From a bacterium (GTDB taxonomy: Bacteria > UBP6 > UBA1177), in NCBI GenBank assembly GCA_017963125.1, contig JAGCUA010000060.1:1-64000 (forward strand): a stretch of DNA of 64,000 nucleotides, read 5' to 3'. The translations under genes and the position numbers were made by a program. Of the stretch, positions 1-64,000 are shown in pieces (the stretch's first letter is position 1; every line of letters begins with the position of its first letter). Below the pieces are notes generated by a model, which saw nothing but the letters and a program-made list of their open reading frames with translations, made no database searches and had not been told where the DNA came from.

Positions 1-29
1 ATGTTTGTATCGACGAGTTTACCATTCAT
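1..29 (-). CDS. PIN-domain toxin (VapC-like), N-terminal fragment
   Basis: Only the first nine codons lie inside the window. They read MNGKLVDTN and then run off the left edge. A short beta strand ending in Asp-Thr-Asn is the standard opening of PIN-domain ribonucleases, and the Asp is the first metal-binding acid of the family. The start ATG (27-29) overlaps the stop of the small gene just upstream by 11 bases, in another frame, as expected for a translationally coupled antitoxin-toxin pair. The rest of the gene is outside the window, so activity and completeness cannot be judged. Confidence 0.6.
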
Positions 30-237
30 CGGAATCCACCTTTCGACCGTCAGAAACAGCCTGTTCTATTAAATCGGAATCGGATTCGCTTATTTTTCCG
101 ACAAATTTTTTGAGATCCCGTTTCGGATGCACGAATTCATCAAGAAAAGTTATTATAACCCGCTGATTTGTTTTTACGGCAACATCACCTTCGGTTACAT
201 AATTTTCACCGTCAAAATATCCTTTTACTGACAGCAT
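19..237 (-). CDS. small antitoxin-like protein paired with PIN toxin
   Basis: This protein has 72 residues when started at ATG 235-237. A clear GGGAGGT Shine-Dalgarno lies upstream; the longer in-frame start at 276 has no better site. The N-terminus (VKGYFDGENYV) resembles the short beta-strand start of small antitoxins that accompany VapC-type PIN toxins. The C-terminal half is charged and helical (KKFVGKISESDSDLIEQ) and would be the toxin-binding tail. The downstream gene starts inside its stop region and begins like a PIN domain. Function is inferred from this pairing and size; no strong DNA-binding motif is visible. Confidence 0.6.
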   Translation of the reverse strand: MLSVKGYFDGENYVTEGDVAVKTNQRVIITFLDEFVHPKRDLKKFVGKISESDSDLIEQAVSDGRKVDSDEW

Positions 238-321
238 TTCCGCACCTCCCTGCAAAAAACAACTTATTATACTCAATTTTTTGGGAAAAGCGAGACTTTG
301 ATTTTCCAGTTGAAGTAAAGT

Positions 322-369
322 AGTCGTTAAGGTGTAAAGGCCGTCTTTTTCGACTATGACTGGTTCGGA
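322..369. repeat. gcvPB-derived fragment in intergenic DNA
   Basis: Bases 329-356 are identical over 28 bases to 1665-1692 inside gcvPB, and similarity extends to about 322-369 against 1657-1707 with a few changes and one-base gaps. The gaps destroy the reading frame, so this is a non-coding remnant. It lies between the PH-SHOCT gene and the antitoxin gene, in a 149-base stretch where nothing else is recognisable. Confidence 0.75.
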
Positions 370-386
370 AAAAGTTATTTTTACAA

Positions 387-938
387 TTATTCTGCAAGGA
401 TTTTTGCTTTTTGCTGAGCAAATTCTTCTTCTGTAAGGATTCCTTTTTCTTTAAGTGCAGCAAGTTTTTCAAGTTTTGCAATAGTATCATCTTGATTGGA
501 TGCTTTCGCTTCAGAAGTCTCTGTGTTTTTCAATTCTTTTATTGCGAGATTGACTGCATCCACAAAATGTTTGACTGTTGGTTTAGGACAATTCTCAATT
601 ATCATTTTTGCACCACCATGCCAAATTTCAATCGAACCGAAAAAAAGTCCTATTTTGTAAGAAACAGAGTTTATTTTGTCTAATGCCATTTCTGATTGCT
701 TTACTCCGAAAAACATACCATAGTCCAATAAAATGATACGTTTTTGAGTACATACAATGAGCCATGTAGTTCCGCTCATAAAACCAGAGGTAAGGTATTT
801 TATTTGCTCCTCATCTTCAAGAATTTCAGGTAAATGTTTGACCTCTTTTGAAGTATTTGTGGCTTTTGTCATCTCCAATAAATCGACAGTTCCATCAAGG
901 TTTTTGATCTCTTCCTGAATGCTTTCCAAAGTTCTCAT
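387..938 (-). CDS. bacterial PH-domain and SHOCT-domain protein
   Basis: This is a 183-residue protein. Residues about 35-130 form a beta-rich block (TTWLIVCTQKRIILLDYG, then FGSIEIWHGGAKMIIENC) resembling bacterial PH-like domains of the YvbH/DUF304 kind. The last 31 residues match the SHOCT pattern, a short helical oligomerisation module (KLAALKEKGILTEEEFAQQK). The combination is common, and such proteins are usually cytosolic with unknown function. There is no signal peptide or membrane segment. The start follows AAGGAGAC with good spacing. It stands alone between a toxin-antitoxin remnant and the gcv operon, so context adds nothing. Confidence 0.8.
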   Translation of the reverse strand: MRTLESIQEEIKNLDGTVDLLEMTKATNTSKEVKHLPEILEDEEQIKYLTSGFMSGTTWLIVCTQKRIILLDYGMFFGVKQSEMALDKINSVSYKIGLFFGSIEIWHGGAKMIIENCPKPTVKHFVDAVNLAIKELKNTETSEAKASNQDDTIAKLEKLAALKEKGILTEEEFAQQKAKILAE

Positions 939-1119
939 TGTAGTCTCCTTAAAATTAAAAAAATAAACAGAACAAAAGTGCTCGTTGAAATTTTCTGTAT
1001 TTAGTTTTATAAAGCAAAATTTTTTTAATTTTTGAGCTGAAAAAGTTCGTAATATACTAATATTGCTGTTTTTTTGAATTTTGAAATGAATGCTTTATGT
1101 TTCATTGAAGCGGAAGTCG

Positions 1120-1146
1120 CAAAAGGCGGCCCGAAGGCCGCCCTTT
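1120..1146 (-). terminator. rho-independent terminator of the gcv operon
   Basis: Read on the minus strand, a 7-bp stem GGCGGCC/GGCCGCC closed by a TTCG tetraloop is followed by TTTTGCG. It begins only a few bases past the gcvPB stop. The rest of the gap to 938 is AT-rich with no other recognisable feature. Confidence 0.85.
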
Positions 1147-1150
1147 GAAG

Positions 1151-2614
1151 TTAATGTTGCCACTTGAGCACAGGTTTTCTTGCTGCCAGGGTTTCGTCCG
1201 GGCGGCTGATAGCAGTGTTCAGCGGAGCGTTGAGGATGTTTTCGGGATTGGTTTTTGCGGTTTCGGCGATGTCGATCATGGCTTCGATGAACTCGTCGAG
1301 AGTCTCTTTGCTTTCGCTTTCGGTCGGCTCGATCATAAGTGCGCCGTGAACGATGAGCGGGAAGTAGACTGTCGGCGGATGGTAGCCGCGGTCGATGAGA
1401 GCTTTTGCGATATCCATCGTCGTGATGTGGTTCGGCATTTCGGAATCGTCAAAAACGACTTCGTGGAGCGTGTCTGATTTGTATTTGAGGTGATAGTAGT
1501 CACGAAGGCACGCTTTGATGTAGTTCGCGTTGAGAACTGCGTTTTTCGCGGTCTCGCCGAGGTGTTCCTTGCCGTATTCAAGGATATAGATGAACGCTTT
1601 GAGCGTTACGCCCATGTTTCCGTAGAATGAGCGGACTCTTCCCATCGAGTTGTCGGAGTCGTTGAAGGTGTAAAGGCCGTCTTTTTCGACTACGAACGGG
1701 TTCGGAAGGAATTCGACAAGTTTCTGGCATACGCCTACAGGACCTGCACCGGGGCCGCCGCCGCCGTGAGGCGTGGAGAAGGTTTTGTGAAGGTTGTAGT
1801 GAAGGACGTCGATACCCATGTCACCTGGTCTTGCGACACCGAGAAGTGCGTTCATGTTCGCACCGTCGCCGTAAACAAGGCCGCCTGCGTCGTGGACCAT
1901 TTTCGTGATTTCAAGAATGTCGCTTTCGAAAACGCCGAGCGTGTTCGGGTTGGTGAGCATGATGCCGGCAACTTCGTCTGTGAGGAGCGATCTGAGCGTG
2001 TCAAGGTTTACTTTTCCGTGTTCGTCGCTCTGAAGGACGACAACTTCAAATCCGTTGAGTGCGCAGCTTGCGGGGTTGGTGCCGTGCGCGCTGTCGGGGA
2101 TGATTATTTTTTTGCGTTTTTTGTCGCCCATCTTGTCGAAGTAGCTTCTGATTATGCCGATACCGGTGTATTCGCCGTGTGCGCCTGCTGCCGGATTGAG
2201 CGTGCATGCTGCAAAGCCGCCGATCTCAGCGAGCATTCTCTGCATTTCGAACATGATCTTGAGAGTTCCCTGCGCGTAAGGAGCCGGAGTTTCGGGGTGA
2301 AGCTCGGTGAACTGCGGGTTTCTGACAAGTTTTTCGTTGATCTTCGGGTTATACTTCATCGTGCAGCTGCCGAGCGGATAGAAACCGTGGTCAAGGCTGT
2401 AGTTGTAAGTCGAAAGTCTCGTGTAGTGGCGGACGACATCGACTTCGCTGAGTTCCGGAAGGTCAAGATCGTCTCTGCGGAGCTCTGCCGGAAGTATGTT
2501 TTCAGCGCCTTTGAGGTCTTCTTCGGGAAGCGAATATCCGCGTCTTCCTTCGCGGCTTCTTTCAAAAATGACCGATTCTTTAAGTTTGAGGTCTTTCATT
2601 CCGGGGTAACTCAT
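1151..2614 (-). CDS. gcvPB: glycine dehydrogenase (decarboxylating) subunit 2
   Basis: This is the P-protein beta subunit of the two-subunit glycine cleavage system. It decarboxylates glycine with pyridoxal phosphate and passes the aminomethyl group to the lipoyl arm of GcvH. The 487-residue length fits the family. The PLP-lysine region is clear near residue 275 (HYNLHKTFSTPHGGGGPGAG), as is the upstream SAHGTNPASCA block. Its ATG overlaps the gcvPA stop by four bases (ATGA), so the two subunits are translationally coupled. It is last in the operon and followed by a strong terminator. No frame damage is visible. Confidence 0.97.
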   Translation of the reverse strand: MSYPGMKDLKLKESVIFERSREGRRGYSLPEEDLKGAENILPAELRRDDLDLPELSEVDVVRHYTRLSTYNYSLDHGFYPLGSCTMKYNPKINEKLVRNPQFTELHPETPAPYAQGTLKIMFEMQRMLAEIGGFAACTLNPAAGAHGEYTGIGIIRSYFDKMGDKKRKKIIIPDSAHGTNPASCALNGFEVVVLQSDEHGKVNLDTLRSLLTDEVAGIMLTNPNTLGVFESDILEITKMVHDAGGLVYGDGANMNALLGVARPGDMGIDVLHYNLHKTFSTPHGGGGPGAGPVGVCQKLVEFLPNPFVVEKDGLYTFNDSDNSMGRVRSFYGNMGVTLKAFIYILEYGKEHLGETAKNAVLNANYIKACLRDYYHLKYKSDTLHEVVFDDSEMPNHITTMDIAKALIDRGYHPPTVYFPLIVHGALMIEPTESESKETLDEFIEAMIDIAETAKTNPENILNAPLNTAISRPDETLAARKPVLKWQH

Positions 2615-3969
2615 TTTGCACCTCCTGTAACTTCTTTGAGTGCCGCAACGAACTTGTCAAGCTCTTCGTAGCTGTGGATCTCTGTCGTGTTGACGATGAC
2701 CGCGTTTTCAAGTTCGGGGTAGTATTTTTTCGCGTGGATTCCGCCTAGGATCCCTTTCTCAGCGAGTGCTTTGAGTGCGCAGCAAGCGCAGCCGGGGGTG
2801 AGGATCGTGAATTCGTTGTAGTTGCTTCCTTTGAAAGCGACTTTGCACGGAGTTTCCTTCTCGATTTTGTTCTTGAGGTAGTCTGCGCGTTTGAGGTTCA
2901 TGAGCGCGACTTCCTTCATGCCCTGTTTGCCCATCGTAGCGAGGTAAATAGAAGCCGCCGTCGCCATAAGTCCCTGGTTGGAGCAGATGTTCGAGGTCGC
3001 TTTTTCGCGTTTGATGTGCTGTTCGCGGGCCGAAAGTGTGAGAACGAAGCAGCGGTTGCCGTTCTTGTCGACTGTCTGGCCGATAAGTCTGCCGGGCATC
3101 TTTCTCATGTATTTTTCCTTGCAGGTGAAAAGACCTACGCCGGGGCCGCCGAAGTTTACCGGGATTCCGAGTGCCTGACCGTCACCGACAGCGATGTCAG
3201 CGTCGATGTCGCCGGGAGTCGCAAGGATTCCGAGAGCCGTTGTTTCGGTGATAACCGGAATGAGCAATGCGCCCTTTTCATGCGTGACTTCGGAGATCTT
3301 GCGGATGTTTTCGATCATGCCGAAGTAGTTCGGATACTGGAAAACTACGCAGATCGTGTCTTCGTCGATTTTTGCAAGTTCCTTTTCCGCAACGCAGCCA
3401 GTAGCGGCATCCATTTCAAGAAGGTCGATCGAATCTACAACGAAGCCGGTGTAGGTCCTGATCGTCTGGATGTACTGCGGGTTGACTGTTGAAGCAATGA
3501 GGACTTTGTGTCTTTTCGTCTGGATTTTGTGCGACATAAGGACTGCTTCAGCCGCAGCGGTCGCGCCGTCATACATCGAAGCGTTCGCGACATCCATTTT
3601 GAAAAGGTTAGCGATCATCGTCTGGAACTCGAATATAGCCTGAAGCGTTCCCTGGCTGACTTCGGGCTGGTACGGAGTGTAGGAAGTGTAGAACTCGCTT
3701 CTCGAGATCATCTGGTCAACGAGAGCGGGGCAGTGGTGTTTGTAGCAGCCGCCGCCGAGGAAGGAAAGCATGTTTGCGCCGGTATTTTCCTTGCCGAGTT
3801 CGTCCATGATTTTTTCAAGTTCGGGTTCGCTTTTAGCAGAGGGGATGTTCAGCTCTTTTTTGAGGAGAACGTTCTGCGGAAGCGGGGAGAAGAGGTCGGA
3901 AACCGACTTTACGCCGATTTTGTCGAGCATCTCTTTCCTTTCTTTATCCGTTATCGGAAGGTATCTCAT
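2611..3969 (-). CDS. gcvPA: glycine dehydrogenase (decarboxylating) subunit 1
   Basis: This is the P-protein alpha subunit, partner of GcvPB in the heterotetrameric glycine decarboxylase. The 452 residues match the family length. Typical segments are present: FLGGGCYKHHCPALVD near residue 68, SRSEFYTSYTPYQPEVSQGTLQ, and SNICSNQGLMATAASIYLA. The split-subunit form is typical of Gram-positives, Thermotoga and many deep-branching bacteria, in contrast to the fused GcvP of E. coli. The start follows GAGGTAAAAA. A hairpin with a T-run lies just upstream in the gap after gcvH and may set its level relative to GcvH. Confidence 0.97.
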   Translation of the reverse strand: MRYLPITDKERKEMLDKIGVKSVSDLFSPLPQNVLLKKELNIPSAKSEPELEKIMDELGKENTGANMLSFLGGGCYKHHCPALVDQMISRSEFYTSYTPYQPEVSQGTLQAIFEFQTMIANLFKMDVANASMYDGATAAAEAVLMSHKIQTKRHKVLIASTVNPQYIQTIRTYTGFVVDSIDLLEMDAATGCVAEKELAKIDEDTICVVFQYPNYFGMIENIRKISEVTHEKGALLIPVITETTALGILATPGDIDADIAVGDGQALGIPVNFGGPGVGLFTCKEKYMRKMPGRLIGQTVDKNGNRCFVLTLSAREQHIKREKATSNICSNQGLMATAASIYLATMGKQGMKEVALMNLKRADYLKNKIEKETPCKVAFKGSNYNEFTILTPGCACCALKALAEKGILGGIHAKKYYPELENAVIVNTTEIHSYEELDKFVAALKEVTGGAK

Positions 3970-3992
3970 TTTTTACCTCTCAAGTTTTTAAT

Positions 3993-4020
3993 AAAAAAAG
4001 GGGAACGAAAACGCTCCCCC
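3993..4020 (-). terminator. intra-operon terminator between gcvH and gcvPA
   Basis: On the minus strand the stem GGGGAGCG/CGTTCCCC with a TTTT loop is followed directly by seven Ts, a textbook intrinsic terminator. It sits 24 bases past the gcvH stop and before gcvPA, so transcripts from the gcvT promoter should partly stop here. Confidence 0.8.
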
Positions 4021-4043
4021 GAATCAAAAATCCTCTGAAACAC

Positions 4044-4445
4044 TTAGTCTTCCTGAGTTGCAAGGAATTCTTCGTATTCTTCAGCTGTCATAAGCGAGCT
4101 GAAATCCTCGTCGTTCTCAGCTTCTACTTCATAAAGCCAGCCGTCTCCGTAGCAGTCGCTGCTTACAGTTTCGGGGCTGTCTTCAAGCATATCGTTTACT
4201 GCGATAACGGTTCCGGTGATCTGGTTGCAGATGTCTTCGGAGCTTTTTACAGTCTCGATCGTGCAGTCAACGCCGTCTTTGTCGATAACGGTTTCGGTTT
4301 CCGGAAGTTCAACGTAGGTGATGTCGCCGGCATGCTGTGCAGCGAAATCGGTGATACCAAGGCGGTATCTTTTGTTGCCGAGATCCATAACCCATTCGTG
4401 TGTTCTCGAATACCTGAGTTCGGAAGGAACATTGTAATTTGACAT
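4044..4445 (-). CDS. gcvH: glycine cleavage system H protein
   Basis: This 133-residue lipoyl carrier protein shuttles the aminomethyl intermediate between P-, T- and L-proteins. The lipoyl-lysine motif ETVKSSED is at residue 67, preceded by the conserved YSRTHEWV start and the GDITYVELPE strand. The C-terminus is normal (GDGWLYEVE, then an acidic helix). The gene starts behind AGGAGAAAATC, 31 bases downstream of gcvT. A strong hairpin with a T-run follows it, which would favour extra GcvH over GcvPA/PB. Confidence 0.97.
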   Translation of the reverse strand: MSNYNVPSELRYSRTHEWVMDLGNKRYRLGITDFAAQHAGDITYVELPETETVIDKDGVDCTIETVKSSEDICNQITGTVIAVNDMLEDSPETVSSDCYGDGWLYEVEAENDEDFSSLMTAEEYEEFLATQED

Positions 4446-4476
4446 GATTTTCTCCTGAAAAAAAGTTATTAAAAAG

Positions 4477-5586
4477 TTATAACATTGAAGCCATTTTCTT
4501 TCTTGAAGTGCCCTTTACAAGCGGATTTGCCTTGACAAAAGCCTTGAAAGTTTTGCCTTTTTCGTTAAGAAGCTCGATCTCTTCATCGATCGCAAGTTCC
4601 TTGTTGACTCTGATGAAGCCGGCCGGAACCATTCCGAGCGAAACTGCCATGATCTCCGAAGTGAGAACGCCGATCTCTTCGCCTTTGTAGATAACTTTTG
4701 AGTGGTCGCCCGGTTTTCTTTTGCCTTCGACTGTGATCGCGTAAGCGAAGATCGTTCCTTTGGCAGCCATAAGCGGCTCTTTGCCGATGAAATCGTGTTC
4801 GTAGCTGATTGCGAATTCCCACGGAGTTCCTGCAGCAACTACGTCCGGACGTACTTCGTGACCCGAAAGAGGAAGGCCTGCTTCAAGTCTGAGCGTGTCT
4901 CTTGCGCCGAGTCCTGCCGGCATGATCCCGTATTTTTCGCCTCTTGCAAGAAGAAGATCCCAAAGTTTTACGGTCTCTTTAATGTCGCAGTAGATCTCAA
5001 AACCGATCTCGCCCGTGTAGCCTGTTCTGCTGAGGAGGACTTTGATTCCGTCAAGGTTTACATTGTCAACGAAGCGGAAGAATTTAAGTCCTTCGATCGC
5101 TTCTCTTCCTGCGATCTCTGCTATAAGTTTAGGCGCGTTCGGGCCCTGAAGGTCGAGTTTGCAGGTATTTGCGCTGATGTTTTCAAGCTGCATATCCGGA
5201 AGAGCGTTCTTTTTCAGCCATTCGAAGTCGCTGTCCTGCGTTCCTGCGTTGACGACGAGCATCCATTTTTCTTCGTTGAAGCGGTAAACGATACAGTCAT
5301 CGATTACGCAGCCTTTCTCGTTGAGCATGAAGTTGTACTGTGCCTGACCGTCCTCGATCGCTCTTACATCGTTGGTGAGCATTTTCTGCCAGAAAGCGAA
5401 GGAATCCTTTCCGGTGATGATGTATTCACCCATGTGGCAGATGTCGAAAAGGCCGCAGTTTTCACGCGTCGCCTTATGCTCGGCAGTCTGACCGGTTTTA
5501 TACCACAGCGGCATATCCCATCCGCCGAATTCAGCCATTGTAGCGCCCATTGCTACGTGTCTTTCAAATAACGGAGTCTTGTTCAT
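4477..5586 (-). CDS. gcvT: glycine cleavage system T protein (aminomethyltransferase)
   Basis: GcvT transfers the aminomethyl carbon from GcvH to tetrahydrofolate, releasing ammonia. The 369-residue length and motifs fit: GWDMPLWYKTGQTAEH near the start, GLFDICHMGEY, DDCIVYRF, LSRTGYTGEIGFEIY and the C-terminal barrel. It is the first gene of the operon gcvT-gcvH-gcvPA-gcvPB. A promoter-like TTGCAT-16 bp-TATAAA lies just upstream, and no glycine riboswitch fold is visible in the 123-base leader region. The L-protein gene (lpd) is not in the window. Confidence 0.97.
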   Translation of the reverse strand: MNKTPLFERHVAMGATMAEFGGWDMPLWYKTGQTAEHKATRENCGLFDICHMGEYIITGKDSFAFWQKMLTNDVRAIEDGQAQYNFMLNEKGCVIDDCIVYRFNEEKWMLVVNAGTQDSDFEWLKKNALPDMQLENISANTCKLDLQGPNAPKLIAEIAGREAIEGLKFFRFVDNVNLDGIKVLLSRTGYTGEIGFEIYCDIKETVKLWDLLLARGEKYGIMPAGLGARDTLRLEAGLPLSGHEVRPDVVAAGTPWEFAISYEHDFIGKEPLMAAKGTIFAYAITVEGKRKPGDHSKVIYKGEEIGVLTSEIMAVSLGMVPAGFIRVNKELAIDEEIELLNEKGKTFKAFVKANPLVKGTSRKKMASML

Positions 5587-5628
5587 AGTTCCCTCTCTTA
5601 AATTTATAAGAAAACAAAAAATCAGTTG

Positions 5629-5656
5629 TTTATAGTAGAAAAAATATTCAATGCAA
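5629..5656 (-). promoter_or_regulatory. promoter of the gcv operon
   Basis: On the minus strand TTGCAT (5651-5656) and TATAAA (5629-5634) are separated by 16 bases, about 42 bases before the gcvT start. Confidence 0.55.
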
Positions 5657-5709
5657 GGAAAACAAACGAAAATCGGAAGTTTTATTGGCAGAGCATTTTT
5701 GCAGGAATT

Positions 5710-8256
5710 TTATCCTACCACATTCACGAGTTTGCCGGGGATGTAGACGACTTTTTTGATCTCACCCGATTTGAGGAATTTGGAGTAGTCTTTCGCCCTG
5801 ACTGCTGCTTCAACTTCGGCTGCGGTGACGTTTGCGGGGAAGTTCATTTTGTCGCGGAGTTTGCCGTTTACCTGGACTACGACGAGGATCTCGTCTTTGA
5901 CGAGCGCTTTTTCATCGAGTTTGGGGAACGGTGTTTCGGCGATTTCCTTCATGCCGCAGATCTCGGCGAGTTCTTCGGTGATGTGCGGTGCAAACGGGTT
6001 GAGAAGGAGTATTATCGAGCGGAGTGCCTGAGCGAGAACTGCTTTTTCGGTGTCTGTTTCAGGCTTAAGTTTGTATGCCGCGTTGACAAGTTCCATGATC
6101 GCGCTGATCGCGGTATTGAAGTGGAATCTTTCGATTTCGTCTCCGACTTTTTTGATGGTTTCATGGGTTTTAGCCCAGAGTTCCTTGCCGGCACCTTCAA
6201 CATTTTCTGGGTCAGCGAAATTTCTGATGATATCTTCGTTCGCTGTGACGATGTTCCAGATCCTTGTGAGGAATCTGCTGCAGCCTTCGACGCCTTCTTC
6301 AGACCATTCGAGGTCTTTCTCGGGCGGAGCCGCGAAGAGGACGAAAAGTCTTGCAGTGTCTGCGCCGTATTTGTCGATGAGGACGAGCGGATCGACGACG
6401 TTTTTCTTTGATTTGCTCATTTTTTCGACTCTGCCGACGTTTACGGGAGAATCGTCGGAGATCGTGTAGTATTTCCCGTCTTTCTTGTAAACTTCGTCAG
6501 GGTATAAATAGCCGGAATCGTTGGAGTAAGATTCCATGCAGACCATGCCCTGCGTAAGGAGGTTCTTAACCGGCTCACGGAATCCGATATAGCCCAAATC
6601 TGCTAACACTTTCGTGAAGAAACGTGTGTAGAGCAGGTGCATTACGGCGTGTTCTACTCCGCCGATGTACTGGTCAACCGGCATCGCGTGGTCGACTTCC
6701 TTGCGTGAGAAGGGAACGTTAGAGCTCTTCGGATCGCAGTATCTCATGTGATACCACGAACTTTCGACGAAAGTATCCATAGTGTCTGTCTCTCTTGTCG
6801 CCTTGCCGCCGCAGATCGGGCAAGTCGTCTCGTAAAATTCGGGCATATCCTTGAGCGGACTTGTAACGCCTGTAAATTCGACGTTTTCGGGAAGTCTGAC
6901 AGGAAGATTCTCGATTTTTTCGGGAACCGTGCCGCATTTCGGGCAGTTTATCATCGGGATCGGTGTTCCCCAGTATCTCTGACGGCTGATGCCCCAGTCG
7001 CGAAGCCTGTAGTTGACGCCGATTCTTCCTTTTCCCTCTTTGATGACATAATCGCTGATCTTCTTTTTGGCATCAGTCGATTTTGTGCCGTCGAAAATGC
7101 CGCTGTTGACGAGGACGCCGGGCTCGGTGTAAGCCTCTGCAAGCGGTTCTTCAAGAGCTTTGTCTTCAGGCTGGATAACGATTTTTACTGGAAGTCCGTA
7201 CTTCTTTGCAAAGTCGAAATCGCGCTGGTCGTGAGCCGGAACCGCCATGACGATTCCAGTTCCGTAGCCCGCAAGGACGAAGTTCGCGAAATAAAGCGGA
7301 ACTTTCTCGCCGGTGAGCGGGTGGATCAGATATTTGCCCGTGAAGAAGCCTTTCTTTTCGTAGTTTTCATCGCGTGTCTCAAGGTGCAGACGTTTGACTT
7401 CATCGATAAATGCCTGCATCTCGGCGCGGTTGGGAGCATCCTCAAGAAATTTCGCCGTGAACTCGTGCTCGACCGCCATACTGACGAAAGTTACACCCAT
7501 GAGCGTGTCGGGACGTGTCGTAAAGACAGTCGCCGTTTCGTCGCTGTCGGCGAATTTGAAGTCGATATATGTTCCTTCGCTTCTTCCGATCCAGTTGCGC
7601 TGCATCTCTTTTACGTTGTCGGGCCAGCCTTTGAGCTCGTCCAGGCAGTCGAGAAGTTCCTGCGCATAGTCGGTGATTTTGAAATACCACTGTTCGATTT
7701 TGCGTTTTTCGACCGGACAGCCGTGACGCCAGCAGATGCCGTTTTCGACCTGCTCGTTGGCAAGGACGGTGTTGCATTTCGGGCACCAGTTGACCTCACT
7801 GTTCTTTTTGTAGACAAGGCCGCGGTTGAACATTTCGATGAAGAATTTCTGTTCCCAGCGGTAATATTCCGGCCTGCATGTCGCGGTTTCACGGCTCCAG
7901 TCGTAGCTGAAGCCGAGCTGATGGAAACGTTCGCGCATGTTATCGATGTTAGCGTAAGTCCACTTTGCCGGCGGGATCTTGTTTTCGATCGCGGCGTTCT
8001 CAGCGGGAAGTCCGAACGAGTCCCAGCCTATCGGATGAAGGACGTTGAACCCTTTTCTGAAGTAGTATCTCGCGACGACATCGCCTATCGAATAGTTCCT
8101 GACGTGTCCCATGTGAAGTCTGCCCGACGGGTAGGGGAACATCTCGAGCATATAGTATTTCGGACGCGGATCAGCCGCACCTTTGTATTCAAAAATCCCT
8201 GATTCTCTCCACTTTTTCTGCCATTTCGGCTCTATTTTCTTGTGTTCGTAAAGCAT
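5710..8256 (-). CDS. leuS: leucyl-tRNA synthetase
   Basis: This class I synthetase attaches leucine to tRNA-Leu. The HIGH motif is HMGH near residue 48 (YPSGRLHMGHVRNYSIGD) and the KMSKS motif (KMSKSKKNVVDP) is near residue 610. A CPKC/CPVE zinc-type insertion and the CP1 editing domain (TTRPDTLMGVTF) are present. About 848 residues, a normal bacterial length. I place the start at ATG 8254-8256 because GGAGG lies at ideal distance; an ATG at 8269-8271 is the alternative. The gene begins 11 bases after the upstream TPR gene and shares its transcript. Confidence 0.97.
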   Translation of the reverse strand: MLYEHKKIEPKWQKKWRESGIFEYKGAADPRPKYYMLEMFPYPSGRLHMGHVRNYSIGDVVARYYFRKGFNVLHPIGWDSFGLPAENAAIENKIPPAKWTYANIDNMRERFHQLGFSYDWSRETATCRPEYYRWEQKFFIEMFNRGLVYKKNSEVNWCPKCNTVLANEQVENGICWRHGCPVEKRKIEQWYFKITDYAQELLDCLDELKGWPDNVKEMQRNWIGRSEGTYIDFKFADSDETATVFTTRPDTLMGVTFVSMAVEHEFTAKFLEDAPNRAEMQAFIDEVKRLHLETRDENYEKKGFFTGKYLIHPLTGEKVPLYFANFVLAGYGTGIVMAVPAHDQRDFDFAKKYGLPVKIVIQPEDKALEEPLAEAYTEPGVLVNSGIFDGTKSTDAKKKISDYVIKEGKGRIGVNYRLRDWGISRQRYWGTPIPMINCPKCGTVPEKIENLPVRLPENVEFTGVTSPLKDMPEFYETTCPICGGKATRETDTMDTFVESSWYHMRYCDPKSSNVPFSRKEVDHAMPVDQYIGGVEHAVMHLLYTRFFTKVLADLGYIGFREPVKNLLTQGMVCMESYSNDSGYLYPDEVYKKDGKYYTISDDSPVNVGRVEKMSKSKKNVVDPLVLIDKYGADTARLFVLFAAPPEKDLEWSEEGVEGCSRFLTRIWNIVTANEDIIRNFADPENVEGAGKELWAKTHETIKKVGDEIERFHFNTAISAIMELVNAAYKLKPETDTEKAVLAQALRSIILLLNPFAPHITEELAEICGMKEIAETPFPKLDEKALVKDEILVVVQVNGKLRDKMNFPANVTAAEVEAAVRAKDYSKFLKSGEIKKVVYIPGKLVNVVG

Positions 8257-8267
8257 GATTCCTCCGA

Positions 8268-10706
8268 TCATCTTGCGTTAAAAGGAACTGAAAATTTATA
8301 GTTTCTCATCAAAAATTGTCTTAAAACTTTCTGCTTCGACTCTTTGAGCTTTTCCGTTATGTCTGTGATTATTTCGACTTCACGCGAGCCCATCGGGCGC
8401 TTTTTGTCGAGGTTCTTCTGCAGATATGCGATGATTTTGTTTTCCTGACCTTCGTTGACCATGATCTCGGCGCTGAGAAGGATCAGGTAGTTGTGCATGA
8501 TAAGCTCTCCTGGAGAGAGAAATTTCTCGTTTTCGAGAATATACTGCAAACCGTTTTTCGCCTTGGTGAGATCGCCCTGGTAGTAGGTGATCTCCGAAGC
8601 GAAAGCGAGTGCCGGAAGGTAGAATCTGTTACACTCGATCATAGCGTCTATCGTGGCGAATGTGCGCTGTTTGTCGCCCTGACTGCGGTAAACTTCGGCT
8701 TTGAGATAGAGCAGTGCAGGCTCGCAGCGCTGCATTGTTCCCATCATTTTGTCGGTTTCCTTCGAAACTATTTCAAGTTCTCCTGCTTCTTTCATTTTGA
8801 TCTGCTCTCTGAGGAAGATCCAGAGCGGGTCGTTGTTTTTGCCGAGCTCAAGATAGGAATCGGCCTTGTCAAAAAGCATATATCTGTTGTAAATTTCGTT
8901 GAGTTTCGCCCGTGCTTCCTTCGTGTTCAGCTTTTCAAGCGTTTTTACAGCCTGATAAACCGCGCCGAATTTCAGAAACTCGTCGATGACCGCCATTTTG
9001 TTTTCGTCTTTTTCAAGCGAATAGATCTTTTCAAGCAGTTTTATGACTTCGGGAATGTCGTTTTTGTGCGAAAGAACGTCGAAAAATGCGTAAAGCATCT
9101 CTAAATTTTCGGGATTTTTGTCAACAAGTCCTTTGAGCTGGTTGAGGTAAAGATCCTCGTTCGTAAGGCGGTATTTCATGCTCAGGATCTTCGCCGTGAC
9201 ATTGTCGTTTTTCTCCTTTTCGTTTATCTGCTCGTAAGCCGCGACCGCCTCTTCGAAGTAGCCGTTTTTCTCGCTGCAGAGGGCTCCGGCCGCAAAAATA
9301 TTGCTGTCAACGCTCTCGGGAAAGAACTGCTGGAGTTCGTGATATGCGAAGTAGCAGTTGCTGTAATCGCTGTTGGCAAGACTCGCCTCGAGAACGAGTT
9401 TTATATCTTCGCCGTCGCGTGCAGAATCCTTCTTTTCTTTCATGTAAAGCGCCATGCGGTAGGCTTCGTTCGGATTTTTCTTAATGAAATCACGTGCGAT
9501 ATCGCGACAGAAAGTGCGCCCGGGGCAGACTGAATAGAAGCCGTCTGCGACAATTTTTTCATCTTTCAAAGCCTCTCCGAGAAGGATCTTTGCTTCGCCG
9601 AAGAAGTATCTTTCCTGACTCAGATTTTTCCAGTTGTCGAGGATCGCGATATAGCGAGAGGCGTTTTCCAGCTCTTTTTCCGCTAGCATAGCCGCTTTGG
9701 AAGTTATCATCACCGTTAATTTCTGCGAAAGTTCGTAGTGCGGAAATGATCCGAGAATTCTGTTGTTGAGCTCTTCCGCAGCCTGAAATTTATCCTGCCT
9801 GAAAAGCATGAGGGCGGTGTAAAAACTTTCTCTGAGGTTCGATTTTTCGATTTTTTCGGGGATATCGAGTTCGAGGACCGCTATTTTCTGCCTGGTTGCC
9901 GGATATTCAAAATCGAGTTTGTGAAAATATTCGGTATCGACCGGCGGAACGCGGTTTTCTATCGAATCAACAAGCTGAGTCAGTTCTTTTCCTTTATCCG
10001 AAACGAGAGTCGAATAGATCTGGAACTGCGGGATATCGCTGTCTTCGAAGTCGGAAGTTATGTGGAAATCGAGTATTCCGAGAGCGTAAGTCCAGAGGAT
10101 CGACTTTTTGATGTTGTCGCCCATTCCTTCGCGGATATCGGCGAGTTTGAGTTCTCGCACCGCAGCCGAATAGTCTGCAAATGAGAGCGAAGTGAAGCTT
10201 GCAAGCGGATCTTCGAGCATTTCTTCATATTTTTTCGCCGGATTTTCCTTCAAAGCGAAGTAAAGGACCGCGATGATTATTGCAACAGCTGCTACGACTA
10301 TGAAAAAATTCCTGAGTTTCAGCCTGTTGTAGTGCTCGTTCGTCTCAAGTGCCGGCTTTACGATAACGATGTCGCGGACCTTTTTTTCCTGGAGCTCGTC
10401 GGCAGTTTTCACATCGTTGTCTTCGGCATATTTTTCAAGTTCCTTTTTTGCTGCAAAGTGGTTGGGATTGGCAGCGATAACGGCGCGGAGCTCTTTGACA
10501 CCCTCTTTCTTTTTGCCGAGGTTTATGAGCGCAAGTCCGCGGTAGAAGTGGACTTCAGGGGTTTCTGAGCCGCTTCTTATCTCGGTTACTTTGATGATCG
10601 TCTGCCATTCCGATTCGCGCTTGCACTCTTCGAGATATTCAATCAAATTCGGAAGATTCGGGTTTGAATTATACTGATCTTCCAGCGTCTGAAGTTTTCT
10701 GCTCAT
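8268..10706 (-). CDS. membrane-anchored tetratricopeptide-repeat protein
   Basis: About 812 residues starting at ATG 10704-10706 behind GCAGGAGG. Residues 1-90 contain TPR-like helices (LPNLIEYLEECKRESEW, FYRGLALINLGKKKEGV). A charged stretch follows, then one transmembrane helix near residue 135 (FFIVVAAVAIIIAVLYFAL), then a long, presumably extracytoplasmic tail of further TPR-like helical pairs (FYTALMLFRQDKFQAAEEL, LAFASEITYYQGDLTKAKNGL). The architecture suggests a scaffold bridging membrane and periplasm. No catalytic motif is visible and the partner is unknown. It is transcribed with leuS, which may only reflect gene packing. Confidence 0.75.
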   Translation of the reverse strand: MSRKLQTLEDQYNSNPNLPNLIEYLEECKRESEWQTIIKVTEIRSGSETPEVHFYRGLALINLGKKKEGVKELRAVIAANPNHFAAKKELEKYAEDNDVKTADELQEKKVRDIVIVKPALETNEHYNRLKLRNFFIVVAAVAIIIAVLYFALKENPAKKYEEMLEDPLASFTSLSFADYSAAVRELKLADIREGMGDNIKKSILWTYALGILDFHITSDFEDSDIPQFQIYSTLVSDKGKELTQLVDSIENRVPPVDTEYFHKLDFEYPATRQKIAVLELDIPEKIEKSNLRESFYTALMLFRQDKFQAAEELNNRILGSFPHYELSQKLTVMITSKAAMLAEKELENASRYIAILDNWKNLSQERYFFGEAKILLGEALKDEKIVADGFYSVCPGRTFCRDIARDFIKKNPNEAYRMALYMKEKKDSARDGEDIKLVLEASLANSDYSNCYFAYHELQQFFPESVDSNIFAAGALCSEKNGYFEEAVAAYEQINEKEKNDNVTAKILSMKYRLTNEDLYLNQLKGLVDKNPENLEMLYAFFDVLSHKNDIPEVIKLLEKIYSLEKDENKMAVIDEFLKFGAVYQAVKTLEKLNTKEARAKLNEIYNRYMLFDKADSYLELGKNNDPLWIFLREQIKMKEAGELEIVSKETDKMMGTMQRCEPALLYLKAEVYRSQGDKQRTFATIDAMIECNRFYLPALAFASEITYYQGDLTKAKNGLQYILENEKFLSPGELIMHNYLILLSAEIMVNEGQENKIIAYLQKNLDKKRPMGSREVEIITDITEKLKESKQKVLRQFLMRNYKFSVPFNAR

Positions 10707-10733
10707 AAAACCTCCTGCAAACAAGGCGCGGTT

Positions 10734-10761
10734 TTTATACAAATAATTGCCGAAAAATCAA
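10734..10761 (-). promoter_or_regulatory. promoter of the TPR-leuS operon
   Basis: TTGATT (10756-10761) and TATAAA (10734-10739) on the minus strand are separated by 16 bases, with the -10 about 27 bases before the TPR gene start. Confidence 0.6.
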
Positions 10762-10795
10762 GGATTTGAGCGGCTCAGAAAGGTGAATTTTGAAA

Positions 10796-11419
10796 TCAGA
10801 GCAGTGATACTACCGCGAGATAGTGCAGGATCGCTCCGAAAAGGACGAAAAAGTGCCAGATACCGTGAAAATATTTGCGTTTCGAGAGGTAGAAATAGCT
10901 TCCCGCAGTGTAGACGAGGCCGCCGGAAATCAGGTAGATCATCGTGGTGTAAAGCCCTTTCGTCCACATCGAGTAGAGCATGAATACGGAAAGCCAGCCC
11001 ATGAGGACATATAAACCTGTCGAAAGGCGCTTGAATTTGAGCGTGAGGCAGGAAAAAACGATTCCGGTGAGTGCTAAATACCAGATCATTACGAGAAAAA
11101 TGATCGAATAGGGGATATCGAGCACGAGCATCAGCATTGGTGTGTAAGTCCCTGCAATCAGAAGGTAAATCGCGCTGTGGTCGATGCGCCTGAAGACTTT
11201 TTTCGCGGTTTCATTGGTCATAGCGTGGTAGCAGGTCGATGACTGGAACGAGATGAAAAGCATTGCGCTGTAGATCGCAGTTGTAGCGCTCTGCATGGAA
11301 GTGCTTGATTTGTAAGCCAGCATTACCATTGCATAAATTGCGAAAAGCGCGCCGAACGCATGACTGAAAGCATTAAGAAATTCTTCACCCTGAGTGTATT
11401 TTTTTTCTTCGGATTCCAT
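10796..11419 (-). CDS. trhA: hemolysin III family membrane protein (PAQR superfamily)
   Basis: A 207-residue integral membrane protein with about seven hydrophobic helices. The conserved metal-site residues of the family are visible: EEFLNAFSHAFGA near the start, STCYHAMTN, RRIDHSAIYLLIAGTYTP and the C-terminal GIWHFFVLFGAILHYLAV. Related proteins (E. coli TrhA/YqfA, Bacillus YplQ) sit in the inner membrane and affect membrane energetics or lipid homeostasis; haemolytic activity is not implied. The start follows TCAGGAGGCTGCC. It appears to be a single-gene unit. Confidence 0.9.
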   Translation of the reverse strand: MESEEKKYTQGEEFLNAFSHAFGALFAIYAMVMLAYKSSTSMQSATTAIYSAMLFISFQSSTCYHAMTNETAKKVFRRIDHSAIYLLIAGTYTPMLMLVLDIPYSIIFLVMIWYLALTGIVFSCLTLKFKRLSTGLYVLMGWLSVFMLYSMWTKGLYTTMIYLISGGLVYTAGSYFYLSKRKYFHGIWHFFVLFGAILHYLAVVSLL

Positions 11420-11450
11420 GGCAGCCTCCTGAAAATTCAGTAACGGCTAA

Positions 11451-11478
11451 GAATTACAGCCAAAAAAAGATATGTCAA
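11451..11478 (-). promoter_or_regulatory. promoter of the hemolysin III family gene
   Basis: TTGACA (11473-11478) is followed after 16 bases by TAATTC (11451-11456) on the minus strand, about 31 bases before the start codon. The -35 is perfect and the -10 weak. Confidence 0.5.
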
Positions 11479-11511
11479 GATGATGAGGTGAAATTAAAAA
11501 ATGGGATCGGA

Positions 11512-12330
11512 TTAAAGTTCGATTTCTATTTCTACTTCGATAACGCACTGGTCAGCCGAGAAGCAGTGGCATACCGCTTCGACAAGTTCTGCAAGAGTTC
11601 CTTCGAAGCCGAGAACCTGTGCAAGTGTTGCGCAGAAACTCTGGGTTACGACTTTTTTGCAGTCGTCTTCATACCACAGATAACCTTCGTTGCAGCCGCA
11701 TGTGAATGAATCGCCTTCAGGAGTGCATACGCCGTCCGAATTTTCAAGGCTGAGACACTGGTTCGGGTTGCACGGTTCAACTACGGTAGGCTCGGTCGGA
11801 TCGGTCGTCGGCTCAGTTGTAGGATCAGTCGTCGGCTCAGTTGTAGGATCAGTCGTCGGCTCAGTTGTAGGATCAGTCGTCGGCTCAGTCGTCGGCTCAG
11901 TTGTCGGCTCAGTTGTCGGCTCAGTCGTAGGATCGGTTGTCGGCTCAGTTGTCGGCTCAGTCGTCGGCTCAGTCGTAGGATCGGTCGGATCTGTGTCGTT
12001 GACGTCGGTATCGTTGACATCTGTGTCGTTTACATCGGTGTCGTTTACGTCAGTGTCATTTACGTCGGTGTCATTTACATCAGTATCGTTGACATCTGTG
12101 TCGTTTACGTCAGTGTCGTTGACATCTGTGTCGTTGACGTCGGTGTCATTTACGTCAGTGTCGTTTACGTCAGTGTTAGCTGTGTCAGCAGGATCGGTTG
12201 CTTCGGTATCCGCTGCTTCAGTGTCATTTACATCTGTGTCCAGAAGATCTTCAAGTTTGGTGTTTCCGTCGCAGGCAACAGTGAGGAACATTGCTACAAA
12301 AACTACAAAAATCAGGCATACTCTTTTCAT
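11512..12330 (-). CDS. surface lipoprotein with DVNDT and PTTE/PTTD repeats
   Basis: About 272 residues from ATG 12328-12330, preceded by GGAGAAAAAG. The signal peptide MKRVCLIFVVFVAMFLTVAC ends in a lipobox with Cys at about residue 20. The mature protein has an Asp/Thr-rich segment with 12 consecutive DVNDT units, then a block of four-residue PTTE/PTTD units, then a C-terminal EGF-like domain (CNPNQCLSLENSDGVC, FTCGCNEGYLWYEDDC) and a short tail. It resembles an adhesin or wall-spacer stalk carrying a small disulfide head. Start choice excludes an upstream hydrophobic extension. The substrate or ligand is unknown. Confidence 0.8.
   Translation of the reverse strand: MKRVCLIFVVFVAMFLTVACDGNTKLEDLLDTDVNDTEAADTEATDPADTANTDVNDTDVNDTDVNDTDVNDTDVNDTDVNDTDVNDTDVNDTDVNDTDVNDTDVNDTDVNDTDPTDPTTEPTTEPTTEPTTDPTTEPTTEPTTEPTTEPTTDPTTEPTTDPTTEPTTDPTTEPTTDPTEPTVVEPCNPNQCLSLENSDGVCTPEGDSFTCGCNEGYLWYEDDCKKVVTQSFCATLAQVLGFEGTLAELVEAVCHCFSADQCVIEVEIEIEL
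11790..11994. repeat. 12-bp coding repeat array (PTTE/PTTD units)
   Basis: Tandem 12-base units encode Pro-Thr-Thr-Glu/Asp in the lipoprotein stalk. Units such as ggctcagtcgtc and ggctcagttgtc differ by single synonymous bases, plus an acidic-residue swap (ggctca or ggatca). Confidence 0.85.
11998..12177. repeat. 15-bp coding repeat array (12 DVNDT units)
   Basis: Twelve tandem 15-base units encode Asp-Val-Asn-Asp-Thr. The protein repeat is perfect but the DNA units differ at several third-codon positions. Confidence 0.9.
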
Positions 12331-12407
12331 CTTTTTCTCCATCAAAACGTTAAAATATAAAGCCATTTTTGTTCAAAAATTTTTGCCAACTTTAAAAAAA
12401 CCGCAGT

Positions 12408-12435
12408 ATTATAGGCGAAAAAAATAAAAAATCAA
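12408..12435 (-). promoter_or_regulatory. promoter of the repeat lipoprotein gene
   Basis: TTGATT (12430-12435), 16 bases, then a perfect TATAAT (12408-12413) on the minus strand. This implies a leader of roughly 70 bases. Confidence 0.6.
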
Positions 12436-12473
12436 GAGCTTTTTTGCTTTTTTTGAAAAATATCCGTGTATTA

Positions 12474-12506
12474 GCAAAAAAAACGGGAGCCGCAGCCCCC
12501 GTTTTT
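12474..12506 (-). terminator. rho-independent terminator of ino1
   Basis: On the minus strand ACGGGGGC, loop TGCG, GCTCCCGT, then a run of Ts, about 25 bases after the ino1 stop. Confidence 0.85.
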
Positions 12507-12528
12507 AAAATCAGAAGTGTTTTAAAAA

Positions 12529-13857
12529 CTAATCTTCTTTCGAGTAGTCGTAGTATTCGTTGCCGAGATGCGTGATAAGCTCTTCGCCCATCATGTATCT
12601 GAGAGTGTTTTTGAGTTTGGTGTGCTGGATGAAAACATCGTGCTCCGGATAGAGGCCTTCAGCAACCATCGGGGATTTGAAGTAGAAGCTCATCCATTCC
12701 TGGATTCCGTACATTCCAGCTCTTCTTGCAAGGTCGATGAAGAGAAGTGTGTCAAGAACGACCGGAGCTGCAAGGATGGAGTCGCGGCAGAGGAAGTTTA
12801 CTTTGATCTGCATCGGCATGTTGAGCCATCCGAAAATATCGATGTTGTCCCATGCTTCCTTGTCGTCTCCTCTCGGCGGATAGTAGTTGATGCGGACTTT
12901 GTGGTAGTAGTTGCCGTAAAGTTCCGGATAGTTTTTAGCGTCAAGAATGGTGTCGAGAACGGAAAGTTTCGAAACCTCTTTGCTTTTGAAGTTAGCCGGA
13001 TCGTCAAGAACTTCGCCGTCGCGGTTTCCGAGGATGTTGGTCGAGAACCAGCCGTTGAGGCCGAGCATTCTGAGTTTGAGTCCGGGTCCGATTATCGTCT
13101 TCATCAGGGTCTGACCGGTCTTCCAGTCTTTTCCTGCGATAGGCATCTTCATCTTGTTTGCGAGTTCCTGGATCGCTCTGTTGTCAACTGTGCAGTTCGG
13201 CGAACCGTTGATGTAGGGAAGGCCCATGCTGAGTGCTGCATAAGCGTAAACCTGGCTCGGAGCAACTTCAGGATGGAAACCGTCTTCCATAGCCTTTTCG
13301 AAATCAGCAAGCGTGTTGTGGATTTCGCACGGTTTGTGGTAAGCTTCGGTAGATGCGTTCCAAACCATGACAGCTCTTGAGCAGCCTTTTTCCTTCATCG
13401 TGTTTTTGATGTCGTCCATAAGCTGATGAGCGAGATCCATGTAGTTTTTGCCGGTTTTTACGTTCGGGCCATCAAGTTTCTTGACCCATTCGTGGTTGAA
13501 AACAGCCTTCATCGGTTTGATCGCGAGCATTTCGTCTTTGACCGGTTCAAGGTCTTCCGAGCGTACTACTGCTGCGTGTTTAGCCGATTCGTACATATTG
13601 TCTGTGAAAATATCCCAGCCTGCGAATTCAAGGTCGTTGATGTCTGCAAGCGGAACGAATTCCTTAATGAGCGGAGAGCGGTTTTCCGTTCTTTTGCCAA
13701 GTCTGATGTGTCCCATCTGGGTGAGAGAGCCGATCGGTTTGTGAAGTCCTTTTCTGATGTTGAAGATACCGGTGAGAACTGTGGATGTGATTGCACCCAT
13801 ACCAACAAAGAAAACCAACATTTTGCCGTCAGCAGGTTTAATTTCACGTGCTGTCAT
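12529..13857 (-). CDS. ino1: inositol-3-phosphate synthase (myo-inositol-1-phosphate synthase)
   Basis: This enzyme converts glucose 6-phosphate to 1D-myo-inositol 3-phosphate with NAD as recycled cofactor. Diagnostic features: a Rossmann start (MLVFFVGMGAITSTVLTG), NGSPNCTVDN, the active-site stretch KDWKTGQTLMKTIIGPGLK, and GWFSTNILGNRDG. About 442 residues, the size of the bacterial/archaeal-type enzyme. The start at ATG 13855-13857 follows GGAGGAATTAAA. It is a single-gene unit with a strong terminator. In bacteria it supplies inositol for phospholipids, compatible solutes or inositol-bearing glycans; which one applies here is not shown by neighbours. Confidence 0.95.
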   Translation of the reverse strand: MTAREIKPADGKMLVFFVGMGAITSTVLTGIFNIRKGLHKPIGSLTQMGHIRLGKRTENRSPLIKEFVPLADINDLEFAGWDIFTDNMYESAKHAAVVRSEDLEPVKDEMLAIKPMKAVFNHEWVKKLDGPNVKTGKNYMDLAHQLMDDIKNTMKEKGCSRAVMVWNASTEAYHKPCEIHNTLADFEKAMEDGFHPEVAPSQVYAYAALSMGLPYINGSPNCTVDNRAIQELANKMKMPIAGKDWKTGQTLMKTIIGPGLKLRMLGLNGWFSTNILGNRDGEVLDDPANFKSKEVSKLSVLDTILDAKNYPELYGNYYHKVRINYYPPRGDDKEAWDNIDIFGWLNMPMQIKVNFLCRDSILAAPVVLDTLLFIDLARRAGMYGIQEWMSFYFKSPMVAEGLYPEHDVFIQHTKLKNTLRYMMGEELITHLGNEYYDYSKED

Positions 13858-13995
13858 TTTAATTCCTCCAAAAAAATATAAGGTCAATAATCAACTTAAA
13901 AAAACAAAAGGCGCGGAGATTAAGCAAAAGGCGTGCCATCATCGAAAAAAACGGCTTAAATCGGGAAAAAGGCAAAAAATTTTAAGTTTTCGGAA

Positions 13996-14026
13996 TCAAA
14001 AAAATAAAATGTAAAGGATTTTTACA
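13996..14026 (-). terminator. possible terminator of the rpmH-yidC operon
   Basis: On the minus strand TGTAAA, loop AATCC, TTTACA, then a T-rich run (TTTTATTTTTTT), a few bases after the yidC stop. The stem is short and AT-rich, so the call is tentative. Confidence 0.4.
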
Positions 14027-14031
14027 AAAAG

Positions 14032-15627
14032 TTACGCGTTCTTGTATTTTTTGTTGATGTAGAACTGCTGCGCGATACCGAGAAGCGTGTTGACGAACCA
14101 GTAAAGTGTCATTCCGCTCGGAAGCATGAGCGAAATCCAGGTGAAAACTATCGGCATGGTGTACATCATGATTTTCGCCTGCTTGTTGTCGCCGGTCTGC
14201 GGTGTGAACTTTGTCTGGAGAAGCATCATGACACCGAGTGAGATCGGGATGATGTAGTAGGGGTCTTTTTCGGAAAGGTCGGTGAGCCAGAACGGCAGGA
14301 AGGGCGCGTTAAAGAGCTCGACTGCATTCTGGATCATGTAGTAAAGCGCGATGTAAACCGGCATCTGGATGAACATCGGAAGGCAGCCGCCGAGCGGATT
14401 GATGTTCTCTTTCTGGTAGAGAAGCATCGTCTCTTTGTTGAGCGTCTCCTTGTCATCCTTGTATTTTTCCTGAAGTTCTTTCAGTTTGGGCTGAAGCGCC
14501 TTCATTTTGTTCATCGACTTGTAACTTGCATTCGAAAGCGGCCACAGAAGGAGTTTTACGACGATCGTGAGAAGGATTATCGCAAGACCGTAGTTCCCGA
14601 GGAAGCCGTAGAAGAAGTTGAGCGCGAGAAGAAGCGGCTCTGCGAGGAACGAAGTCCAGCCGAAAGTGATGGTTTTTTCAAGGCCGAGTTCTTTCTGTTT
14701 CAGCAGTTCGCGCTCTTTCGTGCCGTAATATACCGAAAACTCTTTCGTTACGCTTTCACCCGGATTTACGATGATTTTTTCTGCCGTTGCGGTGAAGCGC
14801 GAAAGATTTTTCTTGGAATCGATCTCAGCCGCAGCGTGAAGCCTGTTTGCCGGCGAGATCACTGCAAAAATAAAGTATCCGTAGTTCACTCCTATCCAGT
14901 TTACCGAATCTCCTGCTTCGAAAAAGTCCTTGATGTCGCCGCTGTCTTCGAGTTCGTCGAACTTTCCGTCGGAATTCTGGGCGACGATTTTGAATTTTTT
15001 GTTGTAGGACGAAAGAATGTCGGAGTTTTCGAACTGCGAATCGAAAGAAACCGCCGGAGTCCATTCGACTGCGTTTTCGCCGTTGTTGACTATCGTTTTT
15101 GCAACCGTGATATTGAAATTGTCCTTCAAAGTTATTGTTTTCTGCTCGGTAACACCCTGATTTTCATAGACAAAAGTAACGGAACCGGCACTCTGCGAAG
15201 CGAGTTCGTAAGCGGGTTCTTCTCCGAAAACCGAGCTCATCGCCGGAAAGTACGCCCCCTGAGCCAAACCGACCGAAAGATCGACTTCCTTTGACTTGTA
15301 TCTCTCTTCGGTGATGAGCGATTTAGTGACTTTTCCGCCCGAAGTCGAGAAGGTGAGCTCCAGCGCTTCGTTTGCAATACTTCCAGTTTTTTCAGGGTTG
15401 GTTTTGTCTGCCGAAAGCTGTGCTGTTGTAATACCCGCGTTTGCAGCCGGTTTTTCGGTGACGATTATGTTTTTAGGTGCACCGTCAGCCGTTTTTTCAG
15501 CCTGTTCCGCCTGTTCATGCTGCTGTTTTTTCACAGCGTCCGGGTCAGGTTTCGGGGCGAAAAATTCGCTCCATATAAACATTACTGCAACGGAAAGGAT
15601 CATTGCGATTATGAAATTTTTGTTCAT
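14032..15627 (-). CDS. yidC: membrane protein insertase YidC
   Basis: YidC inserts and folds inner-membrane proteins, alone or with SecYEG. It is 531 residues, with the Gram-negative layout: an N-terminal TM helix (IIAMILSVAVMFIWSEFF), a large periplasmic beta domain (about residues 60-330), then the conserved five-helix core with the Lys-rich cytoplasmic loop (KALQPKLKELQEKYKDD) and NPLGGCLPMFIQMPVYIALY. The start follows AGGAGTAAAAA. The order rpmH-rnpA-yidD-yidC is the widely conserved arrangement, with yidC last. Confidence 0.97.
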   Translation of the reverse strand: MNKNFIIAMILSVAVMFIWSEFFAPKPDPDAVKKQQHEQAEQAEKTADGAPKNIIVTEKPAANAGITTAQLSADKTNPEKTGSIANEALELTFSTSGGKVTKSLITEERYKSKEVDLSVGLAQGAYFPAMSSVFGEEPAYELASQSAGSVTFVYENQGVTEQKTITLKDNFNITVAKTIVNNGENAVEWTPAVSFDSQFENSDILSSYNKKFKIVAQNSDGKFDELEDSGDIKDFFEAGDSVNWIGVNYGYFIFAVISPANRLHAAAEIDSKKNLSRFTATAEKIIVNPGESVTKEFSVYYGTKERELLKQKELGLEKTITFGWTSFLAEPLLLALNFFYGFLGNYGLAIILLTIVVKLLLWPLSNASYKSMNKMKALQPKLKELQEKYKDDKETLNKETMLLYQKENINPLGGCLPMFIQMPVYIALYYMIQNAVELFNAPFLPFWLTDLSEKDPYYIIPISLGVMMLLQTKFTPQTGDNKQAKIMMYTMPIVFTWISLMLPSGMTLYWFVNTLLGIAQQFYINKKYKNA

Positions 15628-15636
15628 TTTTTACTC

Positions 15637-15849
15637 CTATTTCAAAGGGTCGTAACCGCAGTTTTTATTGAACGGATTGCAGCGCAGAATACGCCAAGTG
15701 CCTAAAATCACTCCTTTTACCGCACCGTATTTTTCAATCGCCTGAATCATGTAGGTCGAACATGTCGGGTAAAATCTGCACTGCCCGCCGAAGTAGGGCG
15801 AGAGGAATTTTTTATAAAGGTTGACGAGAAATATCAGAAACTTTGCCAT
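15637..15849 (-). CDS. yidD: membrane protein insertion efficiency factor YidD
   Basis: A 70-residue membrane-associated helper of YidC. The family core is complete: LYKKFLSPYFGGQCRFYPTC, then YMIQAIEKYGAVKG and RILRCNPFNKNCGYDP with the conserved cysteines. The start at ATG 15847-15849 follows GCGGAGAAACTCA. The gene overlaps the end of rnpA by 38 bases in another frame, and yidC follows after nine bases. Confidence 0.95.
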   Translation of the reverse strand: MAKFLIFLVNLYKKFLSPYFGGQCRFYPTCSTYMIQAIEKYGAVKGVILGTWRILRCNPFNKNCGYDPLK

Positions 15850-16171
15850 TGAGTTTCTCCGCAAAATAGAGGAAATCTCGTTTGATATCCTCGAAAGTGA
15901 ACTCGCTTTTTCTCGGAATTATCACTAAATCGAGCGGTTTTGCGAACGCGGCGCGGTTGAGCCTGAAAACCTCGCGAATCCACCTTTTCGTTCTGTTTCT
16001 CGTGACGGAATCACCGACTTTTTTCGTGACGATAAGACCGAGTCTCATTCTGTCAGATTCCATGAAGTTGAAGACAAGCAGTTTGGTCTTAAAAACATTT
16101 CCGGAAGTTTTTAACCGGAAATAATCATGACCTTTTCTGATTTTATCCTGTTTGGAAAAAGAAAAAACCAA
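15812..16171 (-). CDS. rnpA: ribonuclease P protein component
   Basis: The basic protein subunit of RNase P helps the catalytic RNA remove 5' leaders from tRNA precursors. 119 residues. The RNA-binding signature is present (RNRTKRWIREVFRLN, residues about 59-73), preceded by GLIVTKKVGDSVTRN. The best start is TTG at 16169-16171, because the protein then begins just before the typical SFSKQDKIRKG segment and no ATG occurs nearby. The Shine-Dalgarno is weak, compatible with coupling to rpmH 14 bases upstream. Its 3' end overlaps yidD. Confidence 0.95.
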   Translation of the reverse strand: MVFSFSKQDKIRKGHDYFRLKTSGNVFKTKLLVFNFMESDRMRLGLIVTKKVGDSVTRNRTKRWIREVFRLNRAAFAKPLDLVIIPRKSEFTFEDIKRDFLYFAEKLNGKVSDISRQPL

Positions 16172-16185
16172 AAGATTTTCGCCGA

Positions 16186-16335
16186 CTACTTTTCAAATAT
16201 AGCAACTGAAAGAAGCTTTCTGCCTTTTTTTCTGCGTGCTTTGATGACGTTTCTGCCGTCAGCAGTTCTCATTCTTTTTCTGAAGCCGTGAGTTCTTTTT
16301 CTCGAAATTTTGCTCGGCTGATATGTTCTTTTCAT
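16186..16335 (-). CDS. rpmH: 50S ribosomal protein L34
   Basis: 49 residues, from [20 protein letters not shown] to a basic C-terminus ([17 protein letters not shown]). This is full length for L34 and very rich in Arg/Lys as expected. The ATG at 16333-16335 has a GGAG site; an upstream in-frame ATG would add 11 hydrophobic residues foreign to L34. It is first in the rpmH-rnpA-yidD-yidC operon, with a good promoter 45 bases upstream. No dnaA or origin is seen next to it. Confidence 0.97.
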
Positions 16336-16379
16336 AACAAATCTCCATAAATAAATGACCCAAACCAAAAAACCGCGAT

Positions 16380-16407
16380 AGCATACTCAGAATTTCCGAA
16401 AAGTCAA
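16380..16407 (-). promoter_or_regulatory. promoter of the rpmH operon
   Basis: TTGACT (16402-16407), 16 bases, TATGCT (16380-16385) on the minus strand. It is well placed for rpmH. Confidence 0.65.
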
Positions 16408-16462
16408 ATTTTAAACGGGAAATTCAGTCGAAACGCTGTTGGCTGAGTGGTTGTTGTGAATT

Positions 16463-17260
16463 TTAATGGCTACACCTTGTCCAGAAACACTCTTCTTCAA
16501 TATCGTCAGACTCAGGTTTAACTGTTGCCGAGAGAGTTACTTTTTTTACAGTTTCAGTGCCGTCTTCAGCTTTTTCTGACCATGAAAAAAACGCTTTGTT
16601 TTTATCGCCGAGGTTGAAATCGGATATGAACGACACCGTTCCGTCGTCTCCTTTTATAAAATTATCTTTGTCATTGTCGGCTCCGACATAGACTTTTCTT
16701 TCATGTCCGATCACATCGCTTTGGCTTCGGGTAAAATAGGTGGCTGAAAAATAAATATCAGCACAGGGTGCAATGCATTCCGATTCAGGATCTATACTGT
16801 AAACTTCGCAACCTTCTAAGCCCAGAATGTATAGAGAGGATAGAATAAAATCGGGACATTCTACTTTTTTATCCGTATCAGGATCTTTGCATTCATCACC
16901 GAAAAAGATATTTAAACCTTTTATTTCACTGATACGTTTTCTTGCTTGTTCTTCATCATTCTGCCACGAACATCCCGGATAAAGGGCATTGGCCATCTCC
17001 GTAACGCAGGAATCGTATAGTTCCTGCAAGGAAAGATCTTTTGTCGTCAGCGAATTTGTGCCGATTGACTTTGACGTCGTGCATCCGCTTTCTCCGCCTT
17101 TTTCACCGCCGCCGGAATCCCCACTGCCGCCGCCTGCTTCTTCGCCGCCGGAATCCCCACTGCCGCCGCCTGCTTCTTCGCCGCCGGAATCCCCACTGCC
17201 GCCGCAGGAAACCAGAACAACCAAACTTAAACACATCAAAAAGACAAAAAACTTCTTCAT
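16463..17260 (-). CDS. lipoprotein with Gly/Ser/Glu-rich N-terminal repeats
   Basis: 265 residues. The signal peptide MKKFFVFLMCLSLVVLVSC ends in a lipobox with Cys at residue 19. It is followed by about three copies of a 12-residue GSGDSGGEEAGG unit, a flexible acidic linker. The rest (about residues 60-265) has several cysteines (CTTSK, CVTEMANALYPGCSW, CKDPDTDKKVEC, CEVYSIDPESECIAPC) and a beta-rich end. I do not recognise the family. The start follows TTAGGAGGTCAAA, and its promoter closely matches that of the lipoprotein operon near 20.9 kb. Probably a secreted or surface-displayed protein. Confidence 0.7.
   Translation of the reverse strand: MKKFFVFLMCLSLVVLVSCGGSGDSGGEEAGGGSGDSGGEEAGGGSGDSGGGEKGGESGCTTSKSIGTNSLTTKDLSLQELYDSCVTEMANALYPGCSWQNDEEQARKRISEIKGLNIFFGDECKDPDTDKKVECPDFILSSLYILGLEGCEVYSIDPESECIAPCADIYFSATYFTRSQSDVIGHERKVYVGADNDKDNFIKGDDGTVSFISDFNLGDKNKAFFSWSEKAEDGTETVKKVTLSATVKPESDDIEEECFWTRCSH
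17108..17206. repeat. 36-bp exact tandem repeat (about 2.7 copies)
   Basis: Copies at 17108-17143 and 17144-17179 are identical, with a partial third copy from 17180. They encode the Gly/Ser/Glu linker of the lipoprotein. Exact identity suggests recent slippage and possible length variation between strains. Confidence 0.9.
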
Positions 17261-17291
17261 TTTGACCTCCTAAACAGCAAAAAATCGAATG

Positions 17292-17319
17292 ATTTTAATG
17301 AAAACGAGATTTTGTGCAA
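17292..17319 (-). promoter_or_regulatory. promoter of the Gly/Ser/Glu lipoprotein gene
   Basis: TTGCAC (17314-17319), 16 bases, TAAAAT (17292-17297) on the minus strand. The surrounding ~45 bases closely resemble those upstream of the lipoprotein gene ending at 20875. Confidence 0.6.
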
Positions 17320-17330
17320 GAAAGGATTTC

Positions 17331-17777
17331 TTATCCCAAGATGATTTCCAGCATTTCTCGCGGGGTCACAACAAAACACTGTGCAGGAAAATGTTTGATA
17401 TTACCCGTCACAAGATAAGTTTCGTCAGATTTTCTATGCTCCATCGTGATTTCATAAAAAATTTTGTCTTTAGGATCGGTAAAAACCACATCAAGCGTTT
17501 CAGCTTCAATCGAAATACCGACTTCTTCGATGTTGCCGACAAAATCATCAATGATAGTTTTTGTAAGATTGAACTTTGGTCTGTTCAAAACTGCACGGTA
17601 TTCGCGGATAATTGCATCATTGAAGACTGGAACAACCACTCCTTCAAAAACAAGAGTCAGAATATTTCCGGGGAGAGACTGCCATTTCAGCATTGCCGAA
17701 ACAATGACATTGGTGTCTATCACGGCATAGTAACGCGGTTTATTTTCTTGCTTCGGTAATTTCATTGTTGATTTCAT
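17331..17777 (-). CDS. PIN-domain toxin (putative ribonuclease)
   Basis: 148 residues. The PIN fold signature is visible: YYAVIDTNVIVSAML near residue 17 (first acidic residue), a central acidic pair region (NDAIIREYRAVLNRPKF), DPKDKIFYEI, and the late acidic residue in DETYLVTGNIKHFP. This matches the COG1569-like group of PIN toxins, which cut RNA with a metal ion. It starts inside the end of the upstream antitoxin gene (overlap 38 bases, or 26 if ATG 17763-17765 is used), so the pair is coupled. Most likely a type II toxin; target unknown. Confidence 0.85.
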   Translation of the reverse strand: MKSTMKLPKQENKPRYYAVIDTNVIVSAMLKWQSLPGNILTLVFEGVVVPVFNDAIIREYRAVLNRPKFNLTKTIIDDFVGNIEEVGISIEAETLDVVFTDPKDKIFYEITMEHRKSDETYLVTGNIKHFPAQCFVVTPREMLEIILG

Positions 17778-18021
17778 CGAGAGTCATCCCGCTGGTTCCG
17801 TTCTGCTCGGCGATTCTGCTTGCAGCTTTCATCGCGGCAAGACCGCGGCTCTCTTCCGTTTTTTCGAGTTTCATCGAAAAAGGGATCCCGTTTTCACGCA
17901 CCAGACGAGTGACGCACATTCTTAAATAAGTGGAAAGATCAATCCCCAACTGCTCGCAAACAAGAAGTGCCTGCGCTTTGGTTGAATCTTCCATTCTGAA
18001 CTGAACAAACGATGTTGACAT
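17740..18021 (-). CDS. RelB/DinJ-type antitoxin
   Basis: 93 residues from ATG 18019-18021, with ATGGAGGTAGCA upstream. The N-terminal ribbon-helix-helix is typical of RelB/DinJ antitoxins (FVQFRMEDSTKAQALLVCEQLGIDLSTYLRMCVTRLV). The remainder is a flexible charged tail expected to bind and mask the toxin. The partner is a PIN protein, not a RelE/YafQ fold, so the pair is a mixed type. It would repress its own promoter at 18049-18076, where short TTGATTG-like repeats lie over the -35. Confidence 0.85.
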   Translation of the reverse strand: MSTSFVQFRMEDSTKAQALLVCEQLGIDLSTYLRMCVTRLVRENGIPFSMKLEKTEESRGLAAMKAASRIAEQNGTSGMTLDEINNEITEARK

Positions 18022-18048
18022 TGCTACCTCCATAAAAACCGTCTGTTC

Positions 18049-18076
18049 ATTATATCACAACAACAATCAAAAGCAA
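18049..18076 (-). promoter_or_regulatory. promoter/operator of the RelB-PIN pair
   Basis: TTGCTT (18071-18076), 16 bases, perfect TATAAT (18049-18054) on the minus strand. Repeated TTGATTG-like words around the -35 could be antitoxin sites. The rest of the gap to 18272 is AT-rich with nothing else recognised. Confidence 0.6.
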
Positions 18077-18272
18077 TCAAAAACATCATATTGATTGCAA
18101 ACAAAGGCTTATAATTACAAATATTACCTTTTGTAAGCAACACAAACCTCGGTGCTATTAAAGAACTATATGACGAAAACACAAATTTATAATTAATATT
18201 TTAAAATATTTTTCAATAAAAATTTTGGTTAATAGGCAAGAAACTATTTGTGCCACTACACGGCGGAGATTG

Positions 18273-19742
18273 TCACCTTACGCAGCGGACATGGAGATCC
18301 AAGTATAAAATAAAGTCGTTATATTTTTTAAGTATATATATGATTTCGGCAGTTCTGAAATTTAAAACCCAGACAAAATCATCATAATTTGATGAAGATG
18401 GAGCTTCCATCATTACCGACGAAGACCACAATGCGCCGGGATCGCCGAATTTACTGTATTTGCCGCTGTCGTCCTGACTGCAGCCGTTATCAGTGTTGCA
18501 TCCGGAATAGAGACAATTCGGATCGTCTATCTTACATGCTCCGCCTAAAGCAGTTGTGTCACAATTTTGGACAAGCGTCCTAAGTTCGTTGATTGTTGGC
18601 AGATGCCAGTCATCGAAACCGCCTTCACTCAAATCGTTGCAGTATGAAACAGCAGCTGCCCAATCCATTTTGTCCGATTCTTTTTTTGCCGCTGACCAGA
18701 TCAATCCGCTTGAGGCATCAACACACGGAGTTTCGCTTGACGGACTGCATTTCGGGAAAGACAGATCTACAGTTCTGCATTCAGCGCCTGTGTATTTGTA
18801 GCCGTTATCACATTTAAATCTGCATTCTGTCGTGCTTGCCGTTGTGCTGTAAAGGCTTATCAAGCTAGGTTGCCAGCTATAGTATGAAAAATTCCATGTC
18901 TGCTGTATTTTTGAAACCGTATTGTAAACTGCGTTTTGTGGAATCCGGCCGCACTCAGCCTCTCTTTCTGTCCTTTCTATCCTAACACAGCGGACTTTAT
19001 AAATGTTATTCGGCAATCTGTCATAGTAGCGGCCTCTGCTAAAGGAAATTGTGTAGGCGCTAGACGGCACTCCCAACTCTGGACGCCTGGCCATATAAGT
19101 AGAACTCCAGAGTTCGTCAGTCTCACCGAATTTACTGTAGAATCCATCGTAATTGGCTTCGCAGCCGTTATAAAAATCGTCACAGTTCCGAACAAGAGTG
19201 TAAAGGACTGACGAATTTGGAAGAAACCAGTCAGAATATCCACCTTCATCAAGTGTCTCACAGTATGTCTCAGCCGTCCCCCAATCCATTGATTTTTCCG
19301 ATTTTGCAGACCACACAAGATCGGTTTCTGCATCAATACACGGAGTTCCGCTTTCAGGGCTGCATTCAGGCAGTTCGGCACATTTTTCACCATCCCATAA
19401 GTAAGCGGTTTCGCATTTACAGCGGTAATTTGTTGCATCTTCAGGTTCACATTTCATGTGAATATCATCGCCGCAAGGGTTTGGTTCACATGGATCCGGC
19501 AACACTTCATCGTCATCATGTATGTTGTCATCATTATTGTTGTTTTGCCAGTTATCGGTATCGTTTTGCTCAATATCGGCAGTTTCCGCCGTTTCATCGG
19601 CATAGTTCTGTTCGTTATCAGCGGTTTCCGCTGTTTCATCGGCATCATTTTGTTTCGGAGTTGTTTGATTTTCGTTCTTTCCACCGCAGGCCGGAACCGA
19701 AAAAATCAAAATCAGTGCTAAAAGCAGAAAGAGTTTTTTCAT
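18273..19742 (-). CDS. lipoprotein with two DUF1566 domains
   Basis: About 489 residues from ATG 19740-19742, after AAGGAGACCGCGAA. The signal peptide MKKLFLLLALILIFSVPAC ends in a lipobox, followed by an acidic linker with ADETAETAD-type repeats. An EGF-like segment (CEPNPCGDDIHMKCEPEDATNYRCKC) comes next, then two DUF1566 (Lcl C-terminal-like) domains. Each shows the pattern D-LVWSA-W-A-YC-L-EGG-DW-LP---LRTLV-NC and ends in VRCVR. DUF1566 modules are found on surface proteins and have no proven biochemical role. It lies 14 bases after a paralogous gene and is co-transcribed with it. Confidence 0.85.
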   Translation of the reverse strand: MKKLFLLLALILIFSVPACGGKNENQTTPKQNDADETAETADNEQNYADETAETADIEQNDTDNWQNNNNDDNIHDDDEVLPDPCEPNPCGDDIHMKCEPEDATNYRCKCETAYLWDGEKCAELPECSPESGTPCIDAETDLVWSAKSEKSMDWGTAETYCETLDEGGYSDWFLPNSSVLYTLVRNCDDFYNGCEANYDGFYSKFGETDELWSSTYMARRPELGVPSSAYTISFSRGRYYDRLPNNIYKVRCVRIERTEREAECGRIPQNAVYNTVSKIQQTWNFSYYSWQPSLISLYSTTASTTECRFKCDNGYKYTGAECRTVDLSFPKCSPSSETPCVDASSGLIWSAAKKESDKMDWAAAVSYCNDLSEGGFDDWHLPTINELRTLVQNCDTTALGGACKIDDPNCLYSGCNTDNGCSQDDSGKYSKFGDPGALWSSSVMMEAPSSSNYDDFVWVLNFRTAEIIYILKKYNDFILYLDLHVRCVR

Positions 19743-19756
19743 TTCGCGGTCTCCTT

Positions 19757-20875
19757 TTACGGTTTTTTGACGCATTTGGTCCCGTTCCACTCATGGTCGT
19801 CTTCAAGACATCTTGTGCAGCGGACATTTTTCGGAGTGCCGTCAGCACAGACGGTTTCGATTGCCCCGCTAATGAAGTTTACCGCCCAGAAGCATGATGA
19901 TTCAGAATTGTATGTCGATTTTGACAAAAACTGCTGGTAGTCACCTATTATGCTGTATTTGCCGCTGTTGTCAGGGCTGCAGCCTTTGCAGTTTTCATCA
20001 TAACAGCTTTCTTCAATGCACTCATCACTGACTTCGCATGTTCCCCCTGTTTCTGTGTCCGGACAGTTCCGGATCAGTGTCCGAAGCTGATCGATCGAAG
20101 GAGTTTCCCAGTTGGAGAAATGCCCTTCGGAGAAGTTGCCGCATTGTTTCAGCATTCCGTAGTCAGATATTTTTGTCGACCAGAGAAGGCCTGTTGAGGA
20201 ATCCTTGCACGGAACAGAATCTCCGGGACTGCATTCGTTAAGTTCAACGCACTCTACTCCGTTCCAACGGAATCCGTCTTTGCAGACACAGGTATATTTT
20301 TCCCACGATTTGGGGATGCATTCTTTTAAAGTCTCCGGATTTCCGCACGGATTGGATTCGTACTTGTTCGGGAGACACGGGTTGACGCACTCGTTGCAGT
20401 ACAGCCAGTCGTCGCAACATGAGACCCAGAAATAATTTTCCTCGCATTCACAGACATAAGATCTGTCTTTTTTTTCACAAACGCCTGTCGAATGTTCCTT
20501 ATCATCGCACGGATTGGGATCGCACAGATCAATGCATTTCAATTCCTCATCTTCCCAGACGAATCCATATTCGCATTCGCACTCGTATTCATCGTAGCCC
20601 GACGCTGTGCAGACGCCTGTAGAACCGGAGATGCTGCAAGGGTCACCTTCACACGGATCTACGCATTTTTTTTCGGCTTTGCGCGGATCCCAGAAATAAT
20701 TTTCCTCGCATTCGCAGATATAATATTGGCCACCCCAGCCGTCTTCTTCGCAGACTCCTGTTGAATGTTCCTTAACTTCACAAGGATTAGGTTCGCAGCC
20801 TTTTTTGTCATTTTTCTGGCAGCCTGAAACCGAAAAAATCAAAATCAGTGCAAAAAGCAGAAAGAATTTTTTCAT
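19757..20875 (-). CDS. lipoprotein with EGF-like modules and one DUF1566 domain
   Basis: 372 residues. The signal peptide MKKFFLLFALILIFSVSGC (lipobox Cys 19) is nearly the same as in the downstream paralogue. Residues about 27-215 contain four or five EGF-like modules with the pattern CxPNPC...STGVC...YxCECEENYFW. One DUF1566 domain follows (GLLWSTKISDYGMLKQC, HFSNWETPSIDQLRTLIRNC), ending in VRCTRC plus a short WNGTKCVKKP tail. No propeptide or sortase signal is seen. Likely a disulfide-rich surface lipoprotein; ligand unknown. It is first in a two-gene operon with the promoter at 20906-20933. Confidence 0.85.
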   Translation of the reverse strand: MKKFFLLFALILIFSVSGCQKNDKKGCEPNPCEVKEHSTGVCEEDGWGGQYYICECEENYFWDPRKAEKKCVDPCEGDPCSISGSTGVCTASGYDEYECECEYGFVWEDEELKCIDLCDPNPCDDKEHSTGVCEKKDRSYVCECEENYFWVSCCDDWLYCNECVNPCLPNKYESNPCGNPETLKECIPKSWEKYTCVCKDGFRWNGVECVELNECSPGDSVPCKDSSTGLLWSTKISDYGMLKQCGNFSEGHFSNWETPSIDQLRTLIRNCPDTETGGTCEVSDECIEESCYDENCKGCSPDNSGKYSIIGDYQQFLSKSTYNSESSCFWAVNFISGAIETVCADGTPKNVRCTRCLEDDHEWNGTKCVKKP

Positions 20876-20905
20876 TTCACGACCTCCACAGCGAAAACTT
20901 GAATA

Positions 20906-20933
20906 ATTTTAAACAAAATGCTGTTTTGTGCAA
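20906..20933 (-). promoter_or_regulatory. promoter of the EGF/DUF1566 lipoprotein operon
   Basis: TTGCAC (20928-20933), 16 bases, TAAAAT (20906-20911) on the minus strand. It is almost a copy of the element at 17292-17319. Confidence 0.65.
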
Positions 20934-20983
20934 GATTTTTTGAGGAGCTTTTTTTGCTAAAATTTCTCAAAACTCTCGTTTTC

Positions 20984-21011
20984 TTGCAAGGTTTTTCTAA
21001 ATTCATATAAA
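20984..21011 (+). promoter_or_regulatory. promoter of nnr-tsaE operon
   Basis: TTGCAA (20984-20989), 16 bases, TATAAA (21006-21011), 26 bases before the nnr start codon. Confidence 0.55.
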
Positions 21012-21037
21012 TTAGCATGTTTTTTCGGGAGGCGGAA

Positions 21038-22498
21038 ATGAGAGTTGCGGCAGGAAAGACAGTTGATTCGAGGGCTTTTGACAAAAGCGCGATGGAGGCG
21101 GGGATACCGTCGCTCATTCTGATGGAAAACGCTGCTTTTTCCGTTTTTGAAGAGGTGAAAAAGGTCGTATCATCGCGGAAATTCGACAAAATCGTCGTGT
21201 TTTCGGGTAATGGCGGCAACGGCGGCGACGGTTTCGCGCTGCTTCGTCTTTTGTCCGACAGAATGCCTGAGATGCCGCTTTTTTTAGTCGAAACCGCTGA
21301 ATTCAAGGAAGAGAACAAGGTTCCTGAGAATTCTGCGTGGATGAATAGGTGTATGCTTCCTCAAAAAGTGCAACTTATTGATTTTAAAGATATTTCAGGC
21401 GATGTTCTCTTTGTCGACGCAATGCTCGGAACAGGCCTCAGAAGCGAAATTTCTGGCAAAATCAAAGATGCGGTAGAGTTCATAAATTCGTATCTTCCGA
21501 CAAAAAAATTTGTCGTTTCGATCGATGTTCCGACAGGTCTCGATTGCGATACCGGCGCTGTTTTGGGTGATGCTGTCAAAGCAGATCTCACTGTCACGAT
21601 GGGGAACTACAAAACGGGTCTTTTTGCCGGAAGCGGTTCGGACAGAGCCGGAAAAATCGTTCTCGGTCATATTTCTGCAACTCAGACCGAAAAACCGGAA
21701 ACCAGCTATTTTGTTGAAGAAAATCCGCAGGTTGTAAATGTAAAAGTTCCTCTGGATAGCTTCAAAAACAGAAACGGTCACCTGCTTGTCATTGGCGGCG
21801 ATGTCGAAAAATTAGGCGCTTCGATAATTTCTGCAAAGTCTTTCATGGCGTGCGGCGGCGGGCTCGTGACGGCTGCTTTCAAGAAAGAATTCCTTCCTTC
21901 GATCGCAGGGAGGATGCCGGGGCTAATGCTCATAGAAAACGAAAAGATCGCGGAAGAACTTCACAAGTTTTCTGCCGTAGTAATCGGCCCCGGACTTTCG
22001 GAAATCCCTTTTGATTTCACGGTTTTCAAGGATTTTGAAGGAATTTTCGTAGTTGACGCAGGAATGTTCGACATCATGCCGGAAAACAAAAAAGTCGTTG
22101 AGATCTTAAAAGATAAAAAAGTCGTTTTCACGCCGCATCAGGGCGAGATCAGGCGTTTCCTTAAGGCAGGAAAGGACGAGCCGTGGATAAGCCTTGTCGA
22201 AAGGTTCCCGCTTGAAAAAAATCACGTTCTTGTCGCAAAAAGCCACGCCACTTTTGTGAGAAATACCGGAAAAACGGTGATTGTTCCGGCAGGAGCCAGG
22301 GCTCTCGCTTTCGGCGGAAGCGGAGATGCCCTTACCGGAATAATTGCCAGAGAAACCACTATGCACGGCCTTTTCGAAGGTGCTGTTAATGCCGTGATCA
22401 GGCACAGAGCGGCTGGAATCGAGCTTGAAAAACGCTGCTCGGCAACAATGCACGACATTGAAAAACTTGTTGAAATGATAGGATTAACGGGGAAATAA
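21038..22498 (+). CDS. nnr: bifunctional NAD(P)H-hydrate epimerase/dehydratase
   Basis: This enzyme repairs damaged NADHX/NADPHX: the N-terminal YjeF domain epimerises the R and S forms, and the C-terminal ribokinase-like domain dehydrates S-NAD(P)HX using ADP or ATP. 486 residues from ATG 21038 behind CGGGAGG. N-domain motifs are SLILMENAA, FSGNGGNGGDGF and DAMLGTGL. C-domain motifs are NGHLLVIGG, VIGPGLSE, FTPHQGE and FGGSGDALTGIIA with the catalytic Asp. It is followed directly by tsaE (its stop and the tsaE ATG are adjacent), a neighbourhood conserved across bacteria. Confidence 0.95.
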   Translation: MRVAAGKTVDSRAFDKSAMEAGIPSLILMENAAFSVFEEVKKVVSSRKFDKIVVFSGNGGNGGDGFALLRLLSDRMPEMPLFLVETAEFKEENKVPENSAWMNRCMLPQKVQLIDFKDISGDVLFVDAMLGTGLRSEISGKIKDAVEFINSYLPTKKFVVSIDVPTGLDCDTGAVLGDAVKADLTVTMGNYKTGLFAGSGSDRAGKIVLGHISATQTEKPETSYFVEENPQVVNVKVPLDSFKNRNGHLLVIGGDVEKLGASIISAKSFMACGGGLVTAAFKKEFLPSIAGRMPGLMLIENEKIAEELHKFSAVVIGPGLSEIPFDFTVFKDFEGIFVVDAGMFDIMPENKKVVEILKDKKVVFTPHQGEIRRFLKAGKDEPWISLVERFPLEKNHVLVAKSHATFVRNTGKTVIVPAGARALAFGGSGDALTGIIARETTMHGLFEGAVNAVIRHRAAGIELEKRCSATMHDIEKLVEMIGLTGK

Positions 22499-22945
22499 AT
22501 GGATTTTGCAAAAGAGACATTTTTTGTGAAAAACGAGGCCGAAACCGTAGCTGTTGCCGAAAAACTGGCTTCAACGCTTAATGGCGGTGAACTCATTGTT
22601 TTCGACGGAGACCTCGGAGCTGGAAAGACTTTTTTTACTGGAGCTTTGTGTGAGGCGCTTGGAGTCGATAGAAAAAAAGTTTCGAGCCCAACTTTTGTTA
22701 TAATGAAAAAATATTCCGGTAAATTCGATGTCTATCACTGGGATTTTTACAGAATCTCATCGGTTGACGAGCTTTATATTGCCGATTTTCCGGAGTATCT
22801 GAAGGCTGAAAATTCGGTTACGATAGTTGAATGGGCCGATATGTTCAAAGAGTGCTGGGAAGCTCACCGGCCGAGAATTGAAATAAAGATAAGATTTGGT
22901 ATTGGAGAAAACGAACGTGAAATCAGCATCGGAAGAATCGACTGA
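22499..22945 (+). CDS. tsaE: tRNA threonylcarbamoyladenosine biosynthesis ATPase TsaE
   Basis: TsaE is the P-loop ATPase that works with TsaB/TsaD to make t6A37 on ANN-decoding tRNAs. 148 residues, normal length. The Walker A motif GDLGAGKTFFTGAL is near residue 40, and the switch region SPTFVIMKKY and HWDFYRIS are as in the family, with VEWAD later. The start codon abuts the nnr stop. The 3' end overlaps the next gene by 29 bases if that gene starts at GTG 22917. Confidence 0.95.
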   Translation: MDFAKETFFVKNEAETVAVAEKLASTLNGGELIVFDGDLGAGKTFFTGALCEALGVDRKKVSSPTFVIMKKYSGKFDVYHWDFYRISSVDELYIADFPEYLKAENSVTIVEWADMFKECWEAHRPRIEIKIRFGIGENEREISIGRID

Positions 22946-23885
22946 AAAACTGATTCAGGAGCTTCATGCGCCGCACAAAAAGCCCGAAATGGCGAAACCG
23001 AAAAATCCGGAATTTGTGCGCCAGCCGGATTTTGAAGAAGGAAAGGAGCCTGAAGAAGTCCAGAAAACTAAAAAAGATCAGGCTATCGAATTTGTTAAGA
23101 AAACTTCTGTTGAAATGAAGGGCGGCGTCTCGATTCTTCAGGCTTTCAAAGCGATAGTCGGAAGCGGAAAACTGTTTTTTGCCTCGATCGGCGTGATTCT
23201 GGCGATGCTCGTCATTTCGATTTTGCTTTACCATCAGGTTTCATCTTTCGTGACGGTGAAAACGCTCGATTTTTTTGAAATAGCGCCGGCTACCGACGAA
23301 CTCTTTTCTCAAATTTACCACGCGCTGAAGGTCTGCGGCGCATGGCTTTTCAAAATAGTGGTGAATGTTCTGCTTTTCTACCTTGCGTTTGTTGTTTCAT
23401 ACGCCATTGTTTCTCCGCTCTACTCATTTATTTCGATTATTGCAGAAGATGTTTACTTCGGAAAGCCGAAAGACGATGCCGGCCTTTCGCTTGAAGGTGC
23501 AGTTGAAGACATAAAGCAGGCTTTGAAGATAACTGCGGCCGTTTTTGCTCTCGGAATTATTGCGTTTTTTATCGGTTTTATCCCGGTTTTAGGGCAGATG
23601 ACCGCTTTTGTTCTCTGCTTTTTCATGAATGCTCTTCTGATTTTTGATTTTGTCACTTCGAGAAGGCGCTGGAACTTTATGCAAAAGGCCAAATGGCTTG
23701 TTATGCATCCGGCAGTCAGCGTCAAAACGGCGTTTTTCCCTTCTGTTGTTTCATTCATTCCTGTTGTCAATACCATACTTACAGCGTTTCTGTTTCCTGT
23801 TTTCGTCGTTCATGCAACGATGAATTTTGCCTGCGCCGAAAGGGGAGACCAACCTGAAAAAGATGGAGAATCAGTTGAAAGCTGA
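22917..23885 (+). CDS. EI24/CysZ-like multi-pass membrane protein
   Basis: About 322 residues starting at GTG 22917 with GGAG upstream; a TTG at 22896 is possible but has no site. A charged, Pro/Lys/Glu-rich cytoplasmic N-terminus (about 75 residues) precedes an EI24-type domain. Visible segments: GGVSILQAFKAIVGSGKLF, LAMLVISILLYH, the long FKIVVNVLLFYLAFVVSYAIVSPLYSF block, and ALGIIAFFIGFIPVLGQMTAFVLCFF. E. coli CysZ of this fold moves sulfate, but the family is broad and no sulfur genes are nearby, so the substrate is unknown. Confidence 0.75.
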   Translation: MKSASEESTEKLIQELHAPHKKPEMAKPKNPEFVRQPDFEEGKEPEEVQKTKKDQAIEFVKKTSVEMKGGVSILQAFKAIVGSGKLFFASIGVILAMLVISILLYHQVSSFVTVKTLDFFEIAPATDELFSQIYHALKVCGAWLFKIVVNVLLFYLAFVVSYAIVSPLYSFISIIAEDVYFGKPKDDAGLSLEGAVEDIKQALKITAAVFALGIIAFFIGFIPVLGQMTAFVLCFFMNALLIFDFVTSRRRWNFMQKAKWLVMHPAVSVKTAFFPSVVSFIPVVNTILTAFLFPVFVVHATMNFACAERGDQPEKDGESVES

Positions 23886-25170
23886 AACTTTTATAGGACT
23901 CCGGTACCTCTGGAATTCGAGAAGAACGCGCTTCCTGAGCGTCATAACTCTTATCTGTATTCTCGGTATCGCTATCGGCGTTGCGGCCCTTATTGCGGTC
24001 CAGTCGATAATGGACGGTCTTCAGAACAAGATGCGGGCTACGGTCCTGGGTGCTAAGACTCATGCGCTTGTGACGACTGAAAGCGGAAAACTTGAAGATT
24101 ATGTACCGAAAATGGCTAAACTTGCGGCAAATCCTGAGATCGCCGGTGTCACACCCGTTATTTCAAGAGATGTCATAATTTCGGTGAGCGACGAACTCAA
24201 CGGACTCGTGATAAACGGCGTAGATCCTGCAACTGTCGGCAACGCGATGCTTTTTCCGCAGCAGATCCAGAAAGGTTCGATGAACTGTATCGTCGATCCG
24301 GACAAATGCCCGGAGATCATTGAAAAACGCAGGTCCCTTCAGGAGTTCAGCGGTAAAAAAGGGGAGATAAAGCCCGAAAATCTGCCGGGGATAGCAATCG
24401 GAGTGGAACTTGCGAAATATTACGGAATAGATCTCGGCGACAAGGTGAAGATCATCTCTCCAACAGGCGAAATGGGTATTGCCGGACCGAAAACGCAGAT
24501 AAAGACTTTCATGGTCGCGGCGGTGTTTTTCAGTTCGCTTTACGAATACGATTTCAACTACGCCTACATAACGCTTGAGAATGCGCAGAATTTCTTTTCG
24601 ATGGGCGCAAGCATCGATCATCTCGGAATAAAACTAAAAGATATGAATCGGATCAACGAAGCAGAAAATGCGGTCAAGTCCTATCTGGGAGAAGGTGTAG
24701 TCGTCAAAAACTGGAGAGATATGAACAAACCTCTTTTTTCTGCTCTCGAAATGGAGAAGATAGTCTGGTTTCTGATAATCGGATTTATTGCTCTCGTCGC
24801 GTCATTCAACATCGTTTCGGCGCTAATCATGCTCGTCATGGGCAAAAAAGAGGAGATCGCGATCCTGCGTGCTGCAGGATACTCGGCAAAATCGGTAATG
24901 AAAATATTCATGCTCGACGGAATAATAATCGGCTTTTTCGGCACTTTCTTAGGCGCTGTCGCCGGAACAGTGATCTGCATCATCCTTAATGATATGCCGG
25001 TGAAAGTGGCGCAGGACGTCTACTACATCGAAAAGATCCCGGTCGATATGTCTCCGTCAACTTTTATCGCAGCAATAGCAGGTTCTCTGATCCTGACCGT
25101 CATCGCGGCTGTTTATCCAGGCAGAAAAGCGGCAAAACTCAGTCCGGCCGAAGCCCTGAGACAGGATTGA
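23875..25170 (+). CDS. LolC/LolE-family lipoprotein-releasing permease
   Basis: An ABC transporter permease of the LolC/E type, which extracts outer-membrane lipoproteins from the inner membrane with LolD and hands them to LolA. About 431 residues. The N-terminal segment ETFIGLRYLWNSRRTRFLSVITLICILGIAIGVAALI is diagnostic. A periplasmic domain follows, then three C-terminal helices with the FtsX signature (KKEEIAILRAAGYSAKSVMKIFMLDG and PGRKAAKLSPAEALRQD). TTG 23875 has GGAG at good spacing and gives a family-like N-terminus; ATG 23863 is the alternative. No lolD is adjacent. It fits a genome with many lipoproteins. Confidence 0.85.
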   Translation: MKAETFIGLRYLWNSRRTRFLSVITLICILGIAIGVAALIAVQSIMDGLQNKMRATVLGAKTHALVTTESGKLEDYVPKMAKLAANPEIAGVTPVISRDVIISVSDELNGLVINGVDPATVGNAMLFPQQIQKGSMNCIVDPDKCPEIIEKRRSLQEFSGKKGEIKPENLPGIAIGVELAKYYGIDLGDKVKIISPTGEMGIAGPKTQIKTFMVAAVFFSSLYEYDFNYAYITLENAQNFFSMGASIDHLGIKLKDMNRINEAENAVKSYLGEGVVVKNWRDMNKPLFSALEMEKIVWFLIIGFIALVASFNIVSALIMLVMGKKEEIAILRAAGYSAKSVMKIFMLDGIIIGFFGTFLGAVAGTVICIILNDMPVKVAQDVYYIEKIPVDMSPSTFIAAIAGSLILTVIAAVYPGRKAAKLSPAEALRQD

Positions 25171-25177
25171 TTTTATT

Positions 25178-26419
25178 TTACATTTTTCCGGCATAGACCT
25201 GCATCGCCTTCGCTTTGAAAAGCTCGGCGGACTGCGGATCGAAATTTTCTATTATTTCTTTCGGAAGGCGCTGTTTCTGATCCTCGAACTGCTCGATAGA
25301 TTTTTCAAGCAGAGAGATGATGTCGTCGTGCATGATGAAAGACGGCGCAGTCTCTTCAAGATAGAACATTATTTCAAACAGACGGCATATTTCAATTTCG
25401 GTCTGAATATCGACCATATAGCGGGAAACTGACATGAAGGTGGGACGCAGAGCCTTTGAAAGATTGATGTCTTCGTAAAGGCCTTTGTTGTTGCCTTCCT
25501 TGATATGCTTTATTACCGATGAAGCCAGATCCGATGCGGTTACGAGATCCCTGAGAGTGATTCCGGGCCCCGGATCTTTATGCGGCTCCAGAAATATCGA
25601 AATTATTGTGTTCAGGCATTCGCTGACGCTTGTTTCGGTCTTCAGTATGCTGTTGAGCAGATCCTGGATTTTGCTTTTGATGTGGGTGCGGGTCAGGTTT
25701 TCATGCAGTTCGTAAACTAAGTTTTCCGCCGTATCATCCGCTTTGTCAGAGGCGTCATCCGTGGTGATAAACGTTGAAAGTCTGGAGATTATCTGATTCC
25801 GGAATTTTTGTCTGTCTGAGTCGAGAGCTTTGGAAAAAACTGTCTGTACCCAGATGAGATAATCGATTATATCGACTAACTGCTCTGAGAAACGGCCAGA
25901 GAGAAAACGCGCCTGCAGAATGTTGTAATTTTTTCTTTCTATCATTCCTGCGGCACACGATTTTTCACCGAGCGGATAAAGGACGATCATTGATTCCAGC
26001 GCATGAAGGAAAAGTGAGAACGGCATAAAATAAGTGAGGTTCTTTGAGTTTATATTCCATGCGTGCGAAAAGATGTTTTCAAAAGTTTTCAGGTCTTTTC
26101 TCAGGTAAAAAAACTCGTTTTCCGGAAGGACTTTCCATAATTTTGTTACCATCGTGACCTTTTCCCGCATGAGCGGAATGACAGTTTTGATAAAAAATCC
26201 TTTCTTTTCCTCGGTGATAGCGGTCAAAGCATATTTTGCGAGACCGATGATGTAGTCAAGTTCCACCCAGAAAGCCGCATCTACGATGAACGGTGTAGGT
26301 GCTGAAGCGCAGACAGCCGAAGCTTCGGACTTCTGGCGGTGGATGTAATCAAGCAGCCCTGTTCTGTCAAAAGATGCAAAATCTTCAATTTTTTTAAGTT
26401 CTTCGTAATATTTTCTCAA
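25178..26419 (-). CDS. uncharacterised helical protein of the ruv operon
   Basis: 413 residues, apparently all helical and cytosolic, with no signal peptide or membrane helix. I do not recognise the family. Segments with regular heptad-like character include [23 protein letters not shown] and [11 protein letters not shown]. Its ATG overlaps the ruvB stop by four bases (ATGA), making translational coupling likely, so its product may act with or be made alongside RuvAB. The 3' end faces the LolC/E-type gene with only seven bases between stops. Function unknown. Confidence 0.6.
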
Positions 26420-27435
26420 AAAAGGTCTCCCTGTATTTCGTTTGCCTTGATTCCGAACTTGTCCAAAGTCTTTTTCGTGACCATTCTTCCTTTCGCGGTA
26501 CGCGCGATAAAACCCGATTTGATGAGGTAAGGTTCGTAAACATCCTCAAGAGTGCGCCTTTCCTCGCTGACACTTGCCGCGATCGCTTCTATTCCGACAG
26601 GGCCTCCGCGGAAAGACTCGATTATTGTCATAAGGATGGTCCTGTCCATCTGGTCAAGGCCGTCCTCGTCGATCTCCATCTGGTTGAGAGCGAATTTTGC
26701 GATGGCGGTGTCGATGTTTCCGTTCCCTTTGACAAGAGCGAAATCACGGACACGCTTCAGAATTCTGTTCGCTATTCGCGGAGTTCCGCGCGAACGTCTC
26801 GCTATTTCGAGGGCTCCGGCATCGTCGATTGTGATGCCGAGAACTTTTGCCGAACGCTTGACTATGGTTTCAAGATCCTCGACATTGTAGTAATCCATCC
26901 TGAAAACTATCTGAAATCTGTCTCTGAGCGGGCTTGAAAGCAGTCCGGTTTTTGTTGTCGCGCCGATAAGCGTGAAAGGAGAAAGCGGAAGAGGCATACT
27001 TTTCGCGTTTTCGCCCTGCCCGAGCATGATGTCGAAGCGGAAATCCTCCATAGCCGGGTAAAGACTCTCTTCAACAGCCGGATTCAGGCGGTGGATCTCG
27101 TCAATAAAAAGGACATCGCCTTCCTGAAGAGGGGTGAGCAGACCGGCCAGATCTCCTTTCTTTTCGATGACAGGACCTGACGTAGAAAACATATTGACAC
27201 CCATTTCATTGGCGATTATCTGGCTGAGAGTGGTTTTGCCGAGTCCGGGAGGGCCGGCAAGAAGGATGTGGTCAAGTTGCCTTCCGTTTTTTTTAGCGGC
27301 TTCAATATAGATCTTAATATTGTCTACGACCGCTTTCTGTCCGATGTAGCCGCTCAGGTTTTTCGGTCTGAGTCCGCCTTCGAGCGACGAATCTTCGGGA
27401 AGTTCCTGCGAATTGAGCAATCTCTCTTCATTCAT
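26416..27435 (-). CDS. ruvB: Holliday junction branch migration helicase RuvB
   Basis: The AAA+ hexameric motor that drives branch migration of Holliday junctions with RuvA. 339 residues. Typical features: [12 protein letters not shown], Walker [20 protein letters not shown] near residue 59, Walker [12 protein letters not shown], sensor 1 [19 protein letters not shown] with the arginine finger, and the C-terminal winged helix ([17 protein letters not shown]). Located 16 bases after ruvA. Confidence 0.97.
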
Positions 27436-27451
27436 AGTGTTTCACCGTAAA

Positions 27452-28057
27452 TCAGAGGTTTCTGATAACTTTGAGAGCCTCTCTGATGATTTCTTCCGCT
27501 CTCTTTGATTCCTTATCCTCTATTTTTGCCATTGCATGCCTGATCTGAAGCGGATTGAAGCCCAGAGCGGCAAGAGCGTCGGCAGCTTCGCGGATCTGCT
27601 TGTCGTTTGAAAGGACCTTGGCCGTTTCCGAAGAACCTGCGGCGATCGCAGAAAATTTGTCGGTCTTGTCTTTCAGATCGATGATGATCTTTTCAGCGGT
27701 CTTCGCGCCTACACCGCTTATTTTCTTGAAGAACTGCGCGTTGCCCGAAATTATCGCTGAGACGATATCTTCGATCGGAGCCGCGGCAAGTATCGAAATC
27801 GCCGTTTTCGGCCCGATTTTGTTCACTTCGCAGAGCATGTTGAAAAGGTGTTTCTCTTCAAGACGCTCGAATCCGTAAAGGTCTATCGCGTCCTCGCGGA
27901 CAAAAGTCTCTACAAAAAGCGAGACCGTTTCTCCTTCCGGATATTTCACCGTAAGAGTCGGAGTTACGCCGACAACATATCCGACACCGCCTTCAGTCAG
28001 TATCGTGAGTTCGCGGTCTTCGTTCGCGACAACTGTTCCTTTAATGTAACCTATCAT
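27452..28057 (-). CDS. ruvA: Holliday junction DNA helicase subunit RuvA
   Basis: The tetrameric junction-binding protein that positions RuvB rings. 201 residues with the three usual domains: an OB-fold (MIGYIKGTVVANEDRELTIL), helix-hairpin-helix motifs (LCEVNKIGPKTAISILAA, FKKISGVGAKTAEKIIIDL) and the C-terminal RuvB-binding three-helix domain (REAADALAALGFNPLQIRHAM). Two bases separate it from ruvC. Confidence 0.97.
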   Translation of the reverse strand: MIGYIKGTVVANEDRELTILTEGGVGYVVGVTPTLTVKYPEGETVSLFVETFVREDAIDLYGFERLEEKHLFNMLCEVNKIGPKTAISILAAAPIEDIVSAIISGNAQFFKKISGVGAKTAEKIIIDLKDKTDKFSAIAAGSSETAKVLSNDKQIREAADALAALGFNPLQIRHAMAKIEDKESKRAEEIIREALKVIRNL

Positions 28058-28059
28058 TT

Positions 28060-28539
28060 TTACACCGTAAATGCGTGGGTTATTGCAATAGCAAGCGCGT
28101 CGGCGGCGTCTTCGTAAGGAACTTCCTTCAGTTTCAGAAGAATCTGTATCATCCTCTGAACTTGGGATTTTTCCGCCCTGCCGTTGCCTGTGACCGACTG
28201 CTTGACCCTTGTCGGAGTGTATTCGAAAAGGGGAAGTCCGTGAATCGCTGCTGCACTCATAACCGCGCCTCTGACATGTCCGAGTTTAAGCGCGCTCTGT
28301 GCGTTTTTCGCGATGAAAACATCCTCAAGAGCTACGGCGTTCGGCTTGAATTCGTCCATGACATCGCAGACACCGCGGAAAATATAGCCGATCCTGTCTT
28401 TAAAATCGAGCCCTTTATCCGGCATTATCAAACCGTTTTCAATGTGAGAAAAAGAACGCCCGGCAGCACTTATCAGGCCGAAGCCCGTTTTGATACTGCC
28501 GGGGTCGATTCCAAGAATGATGTAGCCTTGTTTATCCAA
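28060..28539 (-). CDS. ruvC: crossover junction endodeoxyribonuclease RuvC
   Basis: The Holliday junction resolvase. 159 residues. The catalytic start IILGIDPGSIKTGFGLI supplies the first Asp. NAVALEDVFIAKNAQSALKLGHVRGA supplies the Glu and DNA-binding segment, and the C-terminal YEDAADALAIAITHA the final acids. It lies between yebC (six bases) and ruvA (two bases), the standard yebC-ruvCAB order. Confidence 0.97.
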   Translation of the reverse strand: MDKQGYIILGIDPGSIKTGFGLISAAGRSFSHIENGLIMPDKGLDFKDRIGYIFRGVCDVMDEFKPNAVALEDVFIAKNAQSALKLGHVRGAVMSAAAIHGLPLFEYTPTRVKQSVTGNGRAEKSQVQRMIQILLKLKEVPYEDAADALAIAITHAFTV

Positions 28540-28545
28540 GATAGA

Positions 28546-29292
28546 CTATTCTTCCTCTGGCAACTGGCTGAAATCTATGTCGTAGTTCGCATAGACATCC
28601 TGAACGTCGTCGCTGTCGTCGAAAGCTTCCATGAGTTTGAGGACCTGCTCAGCGACTTTGCCTTCGACTTTTACGAAATTCTGCGGGATACGCGCGATCT
28701 TCGCTTCTTCGAACTGGTATCCTTTTTCGGTAAGAACACCGGAAACAGCGTAAACATCGCCCATTTCGGTTCTGATTTCCCAAACTTCATCGTTGTCGAT
28801 AACGTCTTCTGCGCCTGCTTCAAGAGCGTCTTCCATGAGTTTTTCCTCGTCAACACCCTCTTTCGGGATGATGATCTGGCCTTTCTGGCTGAACATCCAG
28901 TTTACGCAGCCGTTGTTACCCATATTGCCGCCGGCTTTCGTGAAGATCCTTCTGATTTCGGAAACGGTTCTGTTTTTGTTGTCGGTAAGGCAGTCGACCA
29001 TGATTGCGACTCCGCCCGGACCGTATCCCTCGTATGTTGCTTCTTCGTAGCTTGAACCTTCAAGTTCGCCTGTTCCTTTTTTGATTGCACGTGTAATATT
29101 GTCGAGAGGCATATTTGCCGCTTTTGCCGACTGGATGGCGGTTTTAAGACGCGGGTTGCCGTCCGGGTCTCCGCCGCCGCCTTTTGCAGCTATCGTGATT
29201 TCTTTGATGAGTTTCGTGAAAATTTTGCCTCTTTTTGCATCTGCAGCACCTTTTTTGTGCTTAATCGTGCTCCACTTATTGTGGCCTGACAT
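28546..29292 (-). CDS. yebC: YebC/TACO1-family protein
   Basis: 248 residues, opening with [20 protein letters not shown] and containing [24 protein letters not shown] and [14 protein letters not shown], all family signatures. Members act either as DNA-binding transcription factors or, in recently studied bacteria, help ribosomes through proline stretches; sequence alone cannot separate these. It is first of the yebC-ruvC-ruvA-ruvB-unknown run, behind AGGAGGTTTTCT, 70 bases after the YkgJ-like gene. Confidence 0.93.
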
Positions 29293-29362
29293 AGAAAACC
29301 TCCTGAGAGTTGTTAAAAAAAGCCGCTGTCATCTACCATAAAATGAATAAATCTGCAAGTTT

Positions 29363-29791
29363 TTAGAGAATTTTTGTGGCACGAATTTTTTCAAGCCGCT
29401 TCTTTGCCCACTCTTTTTTGCGGTCATCGGCTAAATAGGTCAGGAGTTCTTCGGCAGTGTTGAAAATCGTTCCTTCGAGCCGTTTGATGCTGTCGAAGTG
29501 GCAGCCGTCTTCTTCCGGCGGATATTCTCGGCAGAGGTCCGGACGCGCTTCATAAATATCGCATTTGCAGGATTCGTTGAGGTTTTCGCATTTCCCCATG
29601 ACGAGGATCGACCACGTATGCCCGTTTTTCAGAATTTTTATGTTCGGGTTGAAAAGCCACCATATTATTTCATCGAACCGGTCTTCGGAACGCGGTTCCT
29701 TTTCGATGTCGATCGTGACGTAGCGGCAGCACATCCCGTTGCAGAAACGGCAGTCGTCGCCGTTGAAGTAAATTTCCTGCTTTTTAGCCAT
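29363..29791 (-). CDS. YkgJ-family cysteine cluster protein
   Basis: 142 residues with the metal-cluster pattern of the PF03692-type family: CRFCNGMCCRYVTIDIE at the start (CxxCxxxCC), then CENLNESCKCDIYEARPDLCREYP. The cysteines likely bind zinc or an iron-sulfur cluster. A tryptophan-rich segment (IIWWLFNPNIKI) lies between. Function is not established for the family. It starts two bases after mraY and thus belongs to the murG-mraY transcript. Confidence 0.8.
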   Translation of the reverse strand: MAKKQEIYFNGDDCRFCNGMCCRYVTIDIEKEPRSEDRFDEIIWWLFNPNIKILKNGHTWSILVMGKCENLNESCKCDIYEARPDLCREYPPEEDGCHFDSIKRLEGTIFNTAEELLTYLADDRKKEWAKKRLEKIRATKIL

Positions 29792-29793
29792 AA

Positions 29794-30891
29794 CTATCTG
29801 AATTTAATGGTGATAAGCGCGAGGGCCGCCATGATGGCGCTCACTATCCAGAACCTTGTTACGATCTTTGCCTCGGCCATTCCCTGATGCTGGTAGTGGT
29901 GGTGCAGCGGCGCACGGTAAAGGATACGCCGGTGCATTTTGAAGCCGATATTTTCCTGAACGAAAGTGGAAGTTATTTCAATCACGAAGATCGCTCCGGC
30001 AATGATGTAGACGACTTCCTGTCTGATCAAAACTGCTGCCGTTCCCATCGTTCCGCCTAAAAAAAGGCTTCCCATGTCGCCCATGAAAACTTCGGCCGGA
30101 TGGGAATTGAACCACAAAAATCCGATTCCCGCACCGACTATCGCGCCGCAGAAAACAGCGATCTCACCGCTTCCCGGAATGTATGCGTAAAGCAAATGCT
30201 GCGCCTGGATCCTGTTGCCGACGATGTATGCGAAAACGCCGATGACAATGAAGACGAAGACCGAAGGAACTATCGTGAGACCGTCCATGCCGTCTGCAAA
30301 ATTGACCGCATTTGCCGAGTAGACGATGATAAAAACTATCCACAGAAATGTGAGAATTGTCGAACTGAACAGAAATCCTTTTAAAAACGGGAACTGGAAC
30401 GAGTTTGCGACCTCTTCCGGAAGAGGGGAAATGCCGGGATGCAGAACAAAAACCGCGAGCAGAACGCCGAAAAGTATCTGCATCGTGTATTTTGCAAAGC
30501 GCGAAAGACCTTCATCGGCATCCTTTCCTTTGATTTTCTTGTAGTCGTCGATCGCACCGAAAACGGCGAACCATGCTGCGCTTGTAAGCAGCGCCCAGAT
30601 GAACGGATTTGCAAGGTCGCACCAGAGCAGCGCGCTTCCGATCCCAGTGATGAATATCAGAATTCCGCCAAGCATCGGGGTCCCCGTTTTTTTCTGCGAA
30701 TTTATTTCACCGTAACTTCTTTCGAAAGAGCGGAATCCGTGCCTGTAAAGTGCATTGATAAGCGGTCTGCCGATGATCAGCGAGAGGAAAAACGCAGTCA
30801 CGAAAGCGATCATGGCTCTCGAAGAAAGGTATTTGAAAACTGCGAATCCGCCGCCGGCACCGAAAACCGATTTGAAGATCGCGTATATCAT
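29794..30891 (-). CDS. mraY: phospho-N-acetylmuramoyl-pentapeptide transferase MraY
   Basis: MraY makes lipid I by moving phospho-MurNAc-pentapeptide to undecaprenyl phosphate. 365 residues with about ten membrane helices. Conserved motifs: KKTGTPMLGGI near residue 66, the catalytic FGAIDDYKKIKGKD region, NAVNFADGMDGLTI, and EVFMGDMGSLFLGG with the APLHHHYQ loop. Its ATG overlaps the murG stop by four bases. Both genes sit away from the usual division/cell-wall cluster. Confidence 0.97.
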   Translation of the reverse strand: MIYAIFKSVFGAGGGFAVFKYLSSRAMIAFVTAFFLSLIIGRPLINALYRHGFRSFERSYGEINSQKKTGTPMLGGILIFITGIGSALLWCDLANPFIWALLTSAAWFAVFGAIDDYKKIKGKDADEGLSRFAKYTMQILFGVLLAVFVLHPGISPLPEEVANSFQFPFLKGFLFSSTILTFLWIVFIIVYSANAVNFADGMDGLTIVPSVFVFIVIGVFAYIVGNRIQAQHLLYAYIPGSGEIAVFCGAIVGAGIGFLWFNSHPAEVFMGDMGSLFLGGTMGTAAVLIRQEVVYIIAGAIFVIEITSTFVQENIGFKMHRRILYRAPLHHHYQHQGMAEAKIVTRFWIVSAIMAALALITIKFR

Positions 30892-32888
30892 GATTTTTTC
30901 TCCTGTGAAATAAGTTCCATGACTGAATTATACTCTTTTTTGAGCTCGTATTCAGTCGTGTATCCGTTACTTGTGATGAGGATCTTATCAATTTCCGATG
31001 CAGCCGTGCTTTTGTCGAGGGCACCTCTTTTGATGAGGATCTCAAAGGCTTGCAGAATAGCCATCCTCACTTTCCATACGGCATCGAAGTAAAGTTTTGA
31101 GAAATTTTTGAACAGCATTTCGGTATCGGTCGAAATCTGGGCCGCCGCAAGAACGGCATCGGCTCTGACTTCAAAGCAGTGATCCGACATGTTTTTGAAG
31201 AGCATTTCCATGAATTTTTTGCGTTCTTTGTCGCTTATCCCGAAGTGGTTTGCAAACGCCGGAATGCACTGTTCAGCTGAAAAACGGGTCTCATAGTACG
31301 AATTTTCGAGCCCAGAAAGTATCGCGTTGAAAAGGTCTTCGCGTCTGTCGGTTTCACAAAGAAGTGCGAGCTGTTTCAAAGCCACAAAAGCGTCCCTGCT
31401 CAGGAACGGCGCACTGTTTTTGTCGGCGGCATACCGGATTATGAGCGGAATTACTTCGGAATAACCCAAAATCCCAGCAGAACGGCACGCACGGGCTTTG
31501 ATGACCGGATTGTGGGACGAAAAAAGCATGTCGATTTTGTTTTTTATGAGCTTTACTTCGTCCGGTTCGAGCGGTTTTTTCGCGCCCGATTTTGTTTTCT
31601 GCAGAAACTTTTCGAGTGAGGTCGAATTGAGCCCCAGAACGCGGTCGTTCACGAATTCGGTTCCTTTTATTTCATCCGGTTTTTCGCCGAGGTGACAGAG
31701 GTGGAGCAGATTTTTGACGATGATCTCAGCCGGATTGCCGGGGAAAATGTTTTTCGCTGCTTCCGACATTTCGGCAAGTTTCTGCGGATCATTTTTTAAT
31801 TTTGAGACTGTTTCGCAGAATTCTCCGTCGTCGGCAAACGCGATGTCTATCCCGTTCAGAGGATCTGTCCTCTCGTAGATCACGGCAGCCGCTCCGGCCC
31901 GTTCGATAAAGCGTGCGTTGCCTATCTGGTGGTCGTTTCCGATGTTGCTTATCGGGATTATGACCGAAGGCTTGCCCTGACGGCATACTTCGACGATCGA
32001 ACCTGCTCCAGCCCTGATGACGAGAAGGTCTGATGCAGCGTAGTAAAGCCCCATGTTGTCAATGAAATCACGGAGGATATATCTCTTTCCTGCGTCCCCG
32101 AGATCCTGCTTTTTGAGGATTTCGGAAACGTCGTTGAAACCGTGATATTCGTAGGTTTGTCCGAAAGGTCTTCCTGCACCGTGGATTATGTAGGCGCCCG
32201 GATCTTCAAGAAGTTTTTTTGCCGAATTCGCTAGAACGCGGTTTATGGTGCGGGAACCCTGAGATCCGCCGAAAGCAAAGATCACGAATGCATCGTCAGG
32301 GATCCCGAGCTCCTTCCTTGCCTCATGCCTGTCCTGCATCGAGATCGAACTTCTTACGGGATAACCGGAGAAAAATCCTTTGTTTTTCGGCAGATGTCTG
32401 ATCGTTTCGGAGAATGATACAGCAACTTTGTCGGCAGCCTTTGCCGCAGCTTTGTTCATTTTGCCGAGATCGGTGTTCGATTCGTGGATCATTATCTTCG
32501 TCTTGAAAAGTCCGAATGTCGCCTTGCGCAGGATCCATGCGGCGAAGACGGTAGGTGCGCTGACGAAACCTCCGGTCGCGAAAACTGCTGCCGGCCTGAT
32601 TTTAAGCAGCAGCAGAGCCGCTTTTGAAAGTCCCAGAAACATAGTCGTTGCGAATTTCAGCAGCTGTACGGGCGATTTTCCCTGCGGAAGAGGCACGCTT
32701 TTCACGAATTTAAGCGGGATCCCGGCTTTCGGAACCATGTGTGCTTCGGCTTTGTTTTTGACGCCGATGTAGGTGATTTCTGCTTCGGGAAGAGTCTTTT
32801 TGAGTTCGGATGCAACTGCAAGAGCGGGGCTGACATGACCGCCGCTGCCGCCGCCCGTGAAGATGAATTTTATCTTTTTTTCTTTCAT
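30888..32888 (-). CDS. murG: MurG glycosyltransferase with C-terminal HEAT-like extension
   Basis: Residues 1 to about 400 are a full MurG, which adds GlcNAc to lipid I to form lipid II: FTGGGSGGHVSPALAVASEL at the start, FAFGGSQGSRTINRVLA, and the donor-binding SDLLVIRAGAGSIVEV with GNDHQIGNARF. Instead of ending there, the frame continues for about 265 residues of paired helices resembling HEAT repeats (KARACRSAGILGYSEVIPLI, RADAVLAAAQISTDTEMLF, WKVRMAILQAFEILIKRG). There is no stop or frameshift at the junction and codon style does not change. The extension could be a protein-docking platform for cell-wall enzymes. It overlaps mraY by four bases. Confidence 0.93.
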   Translation of the reverse strand: MKEKKIKFIFTGGGSGGHVSPALAVASELKKTLPEAEITYIGVKNKAEAHMVPKAGIPLKFVKSVPLPQGKSPVQLLKFATTMFLGLSKAALLLLKIRPAAVFATGGFVSAPTVFAAWILRKATFGLFKTKIMIHESNTDLGKMNKAAAKAADKVAVSFSETIRHLPKNKGFFSGYPVRSSISMQDRHEARKELGIPDDAFVIFAFGGSQGSRTINRVLANSAKKLLEDPGAYIIHGAGRPFGQTYEYHGFNDVSEILKKQDLGDAGKRYILRDFIDNMGLYYAASDLLVIRAGAGSIVEVCRQGKPSVIIPISNIGNDHQIGNARFIERAGAAAVIYERTDPLNGIDIAFADDGEFCETVSKLKNDPQKLAEMSEAAKNIFPGNPAEIIVKNLLHLCHLGEKPDEIKGTEFVNDRVLGLNSTSLEKFLQKTKSGAKKPLEPDEVKLIKNKIDMLFSSHNPVIKARACRSAGILGYSEVIPLIIRYAADKNSAPFLSRDAFVALKQLALLCETDRREDLFNAILSGLENSYYETRFSAEQCIPAFANHFGISDKERKKFMEMLFKNMSDHCFEVRADAVLAAAQISTDTEMLFKNFSKLYFDAVWKVRMAILQAFEILIKRGALDKSTAASEIDKILITSNGYTTEYELKKEYNSVMELISQEKKS

Positions 32889-32949
32889 AGAACCTCTTTT
32901 TATACAAAAAAACAGTGCTTTTTAACAAAAATATTAAATATTACAAGTA

Positions 32950-33025
32950 AAAAAACGTTGCTCCGTTACGGCGCCACGTTGTTCTTCTCGTTACGTCGTC
33001 ACGTCGTTGCGTCGTCACGTTGTTA
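32950..33025. repeat. degenerate 8-bp-period repeat
   Basis: Around 32985-33022 consecutive octamers read approximately gtcgtcac, gtcgttgc, gtcgtcac, gttgttaa; a similar cgttacggcg stretch precedes them. It lies in the intergenic region between divergent murG and the glycosyltransferase gene. No inverted structure or coding sense is evident. Confidence 0.6.
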
Positions 33026-33035
33026 ACAAGAATCC

Positions 33036-33063
33036 TTGTTTTTCCATGGTTTTTCTTTAAAAT
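33036..33063 (+). promoter_or_regulatory. promoter of the glycosyltransferase-dapH operon
   Basis: TTGTTT (33036-33041), 16 bases, TAAAAT (33058-33063), 30 bases before the start codon. Confidence 0.5.
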
Positions 33064-33093
33064 ATCAGACTTTTTGTTTTTTCGGAGGTTGAA

Positions 33094-33816
33094 ATGAGCA
33101 AAGTTGCTGTCTGTATCCCGACTTACAACGAAAAAGAGAATATCACGGCTATAATCAAGGCTGTCCATGCTGAACTTCCCGAAGCCGATGTTTTCATCGT
33201 TGACGACAATTCTCCTGACGGAACGGCTGATATCGTCAGAGACATGATGAAGGAAAACGCTTTCGTGCTTTTGAAGGTCCGTCAGAACAAGGAGGGGCTC
33301 GGCGCAGCGTATCTTGACGGCTTCAGGACCCTTATCGAAAAAGGTTATGAAAAAATAATCCAGATGGATGCCGACTTTTCGCACAAGCCCGAATATCTTC
33401 CCGAAATGGTGAAAAAATCGGATGAAGGCTACACGGTCGTTGTCGGTTCACGCTACGTCAAAGGCGGAGGAACTGCAAACTGGGGCTTAGGCCGCCGCAT
33501 CATTTCAAGGGGCGGCAGCTTTTATGCAAGCACGATTTTAGGTCTCGGAGTCAACGACGTAACTGCGGGATTCAAGTGCTGGGACGCAAAATTTCTCGAA
33601 AAAGTGATCTCGACTCCGCTCGTCCTTTCGGGCTTCGGTTTTCAGATAGAAATGGCTTTCAGAACGAAGATCTGCGGCGGAAAAGTGTTTGAACTGCCGA
33701 TAGTTTTCCCTGACAGGACCGAAGGGGTCAGCAAAATGAGCGGAAAAATATTCAAAGAGGCGCTTTTCGGCGTCTGGAAACTGAGATTTATGGGCAGAAA
33801 GATAATGGAGCAGTAA
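33094..33816 (+). CDS. polyprenol monophosphomannose synthase-like glycosyltransferase
   Basis: 240 residues, a GT2-family enzyme resembling DPM1/Ppm1. Motifs: [33 protein letters not shown] (nucleotide-sugar Asp), [16 protein letters not shown] (metal-binding DAD and acceptor site), [24 protein letters not shown], and [11 protein letters not shown]. Such enzymes transfer mannose (or a related sugar) from GDP-sugar to polyprenyl phosphate on the cytoplasmic face. No C-terminal membrane helices are present, as in the soluble DPM1 group. It starts behind CGGAGGTTGAA and its stop overlaps the dapH start. Confidence 0.88.
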
Positions 33817-34514
33817 TGGACGCATACGAAATCATAAAACTCATCAGCGAATCGAAGAAAAAAACACCTGTCCGCGCACTTTTCAAAGGCGATATCGAAA
33901 AATGTGACTTCTCTTGTTTTGCGGAAGTCTATAAAGGTGCCGATTTCGTCGAAGTTTACGATGAATACGAAAAGATCATGCCGTTTGTCGAAAAACATCC
34001 CGAAGTAAAAATGACCCGTTTCGAAAACGACCGCAGAAACTCGGCGATACCTCTTGCCGACCTCACCAAAATCAATGCGAGGATCGAGCCGGGCGCAGTC
34101 ATCCGCGAAATGACCGAGATCGGCGACAAATGCGTCATAATGATGGGAGCCGTCATCAATATCGGTGCCGTTATCGGCGAAGGAACGATGATCGACATGA
34201 ATTCCGTCATCGGCGGACGTGCGATAGTCGGCAGAAACTGCCATATCGGAGCAGGAACAGTCCTTGCGGGAGTAATAGAGCCTCCGAGCGCGACACCGGT
34301 AGTCATCGGCGACGGAGTCATGATCGGAGCCAACGCCGTTATTCTCGAAGGAGTACACGTCGGTGATAATTCCGTGATCGCGGCAGGATCGGTCGTAACC
34401 AAAGACGTGCCGCCGTGCTGCGTAGTTGCAGGAGTTCCTGCAAAAGTCGTCAAACAGGTCGATGACGTGACAAAGTCAAAAACCGAACTCGTCGAAGCGC
34501 TGCGCAATCTTTAA
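33816..34514 (+). CDS. dapH: tetrahydrodipicolinate N-acetyltransferase (DapH)
   Basis: This enzyme acetylates 2,3,4,5-tetrahydrodipicolinate in the acetylase branch of lysine and diaminopimelate synthesis. 232 residues: a helical N-domain (about 80 residues, [20 protein letters not shown]) and a left-handed beta helix of hexapeptide repeats ([58 protein letters not shown]), as in the YkuQ/DapH group. The ATG shares a base with the preceding stop (TAATG). Its product feeds the peptidoglycan cross-link, in line with murG/mraY on the other side of the promoter region. Confidence 0.92.
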
Positions 34515-34518
34515 TTAA

Positions 34519-34563
34519 CTCTCCCGCACCGTTTGGTAGGAGAGCCGTAACCTGATACGGCTC
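34519..34563 (+). terminator. hairpin pair after dapH
   Basis: CTCTCC/GGAGAG (about 34519-34543) overlaps a perfect 8-bp stem GAGCCGTA-ACCTGA-TACGGCTC at 34542-34563. There is no T-run, so it may act as an RNA end stabiliser or rho-type site and not as an intrinsic terminator. Confidence 0.4.
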
Positions 34564-34577
34564 ATTAGGACGTGCGT

Positions 34578-34697
34578 TTGTGTCATATCGAGCGTTAGCG
34601 AAACATCTCCGTCATCTTGAACGAATGTGAAAGATCTATTGTCATATTGAGCGTTAGCGAAATATCTCAAAGATTCTTCGCCCTGCTCAGAATGACG
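34578..34697. repeat. GTCAT..GAGCG..GAAA intergenic repeat cluster
   Basis: Three related units begin tgtcatatcgagcgttagcg (34578), cgtcatcttgaacgaatgtg (about 34611) and gtcatattgagcgttagcga (34641). The last unit ends in gctcagaatgac, an imperfect reverse complement of its own start, so it can fold. It belongs to the widespread class of extragenic repeats of the GTCATTCTGAGCGAAGCG type. It lies between convergent dapH and the AsmA-GT51 gene. Confidence 0.75.
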
Positions 34698-34698
34698 G

Positions 34699-36483
34699 TT
34701 ATTCTTCTTCCGGTTCCCTGAAAACTATCGGCTGCTGTATAGAATCGAAGTAGTCGTCTGTCGAAAGATGGCCGGTCTCGTTCATGATGTTGAGGATCCT
34801 GTAGAGGCTTTTGTACCAGTTTTCGGTCACGTTTTTCGAGAGGAACATGTAGTGGTATTTCGCTGGGCCCGGAATTACGGAGGCGAGGTAGGCAGATTCT
34901 ATCGGAGTGAGCTGATACGGCTGTTTTCCGAAATAGTAGTAAGACGCCTGCGAAATGCCGAAGATGCCAGGAGCCCATTCTATGATGTTGAAGTAGATCT
35001 CAAGAAGACGCTCTTTCGAAAGAGTCGCGTCGAGTTCTATTGCAAGAAGGACTTCTCGGAATTTGCGCAGAAGTGTTTTGTCGCGGTTTAAAAACAGGTT
35101 CTTTGCCAGCTGCTGCGTTATCGTTGAGCCGCCGCGCAGTTTGTGCTTTTTGATGTTGTCTTTTACAGCCGCGTCGAGTTCCTGGAAATCGACTCCTTTG
35201 TGGACGAAAAATCCTGCATCTTCAGAAACGACGACCGCCCAGATCAGGTGATCGGGAATAAGCGATATCGGCGTAAAATCGAAGTTGCGCTCCCCGACGA
35301 ATATTTTTCTTGTGCTGCCGTCCTCGTTTGTCCAGATGTATTCGAAAGGCAGTTTAAGGTAGTCCATGCGCTCCGAAAGCTGTTTCGGATCAATAAGATT
35401 GCCTTCGATCGAAAAAACGGGCGGTTCGTCGCCTTCCTGCGAATATTCTGCCAGAAGTTCGAGTGTCCCTCCGAAAAGGTAGCCTTCGAACGCTTCGTCG
35501 TGTATCAGAGTTTCAAGTTTGTTGAGATTTGCCGATTCAGTCTTTATCGAAAAATTCTTCGATGTTTTGCTGTAACTTCCAGAAAATACCGCATTGATGC
35601 CGCCGAGAGAAAGTTCTGCCTCTTTTGTTTCGGCAGATTTTTCGTCTTTGTCGAAAGCTACGTCACCTTTGAAGCGGAAAAGCGGCAGTGTGAAGGGCAG
35701 GGAATCGATCAGCGGATGGAAAAAAGTCAGGTCGTGGATCGTCATGTCGTTTTTCAGGAGAAATTTTCCTTTTTCTTCCGAAATTTCAGAAAAAGAGCTG
35801 ATTTTTCCGGCTGAAACGTCAAAAGAGGTTTTGTTTTTTATGATTTCGTGAAAATCATTCAAATCAATTCCGTCAAGCCGCACCGAAGCGCTTTTATCTT
35901 TAAGCGAAAAGCGGATCTCTGCGGTTCCGCCGTTTGCTTCGCCGAGCTCTTTGAAAAGCGCCTTGCCGCCTGAGCGCGACACGGTTAAGTCGGTTTTAAA
36001 ACTCTGTGTTACGCTGCCGAAAATAAAGTCGGCGTCGGTTGAAAAATCTATCGAAAAATCGGTATTCCGGCGGTTTTCATTTTTTTCTTTTTGGGGGTCC
36101 TTTTCTTTGCCTGATAAAAATGGCGCTTTTAATGCCTTGTCCGCATGAACAGTAGATTTCGCGCAGGTTATCTTCAGCTTTTTTTCATCTGAAAAAAGCA
36201 TTTTCCGGAGATTTCCCAGAGAACATTCTTCCAGTACAGCGAGTTCGTTCCCGCTATGCGTAAAAACCACTTTTTGAATGAATATCCGCGGCGGGAAAAG
36301 CGATATGTCAAGTCCCGAAATTTCGGTATCTACACCGTATTTCGCCTTTATCATGGCGGTTGCCTTCGAGGCGGCACCGTCGATTTTCCCGGCCGATACT
36401 TTTTCAATGGCAAAAATCACGATCACCGCCGAAACGAGCAGAAAAAGAATGGCGGCCAGAATTTTTTTCAGTTTTTTGCTCAT
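34699..36483 (-). CDS. AsmA-like/GT51 peptidoglycan glycosyltransferase fusion
   Basis: 594 residues. An N-terminal membrane helix (ILAAILFLLVSAVIVIFAI) leads into an AsmA-like periplasmic domain (GVDTEISGLDISLFPPRIFI, then beta-rich up to about residue 370). The C-terminal ~210 residues are a glycosyltransferase 51 domain: VVSEDAGFFVHKGVDF carries the catalytic Glu, then LRGGSTITQQLAKNLFLN, and KERLLEIYFNIIEWAPGIFG with the second acid. No transpeptidase domain follows, so it is monofunctional. It would polymerise lipid II in the periplasm. The gene overlaps the pepF stop by four bases. Confidence 0.88.
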   Translation of the reverse strand: MSKKLKKILAAILFLLVSAVIVIFAIEKVSAGKIDGAASKATAMIKAKYGVDTEISGLDISLFPPRIFIQKVVFTHSGNELAVLEECSLGNLRKMLFSDEKKLKITCAKSTVHADKALKAPFLSGKEKDPQKEKNENRRNTDFSIDFSTDADFIFGSVTQSFKTDLTVSRSGGKALFKELGEANGGTAEIRFSLKDKSASVRLDGIDLNDFHEIIKNKTSFDVSAGKISSFSEISEEKGKFLLKNDMTIHDLTFFHPLIDSLPFTLPLFRFKGDVAFDKDEKSAETKEAELSLGGINAVFSGSYSKTSKNFSIKTESANLNKLETLIHDEAFEGYLFGGTLELLAEYSQEGDEPPVFSIEGNLIDPKQLSERMDYLKLPFEYIWTNEDGSTRKIFVGERNFDFTPISLIPDHLIWAVVVSEDAGFFVHKGVDFQELDAAVKDNIKKHKLRGGSTITQQLAKNLFLNRDKTLLRKFREVLLAIELDATLSKERLLEIYFNIIEWAPGIFGISQASYYYFGKQPYQLTPIESAYLASVIPGPAKYHYMFLSKNVTENWYKSLYRILNIMNETGHLSTDDYFDSIQQPIVFREPEEE

Positions 36484-38246
36484 AGATCGAGGAATTTCGA
36501 GATGTCTTCTTTGATAAGTTCGAGAGAATTTTTCCAGAAGTTTATGTCGTTCAGGTCAACATCAACTATTTTTGCGACGTCGGTCACGCTGCGTTTGCCT
36601 GTTTCCGAAAGGAGAAATTCATATTTTTCGGTAAAACTGCTGCCTGTTTCGGTGTATTTCGCGTAAAGTCCTTTTGCAAAGAGAAGTCCGAAAGCGTAGG
36701 GGAAGTTGTAGAAGTTCCAATCAGGGTTGTAGTAGTGAGGTTTGATGAGCCAGAGATAGGGATGAAGGACTTTTTCGTCAAGCCCGTCGCCGTAGGATGC
36801 GATCTGTGCCTTTGTCATCTCTTCGCAAAGCTGTTCAGGTGAAAGGGGAGCAGTTTCGCGCGCTTTAAAAAGTGCCGTTTCGAAAAGATACCGGCTGTAG
36901 ATATCGACTATTACCTGACCTGCTGATGATATATCGGCCTCAAGAATGGCGAGAGAAGTCTCTTTGTCAGCTTCTTTGAGTGCAGCTTTGTTGATTATCG
37001 TTTCGCAGAAAATGGAAGCCGTTTCTGCCAGCGGAGAGGGGTAACTGGTATTTAAGATCACATTGTTCGAAAGGCAGTGTCCGTGGAACGCGTGACCAAG
37101 TTCGTGAGCTATAGTCGTAACATCGTTGTAGGAACCGCCGAAATTTGCGAGGATCCTGCTTTGCGAGATGGCAAACAGGTTTTCGCAGAAGGCGCCGCCC
37201 ACTTTGCCTTCCCTGATCTCAGCGTCTATCCAGTTGTTTTCGAAGGCGTTGCGGGCAAAATCACCGAGTTTCCTGCTGAAAGTCGAGAATTTTTCGACGA
37301 TGAAGTCAGCCGCATTTTCGTATGTGAAATCAGACTGTGCTTTTGTGGTCACGGGGGCGAAAATGTCGTAGAACGGAAGGCTTCCGCTGAGCCCCAGCAT
37401 CTTCGCTTTCTTTTTGTAGTACGCCCTGAAACAGGGGAGATACTCCTTTATCGCGGCAAACATCGTGTCGATGATGCTTTTTTCCATTCTGTTTTTCGTG
37501 AGGACCATCTCAAGCGGTGAAGCGTAGCCGCGCATTCTCGCTAAAGTTATGGACTCGCCTTTTATTGCGTTTATGCAGGCCGCCGCAGCCTTTTCGACTT
37601 TTCTGTATGCTCTCATTTCAGCATCGTAAGCCTTTTTTCTCGTTTCGGCGTTTTCAGAATATGCAAGCGTGCGGATCTGGGAGATCGGCTTTATTTCGCT
37701 TCTTCCGTTTGCAGTCGAGATCTCGCCTGTGAGAGAACCGATAAGGACATTGTGAAGGTTCATCCATGCCGAAGAACCGGTAAGTTTCATGTCTGATATG
37801 ATCTGTTCCGTCTGATCATCGAGAATGTGACGTCCTTTCGTGATGAGCTCTTCAAAGTGGAAAATGCAGTCTTCGAGACTTGTTCCGCGCAGAGTTTCCG
37901 GATCGAATCCGCTTGCCGCAAGCCACTTTATGAATCTGACATCGGCAAGGGAAGTCCTGTTCTGCCTGACCATGATCAGTTCGATGTATGAATTTGCCTT
38001 GGCATTGTTTGTGTCCGCACAGAAGGAAAGGTTTGCAAAACAGATAAGTTTTTCGGTAAGAGCCGTTATTTCAGACCTTAATGCGACATATTTCTTCAGT
38101 AGTTCAGGAATATTCCCGCCTGCAGGAAGACTTTCTGCAAAATTTTCGTATTCTTCGTTTTTTGAATCGAGTTTTCTGCAGTCACCGATGAATTCCGGCG
38201 CATCAAAACTTGTGTAAAGAGCATCAAGGTTCCAACGCATATTCAT
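36480..38246 (-). CDS. pepF: oligoendopeptidase F (M3 family)
   Basis: 588 residues from ATG 38244-38246, with GGGAGACGGAAAT upstream; a longer reading would add a hydrophobic stretch unlike the family. The zinc site is intact near residue 387: TIAHELGHAFHGHCLS (HExxH), with the third ligand region ETASIFCETI some 25 residues later. The N-terminal pattern MRWNLDALYTSFDAPEF is typical. PepF cleaves peptides of about 7-17 residues in the cytoplasm. It is co-transcribed with the AsmA-GT51 gene. Confidence 0.95.
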   Translation of the reverse strand: MNMRWNLDALYTSFDAPEFIGDCRKLDSKNEEYENFAESLPAGGNIPELLKKYVALRSEITALTEKLICFANLSFCADTNNAKANSYIELIMVRQNRTSLADVRFIKWLAASGFDPETLRGTSLEDCIFHFEELITKGRHILDDQTEQIISDMKLTGSSAWMNLHNVLIGSLTGEISTANGRSEIKPISQIRTLAYSENAETRKKAYDAEMRAYRKVEKAAAACINAIKGESITLARMRGYASPLEMVLTKNRMEKSIIDTMFAAIKEYLPCFRAYYKKKAKMLGLSGSLPFYDIFAPVTTKAQSDFTYENAADFIVEKFSTFSRKLGDFARNAFENNWIDAEIREGKVGGAFCENLFAISQSRILANFGGSYNDVTTIAHELGHAFHGHCLSNNVILNTSYPSPLAETASIFCETIINKAALKEADKETSLAILEADISSAGQVIVDIYSRYLFETALFKARETAPLSPEQLCEEMTKAQIASYGDGLDEKVLHPYLWLIKPHYYNPDWNFYNFPYAFGLLFAKGLYAKYTETGSSFTEKYEFLLSETGKRSVTDVAKIVDVDLNDINFWKNSLELIKEDISKFLDL

Positions 38247-38288
38247 ATTTCCGTCTCCCAATGAAAAATGAAAGCAAAAAAGCGGAAG

Positions 38289-38316
38289 ATTATACAGAGA
38301 GAGCAGAATAAGGCAA
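38289..38316 (-). promoter_or_regulatory. promoter of pepF
   Basis: TTGCCT (38311-38316), 16 bases, perfect TATAAT (38289-38294) on the minus strand. Confidence 0.6.
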
Positions 38317-38324
38317 TTTTCATT

Positions 38325-38352
38325 TTGCAAAAAAAATCGTCTGTGCTATAAA
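38325..38352 (+). promoter_or_regulatory. promoter of the five-gene FHA/ParA-like operon
   Basis: TTGCAA (38325-38330), 16 bases, TATAAA (38347-38352), 22 bases before the first start codon. It is back to back with the pepF promoter. Confidence 0.6.
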
Positions 38353-38374
38353 GCAGAGACTTTTTGGGGGCAGA

Positions 38375-39445
38375 ATGATCATTCCTTTTTCTGAATTAAA
38401 ATTTTATATTTCGGCTTTTGAAGGAAGATATTTTTCTTCTTTTGTCAACGATCTGGCGCGCGACCGCAGTTTCGACCGCGGGCTTGCTGTCGCAGAAGCA
38501 GGAAACGTAACGGCTTACGTGCTGATTTCGGACGGGCGAGCGGTCCTTTCGAAAGTGCTTGCTTTTTCCGATGACGGGCAGCTTGCGACTGATGTCCCGA
38601 TAGGTGAGGTCACTGCAGGAAAATCTGTCGATCTCTATCTCTTCAGTTTGGAAGAGAGCACTGTTTTCAAGTGGCTGACCGATTTCTTCACTTATCCTAT
38701 AGCTCTTTATGCTCCGAGCCGTTTCGTTGACGTGATGAAACTCGTTTCATCGTTTTCGGAAAACAAGGATGACGCGCTTCTCTGCTTCAAACACGGAGCG
38801 GTGATGAATGTCGTCTCGTTTGAAAAAGGCGATTTCAGAGGATTTACCTATTTCGATCCGGCCGGAAAGCGCTATGTCTTTGAGAAAAACGCAGTGAAAT
38901 TCGGTTCCTATTTAAGTTCTCTCGATGTTTCCAAACCGGCAGTCATCTGCAAAAAAGTTTCGGAAAAAGTTTTGGCTTCCTCTTTTTTCAGCAGCGGTCT
39001 CGATTTTCTTGAAAACGATCCCGTTCAGACTGAAGCTGATCTTTATTTCGGCTGCTTCGGGCTTGTTTTCGATGCTTTTGCAAAGGTAATGCCGGCCGAA
39101 AAGGTGAAAGATCTTTCCGAAAAACTTTTTTCATACCTTCGCGGCAGGTATCCGCAGCTTTATTCCAAACTTGCGTTTTCGGCAGAGAGCGGGAGCGTAA
39201 ACTGGGAAAGTATGCTGGACGAAAGAAATTCTGTCGCCGTCGAATACCGTTTCGGCGAGTATCACAGGTATCTTGACGAAATCCTTTCGCTTCTGCTGAA
39301 AACTGCTGCTTCTCTTCTTCAGTCTCAGAAAAAACACGCTCTTGCTCTGGACATCGGTGAAAAAATCCGAAGATTCGAGGATGAAAACGGTGATTTTTCA
39401 GGAATGTTTGACAGATTGGATAAATTGTTGAAAATTCTCCGGTAA
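38375..39445 (+). CDS. uncharacterised cytosolic protein heading the FHA operon
   Basis: 356 residues; I recognise no family. The first ~190 residues look alpha/beta (YVLISDGRAVLSKVLAFSDD, KSVDLYLFSLEESTVFKWL) and could be a small sensory or scaffold fold. The last ~80 are long helices (LDEILSLLLKTAASLLQSQKK and FSGMFDRLDKLLKILR) likely to form a bundle or coiled coil. No signal peptide, membrane helix or catalytic motif is visible. It starts 22 bases after a good -10 element with a GGGGGC site and is followed 18 bases later by the twin-FHA gene, so a joint role is likely. Confidence 0.6.
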   Translation: MIIPFSELKFYISAFEGRYFSSFVNDLARDRSFDRGLAVAEAGNVTAYVLISDGRAVLSKVLAFSDDGQLATDVPIGEVTAGKSVDLYLFSLEESTVFKWLTDFFTYPIALYAPSRFVDVMKLVSSFSENKDDALLCFKHGAVMNVVSFEKGDFRGFTYFDPAGKRYVFEKNAVKFGSYLSSLDVSKPAVICKKVSEKVLASSFFSSGLDFLENDPVQTEADLYFGCFGLVFDAFAKVMPAEKVKDLSEKLFSYLRGRYPQLYSKLAFSAESGSVNWESMLDERNSVAVEYRFGEYHRYLDEILSLLLKTAASLLQSQKKHALALDIGEKIRRFEDENGDFSGMFDRLDKLLKILR

Positions 39446-39463
39446 CGTTTTTTAGAGGTTGGA

Positions 39464-40351
39464 ATGGCGGTGCTGAAACTCATAGTCGAAAACGACAGAA
39501 ACGAACTGAATATTTTTGAGTTCAACGGTAACCTTATCACTGTCGGGCGAAGTCCGAAAAACGATCTGGTCCTTGATGAAAGGAACGTGTCGAGATACCA
39601 CTTCCAGCTCGAAATCGTTGACGGAAGAATAATAATCTGCGACCGCGGGAGTTACAACCACACTTTTGTCGATGAGCGGGAGTTGGTCGGCGAAAAACTT
39701 GAAATCTTTGTCGGGAACGTCATCACTGTCGGTGACTACAACATTTATCTCGAACAGGATGACGAGACGCTTCTCAGGACTGTCCAGCCGGCAGTCGAAT
39801 CGGACGGCAGAAAAATTGCCGCAGACAATCTTCTTCTTGCGAAAAACGGATACCTCGGCGGAAAGATTTTCCCGCTTGCTGGCCGTGAAACCGTTATCGG
39901 AACCCATGCGAGCGCCGATGTCTATCTTTCGGCAGACGATATTCCTCCGATCCACTCGAAAATCGTTTTCGACGGCAATATCTATCTTCTGGTGAAAGGT
40001 GACTACAAAGCCGATTATCCGCTTATAGTCAACGATACCGAAGTTCAATCCGTCGATATGAGGAACGGAGACGAAATCAGAGTCGGCGATTTCATCTTTG
40101 AATTTGTCGAAAAAGGCGAGGAGTACGATCCGCAGCCTTACCAGCTCGAAGCCGAAAAATCGAGAAAAGAGAAGCTGAGAAAGGATATAAAAGGGAAGAA
40201 AATAAGAAGCATCAACGACGAAGAGCAGGATGAAAAGACTGAAATCACCCGCGTAAACAAATCCGGAACTGGCAAAAAGGTGGTTGTTATCCTGATAGCT
40301 CTTGCCGTTGCAGCAGCCGCAGCAGGCGCGGTATTCTTTTTTGTTCTTTAA
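39464..40351 (+). CDS. twin FHA-domain protein with C-terminal membrane anchor
   Basis: 295 residues. FHA domain 1 (about residues 5-95) has GRSPKNDLVLDERNVSRYHFQLEI and NHTFVDE, with the Arg-Ser and Arg-x-His residues used to bind phosphothreonine. Domain 2 (about 125-220) has IGTHASADVYLSADDIPPIHSKI and LIVNDTEVQ; it keeps IHS but lacks the Arg, so it may be degenerate. A charged linker (SRKEKLRKDIKGKKIRSIND) is followed by one C-terminal helix (VVVILIALAVAAAAAGAVFFF), a tail anchor. The FHA part faces the cytoplasm and would read Ser/Thr-kinase output; no kinase is in the window. Confidence 0.85.
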   Translation: MAVLKLIVENDRNELNIFEFNGNLITVGRSPKNDLVLDERNVSRYHFQLEIVDGRIIICDRGSYNHTFVDERELVGEKLEIFVGNVITVGDYNIYLEQDDETLLRTVQPAVESDGRKIAADNLLLAKNGYLGGKIFPLAGRETVIGTHASADVYLSADDIPPIHSKIVFDGNIYLLVKGDYKADYPLIVNDTEVQSVDMRNGDEIRVGDFIFEFVEKGEEYDPQPYQLEAEKSRKEKLRKDIKGKKIRSINDEEQDEKTEITRVNKSGTGKKVVVILIALAVAAAAAGAVFFFVL

Positions 40352-40375
40352 TGCCTTGAAACGCGGTTTTCACAA

Positions 40376-41089
40376 ATGAAATCATCGACTTTATTCATTT
40401 TTTTTATCATTTTGATTTTGACTTCCTGTTCACCGGACAATGCTTCTCTGCTGAAAAAAGCAGGTTATGAAGCCGACGGCACCGGACTTCTGGAAACGGT
40501 CCGGAACGACGATGAAAAAGCTTTCGATATTTTTCTGAAAATGCCGGAACTCCTCAATTTTGCCGACAGATCTGGAAGAAACGCTGTCATGCTTGCCTCG
40601 GCTAAAAAAGATCCTGCAATGCTGAAAAAGCTGGTCTCTGCCGGAGCAAATCTCAAAATCATGGACAATTCTGAAAAAACGCCGCTTCATTATGCCGCCG
40701 CAGGGAACTCCACTGGATGTGCCGAGTTCCTGCTTGAAAACGGAGCTGACGCAAATCTTACGGATAACTTCGGGCGCGATGCGGCAAACACTCTCACTTC
40801 TTTTGCCAAAGAAGAAAATGTCGAATTATTTAAAATGCTTATAGGAAAATCTACCGATCTTGAAAGGCGCGACAAAGACAAAAAGACACTTTTTATAATT
40901 GCAGCCGAAAAAGGTTACGCAAACTATATAAAACTCCTGATTTCTCTCGGTGTTTCGCCGCTTTCGAAGGATTTCAGCGGAAAAACGGCGCTCGATTATG
41001 CTGCCGAATCACTTGAAGCCGGGCGTCTGGACAGCGGAACTTTTGAGGAGATCGGAACATACACTATGAAAATAAAGGAAAAACTGTAA
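40376..41089 (+). CDS. ankyrin-repeat lipoprotein
   Basis: 237 residues. A signal peptide with lipobox (FIFFIILILTSC, Cys about residue 18) is followed by four or five ankyrin repeats: GRNAVMLASAKKDPAMLKKL, SEKTPLHYAAAGNSTGCAEFLLENGADANL, and KKTLFIIAAEKGYANYIKLLISLG. Ankyrin repeats mediate protein contacts; here they would face the periplasm or the outer-membrane surface. No strong Shine-Dalgarno is visible. It is the third gene of the operon, 24 bases after the FHA gene. Confidence 0.8.
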   Translation: MKSSTLFIFFIILILTSCSPDNASLLKKAGYEADGTGLLETVRNDDEKAFDIFLKMPELLNFADRSGRNAVMLASAKKDPAMLKKLVSAGANLKIMDNSEKTPLHYAAAGNSTGCAEFLLENGADANLTDNFGRDAANTLTSFAKEENVELFKMLIGKSTDLERRDKDKKTLFIIAAEKGYANYIKLLISLGVSPLSKDFSGKTALDYAAESLEAGRLDSGTFEEIGTYTMKIKEKL

Positions 41090-41104
41090 TACGAGGTGAA
41101 CTGA

Positions 41105-42739
41105 ATGGTAAAGCTTATCGCGGCATTTTCGCCTAAAGGCGGAGCCGGAACTTCGATGATAATCGCGAATCTTTCGATTTATCTTGCGCAGAAGGGAAAG
41201 AAGGTCCTTCTGATCGATGCTGCTCCGAACGGCGGAGCGCTCCACTCGTATCTCAACCTTCCCTCCATAGCTGTTTCCGATGAAGTTGCAGAGCATTTTT
41301 CCGTGCTGCCGCTGATTTCAACAGATTATCAGAACCTTAGTTTTTTCAGCAATTTACAGCATCAGGGCTCGAAGATCAGCGAACTGCTTATGCGCTGGCA
41401 GGGCGAAATGGAGCAGGTACAGTTTGATTTCGTCTTCATCGATATGGGGTCAGTCATAGATTCCGATCTGATGGATGTCATTGCGATCGCCGACTATTCG
41501 CTCATGTTCATTTCACCCGATTTCATTTCACTTGAGAAGAGCAACTATTTTTTCAGGGAGCTTTTCAACTACAGGCTGCGCAACGTCGAACTCAAATACG
41601 ATATCCAGCTTGAAACCCAGAACATAAGGCGTGCGAAAAAGGATTATCTTTTTACTTTCAGAAACCTCCTCGTCATGCTTTCGCAGGCGATCCCGAAAGT
41701 TGCAGCTCAGATCGCAAATGTTGTAAGTGACCTGAAGATCGGCATAGTCTACAACGGGCTGCGCAATTCGGCCGACAAGGAACTTACCCAGCTCTACCGG
41801 CTGCTGATAAGCAACAGTTTCGGCATAGGAACAGATCTGATTGCCGAAATAGCCTATTCCGATCTTGTTCCTGCTTCGATTGCCGCAATGAAACCGGTCG
41901 TTACGCTTGAAGCCAATGCAGAGTTCATAGAGGCTTTGGATAAATTCTCAAGCACTCTTTCGGGCAAACTTTTTCAGCAGAATTCTGTTCAGAAAAAGCT
42001 GAAGATCACTCCGTTCAACTACTATGAATGGTTCGGTCTTGACCGCGGCTGCTCGACTTTCGACATCAAAAACCAGTATGAACAGCTTAAAAAACTCTAT
42101 GTAGGCGAAAATCCTATACTGCGCGACATCTACGGCGACAGCGACCTTTTTATTCTGAACACTCTTCTCGATATGATGTTCAGCGAGCTCAACGATCCGG
42201 AGATAAGGCGCGAATACGATATGGATATAAAGAGCCACACAGTATCGCTTGAAACCTCGTTTCCCGATATTTTCATAATCGGAGAGGTCATCAAAAAGTA
42301 TAACCGCGTTAAGAAAAGGGAAGTCCTTGTCAAAAAGGACGTTTTCGGGCGCAGTGCGGAAAAGAGGGTCGTTGCATCTTCAGACGGAGATTTCGTGGAT
42401 GCAAATGAAATATTCAATAAATACAGGGAACTGCCGGTGACAGGCGATCTTCTGAGAAAGATCCGCGAAGAGGTCGGGATCTCATTCGAACTTATAATTT
42501 CCCGCACAAAAATATCGAACATGGTTCTCGATGCGATAGAAAAGGACAAATACGGTCTGCTTCCGGCCGATCTTTACGTCAAAAATTTTGTCCAGCAGTA
42601 CTGCAAGACGCTCAAAATGAACTCTGAAAATACCGAAATAATCGCTTCCGGCTACCTCAGATCCAAAAATACTCCCGCCGAGACGGCTGCTGCTGAACCT
42701 GCTGCCGAAGCGGAAAGTGCTCAGCAGGAGAAAGCATGA
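41105..42739 (+). CDS. MinD/ParA-like ATPase fused to J-like and HTH domains
   Basis: 544 residues. The N-terminal ~270 residues have the MinD/ParA/FlhG fold: AAFSPKGGAGTSMIIANLSIYLAQ, VLLIDAAPNGG, and FVFIDMGSVIDSD. The P-loop is KGGAGTS, so the signature Lys of the KGG is kept but the second Lys of GKT is a Thr, unusual for an active ATPase. Residues about 300-375 resemble a J-type helical hairpin (YYEWFGLDRGCSTFDIKNQYEQL, DPEIRREYD) without the HPD triad. Residues about 442-525 look like a RodZ-type helix-turn-helix (LLRKIREEVGISFELIISRTKIS, LPADLYVKNFVQQYCKTL). It probably positions a membrane-associated complex. The ATGA overlap couples it to the next gene. Confidence 0.75.
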   Translation: MVKLIAAFSPKGGAGTSMIIANLSIYLAQKGKKVLLIDAAPNGGALHSYLNLPSIAVSDEVAEHFSVLPLISTDYQNLSFFSNLQHQGSKISELLMRWQGEMEQVQFDFVFIDMGSVIDSDLMDVIAIADYSLMFISPDFISLEKSNYFFRELFNYRLRNVELKYDIQLETQNIRRAKKDYLFTFRNLLVMLSQAIPKVAAQIANVVSDLKIGIVYNGLRNSADKELTQLYRLLISNSFGIGTDLIAEIAYSDLVPASIAAMKPVVTLEANAEFIEALDKFSSTLSGKLFQQNSVQKKLKITPFNYYEWFGLDRGCSTFDIKNQYEQLKKLYVGENPILRDIYGDSDLFILNTLLDMMFSELNDPEIRREYDMDIKSHTVSLETSFPDIFIIGEVIKKYNRVKKREVLVKKDVFGRSAEKRVVASSDGDFVDANEIFNKYRELPVTGDLLRKIREEVGISFELIISRTKISNMVLDAIEKDKYGLLPADLYVKNFVQQYCKTLKMNSENTEIIASGYLRSKNTPAETAAAEPAAEAESAQQEKA

Positions 42740-43605
42740 ACTCAGATATTTTCAGGCCTTTCTTCGATTTCTTGGGATTTCCTTATCCCGGCGCATATAT
42801 GACGGTCCTTTTCTTTTCGTTTTTTATGACGTTGCCGATCATGATTTTTTCTTCGAAAGTGTTCAGTCTGAGCCTGAAGAAAATGATCGGGATGCCGCTT
42901 GTCATAGTTCCGTCGGCTCTTGTTGTTTCAAAGATCTTCCACATTCTTTTTGAAGGAAGGTTCATGCTTTATATCAACGGCTTGAAGGAAAACGGGATCT
43001 CCTATCTTTTCACTGTGATGCTCAATCCGTTCGTTGCAGGGCACGTTTTTTACGGCGGGCTTTTAGGCGGTTTCATTGCCGGAGCGCTTTTTACCTTGAT
43101 CGCTTATCCGCACGATGAAAAATCTTTTCTTAAAACTGCCGATGCAGCATCGATCTGCGTCATAAACGGGCTCTGGCTCACCCGTATCGGCTGCTTCCTC
43201 GAAGGCTGCTGCTTCGGAAGACCCTCTCAGCTTTTCGGTGTCCGTTTCCCGCAGGGTTCGAGGACGATGTTCCTGCTTCACCATATCGATCCGGAACACA
43301 CGAGTCTTTTTACCGACACGCAGCCGCTCATTCCGACCCAGCTTATCCACTCGTTCAGCAATTTCGTGATATTTGTCGTTCTTTTGAAGCTCGCTTTGTC
43401 GAAAAATCAGAAAAATCCCGGCTATATTTCGGCGGTTTTCCTCCTTTCATACTCAGTTACGCGCTTTCTTATCGAATTTCTGCGCTATGACATCCGCGGA
43501 AGTTTTCTCATGTTTTCCACAAGCCAGTGGATCTCGGTTTTTCTTTTTGTCGGCGGTTTTATGCTGTTGAAAAAGACTAAAGGTGCTGAGAATCTGAAAA
43601 AATAG
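42736..43605 (+). CDS. Lgt-like membrane protein (divergent diacylglyceryl transferase family)
   Basis: 289 residues with about seven hydrophobic helices. The family landmarks are recognisable: HVFYGGLLGGFIAG matches the FHGG region, LTRIGCFLEGCCFGRPSQLFGVRFP matches GRIGNFxNxExxG, and FLIEFLRYDIRG matches the distal Arg motif. In place of the His of FHGG there is Tyr, and Cys-rich GCFLEGCCFG replaces the Asn segment, as in a paralogous subfamily. It may transfer an acyl or lipid group to an unknown target, or be a second, specialised prolipoprotein enzyme. Last gene of the operon; its stop abuts the opposing gene. Confidence 0.8.
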   Translation: MNSDIFRPFFDFLGFPYPGAYMTVLFFSFFMTLPIMIFSSKVFSLSLKKMIGMPLVIVPSALVVSKIFHILFEGRFMLYINGLKENGISYLFTVMLNPFVAGHVFYGGLLGGFIAGALFTLIAYPHDEKSFLKTADAASICVINGLWLTRIGCFLEGCCFGRPSQLFGVRFPQGSRTMFLLHHIDPEHTSLFTDTQPLIPTQLIHSFSNFVIFVVLLKLALSKNQKNPGYISAVFLLSYSVTRFLIEFLRYDIRGSFLMFSTSQWISVFLFVGGFMLLKKTKGAENLKK

Positions 43606-43612
43606 CTATTTT
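43599..43612. repeat. 14-bp palindrome holding two opposing stop codons
   Basis: AAAATAGCTATTTT is a perfect palindrome. Bases 43603-43605 are TAG of the Lgt-like gene, and 43606-43608 give TAG of the converging lipoprotein on the other strand. It leaves no intergenic bases. Confidence 0.85.
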
Positions 43613-45003
43613 ACGCAGATAACTTTGTAGGCAACGGTTTTTCCGGTACTTAACTTAACTGATCCGGTGGACATATCTGCGATCCATGCATATGACGGAT
43701 ATCCGATGTAGGTCGTCGAGCTCCATAGATAAGGTGAAGTCAGACCAGGGAACAGGGATGCCGGATTGGTGCGGGTGTAGTCGATTATCGAGGCAAGTTC
43801 GTTGATGTTGGGAAGTCTCCAACCGGTTTCGCCGGCATATTCAAGCGTTTCGCAGTGTTCTAATGCCGCTTTCCAAATCAATACATTTTCCCCGATAGTT
43901 TGTGTCCATTTCAGGTTGTGGGTGTCGTCGTAAACTATCACTTCGTTATTTTCGGTGGCAGTTTTGTAGACCGGTTTTTCAAGTTCATCCCCGCGGACGC
44001 AGCGGACATAGAATGTAGAAGATGCCTTTGTGTCGTCCTGTTCTATCGTTTCTCCCGTCTGGAAATCCACCGCCCAGCTTTTTCCGCTCGAAGCGGCAGA
44101 TGAAGCGGAGGTCCAGAATGTTGTCGAGCTTGAAGAAGGAAGCGGAAAGTAGTCCTCATCGGTTATGCCTATGGCCGGAAGAGATCCGAAGTTTTTGATC
44201 GTAGCATATTCTTCAGGAGTCGGCAGTCTCCAGTCGTCGTAACCTGCATAGTTCAGTGTGCTGCAGTAATTTAAAGCTTCCTGTTTCGTGCATACGATCA
44301 CGTTCGTTCCGTCACCGTGATTCGGACAGCCTGTTTCGGGAAGTTTTCTCTGCCACATCAGATGAGTTATATTGTCTGTTACGGTATCGCTCGTGGTGGA
44401 GAATGTCTTTGACACACAGTATTCGCTGTTTGCATACTGCGCGTCCTGACCGAAGAAATTATAGTCGCTATCTGTTCCTGAAGGAGAAGCCGGGCAGGTT
44501 ATTTCCTTTTTGTTGTTGAAACATTTGTCCTGACCGGTGCAGATCGATGCAGGTTCCTCTTTTTCGGGGATCTGGTAGTCTTCATCTTCAGGTTCTCCTG
44601 AATCGGCGTCGTCATCGTCGTCGTTGACAGGTTCGTCGTCATCCTGATCCGTGTCCTGATCTTCATCATCCTGAGGCTGAGGATCGTTGTCTTCGGTCGG
44701 GTCGTGATCCGTTTCATGCGATTCGTCAGGGATTTCGCTGTCTTTGTCTCCGGTATCAGTGTCGGTGTCGTCGGTATCGCTGTCTGTATCAGTATCGGTA
44801 TCAGTGTCTGTGTCTGTGTCTGTGTCGTCGTCGGTTACAGTATCCGGTTCGTCTGTGGTTGGATCTCCGGTGTCGTCATCACTCACACCGTCGATATCCC
44901 AGTCGTCGTATTCGTCGTATTTGTCGTTTTTGTCTTCGCAGCTTATGCAGAAAACAAGTGCCGCAAAGATGAGCGAGAAAAACAAAACTTTTTTTAATTT
45001 CAT
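43606..45003 (-). CDS. Asp-rich lipoprotein with two DUF1566 domains
   Basis: About 465 residues from ATG 45001-45003 (GGGAGAAAGCT upstream). The lipobox signal MKLKKVLFFSLIFAALVFCISC is followed by a strongly acidic, Thr/Asp-rich stalk of about 130 residues with DTDTDTD runs. Two DUF1566 domains follow: LMWQRKLPETGC, YAGYDDWRLPTPEEYATI and VRCVRG for the first; LKWTQTIGENVLIWKAALEHC, GWRLPNINELASIIDY and AYKVICVK for the second. It lies ten bases after the giant lipoprotein gene and shares its stalk style, so the two are probably co-expressed and exported together. Ligand unknown. Confidence 0.87.
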   Translation of the reverse strand: MKLKKVLFFSLIFAALVFCISCEDKNDKYDEYDDWDIDGVSDDDTGDPTTDEPDTVTDDDTDTDTDTDTDTDTDSDTDDTDTDTGDKDSEIPDESHETDHDPTEDNDPQPQDDEDQDTDQDDDEPVNDDDDDADSGEPEDEDYQIPEKEEPASICTGQDKCFNNKKEITCPASPSGTDSDYNFFGQDAQYANSEYCVSKTFSTTSDTVTDNITHLMWQRKLPETGCPNHGDGTNVIVCTKQEALNYCSTLNYAGYDDWRLPTPEEYATIKNFGSLPAIGITDEDYFPLPSSSSTTFWTSASSAASSGKSWAVDFQTGETIEQDDTKASSTFYVRCVRGDELEKPVYKTATENNEVIVYDDTHNLKWTQTIGENVLIWKAALEHCETLEYAGETGWRLPNINELASIIDYTRTNPASLFPGLTSPYLWSSTTYIGYPSYAWIADMSTGSVKLSTGKTVAYKVICVK

Positions 45004-45013
45004 AGCTTTCTCC

Positions 45014-48000
45014 CTATTCAATACAGATAACAATATTACTGCTGTCTTTTGAGTTGCGGATGACGCTTCCGGTCAAGAAATCTACGGCATAAGCCTCGGA
45101 AGGAGCCGTGTTGACAGTCGTCGAAGTCCATGCCGTGCCCGCGAATCCCCGGATCAGCGAGCCGCCGTTTGTCCTGTCGATGAGCCACATCAGCTCGTTG
45201 ACAGTCGGAAGCCTCATCTTGTCAAGACCGTTCAAATTGTCAAAACTTGAGCATGTTTCAATCGCGTTTTTCCAGGTGTCGCCGACAGTGAGATCATCAA
45301 AACGCCAGAAGTTGAAAATTATTGAACCGGCTGATTCCGTATTCTCGGGAACCATGATTACCGTGTTCGGTGAGTCAAATATGAACATCGAGTCAGCTGT
45401 CTTTTCCCGACACTGTAATGCCGAGCAGTTTGATTCTTCGCTTACCGAACGGACGCATTTGATTTTCGCGTCGTCTATAGACGGAGTGGTTAATGTTCCG
45501 TCAGCAGTCGAGAATACGAATCCTTCGTCAGTCCAGTATGATCCGCTCGTGTTCGTGAAACCCGAATACATGTGCGTAGCTGAAGCGTAATCTGTAATCG
45601 TTGACAACTCGGCCGCAGTAGGTTGTCTCCAGTCGTCGTAGCCGCCCAAAGTAAGGAATTTACAGTAAAAATTCGCTTCATAGGCTGTGCACGAGGATGT
45701 CGCTGCACATTCCTGATATCCATATCCTTCTAATCCAGTTTCTACTCCATAAATTGAGGGCGTCGCCGTTTCCCACATGAGTCCTGTAGCATTGTCTTTG
45801 ATTATTTCGCCGTTTGCAATAGCCTCATAGTCATGCGGCGTGTAGTTAAAGTTCGGCTCCTGACCGTAGAAATCTCCGCTTGTCGGACAAGTAATTTCTG
45901 CTGAGTTGCTGTAACATTTTGTCTGGCCTGTTTCAAAGAAGGGGCTCTTGTACGCATCGTTGTATTCGCATGTCGTGAGGATAGGAACACAGTCTGACGT
46001 ACAGCTGTTTATGATTTTTGTTTCGTCGGTAAACCCAAACTGCAGCAGCTCAGAGCATTGGATTTCAGCAATCATTGTTTCTTCTGTGCTGCTGGGATCG
46101 CAGAATTCGTCCTTACCCAGTTCGCCGTCGCCGCATGAAGATGTGCCGTTGCATGTAAGGTTGCAGTGACCGTGGAGTCCGTTGTTTTCACCTTCGTCGC
46201 ACGCTTCGTTATCCTGTTTGTCTCCGTCGCCGCATTCACCTGTTATCCTCTGGCAGTCAGCTGAGCAGTAGTCGTTATCAGCTGTGTTGCCGTCGTCACA
46301 AGCTTCTCCGTATTCCAATTCTCCGTTGCCGCAGACGGCCGTGCTGCCTGTGCATATCTGGTTGCAGTGACCGGATTGTCCGTTGAAGTCATATCCTTCA
46401 TCGCAATCTTCGTTTACTCCTACTGCAACTACGCAGCAGTTTTCAGTTGTATTTTCATCACAGAGAGGCAGTGATCCGCAATCTTCCTTCTGTATTTTCC
46501 CGTCTCCGCAGAAACCTGAGCAATCATTGTAACAGCGTCTAGGATTGCCGTTTTCATCGCCTTTATCGCACGCTTCATTCATTCCAGTAACTATTTCACA
46601 GCAGTTTTCAGTAATTTCTTCATCGCATTGAAGCAGGTATGTACACTCTTCACGCTGAGTTCTGCCGTCTCCGCAGTAAGGAGTAGGACCGTTGCATGTC
46701 GAATTGCAGTGCCTCGGAGTTCCGTTGAGGTCTTCGTCATCGCAGGTTTCTCCGTGAACATAGTCAACAACACCGTCACCGCATTTCCATGTTATGGTTT
46801 CAGTGCAGGTGTCGTCGCACTTGCCGAAGTTGCCGTTTTCATCGCCGTCATCGCAGTTTTCGTTTGTTCCTTCAACGACTTCGCAGCAGTCTTCTGTGAT
46901 GGTATCGCTACAAAGTTTGTTGTTTTCCGGATCAAGAGCGACATAAGCGTCACATTCTTCAGAGGTTCCTTTCTGGATCTTCTTGTCGCCGCAGTATGCC
47001 GTCTTTCCTGGTTCTGCAGTGCATGAAGTTGTGCAGACTGTGCAGCTTGTTTCGCCGTAAGGGCAGTTCGGATTAGTGTTTTGTGAACCATTGTCACACT
47101 CTTCGTCTCCGCCTTCAAGAACTCTGCATTTCGGATCTCCGCCGCAGTCTTCGTTCTGGCGTATTCCGTCACCGCAGTAGCCTGTTTTCAGGGTCCTGCA
47201 GTCGCTGCTGCAGTGGTTGTAAGTTCCGTTGACTCCGTCGCCGTCGTCGCAGTTTTCGCCGTAATTAGACTGTTTTATGCCGTCGCCGCACTTCATGACG
47301 AACGTACAGTCGCTGCTGCAGTGTCCGTAAGTTCCGTTGACTCCGTTGCCTTCGTCACAGGTTTCGTTTGCTCCCGTAACGACTTCGCAGCAGTTTTCTG
47401 TGATGGTGTCGCTGCAAAGTTTGTTGTTGGGATCAAGAGCGACATAAGCGTCACATTCTGCAACTGATCCTTTCTGTATCTTCTTATCGCCGCAGCCCGG
47501 CATGTATCCGTCACAGTTATCGTTGCAGTGTCCGTAAGTTCCGTTTCCGTTGATTCCGTCGCCGTCATCGCATATTTCTGGTCCTTTTATCACATTGTCG
47601 CCGCAGTATCCGTAACTCTCCGAACAGTTATCCGAGCAGTAAGCACCCGTTCCCTCACCTTCGCCGACACTCGGATCAGCCTTATCGCATGCTTCGTTCG
47701 GCTGGATCTTTCCGTCGCCGCAGTAGCCTGTTACGCTCTGGCAGTCGTCCGCGCAGTACGGGTCAAGAGTTTTTTCGCATACTTCTATTCCGTTCTGCCA
47801 TTCTCCGTCGCCGCAGTATCCGAAACTCTGCGTGCAGTCGAAAGAGCAGTAAGCGCCCGTTCCCTCACCTTCGCCGACACTCGGATCAGCCTTGTCGCAA
47901 GTTTCGTTCGGCTGGATCTTTCCGTCGCCGCATTCGCCGAGAAGCGTCTGACAGTTGGATGAACAGTAATCGCCGATTCCCTGACCTTCACCGACACTCG

Positions 48001-50554
48001 GATCAGCCTTGTCGCAAGTTTCGTTCGGCTGGACCGTTCCGTCTCCGCAGAAGCCTGTTGTGCTCTTGCAGTCGTCCGCGCAGTATGGGTCAAGAGTTTT
48101 TTCGCATGCTTCGTGTTCCTGGTCTAATTTGCCGTCTCCGCAGCGTGAGGTCACACCTTCGCGTATCTGACAGCTTGAGTTGCATACCGTGCAGCTCGTT
48201 TCGCCGTATTCACACTGCGTTTTTCCGTTTTTGTCTCTGCCTTCATCGCATTCTTCAGCTGCATCGGACATTTCGGTGCAGTTGGAAATTCCTTCACATG
48301 AGCTGTTCTGGATCTTATTGTCGCCGCAGTACCCGCTGTCTTGAGCAGAGCAGTCGGCATTGCAGTTCGGCGGATAGTTAAGTTTGTATTTGCCGTTTTT
48401 ATCTTTGTCGTCATCGCAGTTTTCGGGGCCTTTCTTTATGCCGTCACCGCAGTATCCGAAACTCTCAGTGCAGTCGAAAGAGCAGTAAGCGCCGGTTCCT
48501 TCACCTTCGCCGACACCCGGATCTGCCTTGTCGCACGCTTCGTTCGGCTGGATCTTTCCGTCGCCGCATTCACCTGTTATGCTCTGGCAGTCGTCAGCGC
48601 AGTAGGGGTCAAGAGCCTTGTCGCATTCTTCGTTGTCTGGATCCACCCTGCTGTCACCGCAGAAAGAAATGTTTCCGTCGATTTCCGTGCAGTTTGCCGA
48701 GCAGACTTTGCAGCTTGTCTCGTCGTAAGCGCAGTCGGTTATCGTTCCATTGACTCCTTTGCCTTCGTCACAGTCTTCCGGGCCGTTTACCACATTGTCG
48801 CCGCAGTGTTCGCCTATTCCGGAACAGTCTGATTTACAGTGTCCGTATGTTCCGTTGAGATCTTCGTCATCGCACTCTTCGCCGTTTTCTCTGTCTACCG
48901 TTTCGTCGCCGCAGAAATGAGGCGTTCCGTCGATTTCTTTACATTCCGTCGAGCAGACTTTGCAGCTTTTCAGTCCGTAAGCGCAGTCGGTATTCGGATT
49001 CGGACCACCGTCACATTCTTCGTCGCCGTTCGGTATACTGTCGCCGCAGTAGCCCGCTATGCTCTTGCAGTCCTCTGAGCAGTAGGGGTCAAGAGCCTTG
49101 TCGCACGCTTCGTTATTTTGTTTGAAGCCGTCGCCGCAGGAGCCTGTTACTCTCTGGCAGTCAGCCGAGCAGTAGTCTCCGTTTTCGGTGTTTCCGTCAT
49201 CGCAGACCTCGTAGTCGGATTGGCGCTCGCCGTCACCGCAGTATCTGAGCTTTCCAGGGGCCTTCGTGCAGTTTTCCGTGCAGACTTCGCAGCCGATGAC
49301 TGTTCCGTAAGCACAGCCAGTATTCGGATTTGTCCCTTCGTCACATTCTTCGGGGCCGTTTACTATATTGTCGCCGCATTCACCTACGATCTGTTTGCAG
49401 TCGTCTGAGCAGTAGGGGTCAAGAGCCTTGTCGCATATTTCAAACCATTGAAGGATACTGTCTCCGCACGAGCCGTTGGAAGTCTGGCAGTCAGCCGAGC
49501 AGTAGTCTCCGTTTTCGTTGTTTCCGTCATCACATTTTTCGTAAGCAGGCTGCACTATACCGTCACCGCAGTAGATCGTGCCGGTGCAGGTCGTGTTGCA
49601 ATGGCCGTAAGTTCCGTTTCCGTTTTCTCCTGTACCGTCATCGCATTCCTCGTTTTCCTGCTGTATGCCGTCGCCGCATTTGCCGGTGATTTCCGTGCAG
49701 TCGAACGAGCAGTAGTGAGGTCCGATGCCCTGACCGCCGCCTTCTCCCGGGTTGGCGTTGTCGCATGCTTCATTACTCTGTTTTATGCCGTCTCCGCAGC
49801 TTCCGACTATTTCTGAGCAGTCGCTTGCGCAGTAAGCACCGATTCCTTCACGGCTTCCGATGTTCTTGTCGGCATTGTCGCACGCTTCGATGGTGACCTG
49901 TATTTTGCCGTCTCCGCACCATCCTGTGATTTCAGAGCAGTCCGCCGAGCAGTAGTCGCCGTTCACTCTGTTTCCGTCGTCGCAGGTTTCTACGCTGTCG
50001 GTGATACCGTCACCGCATCTTGCGAATCTGCAGTTGGTACGGCAGGTCGAGCCGTAAGTTCCCGGTTCGTCGCTGTTGGCAAAGCCGTCATCACACTCTT
50101 CGCCCATTTCGGTCACGCCGTTTCCGCATTCCGGAGTGTACGGTTCCGTATCGCTGTCTTCGTCGGGTTGAGTGTCTGTATCTTCGGGTTCGTCATTGTC
50201 GTCCGTATCGGTGTCTGAGTCCGAATCAGAATCTGAATCGTCATTGTCGTCGGAATCGTTTTCATGTCCCGAGTCTGCATCGTCGTCGGGAACGGTTTCG
50301 CCGTCTTTGTCCGGATCAGTGTCGGAATCAGTGTCATAGTCGTCTTTTTCCGCAGGCTCGCTGCACACTTTGTCTATGCAGAAAAGACCTGTTTTGCAGT
50401 CGATGTTCTTTTCGCACGGATCGCCGATATTTCCTTTCTCTTCGTCAGTTGTAGGATCGTCATCCGGATAATCGTAGATGCTGCCTTTTTTGCCGTTGCA
50501 TGCCGCGATTGCGAAAATGAAAGCCGCATAAAGAAAAATTCTCAGAAACTTCAT
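45014..50554 (-). CDS. giant lipoprotein with about 33 Myxococcus-type Cys-rich repeats
   Basis: 1846 residues. The signal MKFLRIFLYAAFIFAIAAC ends in a lipobox, followed by an acidic stalk (about 75-145, DSDSDSDSDTDTDDND). From about residue 145 to 1490 there are roughly 33 modules of the pattern CGDGxxQxxEACDxG...YCSxxC, the TIGR02232-type cysteine-rich repeat known from myxobacteria. The C-terminal ~330 residues hold two DUF1566-like domains (ATGLMWETATPSIYG, GYDDWRQPTAAELSTI; DKMRLPTVNELMWLID). Each module carries several Cys, so heavy disulfide bonding outside the cytoplasm is implied. It heads an operon with the 43606 lipoprotein. Likely an extended surface fibre or adhesin. Confidence 0.9.
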   Translation of the reverse strand: MKFLRIFLYAAFIFAIAACNGKKGSIYDYPDDDPTTDEEKGNIGDPCEKNIDCKTGLFCIDKVCSEPAEKDDYDTDSDTDPDKDGETVPDDDADSGHENDSDDNDDSDSDSDSDTDTDDNDEPEDTDTQPDEDSDTEPYTPECGNGVTEMGEECDDGFANSDEPGTYGSTCRTNCRFARCGDGITDSVETCDDGNRVNGDYCSADCSEITGWCGDGKIQVTIEACDNADKNIGSREGIGAYCASDCSEIVGSCGDGIKQSNEACDNANPGEGGGQGIGPHYCSFDCTEITGKCGDGIQQENEECDDGTGENGNGTYGHCNTTCTGTIYCGDGIVQPAYEKCDDGNNENGDYCSADCQTSNGSCGDSILQWFEICDKALDPYCSDDCKQIVGECGDNIVNGPEECDEGTNPNTGCAYGTVIGCEVCTENCTKAPGKLRYCGDGERQSDYEVCDDGNTENGDYCSADCQRVTGSCGDGFKQNNEACDKALDPYCSEDCKSIAGYCGDSIPNGDEECDGGPNPNTDCAYGLKSCKVCSTECKEIDGTPHFCGDETVDRENGEECDDEDLNGTYGHCKSDCSGIGEHCGDNVVNGPEDCDEGKGVNGTITDCAYDETSCKVCSANCTEIDGNISFCGDSRVDPDNEECDKALDPYCADDCQSITGECGDGKIQPNEACDKADPGVGEGEGTGAYCSFDCTESFGYCGDGIKKGPENCDDDKDKNGKYKLNYPPNCNADCSAQDSGYCGDNKIQNSSCEGISNCTEMSDAAEECDEGRDKNGKTQCEYGETSCTVCNSSCQIREGVTSRCGDGKLDQEHEACEKTLDPYCADDCKSTTGFCGDGTVQPNETCDKADPSVGEGQGIGDYCSSNCQTLLGECGDGKIQPNETCDKADPSVGEGEGTGAYCSFDCTQSFGYCGDGEWQNGIEVCEKTLDPYCADDCQSVTGYCGDGKIQPNEACDKADPSVGEGEGTGAYCSDNCSESYGYCGDNVIKGPEICDDGDGINGNGTYGHCNDNCDGYMPGCGDKKIQKGSVAECDAYVALDPNNKLCSDTITENCCEVVTGANETCDEGNGVNGTYGHCSSDCTFVMKCGDGIKQSNYGENCDDGDGVNGTYNHCSSDCRTLKTGYCGDGIRQNEDCGGDPKCRVLEGGDEECDNGSQNTNPNCPYGETSCTVCTTSCTAEPGKTAYCGDKKIQKGTSEECDAYVALDPENNKLCSDTITEDCCEVVEGTNENCDDGDENGNFGKCDDTCTETITWKCGDGVVDYVHGETCDDEDLNGTPRHCNSTCNGPTPYCGDGRTQREECTYLLQCDEEITENCCEIVTGMNEACDKGDENGNPRRCYNDCSGFCGDGKIQKEDCGSLPLCDENTTENCCVVAVGVNEDCDEGYDFNGQSGHCNQICTGSTAVCGNGELEYGEACDDGNTADNDYCSADCQRITGECGDGDKQDNEACDEGENNGLHGHCNLTCNGTSSCGDGELGKDEFCDPSSTEETMIAEIQCSELLQFGFTDETKIINSCTSDCVPILTTCEYNDAYKSPFFETGQTKCYSNSAEITCPTSGDFYGQEPNFNYTPHDYEAIANGEIIKDNATGLMWETATPSIYGVETGLEGYGYQECAATSSCTAYEANFYCKFLTLGGYDDWRQPTAAELSTITDYASATHMYSGFTNTSGSYWTDEGFVFSTADGTLTTPSIDDAKIKCVRSVSEESNCSALQCREKTADSMFIFDSPNTVIMVPENTESAGSIIFNFWRFDDLTVGDTWKNAIETCSSFDNLNGLDKMRLPTVNELMWLIDRTNGGSLIRGFAGTAWTSTTVNTAPSEAYAVDFLTGSVIRNSKDSSNIVICIE
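47640..48620. repeat. near-identical DNA repeats inside the giant lipoprotein
   Basis: Segments of about 90-110 bases near 47640, 47835, 47955 and 48470 share long identical runs (for example cttcgccgacactcggatca and cgttcggctggatctttccg). They encode the ADPSVGEGEGTGAYC...CGDGKIQPNE modules. Confidence 0.85.
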
Positions 50555-50599
50555 CGGAAACTCCTATAAAAAACCAAATAATTTTTAAAAAACCGATGT

Positions 50600-50627
50600 A
50601 TTTTAACCAAAAAAGGGAAAAAGTCCA
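50600..50627 (-). promoter_or_regulatory. promoter of the giant lipoprotein operon
   Basis: TGGACT (50622-50627), 16 bases, TAAAAT (50600-50605) on the minus strand, about 45 bases before the start codon. Confidence 0.5.
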
Positions 50628-50638
50628 CTTTTTTGGTT

Positions 50639-50774
50639 GGCGATTGGGTTCGACGCCGCCTGATTTTGTCGTGATGACGTTATTATCGTTCAGAACGATT
50701 CGCGCCGTCGGAATAACGTTATAACGGTATCACGGTATACGATCCTGATTCCCGGCGCGTCGAACCTGATCGCC
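50639..50774. repeat. 136-bp inverted-repeat element (MITE-like)
   Basis: The ends ggcgattgggttcgacgccg (from 50639) and cggcgcgtcgaacctgatcg (from 50753) are imperfect inverted repeats of about 20 bases. Inside are the palindromes ATCGTTC-A-GAACGAT (50685-50699) and ATAACGTTAT (50713-50722) and octamer-like words (aacgttat, aacggtat, cacggtat). It sits between two divergent genes and has no coding potential. Confidence 0.7.
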
Positions 50775-50797
50775 AAGAACGATAAAATAACTAAAAC

Positions 50798-50825
50798 TTG
50801 CCAAAAAAAATCGAGTTTTTAAAAT
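50798..50825 (+). promoter_or_regulatory. promoter of the propeller-AraC regulator, possibly leaderless
   Basis: TTGCCA (50798-50803), 16 bases, TAAAAT (50820-50825). The -10 ends only six bases before the ATG at 50832, and no Shine-Dalgarno is present, so transcription may begin at or next to the start codon. Confidence 0.5.
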
Positions 50826-50831
50826 GGCGCC

Positions 50832-53444
50832 ATGTTTGGGCGTTTGTTGTTTATATCAATTTTATTTTTCTTTTCCTTCGGGATTTCCGGCGAACCGGTT
50901 TTGTTGTCGGGTTTCCCGCATTTTGCGTCGCGTTCGTGGTCTTCATCCGCTCTGCCGCACAACAACGTTACCGCTTTTTACCGCGATGAAAACGGGCTGC
51001 TCTGGGTCGGAACGGTCGAAGGGCTGGCGAGGATCGATTCAAAAACGTCAGAGTTCTTTTCGACTAACACAAATTCTGCAATTTTAAGCAATAAAATCAA
51101 TGACTTATCGGGATGTTCCGGTAAAGTTTTCGTGGCTTCGGCTGCCGGGATTTCAGAGATTTCTGACTCATGCGGAAAGGTGGAAAAACTTTTCGCGTGG
51201 CGCGGCGTTTTCGATATCGAAGCGGTTGGCGGCTGCACTCTTTTTGCAACGGACGGGAAAGAGATTCTTGAGATAAAAGATAGTGAAATCAATAAGTTGA
51301 GCAAAAAAAGCGGTTTCCCTGAAAGTGCTGTTTCGTCACTTTTTTCAGACGGTCCGGTGCTTTATGCCGGTTTTGAAAAAGGTGAGGTGAGGAGTTTCGG
51401 CGAAAACGGTTTTTCTGAGGATCTCTGCTCAGGCAATTCTGCTTCCGTAACAGCAGGAAAAGTTGCCGAAGGGAGGGTCTTCGCCGGGACTGCAAAAGGC
51501 GAACTCTTTGAAATCAAAGGAGAAAAATGTGTCAAAATCGCCGAGTCAGGTGTGCGCGAGGCTGTTTCATCGATTGATTTTCAGGAAGGGACACTCGTTT
51601 TTACATCAGGCGGATCGCTCTTTTTTGTCGAACAAGGCATTTCAAGGCCGTGCGGAGAGCAGTGTTCGGCAGCTGGAGCAGTCTCGAAAGTCGTGCTTGA
51701 CGGCAGTTTTGTCTGGCTTTCGGGCAGCCGCGGTCTTGTGTTGTTTTATCCAGGAAAATTCATAACTTTGGGGCGCGAATCGGGGCTTCTGAACGAAAAA
51801 GTCTACGCTCTTCTCGAAGACGGCTCGGGGAGAGTCTGGGCCGGAACGCGGGGCGGCGGCCTCTTTGTCTATGAAAACGGAAAATTCAGGTATGTGAAAG
51901 ACAGAAAAGGGGATATCGGGCGTTTCGTCGGCGGACTTTTCGAGAATGAAGACGGAAAAATACTTGTCGGAACCACGGATGGAGTAGTCAGCTTTCTTCC
52001 TGAAAAACCTAATGTTTTCAACAAGATGCCTGAAGATAAAGGAACGGCGGCTGGTGCTGTCAGCGCACTTTTCCGCGACGGTAAATCCCGTCTGTGGGCC
52101 GGCGGAAGCGGCGGATCGGTCTATCTTTACACTAAAAAAGGGTGGCATCTTATCAGAAAATTCGGAGACGATTCCGATTTCGTCTCATCTATTGCCGAAG
52201 ATCGTGCCGGAAATCTCTGGTTCGCAGCTTCGAAAGGTCTCTGGCGGCTTGACGAAAATGATGAATTTCACGAAATAAATCATGAACTTGCGGCCGATGT
52301 TCCCGTTTCGCTTTTTGTCGGCGGCGACGGAACTCTTTTTGTCGGAACGATGAACGGCGGGCTTCTGCTGATCGACAGAAATCTGAAAATATCGCGGATC
52401 GATTCGCGCAAGGGGCTGTGCAGTGATACGATTTTCGGAATGATTTCCGATGACAACGGAAACATCTGGTTTTCGAGCACGAAAGGGATCTTCTCTCTGC
52501 CTGAAAATCTTCTTCTTGAGGCTTCACGCAGCGAAAACGGCTCTGTCGAATGCGCAGTCTTCGGGGCTGCCGACGGGATCCGCCGCCCTGAATCGACCGG
52601 CGGTGTCCAGCCTTCCGTGCTGAAGAGGAAAAACGGAGATCTGTGGTTCCCGACGCTCGAAGGAGTCGCCGTTCTCGAAAAAAACGGGCGCAAAGCTGTC
52701 ATGTTTGATTCGGTAGCACCGGAAAAAAGTCCTGCGCCTGCTGCTGAAAGTGAAGAAAAATCAAATAGTTATGCGGTTTGGATGATCCTTGCGGCTCTCG
52801 GAATGATTGCGGTTATATTTTGGCGGCTAAGACCTCCCCACCAGCCACACCTCAGACAGCCTGACCCCTCAGCCTCCGGCAGCTCCCCTGCTTCAGGGGC
52901 GCCTGAAATCGGTGCAGATTCCAAGTCTGAGTCTCAGCCTTTGGCAGCTCCCCTACCTCAGGGGAGCCTTGAAAGAGGTTCGGATTCTGAATCTGAGTCT
53001 GACTCAGAATCTTCTGATGTTTTTGATCCGGAAAAGGATGAAGTCGGGGAGAAGCCTAAATATGAAGGCTATCAGCTTGACGACGAGATCGCAGCGGCAT
53101 ACGCGAAAGAGGCAAGAGATTTGATGGAAAAGGAAAAACTTTACAGAAATCCGTACCTTACGATGCCTGAAGTGGCAAAGAAACTGAAACTTTCGGCTAA
53201 TACGCTGTCTCAGGTCCTTAACGGTTACTGCGGCCAGACTTTCTACAATTTCGTAAACACCTACAGAGTCGAAGAGGTCATTTCGATGATGCAGGATCCG
53301 AAAAACGACGATAAAAGCATACTGAAACTTTCGATCGAGGCGGGCTTCAATACGAAATCCACCTTCAACAACATTTTCAAGAAAACAACCGGTATGACTC
53401 CGGCCGAGTTCAGGAAAAAAATCGGAAATCAAGAAAAAAAGTAA
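50832..53444 (+). CDS. membrane-spanning beta-propeller sensor with AraC-type DNA-binding domain
   Basis: 870 residues. A signal/anchor segment (LLFISILFFFSFGISG) is followed by about 600 residues of propeller repeats of the Reg_prop type (NNVTAFYRDENGLLWVGTVEGLARID, KVYALLEDGSGRVWAGTRGGGLFVYENG, GMISDDNGNIWFSSTKGIF). One transmembrane helix comes next (AVWMILAALGMIAVIFW, near residue 650), then a Ser/Pro/Asp-rich linker. The C-terminal ~105 residues are an AraC-like HTH (NPYLTMPEVAKKLKLSANTLSQVLN, STFNNIFKKTTGMTPAEFRKKI). It resembles hybrid two-component sensors without kinase and receiver, so it should sense outside and bind DNA directly. The next operon is its likely target. Confidence 0.85.
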   Translation: MFGRLLFISILFFFSFGISGEPVLLSGFPHFASRSWSSSALPHNNVTAFYRDENGLLWVGTVEGLARIDSKTSEFFSTNTNSAILSNKINDLSGCSGKVFVASAAGISEISDSCGKVEKLFAWRGVFDIEAVGGCTLFATDGKEILEIKDSEINKLSKKSGFPESAVSSLFSDGPVLYAGFEKGEVRSFGENGFSEDLCSGNSASVTAGKVAEGRVFAGTAKGELFEIKGEKCVKIAESGVREAVSSIDFQEGTLVFTSGGSLFFVEQGISRPCGEQCSAAGAVSKVVLDGSFVWLSGSRGLVLFYPGKFITLGRESGLLNEKVYALLEDGSGRVWAGTRGGGLFVYENGKFRYVKDRKGDIGRFVGGLFENEDGKILVGTTDGVVSFLPEKPNVFNKMPEDKGTAAGAVSALFRDGKSRLWAGGSGGSVYLYTKKGWHLIRKFGDDSDFVSSIAEDRAGNLWFAASKGLWRLDENDEFHEINHELAADVPVSLFVGGDGTLFVGTMNGGLLLIDRNLKISRIDSRKGLCSDTIFGMISDDNGNIWFSSTKGIFSLPENLLLEASRSENGSVECAVFGAADGIRRPESTGGVQPSVLKRKNGDLWFPTLEGVAVLEKNGRKAVMFDSVAPEKSPAPAAESEEKSNSYAVWMILAALGMIAVIFWRLRPPHQPHLRQPDPSASGSSPASGAPEIGADSKSESQPLAAPLPQGSLERGSDSESESDSESSDVFDPEKDEVGEKPKYEGYQLDDEIAAAYAKEARDLMEKEKLYRNPYLTMPEVAKKLKLSANTLSQVLNGYCGQTFYNFVNTYRVEEVISMMQDPKNDDKSILKLSIEAGFNTKSTFNNIFKKTTGMTPAEFRKKIGNQEKK
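52831..52973. repeat. two REP-like palindromes inside a coding region
   Basis: ggcagctcccctgcttcagg (52879-52898) folds with CCCCT/AGGGG. The second copy at 52943-52968 has a perfect stem GCTCCCCT (52947-52954)/AGGGGAGC (52960-52967) with loop ACCTC. Flanking text (cacctcagacagcctgaccc) looks like the usual body of this dispersed repeat. It encodes the juxtamembrane linker of the regulator in frame. Confidence 0.7.
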
Positions 53445-53529
53445 AAAAACGATAAAAAAAGCCCCTGAAAACAAGAAAAAAATAAAAAATCAACAAATAC
53501 TTGATTTTATTTAGCGAATATGGTATTTC

Positions 53530-53608
53530 TCTACACAGACGGACGTTTTTGGGCAAACTCCGGCGTTCTTTTCTACACAGGCGGACGAAATTTAATTGTA
53601 TTTATAAT
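53530..53608 (+). promoter_or_regulatory. pilin operon promoter with 42-bp-spaced direct repeats
   Basis: Two 16-base direct repeats, tctacacagacggacg (53530-53545) and tctacacaggcggacg (53572-53587), differ at one base and start 42 bases apart. A perfect TATAAT (53603-53608) follows. The second repeat covers the place of the -35, where no TTGACA-like box exists. This is the layout of an activator-dependent promoter, 35 bases before the first pilin gene. Confidence 0.65.
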
Positions 53609-53642
53609 AAAAAACTCGAGTTGATTTTTGACGGAGGCTGAA

Positions 53643-54374
53643 GTGAGAAAGACAAAAGGTTTTTCATTGATCGAACTGATGATCGCGATGGGGATTCTGA
53701 CGATAATCGCGACTGTCGCCGTTCCCAAAGTCCAGATGTGGAATGCGAGGAACAGGGGACTTCAGGCGGTGCTTGAGATTATTTCCGATTTCTCGAAGGC
53801 GAGATCGGTCGCCGGATACACTGTCGTAGGTGACGATACGAACGGAGTCATCAAAATTCCGGTGAAAATCAACGATGAGACCGGCGAACCGGAAGGCGGT
53901 GAGATGAATGTATATCTCGGGATCAGGCTCCAGACGGCCATCGTCTTCGGATTGAACGAGTATTCAGTTTACCAGAAAAAGGATATGGCGAACACGGCCA
54001 GCAGCTGGCAGAATTCGGAACTGCTCAAGAAAAATCTGCTTCCGAACACGATTTCGATAGAAAGGATGAACGGCGACTCCGAATCCGAAGGTTTTACGAG
54101 AAGGCTCGTTTTTAATTCCAACGGTCTCGTAAAAACGAAAGAGGATGCTTTCCCGAGTCTTACTGCGGTGAAGTGCGGCAGCTTGGACAATCCTCTCAAG
54201 CAGCTTGTCATGAGTCTTGTCCTCCGCTCCAGGATCGACAGCTCCGGCGGCAGTTCCATCTGGTACAGGATCGATATCGATAAATCGGGTGAATATTTTA
54301 TCTGCTCGGCTTTCGCCGATTCTTACAGTGATTCGATTTTTACGAATTCTGCGGCTAATCCGCTGAACATATAG
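53643..54374 (+). CDS. type IV pilin-like protein (GspH/FimT-like)
   Basis: 243 residues from GTG 53643, with CGGAGGCTGAA upstream; an in-frame TTG at 53628 has no site. The prepilin signal is MRKTKGFSLIELMIAMGIL: cleavage after Gly6, Phe at +1 and Glu at +5, then the hydrophobic helix (TIIATVAVPKVQMW). The rest is a large pseudopilin-like head (GLQAVLEIISDFSKARSVAGY resembles GspH/FimT). First gene of the minor-pilin set, so it probably helps start pilus assembly. A promoter with direct repeats lies just upstream. Confidence 0.88.
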   Translation: MRKTKGFSLIELMIAMGILTIIATVAVPKVQMWNARNRGLQAVLEIISDFSKARSVAGYTVVGDDTNGVIKIPVKINDETGEPEGGEMNVYLGIRLQTAIVFGLNEYSVYQKKDMANTASSWQNSELLKKNLLPNTISIERMNGDSESEGFTRRLVFNSNGLVKTKEDAFPSLTAVKCGSLDNPLKQLVMSLVLRSRIDSSGGSSIWYRIDIDKSGEYFICSAFADSYSDSIFTNSAANPLNI

Positions 54375-54383
54375 GAGGAAAAG

Positions 54384-54953
54384 ATGAAGAAAATCAAGGC
54401 TTTCACTCTTATAGAAGTTATGATTTCGATTTTCATTTTCACAACGGCGATGCTCGGGTACATGGCTTTCCACGCCCATTCGATGGAGGTCATTTTCGAC
54501 AATGAATCGGCTCAGTTCGCTCATGCCCTGGCGTTCAATCTTGTGGACGAGATCAACTCTATGTCCTATGATTCGTTCGGATATATGGTCGGTGACCAGA
54601 CTTCGACACCGAAGAAGAATGCGCTTGTCGGAACCGCTTCGCAGGCTGATACGATCATGGCGGATTCAAAACTTTTCGGTTCGAGTTTCCTGAGCAGTCC
54701 CTTTAATATCCTCGGCGCACAGGATTCGACCGGCTCATACAGGTTCTACAGAGTTGTCCGTGCCGACAGTTACGCCAACAAAACGCAGTCTTACGTACAG
54801 CCGGGAACATTTCTCTCGACACTTTACCAGGTCGATGTTTCGGTCTACTGGCCTAAAAAGGGCAATCCCACTGTGAATTGTTTTGCCAACTATTCCGAAG
54901 CTCAGTGCAACTATATTTCCATACCGCTGGTAAGATCAAATCATAAATATTGA
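54384..54953 (+). CDS. PilV-like minor pilin
   Basis: 189 residues. The prepilin signal is MKKIKAFTLIEVMISIFIF, with Glu at +5 but Ala in place of the usual Gly before the cleavage site. The helix is followed by AMLGYMAFHAHSMEVIFDNESAQFAHALAFNLVDEINSM, the layout of PilV/PilE-type minor pilins. It begins ten bases after the previous gene (AGGAGGAAAAG) and its stop overlaps the upstream region of the next gene, so the set is one transcript. Probable member of the pilus-tip priming complex. Confidence 0.88.
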   Translation: MKKIKAFTLIEVMISIFIFTTAMLGYMAFHAHSMEVIFDNESAQFAHALAFNLVDEINSMSYDSFGYMVGDQTSTPKKNALVGTASQADTIMADSKLFGSSFLSSPFNILGAQDSTGSYRFYRVVRADSYANKTQSYVQPGTFLSTLYQVDVSVYWPKKGNPTVNCFANYSEAQCNYISIPLVRSNHKY

Positions 54954-54964
54954 CGGAGTCCGGA

Positions 54965-56053
54965 ATGAAGATTGAAAAAACAAAGGCTTTTACCATTATT
55001 GAACTTATGGTGAGCATTTTTATCACCATCACGGTTATCGCCTCTTTCTACAAGCTCTACGAAGCGTCGTTGAAAACAGAGCGTACCGCGTCGATCAGGG
55101 TCTCCGTCAATCTTCTCGGGGAACAGATCCTTGATACTATCGCCGATTCGATGAGACTTATCGGTCTTAACGGCGAGGTAGGCGATCTCCAGACTACGGA
55201 CCCCGCTTTCGGCATCCTGCGCGGTACTCCTGCGGGCGGAACGGGCAAATCCCACGTTTCGTTCACTTATATTTCACCTTACGGTTCTCCGATCACCAAA
55301 CTTCAGGAAGCTGCGGACGGAACCTTCCCGGTATGCACTTTCAAGATCTTCAACAGTGCCGCTTTCCACAAAAATATAACTAAACTTTATATCCATAACC
55401 AGCAGGGCGTCTATGTTACCAAAAAAATAGGCGCTCCATCTCCCAGCGGAAACAACATCATCGTGACATCCGAGAATTTCTTCAATCCTACTGAGGACGG
55501 TGACAAATGGAACTGGATGAATGCCGATGAGGACAAAAACTGCGCTAAGCGTTTCCCGGCTGGAACTCTGGTTTCGGGAGAGGATTTCTTCTATTCTCTG
55601 ACATACACCTATCCGAACACCCTTACACTTACTTATAAAGTTCTGGATGCCTCCGGAAATCCGACAGGCGCCGAGAATCCGGTGATAGATTTCGAATACG
55701 ACAGCGACAAGGATAGCGAGACTTTCCAGATTCCTTTCTTTGTCCTTGAATTTCTTAAGGAATCTATTGACGGCGACGCTGAGTCGAGAACATGGGTCAC
55801 GACGTTTTCGACCGATGACAGAAACGATATAATAGCTGTCAGATTCGGGTTCGTTGTCCTTTCCAGAAAAGACAGGGTCACGGTAAAAGACTCGAGCGTG
55901 ACAACGGATATGCCGAAGAACAAATACTGCGTTTTCAACGACAACACGAACAACTGCTATGAGCTTACGAATCCCAACTATACGGCCTCGGTTTTCCATC
56001 GCGTTGTATATCTCGCGAATTTCAGGCTGCTGAAAGACCAGGTTAAAAAGTGA
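54965..56053 (+). CDS. PilW-like minor pilin
   Basis: 362 residues from ATG 54965 behind GACGGAGTCCGGA. The signal MKIEKTKAFTIIELMVSIFI has Ala at -1 and Glu at +5, as in the preceding gene. The large C-terminal head contains LLGEQILDTIADSMRLIGLNGEVGD, a pattern seen in PilW proteins, and two late cysteines (KYCVFNDNTNNC). It is larger than most minor pilins. In Pseudomonas-type systems PilV-PilW-PilX form the tip core that carries PilY1, and the order here matches. Confidence 0.88.
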   Translation: MKIEKTKAFTIIELMVSIFITITVIASFYKLYEASLKTERTASIRVSVNLLGEQILDTIADSMRLIGLNGEVGDLQTTDPAFGILRGTPAGGTGKSHVSFTYISPYGSPITKLQEAADGTFPVCTFKIFNSAAFHKNITKLYIHNQQGVYVTKKIGAPSPSGNNIIVTSENFFNPTEDGDKWNWMNADEDKNCAKRFPAGTLVSGEDFFYSLTYTYPNTLTLTYKVLDASGNPTGAENPVIDFEYDSDKDSETFQIPFFVLEFLKESIDGDAESRTWVTTFSTDDRNDIIAVRFGFVVLSRKDRVTVKDSSVTTDMPKNKYCVFNDNTNNCYELTNPNYTASVFHRVVYLANFRLLKDQVKK

Positions 56054-56061
56054 GGTGGCAA

Positions 56062-56685
56062 ATGATTGAAAAAGATTCTGCAAAAAGAAGAGGAGTCGCT
56101 CTTTTTATTACTGTTTTAATGACGATGAGCCTTTCGGTCATCGCTTTGGCGACAGTCGCGAGACTTTCCGAAACGGCTCACACTACCGGAAAGGATCTTC
56201 AGGACAGAAAGCTTCTCGCTTATGCCTACTCGGCCGTAAACATCGTGAACGGCGAGCTCAGAAACCTCGTCGATTCGACTTTCGAGTGTGAAGATGCTTA
56301 CTCTATTTCCGGCGGTATGGGCGGCAGCACGACCACGAACGACGGAACTTTCAGATACTATCCGCGCGATATTTCGGTAACTTCGGGCGAAAAGCCGATC
56401 TTCGCTTATCGTGCGGTCGCAAGAAGACTCACTACCGATGCCGGCGCCAGAATGTACGGTATCAACGGTCTGAACAACTCCACGGTAAGCTTCTCGCGTG
56501 ACAAAAACGCATGCTACGACGTCACGGTCGATGTCCGCGAAGTCATCGAGATCGGCAGCGCGAACATCACGAAAGATTCCGCTTCCGATATTCCCGGATA
56601 CGAAAGTTCCGGTTATTCACTTGGCAAAATGAAGACGATAGGTTTGATAAGCTGCTTCTCACGAGACGGCGAAAACAGGCTGTAA
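56062..56685 (+). CDS. PilX-like minor pilin
   Basis: 207 residues from ATG 56062 (AGGTGGCAA upstream). The N-terminus KRRGVALFITVLMTMSLSVIALATVARLSETAHTTGKDLQDRKLLAYAYSAVNI matches PilX N-terminal segments: a Gly cleavage site, a hydrophobic helix without the +5 Glu, and a helix bearing Gln-Asp-Arg-x-x-A. The head is small, with CxxxxxVDVREVIE. Located 8 bases after pilW-like and 11 bases before pilY1. Expected to cap the priming complex beneath PilY1. Confidence 0.85.
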   Translation: MIEKDSAKRRGVALFITVLMTMSLSVIALATVARLSETAHTTGKDLQDRKLLAYAYSAVNIVNGELRNLVDSTFECEDAYSISGGMGGSTTTNDGTFRYYPRDISVTSGEKPIFAYRAVARRLTTDAGARMYGINGLNNSTVSFSRDKNACYDVTVDVREVIEIGSANITKDSASDIPGYESSGYSLGKMKTIGLISCFSRDGENRL

Positions 56686-56696
56686 AGAGGTGTGAA

Positions 56697-59600
56697 ATGA
56701 GAAAAAATGCAAGACAAAACAAACGTTTCCTTAGACCGGCAGCGGTGATTTCCGCAGTCCTCTTCTTTGTTTTCGGGCTTCATGCGGCTCCAAGTTCAAG
56801 CCAGAGTCTTCTGGACGACGTCACGGCGATGATAACCAACGCCAAGAAGCTGCCTCACACTATTTTCATTCTCGATACCTCTGAAAGCATGAACACTTTC
56901 GCATACAGCGACTATCTCGACACCTGCGCCGACGGAAAATCGAACGTCGAAAAGGCGATAATCCTCTGCGACAACGCATACAAGCAGTGCCGTAACGTCG
57001 AGGCCAACGCAAGCTGTGCTGTCGACCTCGGATGTGCCGACGTTCAGGCGAGATGCTATCAGATGAGACAGAAACAGACAGATCTTGTCCGTTTCTGCAA
57101 TAAAATAGAGAATATGTTCGCGGAACCCGACAGAAGGGATACTTCCCACACTGCTGCCGATGCGAAATATATCGGTCCGTGGAACCCGAAAGAGACTTAC
57201 GATGCCGATCTCTGCTTCTACGACTGGAGCCAGGATACGGACGGCGACGTTCTCGGCGGATCTACTTCCAGCCACTGGACAAATCCTTCGGGCGGACTTT
57301 CGGCTACGGTCGACGAGACTGACTACTACAACAGCGACCGCAGGGACTGGGACTGCATAACGGACGGCAAGGACAGAATGTATGACGGAAAGGACAAGAA
57401 CGGCAAGGACAAGTTCTATTCGACATCATACTCCCAGTTTACGAAAGACTATGAATGCGATTCCGACGGCAAGAACTGCACCGGCGGTCTCAGCGGATAC
57501 TGGCTCAACTGGAAATACGCGACATCGCTTGACGCTGTAAAGATCATCCTTGCGAACGTCCACAGTTTCTCTTATCCTCCGAGGTCGAGAGGAAAGAACT
57601 TATGCTACGGATCGGTATTTTATCCTAAAAATAGTCAGGATGCTTCGATATGCTATGTCGATTTCGATACCAGCATCTGTGATCCTTCGAATAACAGCTG
57701 CGATGCGGCTGAACGTCTGGAACAGCTTGAAGCGCTGAAAGCCGTTGTCACTTCGACATGGGTTTCAGAACACATGCTCGAAGACGAATGCACAGACCAG
57801 AGTGATCCGAATTGTTATAAGGAATTTGAAGCCACGACCTGTAAAAACTACTCTTTGGAAAACGGTTTCTCCATTTTCCCGGAAGGGGAGAGCGGACACC
57901 ATATATCAGGTGCGTCATGTGAGAGATGCCTCTATTGGAACAAGACTACAAAAGAGTTCGACGATGTCCTCTGCTCATTTTTCGACGGTCAGGATATCGA
58001 ATCGACGACAGGCAGTCTCACTACTCTGACTGCTTCTTTCGGTCAGAAGACATGCTGCAAAACCTTCCAGTGCACCAACCCGAAATGCAGGGACGACGAT
58101 ACGCACTGTAAAGACGATGAAAGTTACAACTGCGCTCTCGGTTATTACAGTGAGTACGACCAGGACGAGAATCACTGCTGCGGTACGATCAACTGTGCAG
58201 AAAACGGAGAAGCTCAGATCTCCGCTGATGACTGCGATATGTGCCAGAGCGGTCTTCCGCAGGGCGACGACACGGTTTCTGTAAGCGGCAGCGAGATCCA
58301 GATCATCGATGCTCCGGGCAGTGTCTCGGGATGCAGCGGACTCAGCTACCAGAGCGAGATCCCTGTCCAGATCAAAATAAAAACTCTTACTGGAGTAGAT
58401 CCTGAAACATATCCGCAGCCTATTGAAAGTCTGAAGATTTCGGTCTACTACACATGCAACGGCTGCACCGGCGATGACTGTCTCAAACCTCTCGGGACCT
58501 ATACCTGCACTCCTGAAACATGCGCCGAAGGTGCTACGGTCGTTTCATCGAGCCTTTCCGACTGCGAGAGTACCGGCTATTCGCTTCAGGCTTACCTCGA
58601 AGCGACCAGAACAGGCTGCAAATTCGCTGCTTCGGATGTGTCCGTAGAGCTCGGATACACGATCGACTCCTACAAGTGCGGATCTGAAACCAGTTACGAT
58701 GTCCTCGATCCGACCAAGCCTTACTATGAGATTTACAGAATGGAGACTTCGGCTTCGGCACAGAACCCGATAGTAAACGAATACGAGTGCAAAACGGCGT
58801 TCTATCACAGACAGGTGGTAACCGTTGACGGAAGGACCTGTCCGAGTGCTTCCCAGGCGCCTGCGCTGATAAATGCGCAGAACGGCAACAACGGCAAAGT
58901 TGAATACTGTGATCCTGATACAGGAGAAAGAGAGACGGTAGCCGTTGACCAGTGGGGTATCGCGACGAAAGTAGCCTGCTCGTGGCAGTGCAGAGACGCG
59001 ATCGTGTATGAAGATCCGTGGAAATGTGCTTCTTTCTTCTATATGATGAACGAAACCAAATACAACGGCTTGAACGATAACAGGATAACCCAGCACTGCG
59101 GTGCGGCAAAGGAGGATCCTGACAAACCGTGTTCAGGCACCGGATGCAAATACAGCAGCAACTGGTCAGAGATCGAACAGTGCTGTGTCGAGATCGCGAG
59201 ACAGAAAAACCTGTTCACGCACCTCGAAAATCCGGAAAAAGTCAAACTTTCCCACAACGAAAATACGGAATGCTGGGTCAGCGGATACCAGTTCGGAACC
59301 GCTTCGAACGGAACCACGACCACGACATCAGGTTATATGGCAGAACTTGTTACAGGCCACATCAAAGAGGCTGAAGGCGGCTCCTACAAGCTCACTCCGT
59401 ACATTCTGGATGACGGTACTCTTTATTCGCCTTACGACGGATGGTACGAGAACGAATGCTTCTATGTAAAAGGCAAGAGTTTGGTCAATAATACATTTAT
59501 AAGTGCTTTCAAAACTTCGTCCGTTGCGGAAAGAAAGCCTGCCTGCATCTACGACCTCATGTATTCATGGGAAGGCGAGGACTGCAACAGCTGCGGAACG

Positions 59601-62600
59601 GGATGCTGTGCAATAGACCTCGGTCAGCAGGACAACGGCTGCGACTATCCGCAGTTCTGGATGAAAGTTCCGATGAGCGACGGCGGCCAGTATATTTACG
59701 GAGCTAAGGATTTCTCGGCTGATGAAGACCGTGACGAGTTCCGTGCCGAAGTCAAGAAACTGAAGGCTATCGGCGGTTCGACGATCGGTGAGACGCTCTA
59801 CGACGCATGGCGTTACCTCGGCGGAATGTATGCGATGTACGACCCGAACTTCATCAATACCGGAAGCAACGAGCCTTACAAATCGCCTTTCGAGAACCAG
59901 GATGCTTCCTGCTTCACGAACGAAGCGGTCGTCATTTCCGGCGGTCAGCCGCAGTTCGACCACAATGATTCTATCAGCAACAATGAGAAAGTCGCGGGAA
60001 CTTCCGTAAGTTGCGCGAATGCGAATGCTCCGTGCGTCACGAAAGTCGGTGAAAACCTTACTGAAGAGACGCCCTACTACGAAAAAGAGTGGTATCAGAC
60101 TTCGATCCTGAAGGTCGCAAACTTCGTAAAGAAAAACTCTTTCTGGGGAAAGGAAGAGTGCAGGACAAGCGACGAACTCTGCAAAAACATCGTCGGTTTC
60201 GAAGATGTTGCCGGCGGCTGTCACGGAGGTAACTGCAAGGATCCGGAGCTCGATTATTCGTCTACAAATATCAACAAGCCTGTTATAAACCATGTTCATT
60301 CTGTTGCGATAGGCGAGTGGGCTCTCAGCGAATATTACAGTGTTTTCAACGACAACTCCGATTTCCTTGACAATTCGCTTCTTCAGCAGGTCGCATCGCA
60401 GACAGGCGGCTATTACTACGGTCTTACGACCGAAACTCCGAGCAGCACAGGAACCGGTAACGGCGGAACGTTCAGCACTCTGACGAGCCTTTTCGGAGAC
60501 CTGATGACCAAGCCGCAGCCTACGGACGTCGTTTCGGGCCGTCCGCACTGGACTTCGTCTCTCGTTCAGCCCTACGATGTCGAGGAGAAATTCAGAGGTC
60601 CGGAAACTTATTCGGCAGGTGCTGTTCCGATCGACGGTGTTGTAAGCAGATTCTGGTTCGGAAACCTTAAAAAATATATGCTCGACGACGACAGTCAGGG
60701 CTGCTCGATAACCAACGACGACAGTTCCGACGCAGCCTGCGGCGCATGGACAAGGCAGAAGTTCGAGTCAGAGAAAGACTGCTTCGGCAAGAATGACGCA
60801 GGAAGCGGTTTCTCCGCGACAAGCAGCGTTTCGGCCGATTCGCTCGACCAGTTCAAGACCCTTATGATGGGCGGCGCGGCGTTCAAACTGGCTCAGAAAC
60901 TCGGAAGCGAGGGCAGCGGTTCGTGGCCTTATTTCCAGAGTTCTCCGAGAAATATTTACTACGATGCCAACGGCTCAATGTCTAAACTTACCTCTAAAGT
61001 TACAGTCGATTCGGCACTGTACGACGCTTTTGTCGCTGCAAGCCCGACCCAGGCATTTACGACTGAAGAGACTGACAGCGATACCGCAGGATCAAAGAAC
61101 ATCAATAAGATCCTTGACTACATGGCTGGTTACGACGCTTTCAAGAACACTACTGATGCAAGAAAGAAAGTCAGATACTCTGCCGGCACGGGCGAGGAAT
61201 CGATCGAAGTCGACGATCCGATCAACATAGATTTCAACCAGAAGACGAAGATCTCGATCCGTCCGCTTCTTCTCGGTGCGATAATCCACTCGAAACCTGT
61301 TGCGGTCTACTACGAGAGCTCTTCGATGACGAGGATCTATGCCGGAGCCAACGACGGAATGCTCCACGCTTTCGATGCGACCGGCGAAGAGATCTACGCA
61401 TATATCCCGAGTCCTGCACTGAAGTCGATCATCAATTTCGGAACGGAGCAGAGCGGCATCTTCTTCAACGCGACAGTTGACGGTCCGATCACTCTTTTCC
61501 ATATCGACCAGAGCCACGACGGTATCATCAACGAAGGCGAGAAGGCTTATCTCATTTTCGGTTACAGACGAGGCGGAAAAGGTTACACCGTCATCGATAT
61601 TTCTGATCCTGACCAGCCGAAGTTCGTTCAGAACATCAATACGGCCGGCGGTTACAGCTTCGGTAAGGCTGTGATCTTCAGAAAGTGCGAAGGAACATGC
61701 AGTTACGCTAACGAACTTGACTACTATCTTGCAGTTCCCGGCGGATACGATACATGCCACGATCCGGCGAAAATCACTTCCGATGCGCAGAAGCCTTCGT
61801 GTCTCAGTTCCGAACTCAAAGGCAACATGTTCTCGATTTTCAAATTCAACGGCACTAAATTTGAGGAGACCGCAAAATTCAGCAAGGCTTCGGGCACCAA
61901 CAGGATCGAAGACAGCGACAAGTCATGGCTCGTAACGTCTTTTGCTTCGGTTCCGTTCGTAGTCAACACGAGCGGCAAGGCGGCCGTAAACACCGAATAC
62001 GTCTACTTCTCCGACCTTTCGGGAACAGTTTTCAGAGTTGATGTCACCGACAGCGATTCTTCGAAGTGGAAAGCGAAAGTCGTCTTCTCGCAGAGGGAAT
62101 CTTTCACGCCGAACTGGTCTGAGTTCTCGAGAAGCTACGTTGCGACGAACTTCTTCCCGCCGCTTGAAAGATACAACCCCGGCAACGATCCGGATCTTAT
62201 CCCGATCACCCTCGTAACGGGCGACGCTGCAAACCCGAAGTACATCGAGCAGAGCAAGTTCCTTGTTTTCTATGACAAGAAGGAACTTTCCGAGTCCGAC
62301 ACGATTTCGTATAAAGCGAACGACTTCCTGCAGAATACCGACGGTTCGAGCGGCAATTCCAACCAGTTCATCACCAACAAGAGAGGCTGGAACGTCTCCT
62401 TTGCATATCCGCCGAACATTTCTTACGAGGATATGACCGATGCGCAGAAGGAAGAGTACTCGAAAGCGGGTGAAAAGGGTATAACCGAGCCGATGATAAC
62501 CTACGATATTTACGGCGGAAAATCAGGAACCGCAAAGAACAGTTACTCTGTTGCGTGGAACACCTACATTCCGAAGAGGGCGACGCAGTGCAAGAACTTC

Positions 62601-62879
62601 GGAACGAGCAGCAACTACGAGAGAATGCTTCTTGACGGTTCTCAGGGACTCATCATGACGACAGGTCTTTCGGGCGCTAACGGCACGAGAGGCGAGTGGG
62701 ATCCGGCGAAATGCAGCTTCGAGCACAGTGACATCAGTATCGCTACGAGTGTCGGAATAGTCGCTTCGAAAGACGGTTACGACCTTACTTTCGGTGCCGG
62801 TGCCGATATTTTCAGAAAGCCTGAGCTGACGGTAAAGACGAACTCGACGCATATTATCAAATGGTATGAACTCTACTAG
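56697..62879 (+). CDS. pilY1: PilY1-like pilus tip protein with MIDAS motif
   Basis: 2060 residues from ATG 56697 (AAAGAGGTGTGAA upstream). A signal peptide (FLRPAAVISAVLFFVFGLHA) leads to HTIFILDTSESMN, a von Willebrand A MIDAS pattern with Asp60-x-Ser62-x-Ser64. The middle ~1400 residues are rich in Cys pairs (CxxC, CCGTINC) and would be disulfide-bonded. The C-terminal ~500 residues are the PilY1/PilC propeller: LLGAIIHSKPVAVYYESS, RIYAGANDGMLHAFDATGEEIYAYIP, and DQSHDGIINEGE near residue 1604, a likely calcium loop. It is larger than the Pseudomonas protein. Expected at the pilus tip in adhesion and surface sensing. Confidence 0.93.
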   Translation: MRKNARQNKRFLRPAAVISAVLFFVFGLHAAPSSSQSLLDDVTAMITNAKKLPHTIFILDTSESMNTFAYSDYLDTCADGKSNVEKAIILCDNAYKQCRNVEANASCAVDLGCADVQARCYQMRQKQTDLVRFCNKIENMFAEPDRRDTSHTAADAKYIGPWNPKETYDADLCFYDWSQDTDGDVLGGSTSSHWTNPSGGLSATVDETDYYNSDRRDWDCITDGKDRMYDGKDKNGKDKFYSTSYSQFTKDYECDSDGKNCTGGLSGYWLNWKYATSLDAVKIILANVHSFSYPPRSRGKNLCYGSVFYPKNSQDASICYVDFDTSICDPSNNSCDAAERLEQLEALKAVVTSTWVSEHMLEDECTDQSDPNCYKEFEATTCKNYSLENGFSIFPEGESGHHISGASCERCLYWNKTTKEFDDVLCSFFDGQDIESTTGSLTTLTASFGQKTCCKTFQCTNPKCRDDDTHCKDDESYNCALGYYSEYDQDENHCCGTINCAENGEAQISADDCDMCQSGLPQGDDTVSVSGSEIQIIDAPGSVSGCSGLSYQSEIPVQIKIKTLTGVDPETYPQPIESLKISVYYTCNGCTGDDCLKPLGTYTCTPETCAEGATVVSSSLSDCESTGYSLQAYLEATRTGCKFAASDVSVELGYTIDSYKCGSETSYDVLDPTKPYYEIYRMETSASAQNPIVNEYECKTAFYHRQVVTVDGRTCPSASQAPALINAQNGNNGKVEYCDPDTGERETVAVDQWGIATKVACSWQCRDAIVYEDPWKCASFFYMMNETKYNGLNDNRITQHCGAAKEDPDKPCSGTGCKYSSNWSEIEQCCVEIARQKNLFTHLENPEKVKLSHNENTECWVSGYQFGTASNGTTTTTSGYMAELVTGHIKEAEGGSYKLTPYILDDGTLYSPYDGWYENECFYVKGKSLVNNTFISAFKTSSVAERKPACIYDLMYSWEGEDCNSCGTGCCAIDLGQQDNGCDYPQFWMKVPMSDGGQYIYGAKDFSADEDRDEFRAEVKKLKAIGGSTIGETLYDAWRYLGGMYAMYDPNFINTGSNEPYKSPFENQDASCFTNEAVVISGGQPQFDHNDSISNNEKVAGTSVSCANANAPCVTKVGENLTEETPYYEKEWYQTSILKVANFVKKNSFWGKEECRTSDELCKNIVGFEDVAGGCHGGNCKDPELDYSSTNINKPVINHVHSVAIGEWALSEYYSVFNDNSDFLDNSLLQQVASQTGGYYYGLTTETPSSTGTGNGGTFSTLTSLFGDLMTKPQPTDVVSGRPHWTSSLVQPYDVEEKFRGPETYSAGAVPIDGVVSRFWFGNLKKYMLDDDSQGCSITNDDSSDAACGAWTRQKFESEKDCFGKNDAGSGFSATSSVSADSLDQFKTLMMGGAAFKLAQKLGSEGSGSWPYFQSSPRNIYYDANGSMSKLTSKVTVDSALYDAFVAASPTQAFTTEETDSDTAGSKNINKILDYMAGYDAFKNTTDARKKVRYSAGTGEESIEVDDPINIDFNQKTKISIRPLLLGAIIHSKPVAVYYESSSMTRIYAGANDGMLHAFDATGEEIYAYIPSPALKSIINFGTEQSGIFFNATVDGPITLFHIDQSHDGIINEGEKAYLIFGYRRGGKGYTVIDISDPDQPKFVQNINTAGGYSFGKAVIFRKCEGTCSYANELDYYLAVPGGYDTCHDPAKITSDAQKPSCLSSELKGNMFSIFKFNGTKFEETAKFSKASGTNRIEDSDKSWLVTSFASVPFVVNTSGKAAVNTEYVYFSDLSGTVFRVDVTDSDSSKWKAKVVFSQRESFTPNWSEFSRSYVATNFFPPLERYNPGNDPDLIPITLVTGDAANPKYIEQSKFLVFYDKKELSESDTISYKANDFLQNTDGSSGNSNQFITNKRGWNVSFAYPPNISYEDMTDAQKEEYSKAGEKGITEPMITYDIYGGKSGTAKNSYSVAWNTYIPKRATQCKNFGTSSNYERMLLDGSQGLIMTTGLSGANGTRGEWDPAKCSFEHSDISIATSVGIVASKDGYDLTFGAGADIFRKPELTVKTNSTHIIKWYELY

Positions 62880-62888
62880 GAGGATAAA

Positions 62889-63692
62889 ATGAGAAAACTG
62901 CTTGCATTGATTTTTATCGTTTCTTTAACTTTCCCGTTTTTCGCGGAGGAAAGGATCGCGGGTGCGGGGAATTCCTATTCGGAGTTTCCGTTTATAATTT
63001 TTGTCGGCCAGATCGTGGAAGTGACTCCGTTTTCGGTAACTTTTGAAAACACGCTCTACGAAACCAAAGCCACTGACGAGAGGATAAAGAATCTTTTCGC
63101 GGCTTTGAACAGGGAAAACGACTTCAGGTCTCACGGAATGGCCAACGCTCTCCGTGCGGCAAGCGTAAAGGACGGAAAAATGCGTATCACATTCTATCTC
63201 GACAACATTCTTCTGATCTTCGACGACAACGTTACGACCTACATGAGATACATCCCGCTTTACTACCTTTTCCGCAACAATATGGAGGATTTCAAACTTC
63301 CTGAAAAAACGATGGAATCTTTGAGAAAACAGTCGATGGACTACTACCTCACGATCCCGATGGTTCAGGATCTTATGAAAAATACATGGCTTGCCGGCGT
63401 TTTTCAGGTAAATCCCGACAACGACAAACTCATATACAAAAGTGCGAGATTCTTCGACAACATCGACGAGCTTAACGGCAGCGAATGGGCGCAGGAATAC
63501 AGGATCCCCGATATCATCAGGGCAGGACTTGCAGTTTCGATGACGAAAGCGATCTATATCGGACACGAATCGCGGACGAATTCGCTGAAGGATGTCAACC
63601 TGAACAACATGAAATTTAAGGAAAAGAGTAAAAAACAGGACAAAAAACAGTTCGACAACAGAGGCGGTATGCCTGTCGGTCAGGAGAAATAG
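62889..63692 (+). CDS. exported protein of unknown function in the pilus operon
   Basis: 267 residues. A signal peptide is evident (RKLLALIFIVSLTFPFFAEE), with no lipobox. The mature part is alpha/beta with several aromatic patches (FPFIIFVGQIVEVTPFSV, YMRYIPLYYLFRNNMEDF) and a basic Lys/Gln-rich end (KEKSKKQDKKQFDNRGG). No family is recognised. It starts ten bases after pilY1 behind CTAGGAGGATAAA, and the next pilin gene starts two bases after its stop, so it is firmly within the operon. Possible roles are pilus assembly helper or periplasmic chaperone for PilY1; this is inference from position only. Confidence 0.7.
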   Translation: MRKLLALIFIVSLTFPFFAEERIAGAGNSYSEFPFIIFVGQIVEVTPFSVTFENTLYETKATDERIKNLFAALNRENDFRSHGMANALRAASVKDGKMRITFYLDNILLIFDDNVTTYMRYIPLYYLFRNNMEDFKLPEKTMESLRKQSMDYYLTIPMVQDLMKNTWLAGVFQVNPDNDKLIYKSARFFDNIDELNGSEWAQEYRIPDIIRAGLAVSMTKAIYIGHESRTNSLKDVNLNNMKFKEKSKKQDKKQFDNRGGMPVGQEK

Positions 63693-63693
63693 C

Positions 63694-64000
63694 ATGAAAA
63701 CAAGAGGTTTTACGCTGATCGAACTTGCGATCGTCGTTGCGATCATCGGTATTCTTGCTGCGGTCGCCGTTCCGATATTCTCTTCATTTTCGGATGACGC
63801 GAAGATCGACGAGCTGCATGCAAATATGCTGGTCGCGGCTACGGCGCAGGAAAAGTATTTCGTTTCAAAAGGAAAATACGCCACGACTCCGGCCGAACTC
63901 ACTCCTTACGGGTTCCCGGCAAACACGGACGATATGCGTCTGAAGACGGGGGTCGTAGTGAAAAACGGTGTCGGAATGTCCTACTGGATCAACGGCTTGC
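63694..64000 (+). CDS. type IV pilin (PilA/PilE-like), 3' end outside window
   Basis: The first 102 codons are present. The prepilin signal MKTRGFTLIELAIVVAIIGILAAVAVPIF is textbook: Gly at -1, Phe at +1, Glu at +5, short leader of five residues. It continues with FSSFSDDAKIDELHANMLVAATAQEKYFVSKGKYA, as in major pilins. The reading frame runs off the right edge, so the C-terminal disulfide region is unseen. CAGGAGAAATAGC precedes the ATG. It could be the main fibre subunit or a PilE-type minor pilin. Confidence 0.88.
   Translation, partial: MKTRGFTLIELAIVVAIIGILAAVAVPIFSSFSDDAKIDELHANMLVAATAQEKYFVSKGKYATTPAELTPYGFPANTDDMRLKTGVVVKNGVGMSYWINGL

Follow-up and report, generated by a model that had tools for sequence, protein, structure and literature searches.

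A conserved FHA/MinD-like cassette of the candidate phylum UBP6 is spliced, in one genus, to an Lgt-like gene from a type IV pilin operon

A gene set that looks like a single machine can have been spliced together recently, and cross-genus comparison separates its core from its additions. Here we describe a five-gene operon (A to E) from a bacterium of the candidate phylum UBP6, which is real and conserved in its genus. Comparison of gene neighbourhoods indicates that its core consists of gene A, an FHA gene (B) and a MinD-J/HTH gene (D) with a kinase partner, and that the ankyrin gene C and the Lgt-like gene E are recent lineage-specific additions. We propose, tentatively and with a confidence just short of even, that the operon is the local version of an order-wide UBP6 cassette that would act as a kinase/FHA-controlled scaffold at the membrane cortex, with D standing in for RodZ. 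Literature searches found no description of this gene set.

Throughout, the window is the whole stretch of DNA that was analysed (64,000 nucleotides), g1 is its genus, g2-g4 are other genera of its family f1, and f2 and f3 are further families of the order. The host belongs to UBP6, its nearest named records being MAGs from the rumen and other gut sources, UBA1177 among them, and not to Myxococcota, the group in which the initial annotation had suggested a neighbourhood search. The five genes all lie on the forward strand: A (38375-39445, 356 aa), B (39464-40351, 295 aa), C (40376-41089, 237 aa), D (41105-42739, 544 aa) and E (42736-43605, 289 aa). As first described, the spacing is tight, with intergenic gaps of 18 (A-B), 24 (B-C) and 15 bases (C-D) and a 4-base overlap (ATGA) between D and E; the B-C gap of 24 bases uses the C start at 40376, and a later internal start in C gives 66. 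The single promoter that had been assigned to all five genes was not recovered: a consensus scan found no sigma-70-like site on the plus strand of the upstream gap, and sigma-70-like matches across the region were at chance expectation. A gene on the reverse strand at 34699-36483 encodes a C-terminal transglycosylase domain behind a long N-terminal part with a weak DUF748 match only.

Within g1, all five genes were found in order at eight of the ten readable loci, and the 4-base D-E overlap was present at seven of the ten. The other two loci are without A (missing at L040:8200-8400 and L041:2690-2900), and at L041 an apparent C-terminal remnant of A stands just before the FHA gene. In G010, a 96%-complete member of g1, searches of the assembly matched none of A, B and D and gave no close orthologue of C or E. 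A whole-genome search found the gene D family across genus, family and order.

Outside g1, A, FHA and MinD-J/HTH stay together at every fully readable locus of the order. The loci read in g2-g4, f2 and f3 show the order A, FHA, an MtnA-like gene, a lipoprotein gene, MinD-J/HTH, kinase, in some cases an HSP33-like gene, and NAD kinase, where MinD and J/HTH are either fused or encoded by two genes (adjacent in G016-G019). The lipoprotein of these cassettes is a TPR/transglutaminase protein, about 1000-1200 aa long except in g2, where it is short, and the kinase is a Ser/Thr kinase with a TM segment and PEGA. A Tad-pilus cluster 3' of MinD in relatives, guessed from gene sizes, was rejected when Pfam identified the genes as kinase, HSP33-like and NAD kinase genes. 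Among 290 genomes, A was found in 20 and B in 21, nearly the same genomes and all within the order; at the thresholds used, none of the 290 carried the A/FHA set beyond the order.

In g1, the kinase has been relocated away from the cassette: its orthologue (G000:C60:86234-87628) is retained at ~63% identity and the kinase-HSP33-NADK block is intact at a separate locus (G000:C60; L118, L129). The TPR/transglutaminase gene is absent from 11 of 11 g1 genomes tested, and gene C occupies the position where relatives have the MtnA-like and TPR/transglutaminase lipoprotein genes. C encodes a putative lipoprotein with ankyrin repeats (Pfam Ank) and a lipobox-like LTSC/S signal; its orthologues (36-45%) lie in g2-g4 at other loci, with varied neighbours. 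Since both C and E have their orthologues at other loci outside g1, the five-gene set joins two or three older pieces. Scattering of the genes among relatives, which the initial annotation had named as the outcome that would speak against its proposal, was found for C and E and was not found for A, B and D.

Ancestrally, E is part of the type IV pilin operon that adjoins it in the window. In g3 and g4 (64-67%) and in f2 (43%), a Reg_prop/AraC sensor gene and minor pilin genes follow immediately after the E orthologue, and in f3 the orthologue and the sensor form one ORF of about 1230-1250 aa. The f3 fusion loci are just 5' of minor pilin genes (L124:4967-8725, L125:2471-6166 and L128:8546-12271), the Lgt-Reg_prop-AraC domains having been determined for L124 and assigned to L125 and L128 by alignment. 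In the window, a sensor with a Reg_prop propeller and an AraC HTH (50832-53444, forward strand) and a run of type IV pilus minor-pilin genes with a large PilY1-like gene (53628-62879, forward strand; N_methyl matches and a weak PilY1 match) are still found 3' of E, so that the operon joins the signalling cassette to the head of the pilin operon. Two inverted lipoprotein genes (43606-50554, reverse strand) separate E from its ancestral partner downstream; they encode an Lcl_C protein (475 aa) and a Cys-rich repeat protein (1846 aa), and are highly variable across the window genus.

Gene A gave no Pfam match, no fold match in the PDB and nothing convincing in a PDB sequence-profile search. Its AF2 model (pLDDT 87) contains two predicted alpha/beta modules and a helical C-terminus. 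By hhalign, A matched DUF4388 at residues 19-66 (E 4e-4, probability 34%) and 121-221 (E 7.5e-3, probability 5%), with controls at 0.2 or worse; the Pfam cut-off for DUF4388/PATAN was not reached by the A family, whose best E-value was 0.029, in one of 13 members. We take this weak likeness as a lead only. It nevertheless bears on another reading, in which the cassette would govern type IV pili: A, as a PATAN-like protein, and D, as a MinD/CpaE-like one, would position or regulate the pilus, and the splice with the E-sensor-minor-pilin operon would reflect that function. The ancestral context of E, upstream of the sensor, the minor pilins and the PilY1-like gene, argues for it, as does the KGGxGxS motif of D, which resembles that of CpaE/TadZ proteins. 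Moreover, in cyanobacteria the PATAN/DUF4388 domain is linked with the control of type IV pili, on which PATAN proteins act (PMC7690835). However, outside g1 the surroundings of the A-FHA-MinD-kinase cassette showed no recognisable pilus genes, and A is a weak candidate for a PATAN protein; we judge pilus control to be unlikely. A passive neighbourhood, in which housekeeping and signalling genes are co-transcribed and share no complex, would fit the housekeeping-like MtnA, HSP33-like and NAD kinase genes of the ancestral cluster as well as the rearrangement of the clusters in g1, but the order A, FHA, MinD, J/HTH is kept across three families and two of these genes are order-specific, which makes this explanation distinctly improbable.

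The proposed scaffold draws on the features of B and D. B carries two Pfam FHA matches, a linker and one strong hydrophobic segment at its C-terminus (TM 273-291). The residues of FHA1 that correspond to the GR, SxxH and N ligand positions (R29, S43, R44, H46 and N65) are invariant across the order; in FHA2 the ligand Arg and Ser are lost. B had been described as a tail-anchored twin-FHA protein: the anchor and the two matches stand, but the second domain is degenerate. E257 and T259 are invariant in the otherwise variable linker adjoining the TM segment and, given the transmembrane kinase of the ancestral operon, T259 would be the best candidate phosphosite of B. NCBIfam cut-offs were far from reached by B (49 against 650 bits for GltG, 34 against 120 bits for TagH). 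All together, the conservation of the FHA1 ligand residues across the order, the TM segment of B and the transmembrane Ser/Thr kinase in the locus of relatives make plausible the phospho-controlled, membrane-attached complex that had been put forward.

D combines a CbiA/ParA match, a weak DnaJ match and HTH_25 (Pfam). Its description as a MinD-like/J/HTH fusion holds for these domains, but residues typical of the first two are lost. The P-loop reads KGGAGTS or KGG[TS]GTS in 19 of 19 members, so that the signature Lys is kept and the Walker Lys lost; the deviant Walker A motif KGGxGK[ST] is not matched and all NCBIfam MinD cut-offs are missed. The J-like part matches J domains in Foldseek (prob 1.00, with weak E-values) and in profile searches, and the HPD motif is absent from it in every aligned row of the D family. 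No TM segment is predicted in D, and with the Walker Lys also lost, ATPase cycling is uncertain. In sequence, the HTH (PF13413, 2.2e-14) matches the RodZ structures 3fym, 4gqm and 2wus, with E-values from 1.5e-9 to 1.8e-8; in fold, it matches 3fym and 2wus. Y491 and F495 of D, aromatic in all aligned rows, align with Y66/F70 of Chlamydia RodZ and F60/Y64 of E. coli RodZ, residues on which MreB binding depends (PMC4047632).

D was the only full-length HTH_25 match found in genomes of the order, MreB was present in every genome searched, and a RodZ-like protein with a TM segment occurs in the sister family f4; a role of D as RodZ stand-in is plausible on these grounds. Outside UBP6, MinD-like genes adjoin J/HTH genes at L054 and L058 (G067 and G071); both genomes encode a TM-bearing RodZ as well, and no FHA or kinase genes were found among the neighbours scanned with Pfam. 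As these pairs coexist with a true RodZ, the conservation of HTH_25 could reflect descent alone. In its most specific form, the proposal would make D a soluble, NTPase-fused replacement of RodZ in which the MinD-like domain, and not a TM segment, couples MreB to the membrane, the kinase and the tail-anchored FHA protein switching the link; we consider this form unlikely. The HTH of D might also bind DNA, the cassette being then a phospho-regulated transcription or partition regulator and not a cytoskeletal scaffold. ParA/MinD relatives often act on DNA, and the HTH has HTH_25/HTH_19 and SinR-type matches; however, its best sequence and structure matches are to the RodZ family and the MreB-contact aromatics are kept, and we judge DNA binding very unlikely.

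In the kinase/FHA-controlled scaffold that we favour, the kinase would phosphorylate Thr259 of B and/or partners, and FHA1, reading the phosphothreonine, would bring the complex together at the inner membrane. As a nucleotide-binding MinD variant, D would cycle on the membrane and link the complex to MreB via its RodZ-like HTH, replacing the missing transmembrane RodZ. A may serve as an adaptor, and the lipoprotein as the envelope-side element, ankyrin in g1 and TPR in relatives. E is probably outside the working core. The unlinking of the kinase in g1, the loss of A from two g1 loci and the lack of matches to A, B and D in G010 count against this reading. If D docks MreB, an uncultured phylum would have a RodZ-type adaptor coupled to an NTPase of the MinD family and governed by kinase and FHA, and two normally separate positioning systems would be brought together.

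E is a variant Lgt-family membrane protein (PF01790, 2.1e-34, 119 bits against a cut-off of 24.9) that misses the TIGR00544 equivalog cut-off (98.7 against 118.9 bits). Its motifs are FYGGLL and TRIGCFLEGCCFG; the signature Arg is kept, HGG is replaced by YGG and GRxGN by TRIGC, and GCCFG occupies the region of Glu151. Aligned with an E. coli Lgt sequence, E shows changes of the H103Y, G142T, N146C and E151C type, and H103Y, G142A and E151A/Q render E. coli Lgt inactive (PMC4728403). These motifs agree with the divergent Lgt of the initial annotation; several residues required in E. coli Lgt are missing from E, which is unlikely to be an ordinary Lgt. The 2.76 Mb genome G000 has five LGT-family genes (C24, C34, C65, C31 and C26; L001-L005), L005 being the only one with all the canonical catalytic residues compared (His, Asn and Glu kept). 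As had been proposed, the five genes might make up a single system, with E lipidating the ankyrin lipoprotein, or helping to place it, under the control of FHA and MinD. The tight arrangement and the D-E overlap at most g1 loci speak for this, but it is hardly likely, as C and E are outside the ancestral cassette and, in the g2-g4 loci read, are linked neither to the core nor to each other, E has lost required residues, and the genome encodes a canonical Lgt at another locus.

Among known systems, RodZ (YfgA/YmfM; Chlamydia CT009) is matched by D in an HTH_25 with both MreB-contact aromatics, D being the sole such protein found in these MreB-bearing genomes; unlike in RodZ, the HTH is C-terminal, has a MinD-like NTPase and a J-like domain as fusion partners or neighbours, and is accompanied by no TM or periplasmic domain. 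With the MinD/ParA deviant-Walker NTPases, notably those of the CpaE/TadZ type, D shares the CbiA/ParA match and the signature Lys of KGGxG, but its Walker Lys is replaced (KGGAGTS), it is fused to J/HTH, and no Tad genes were recognised nearby. In the ancestral operon a canonical FHA stands with a transmembrane kinase, which recalls the FHA and Ser/Thr kinase pairs (T6SS PpkA/Fha, the gliding FHA protein GltG, OdhI/GarA); in contrast to these, B is a twin FHA with a degenerate FHA2 and a C-terminal TM segment, and no secretion or gliding machinery was recognised in the UBP6 locus. A resembles PATAN/DUF4388 through weak profile matches at two stretches, each inside a predicted alpha/beta module, whereas it falls below the Pfam threshold, has no receiver domain and is confined to one order. 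Finally, E belongs to the LGT Pfam family and retains the signature Arg of the prolipoprotein diacylglyceryl transferase, but it differs from Lgt in its YGG, TRxGC and GCCFG motifs, and its orthologues in relatives adjoin or are fused to a sensor near pilin genes.
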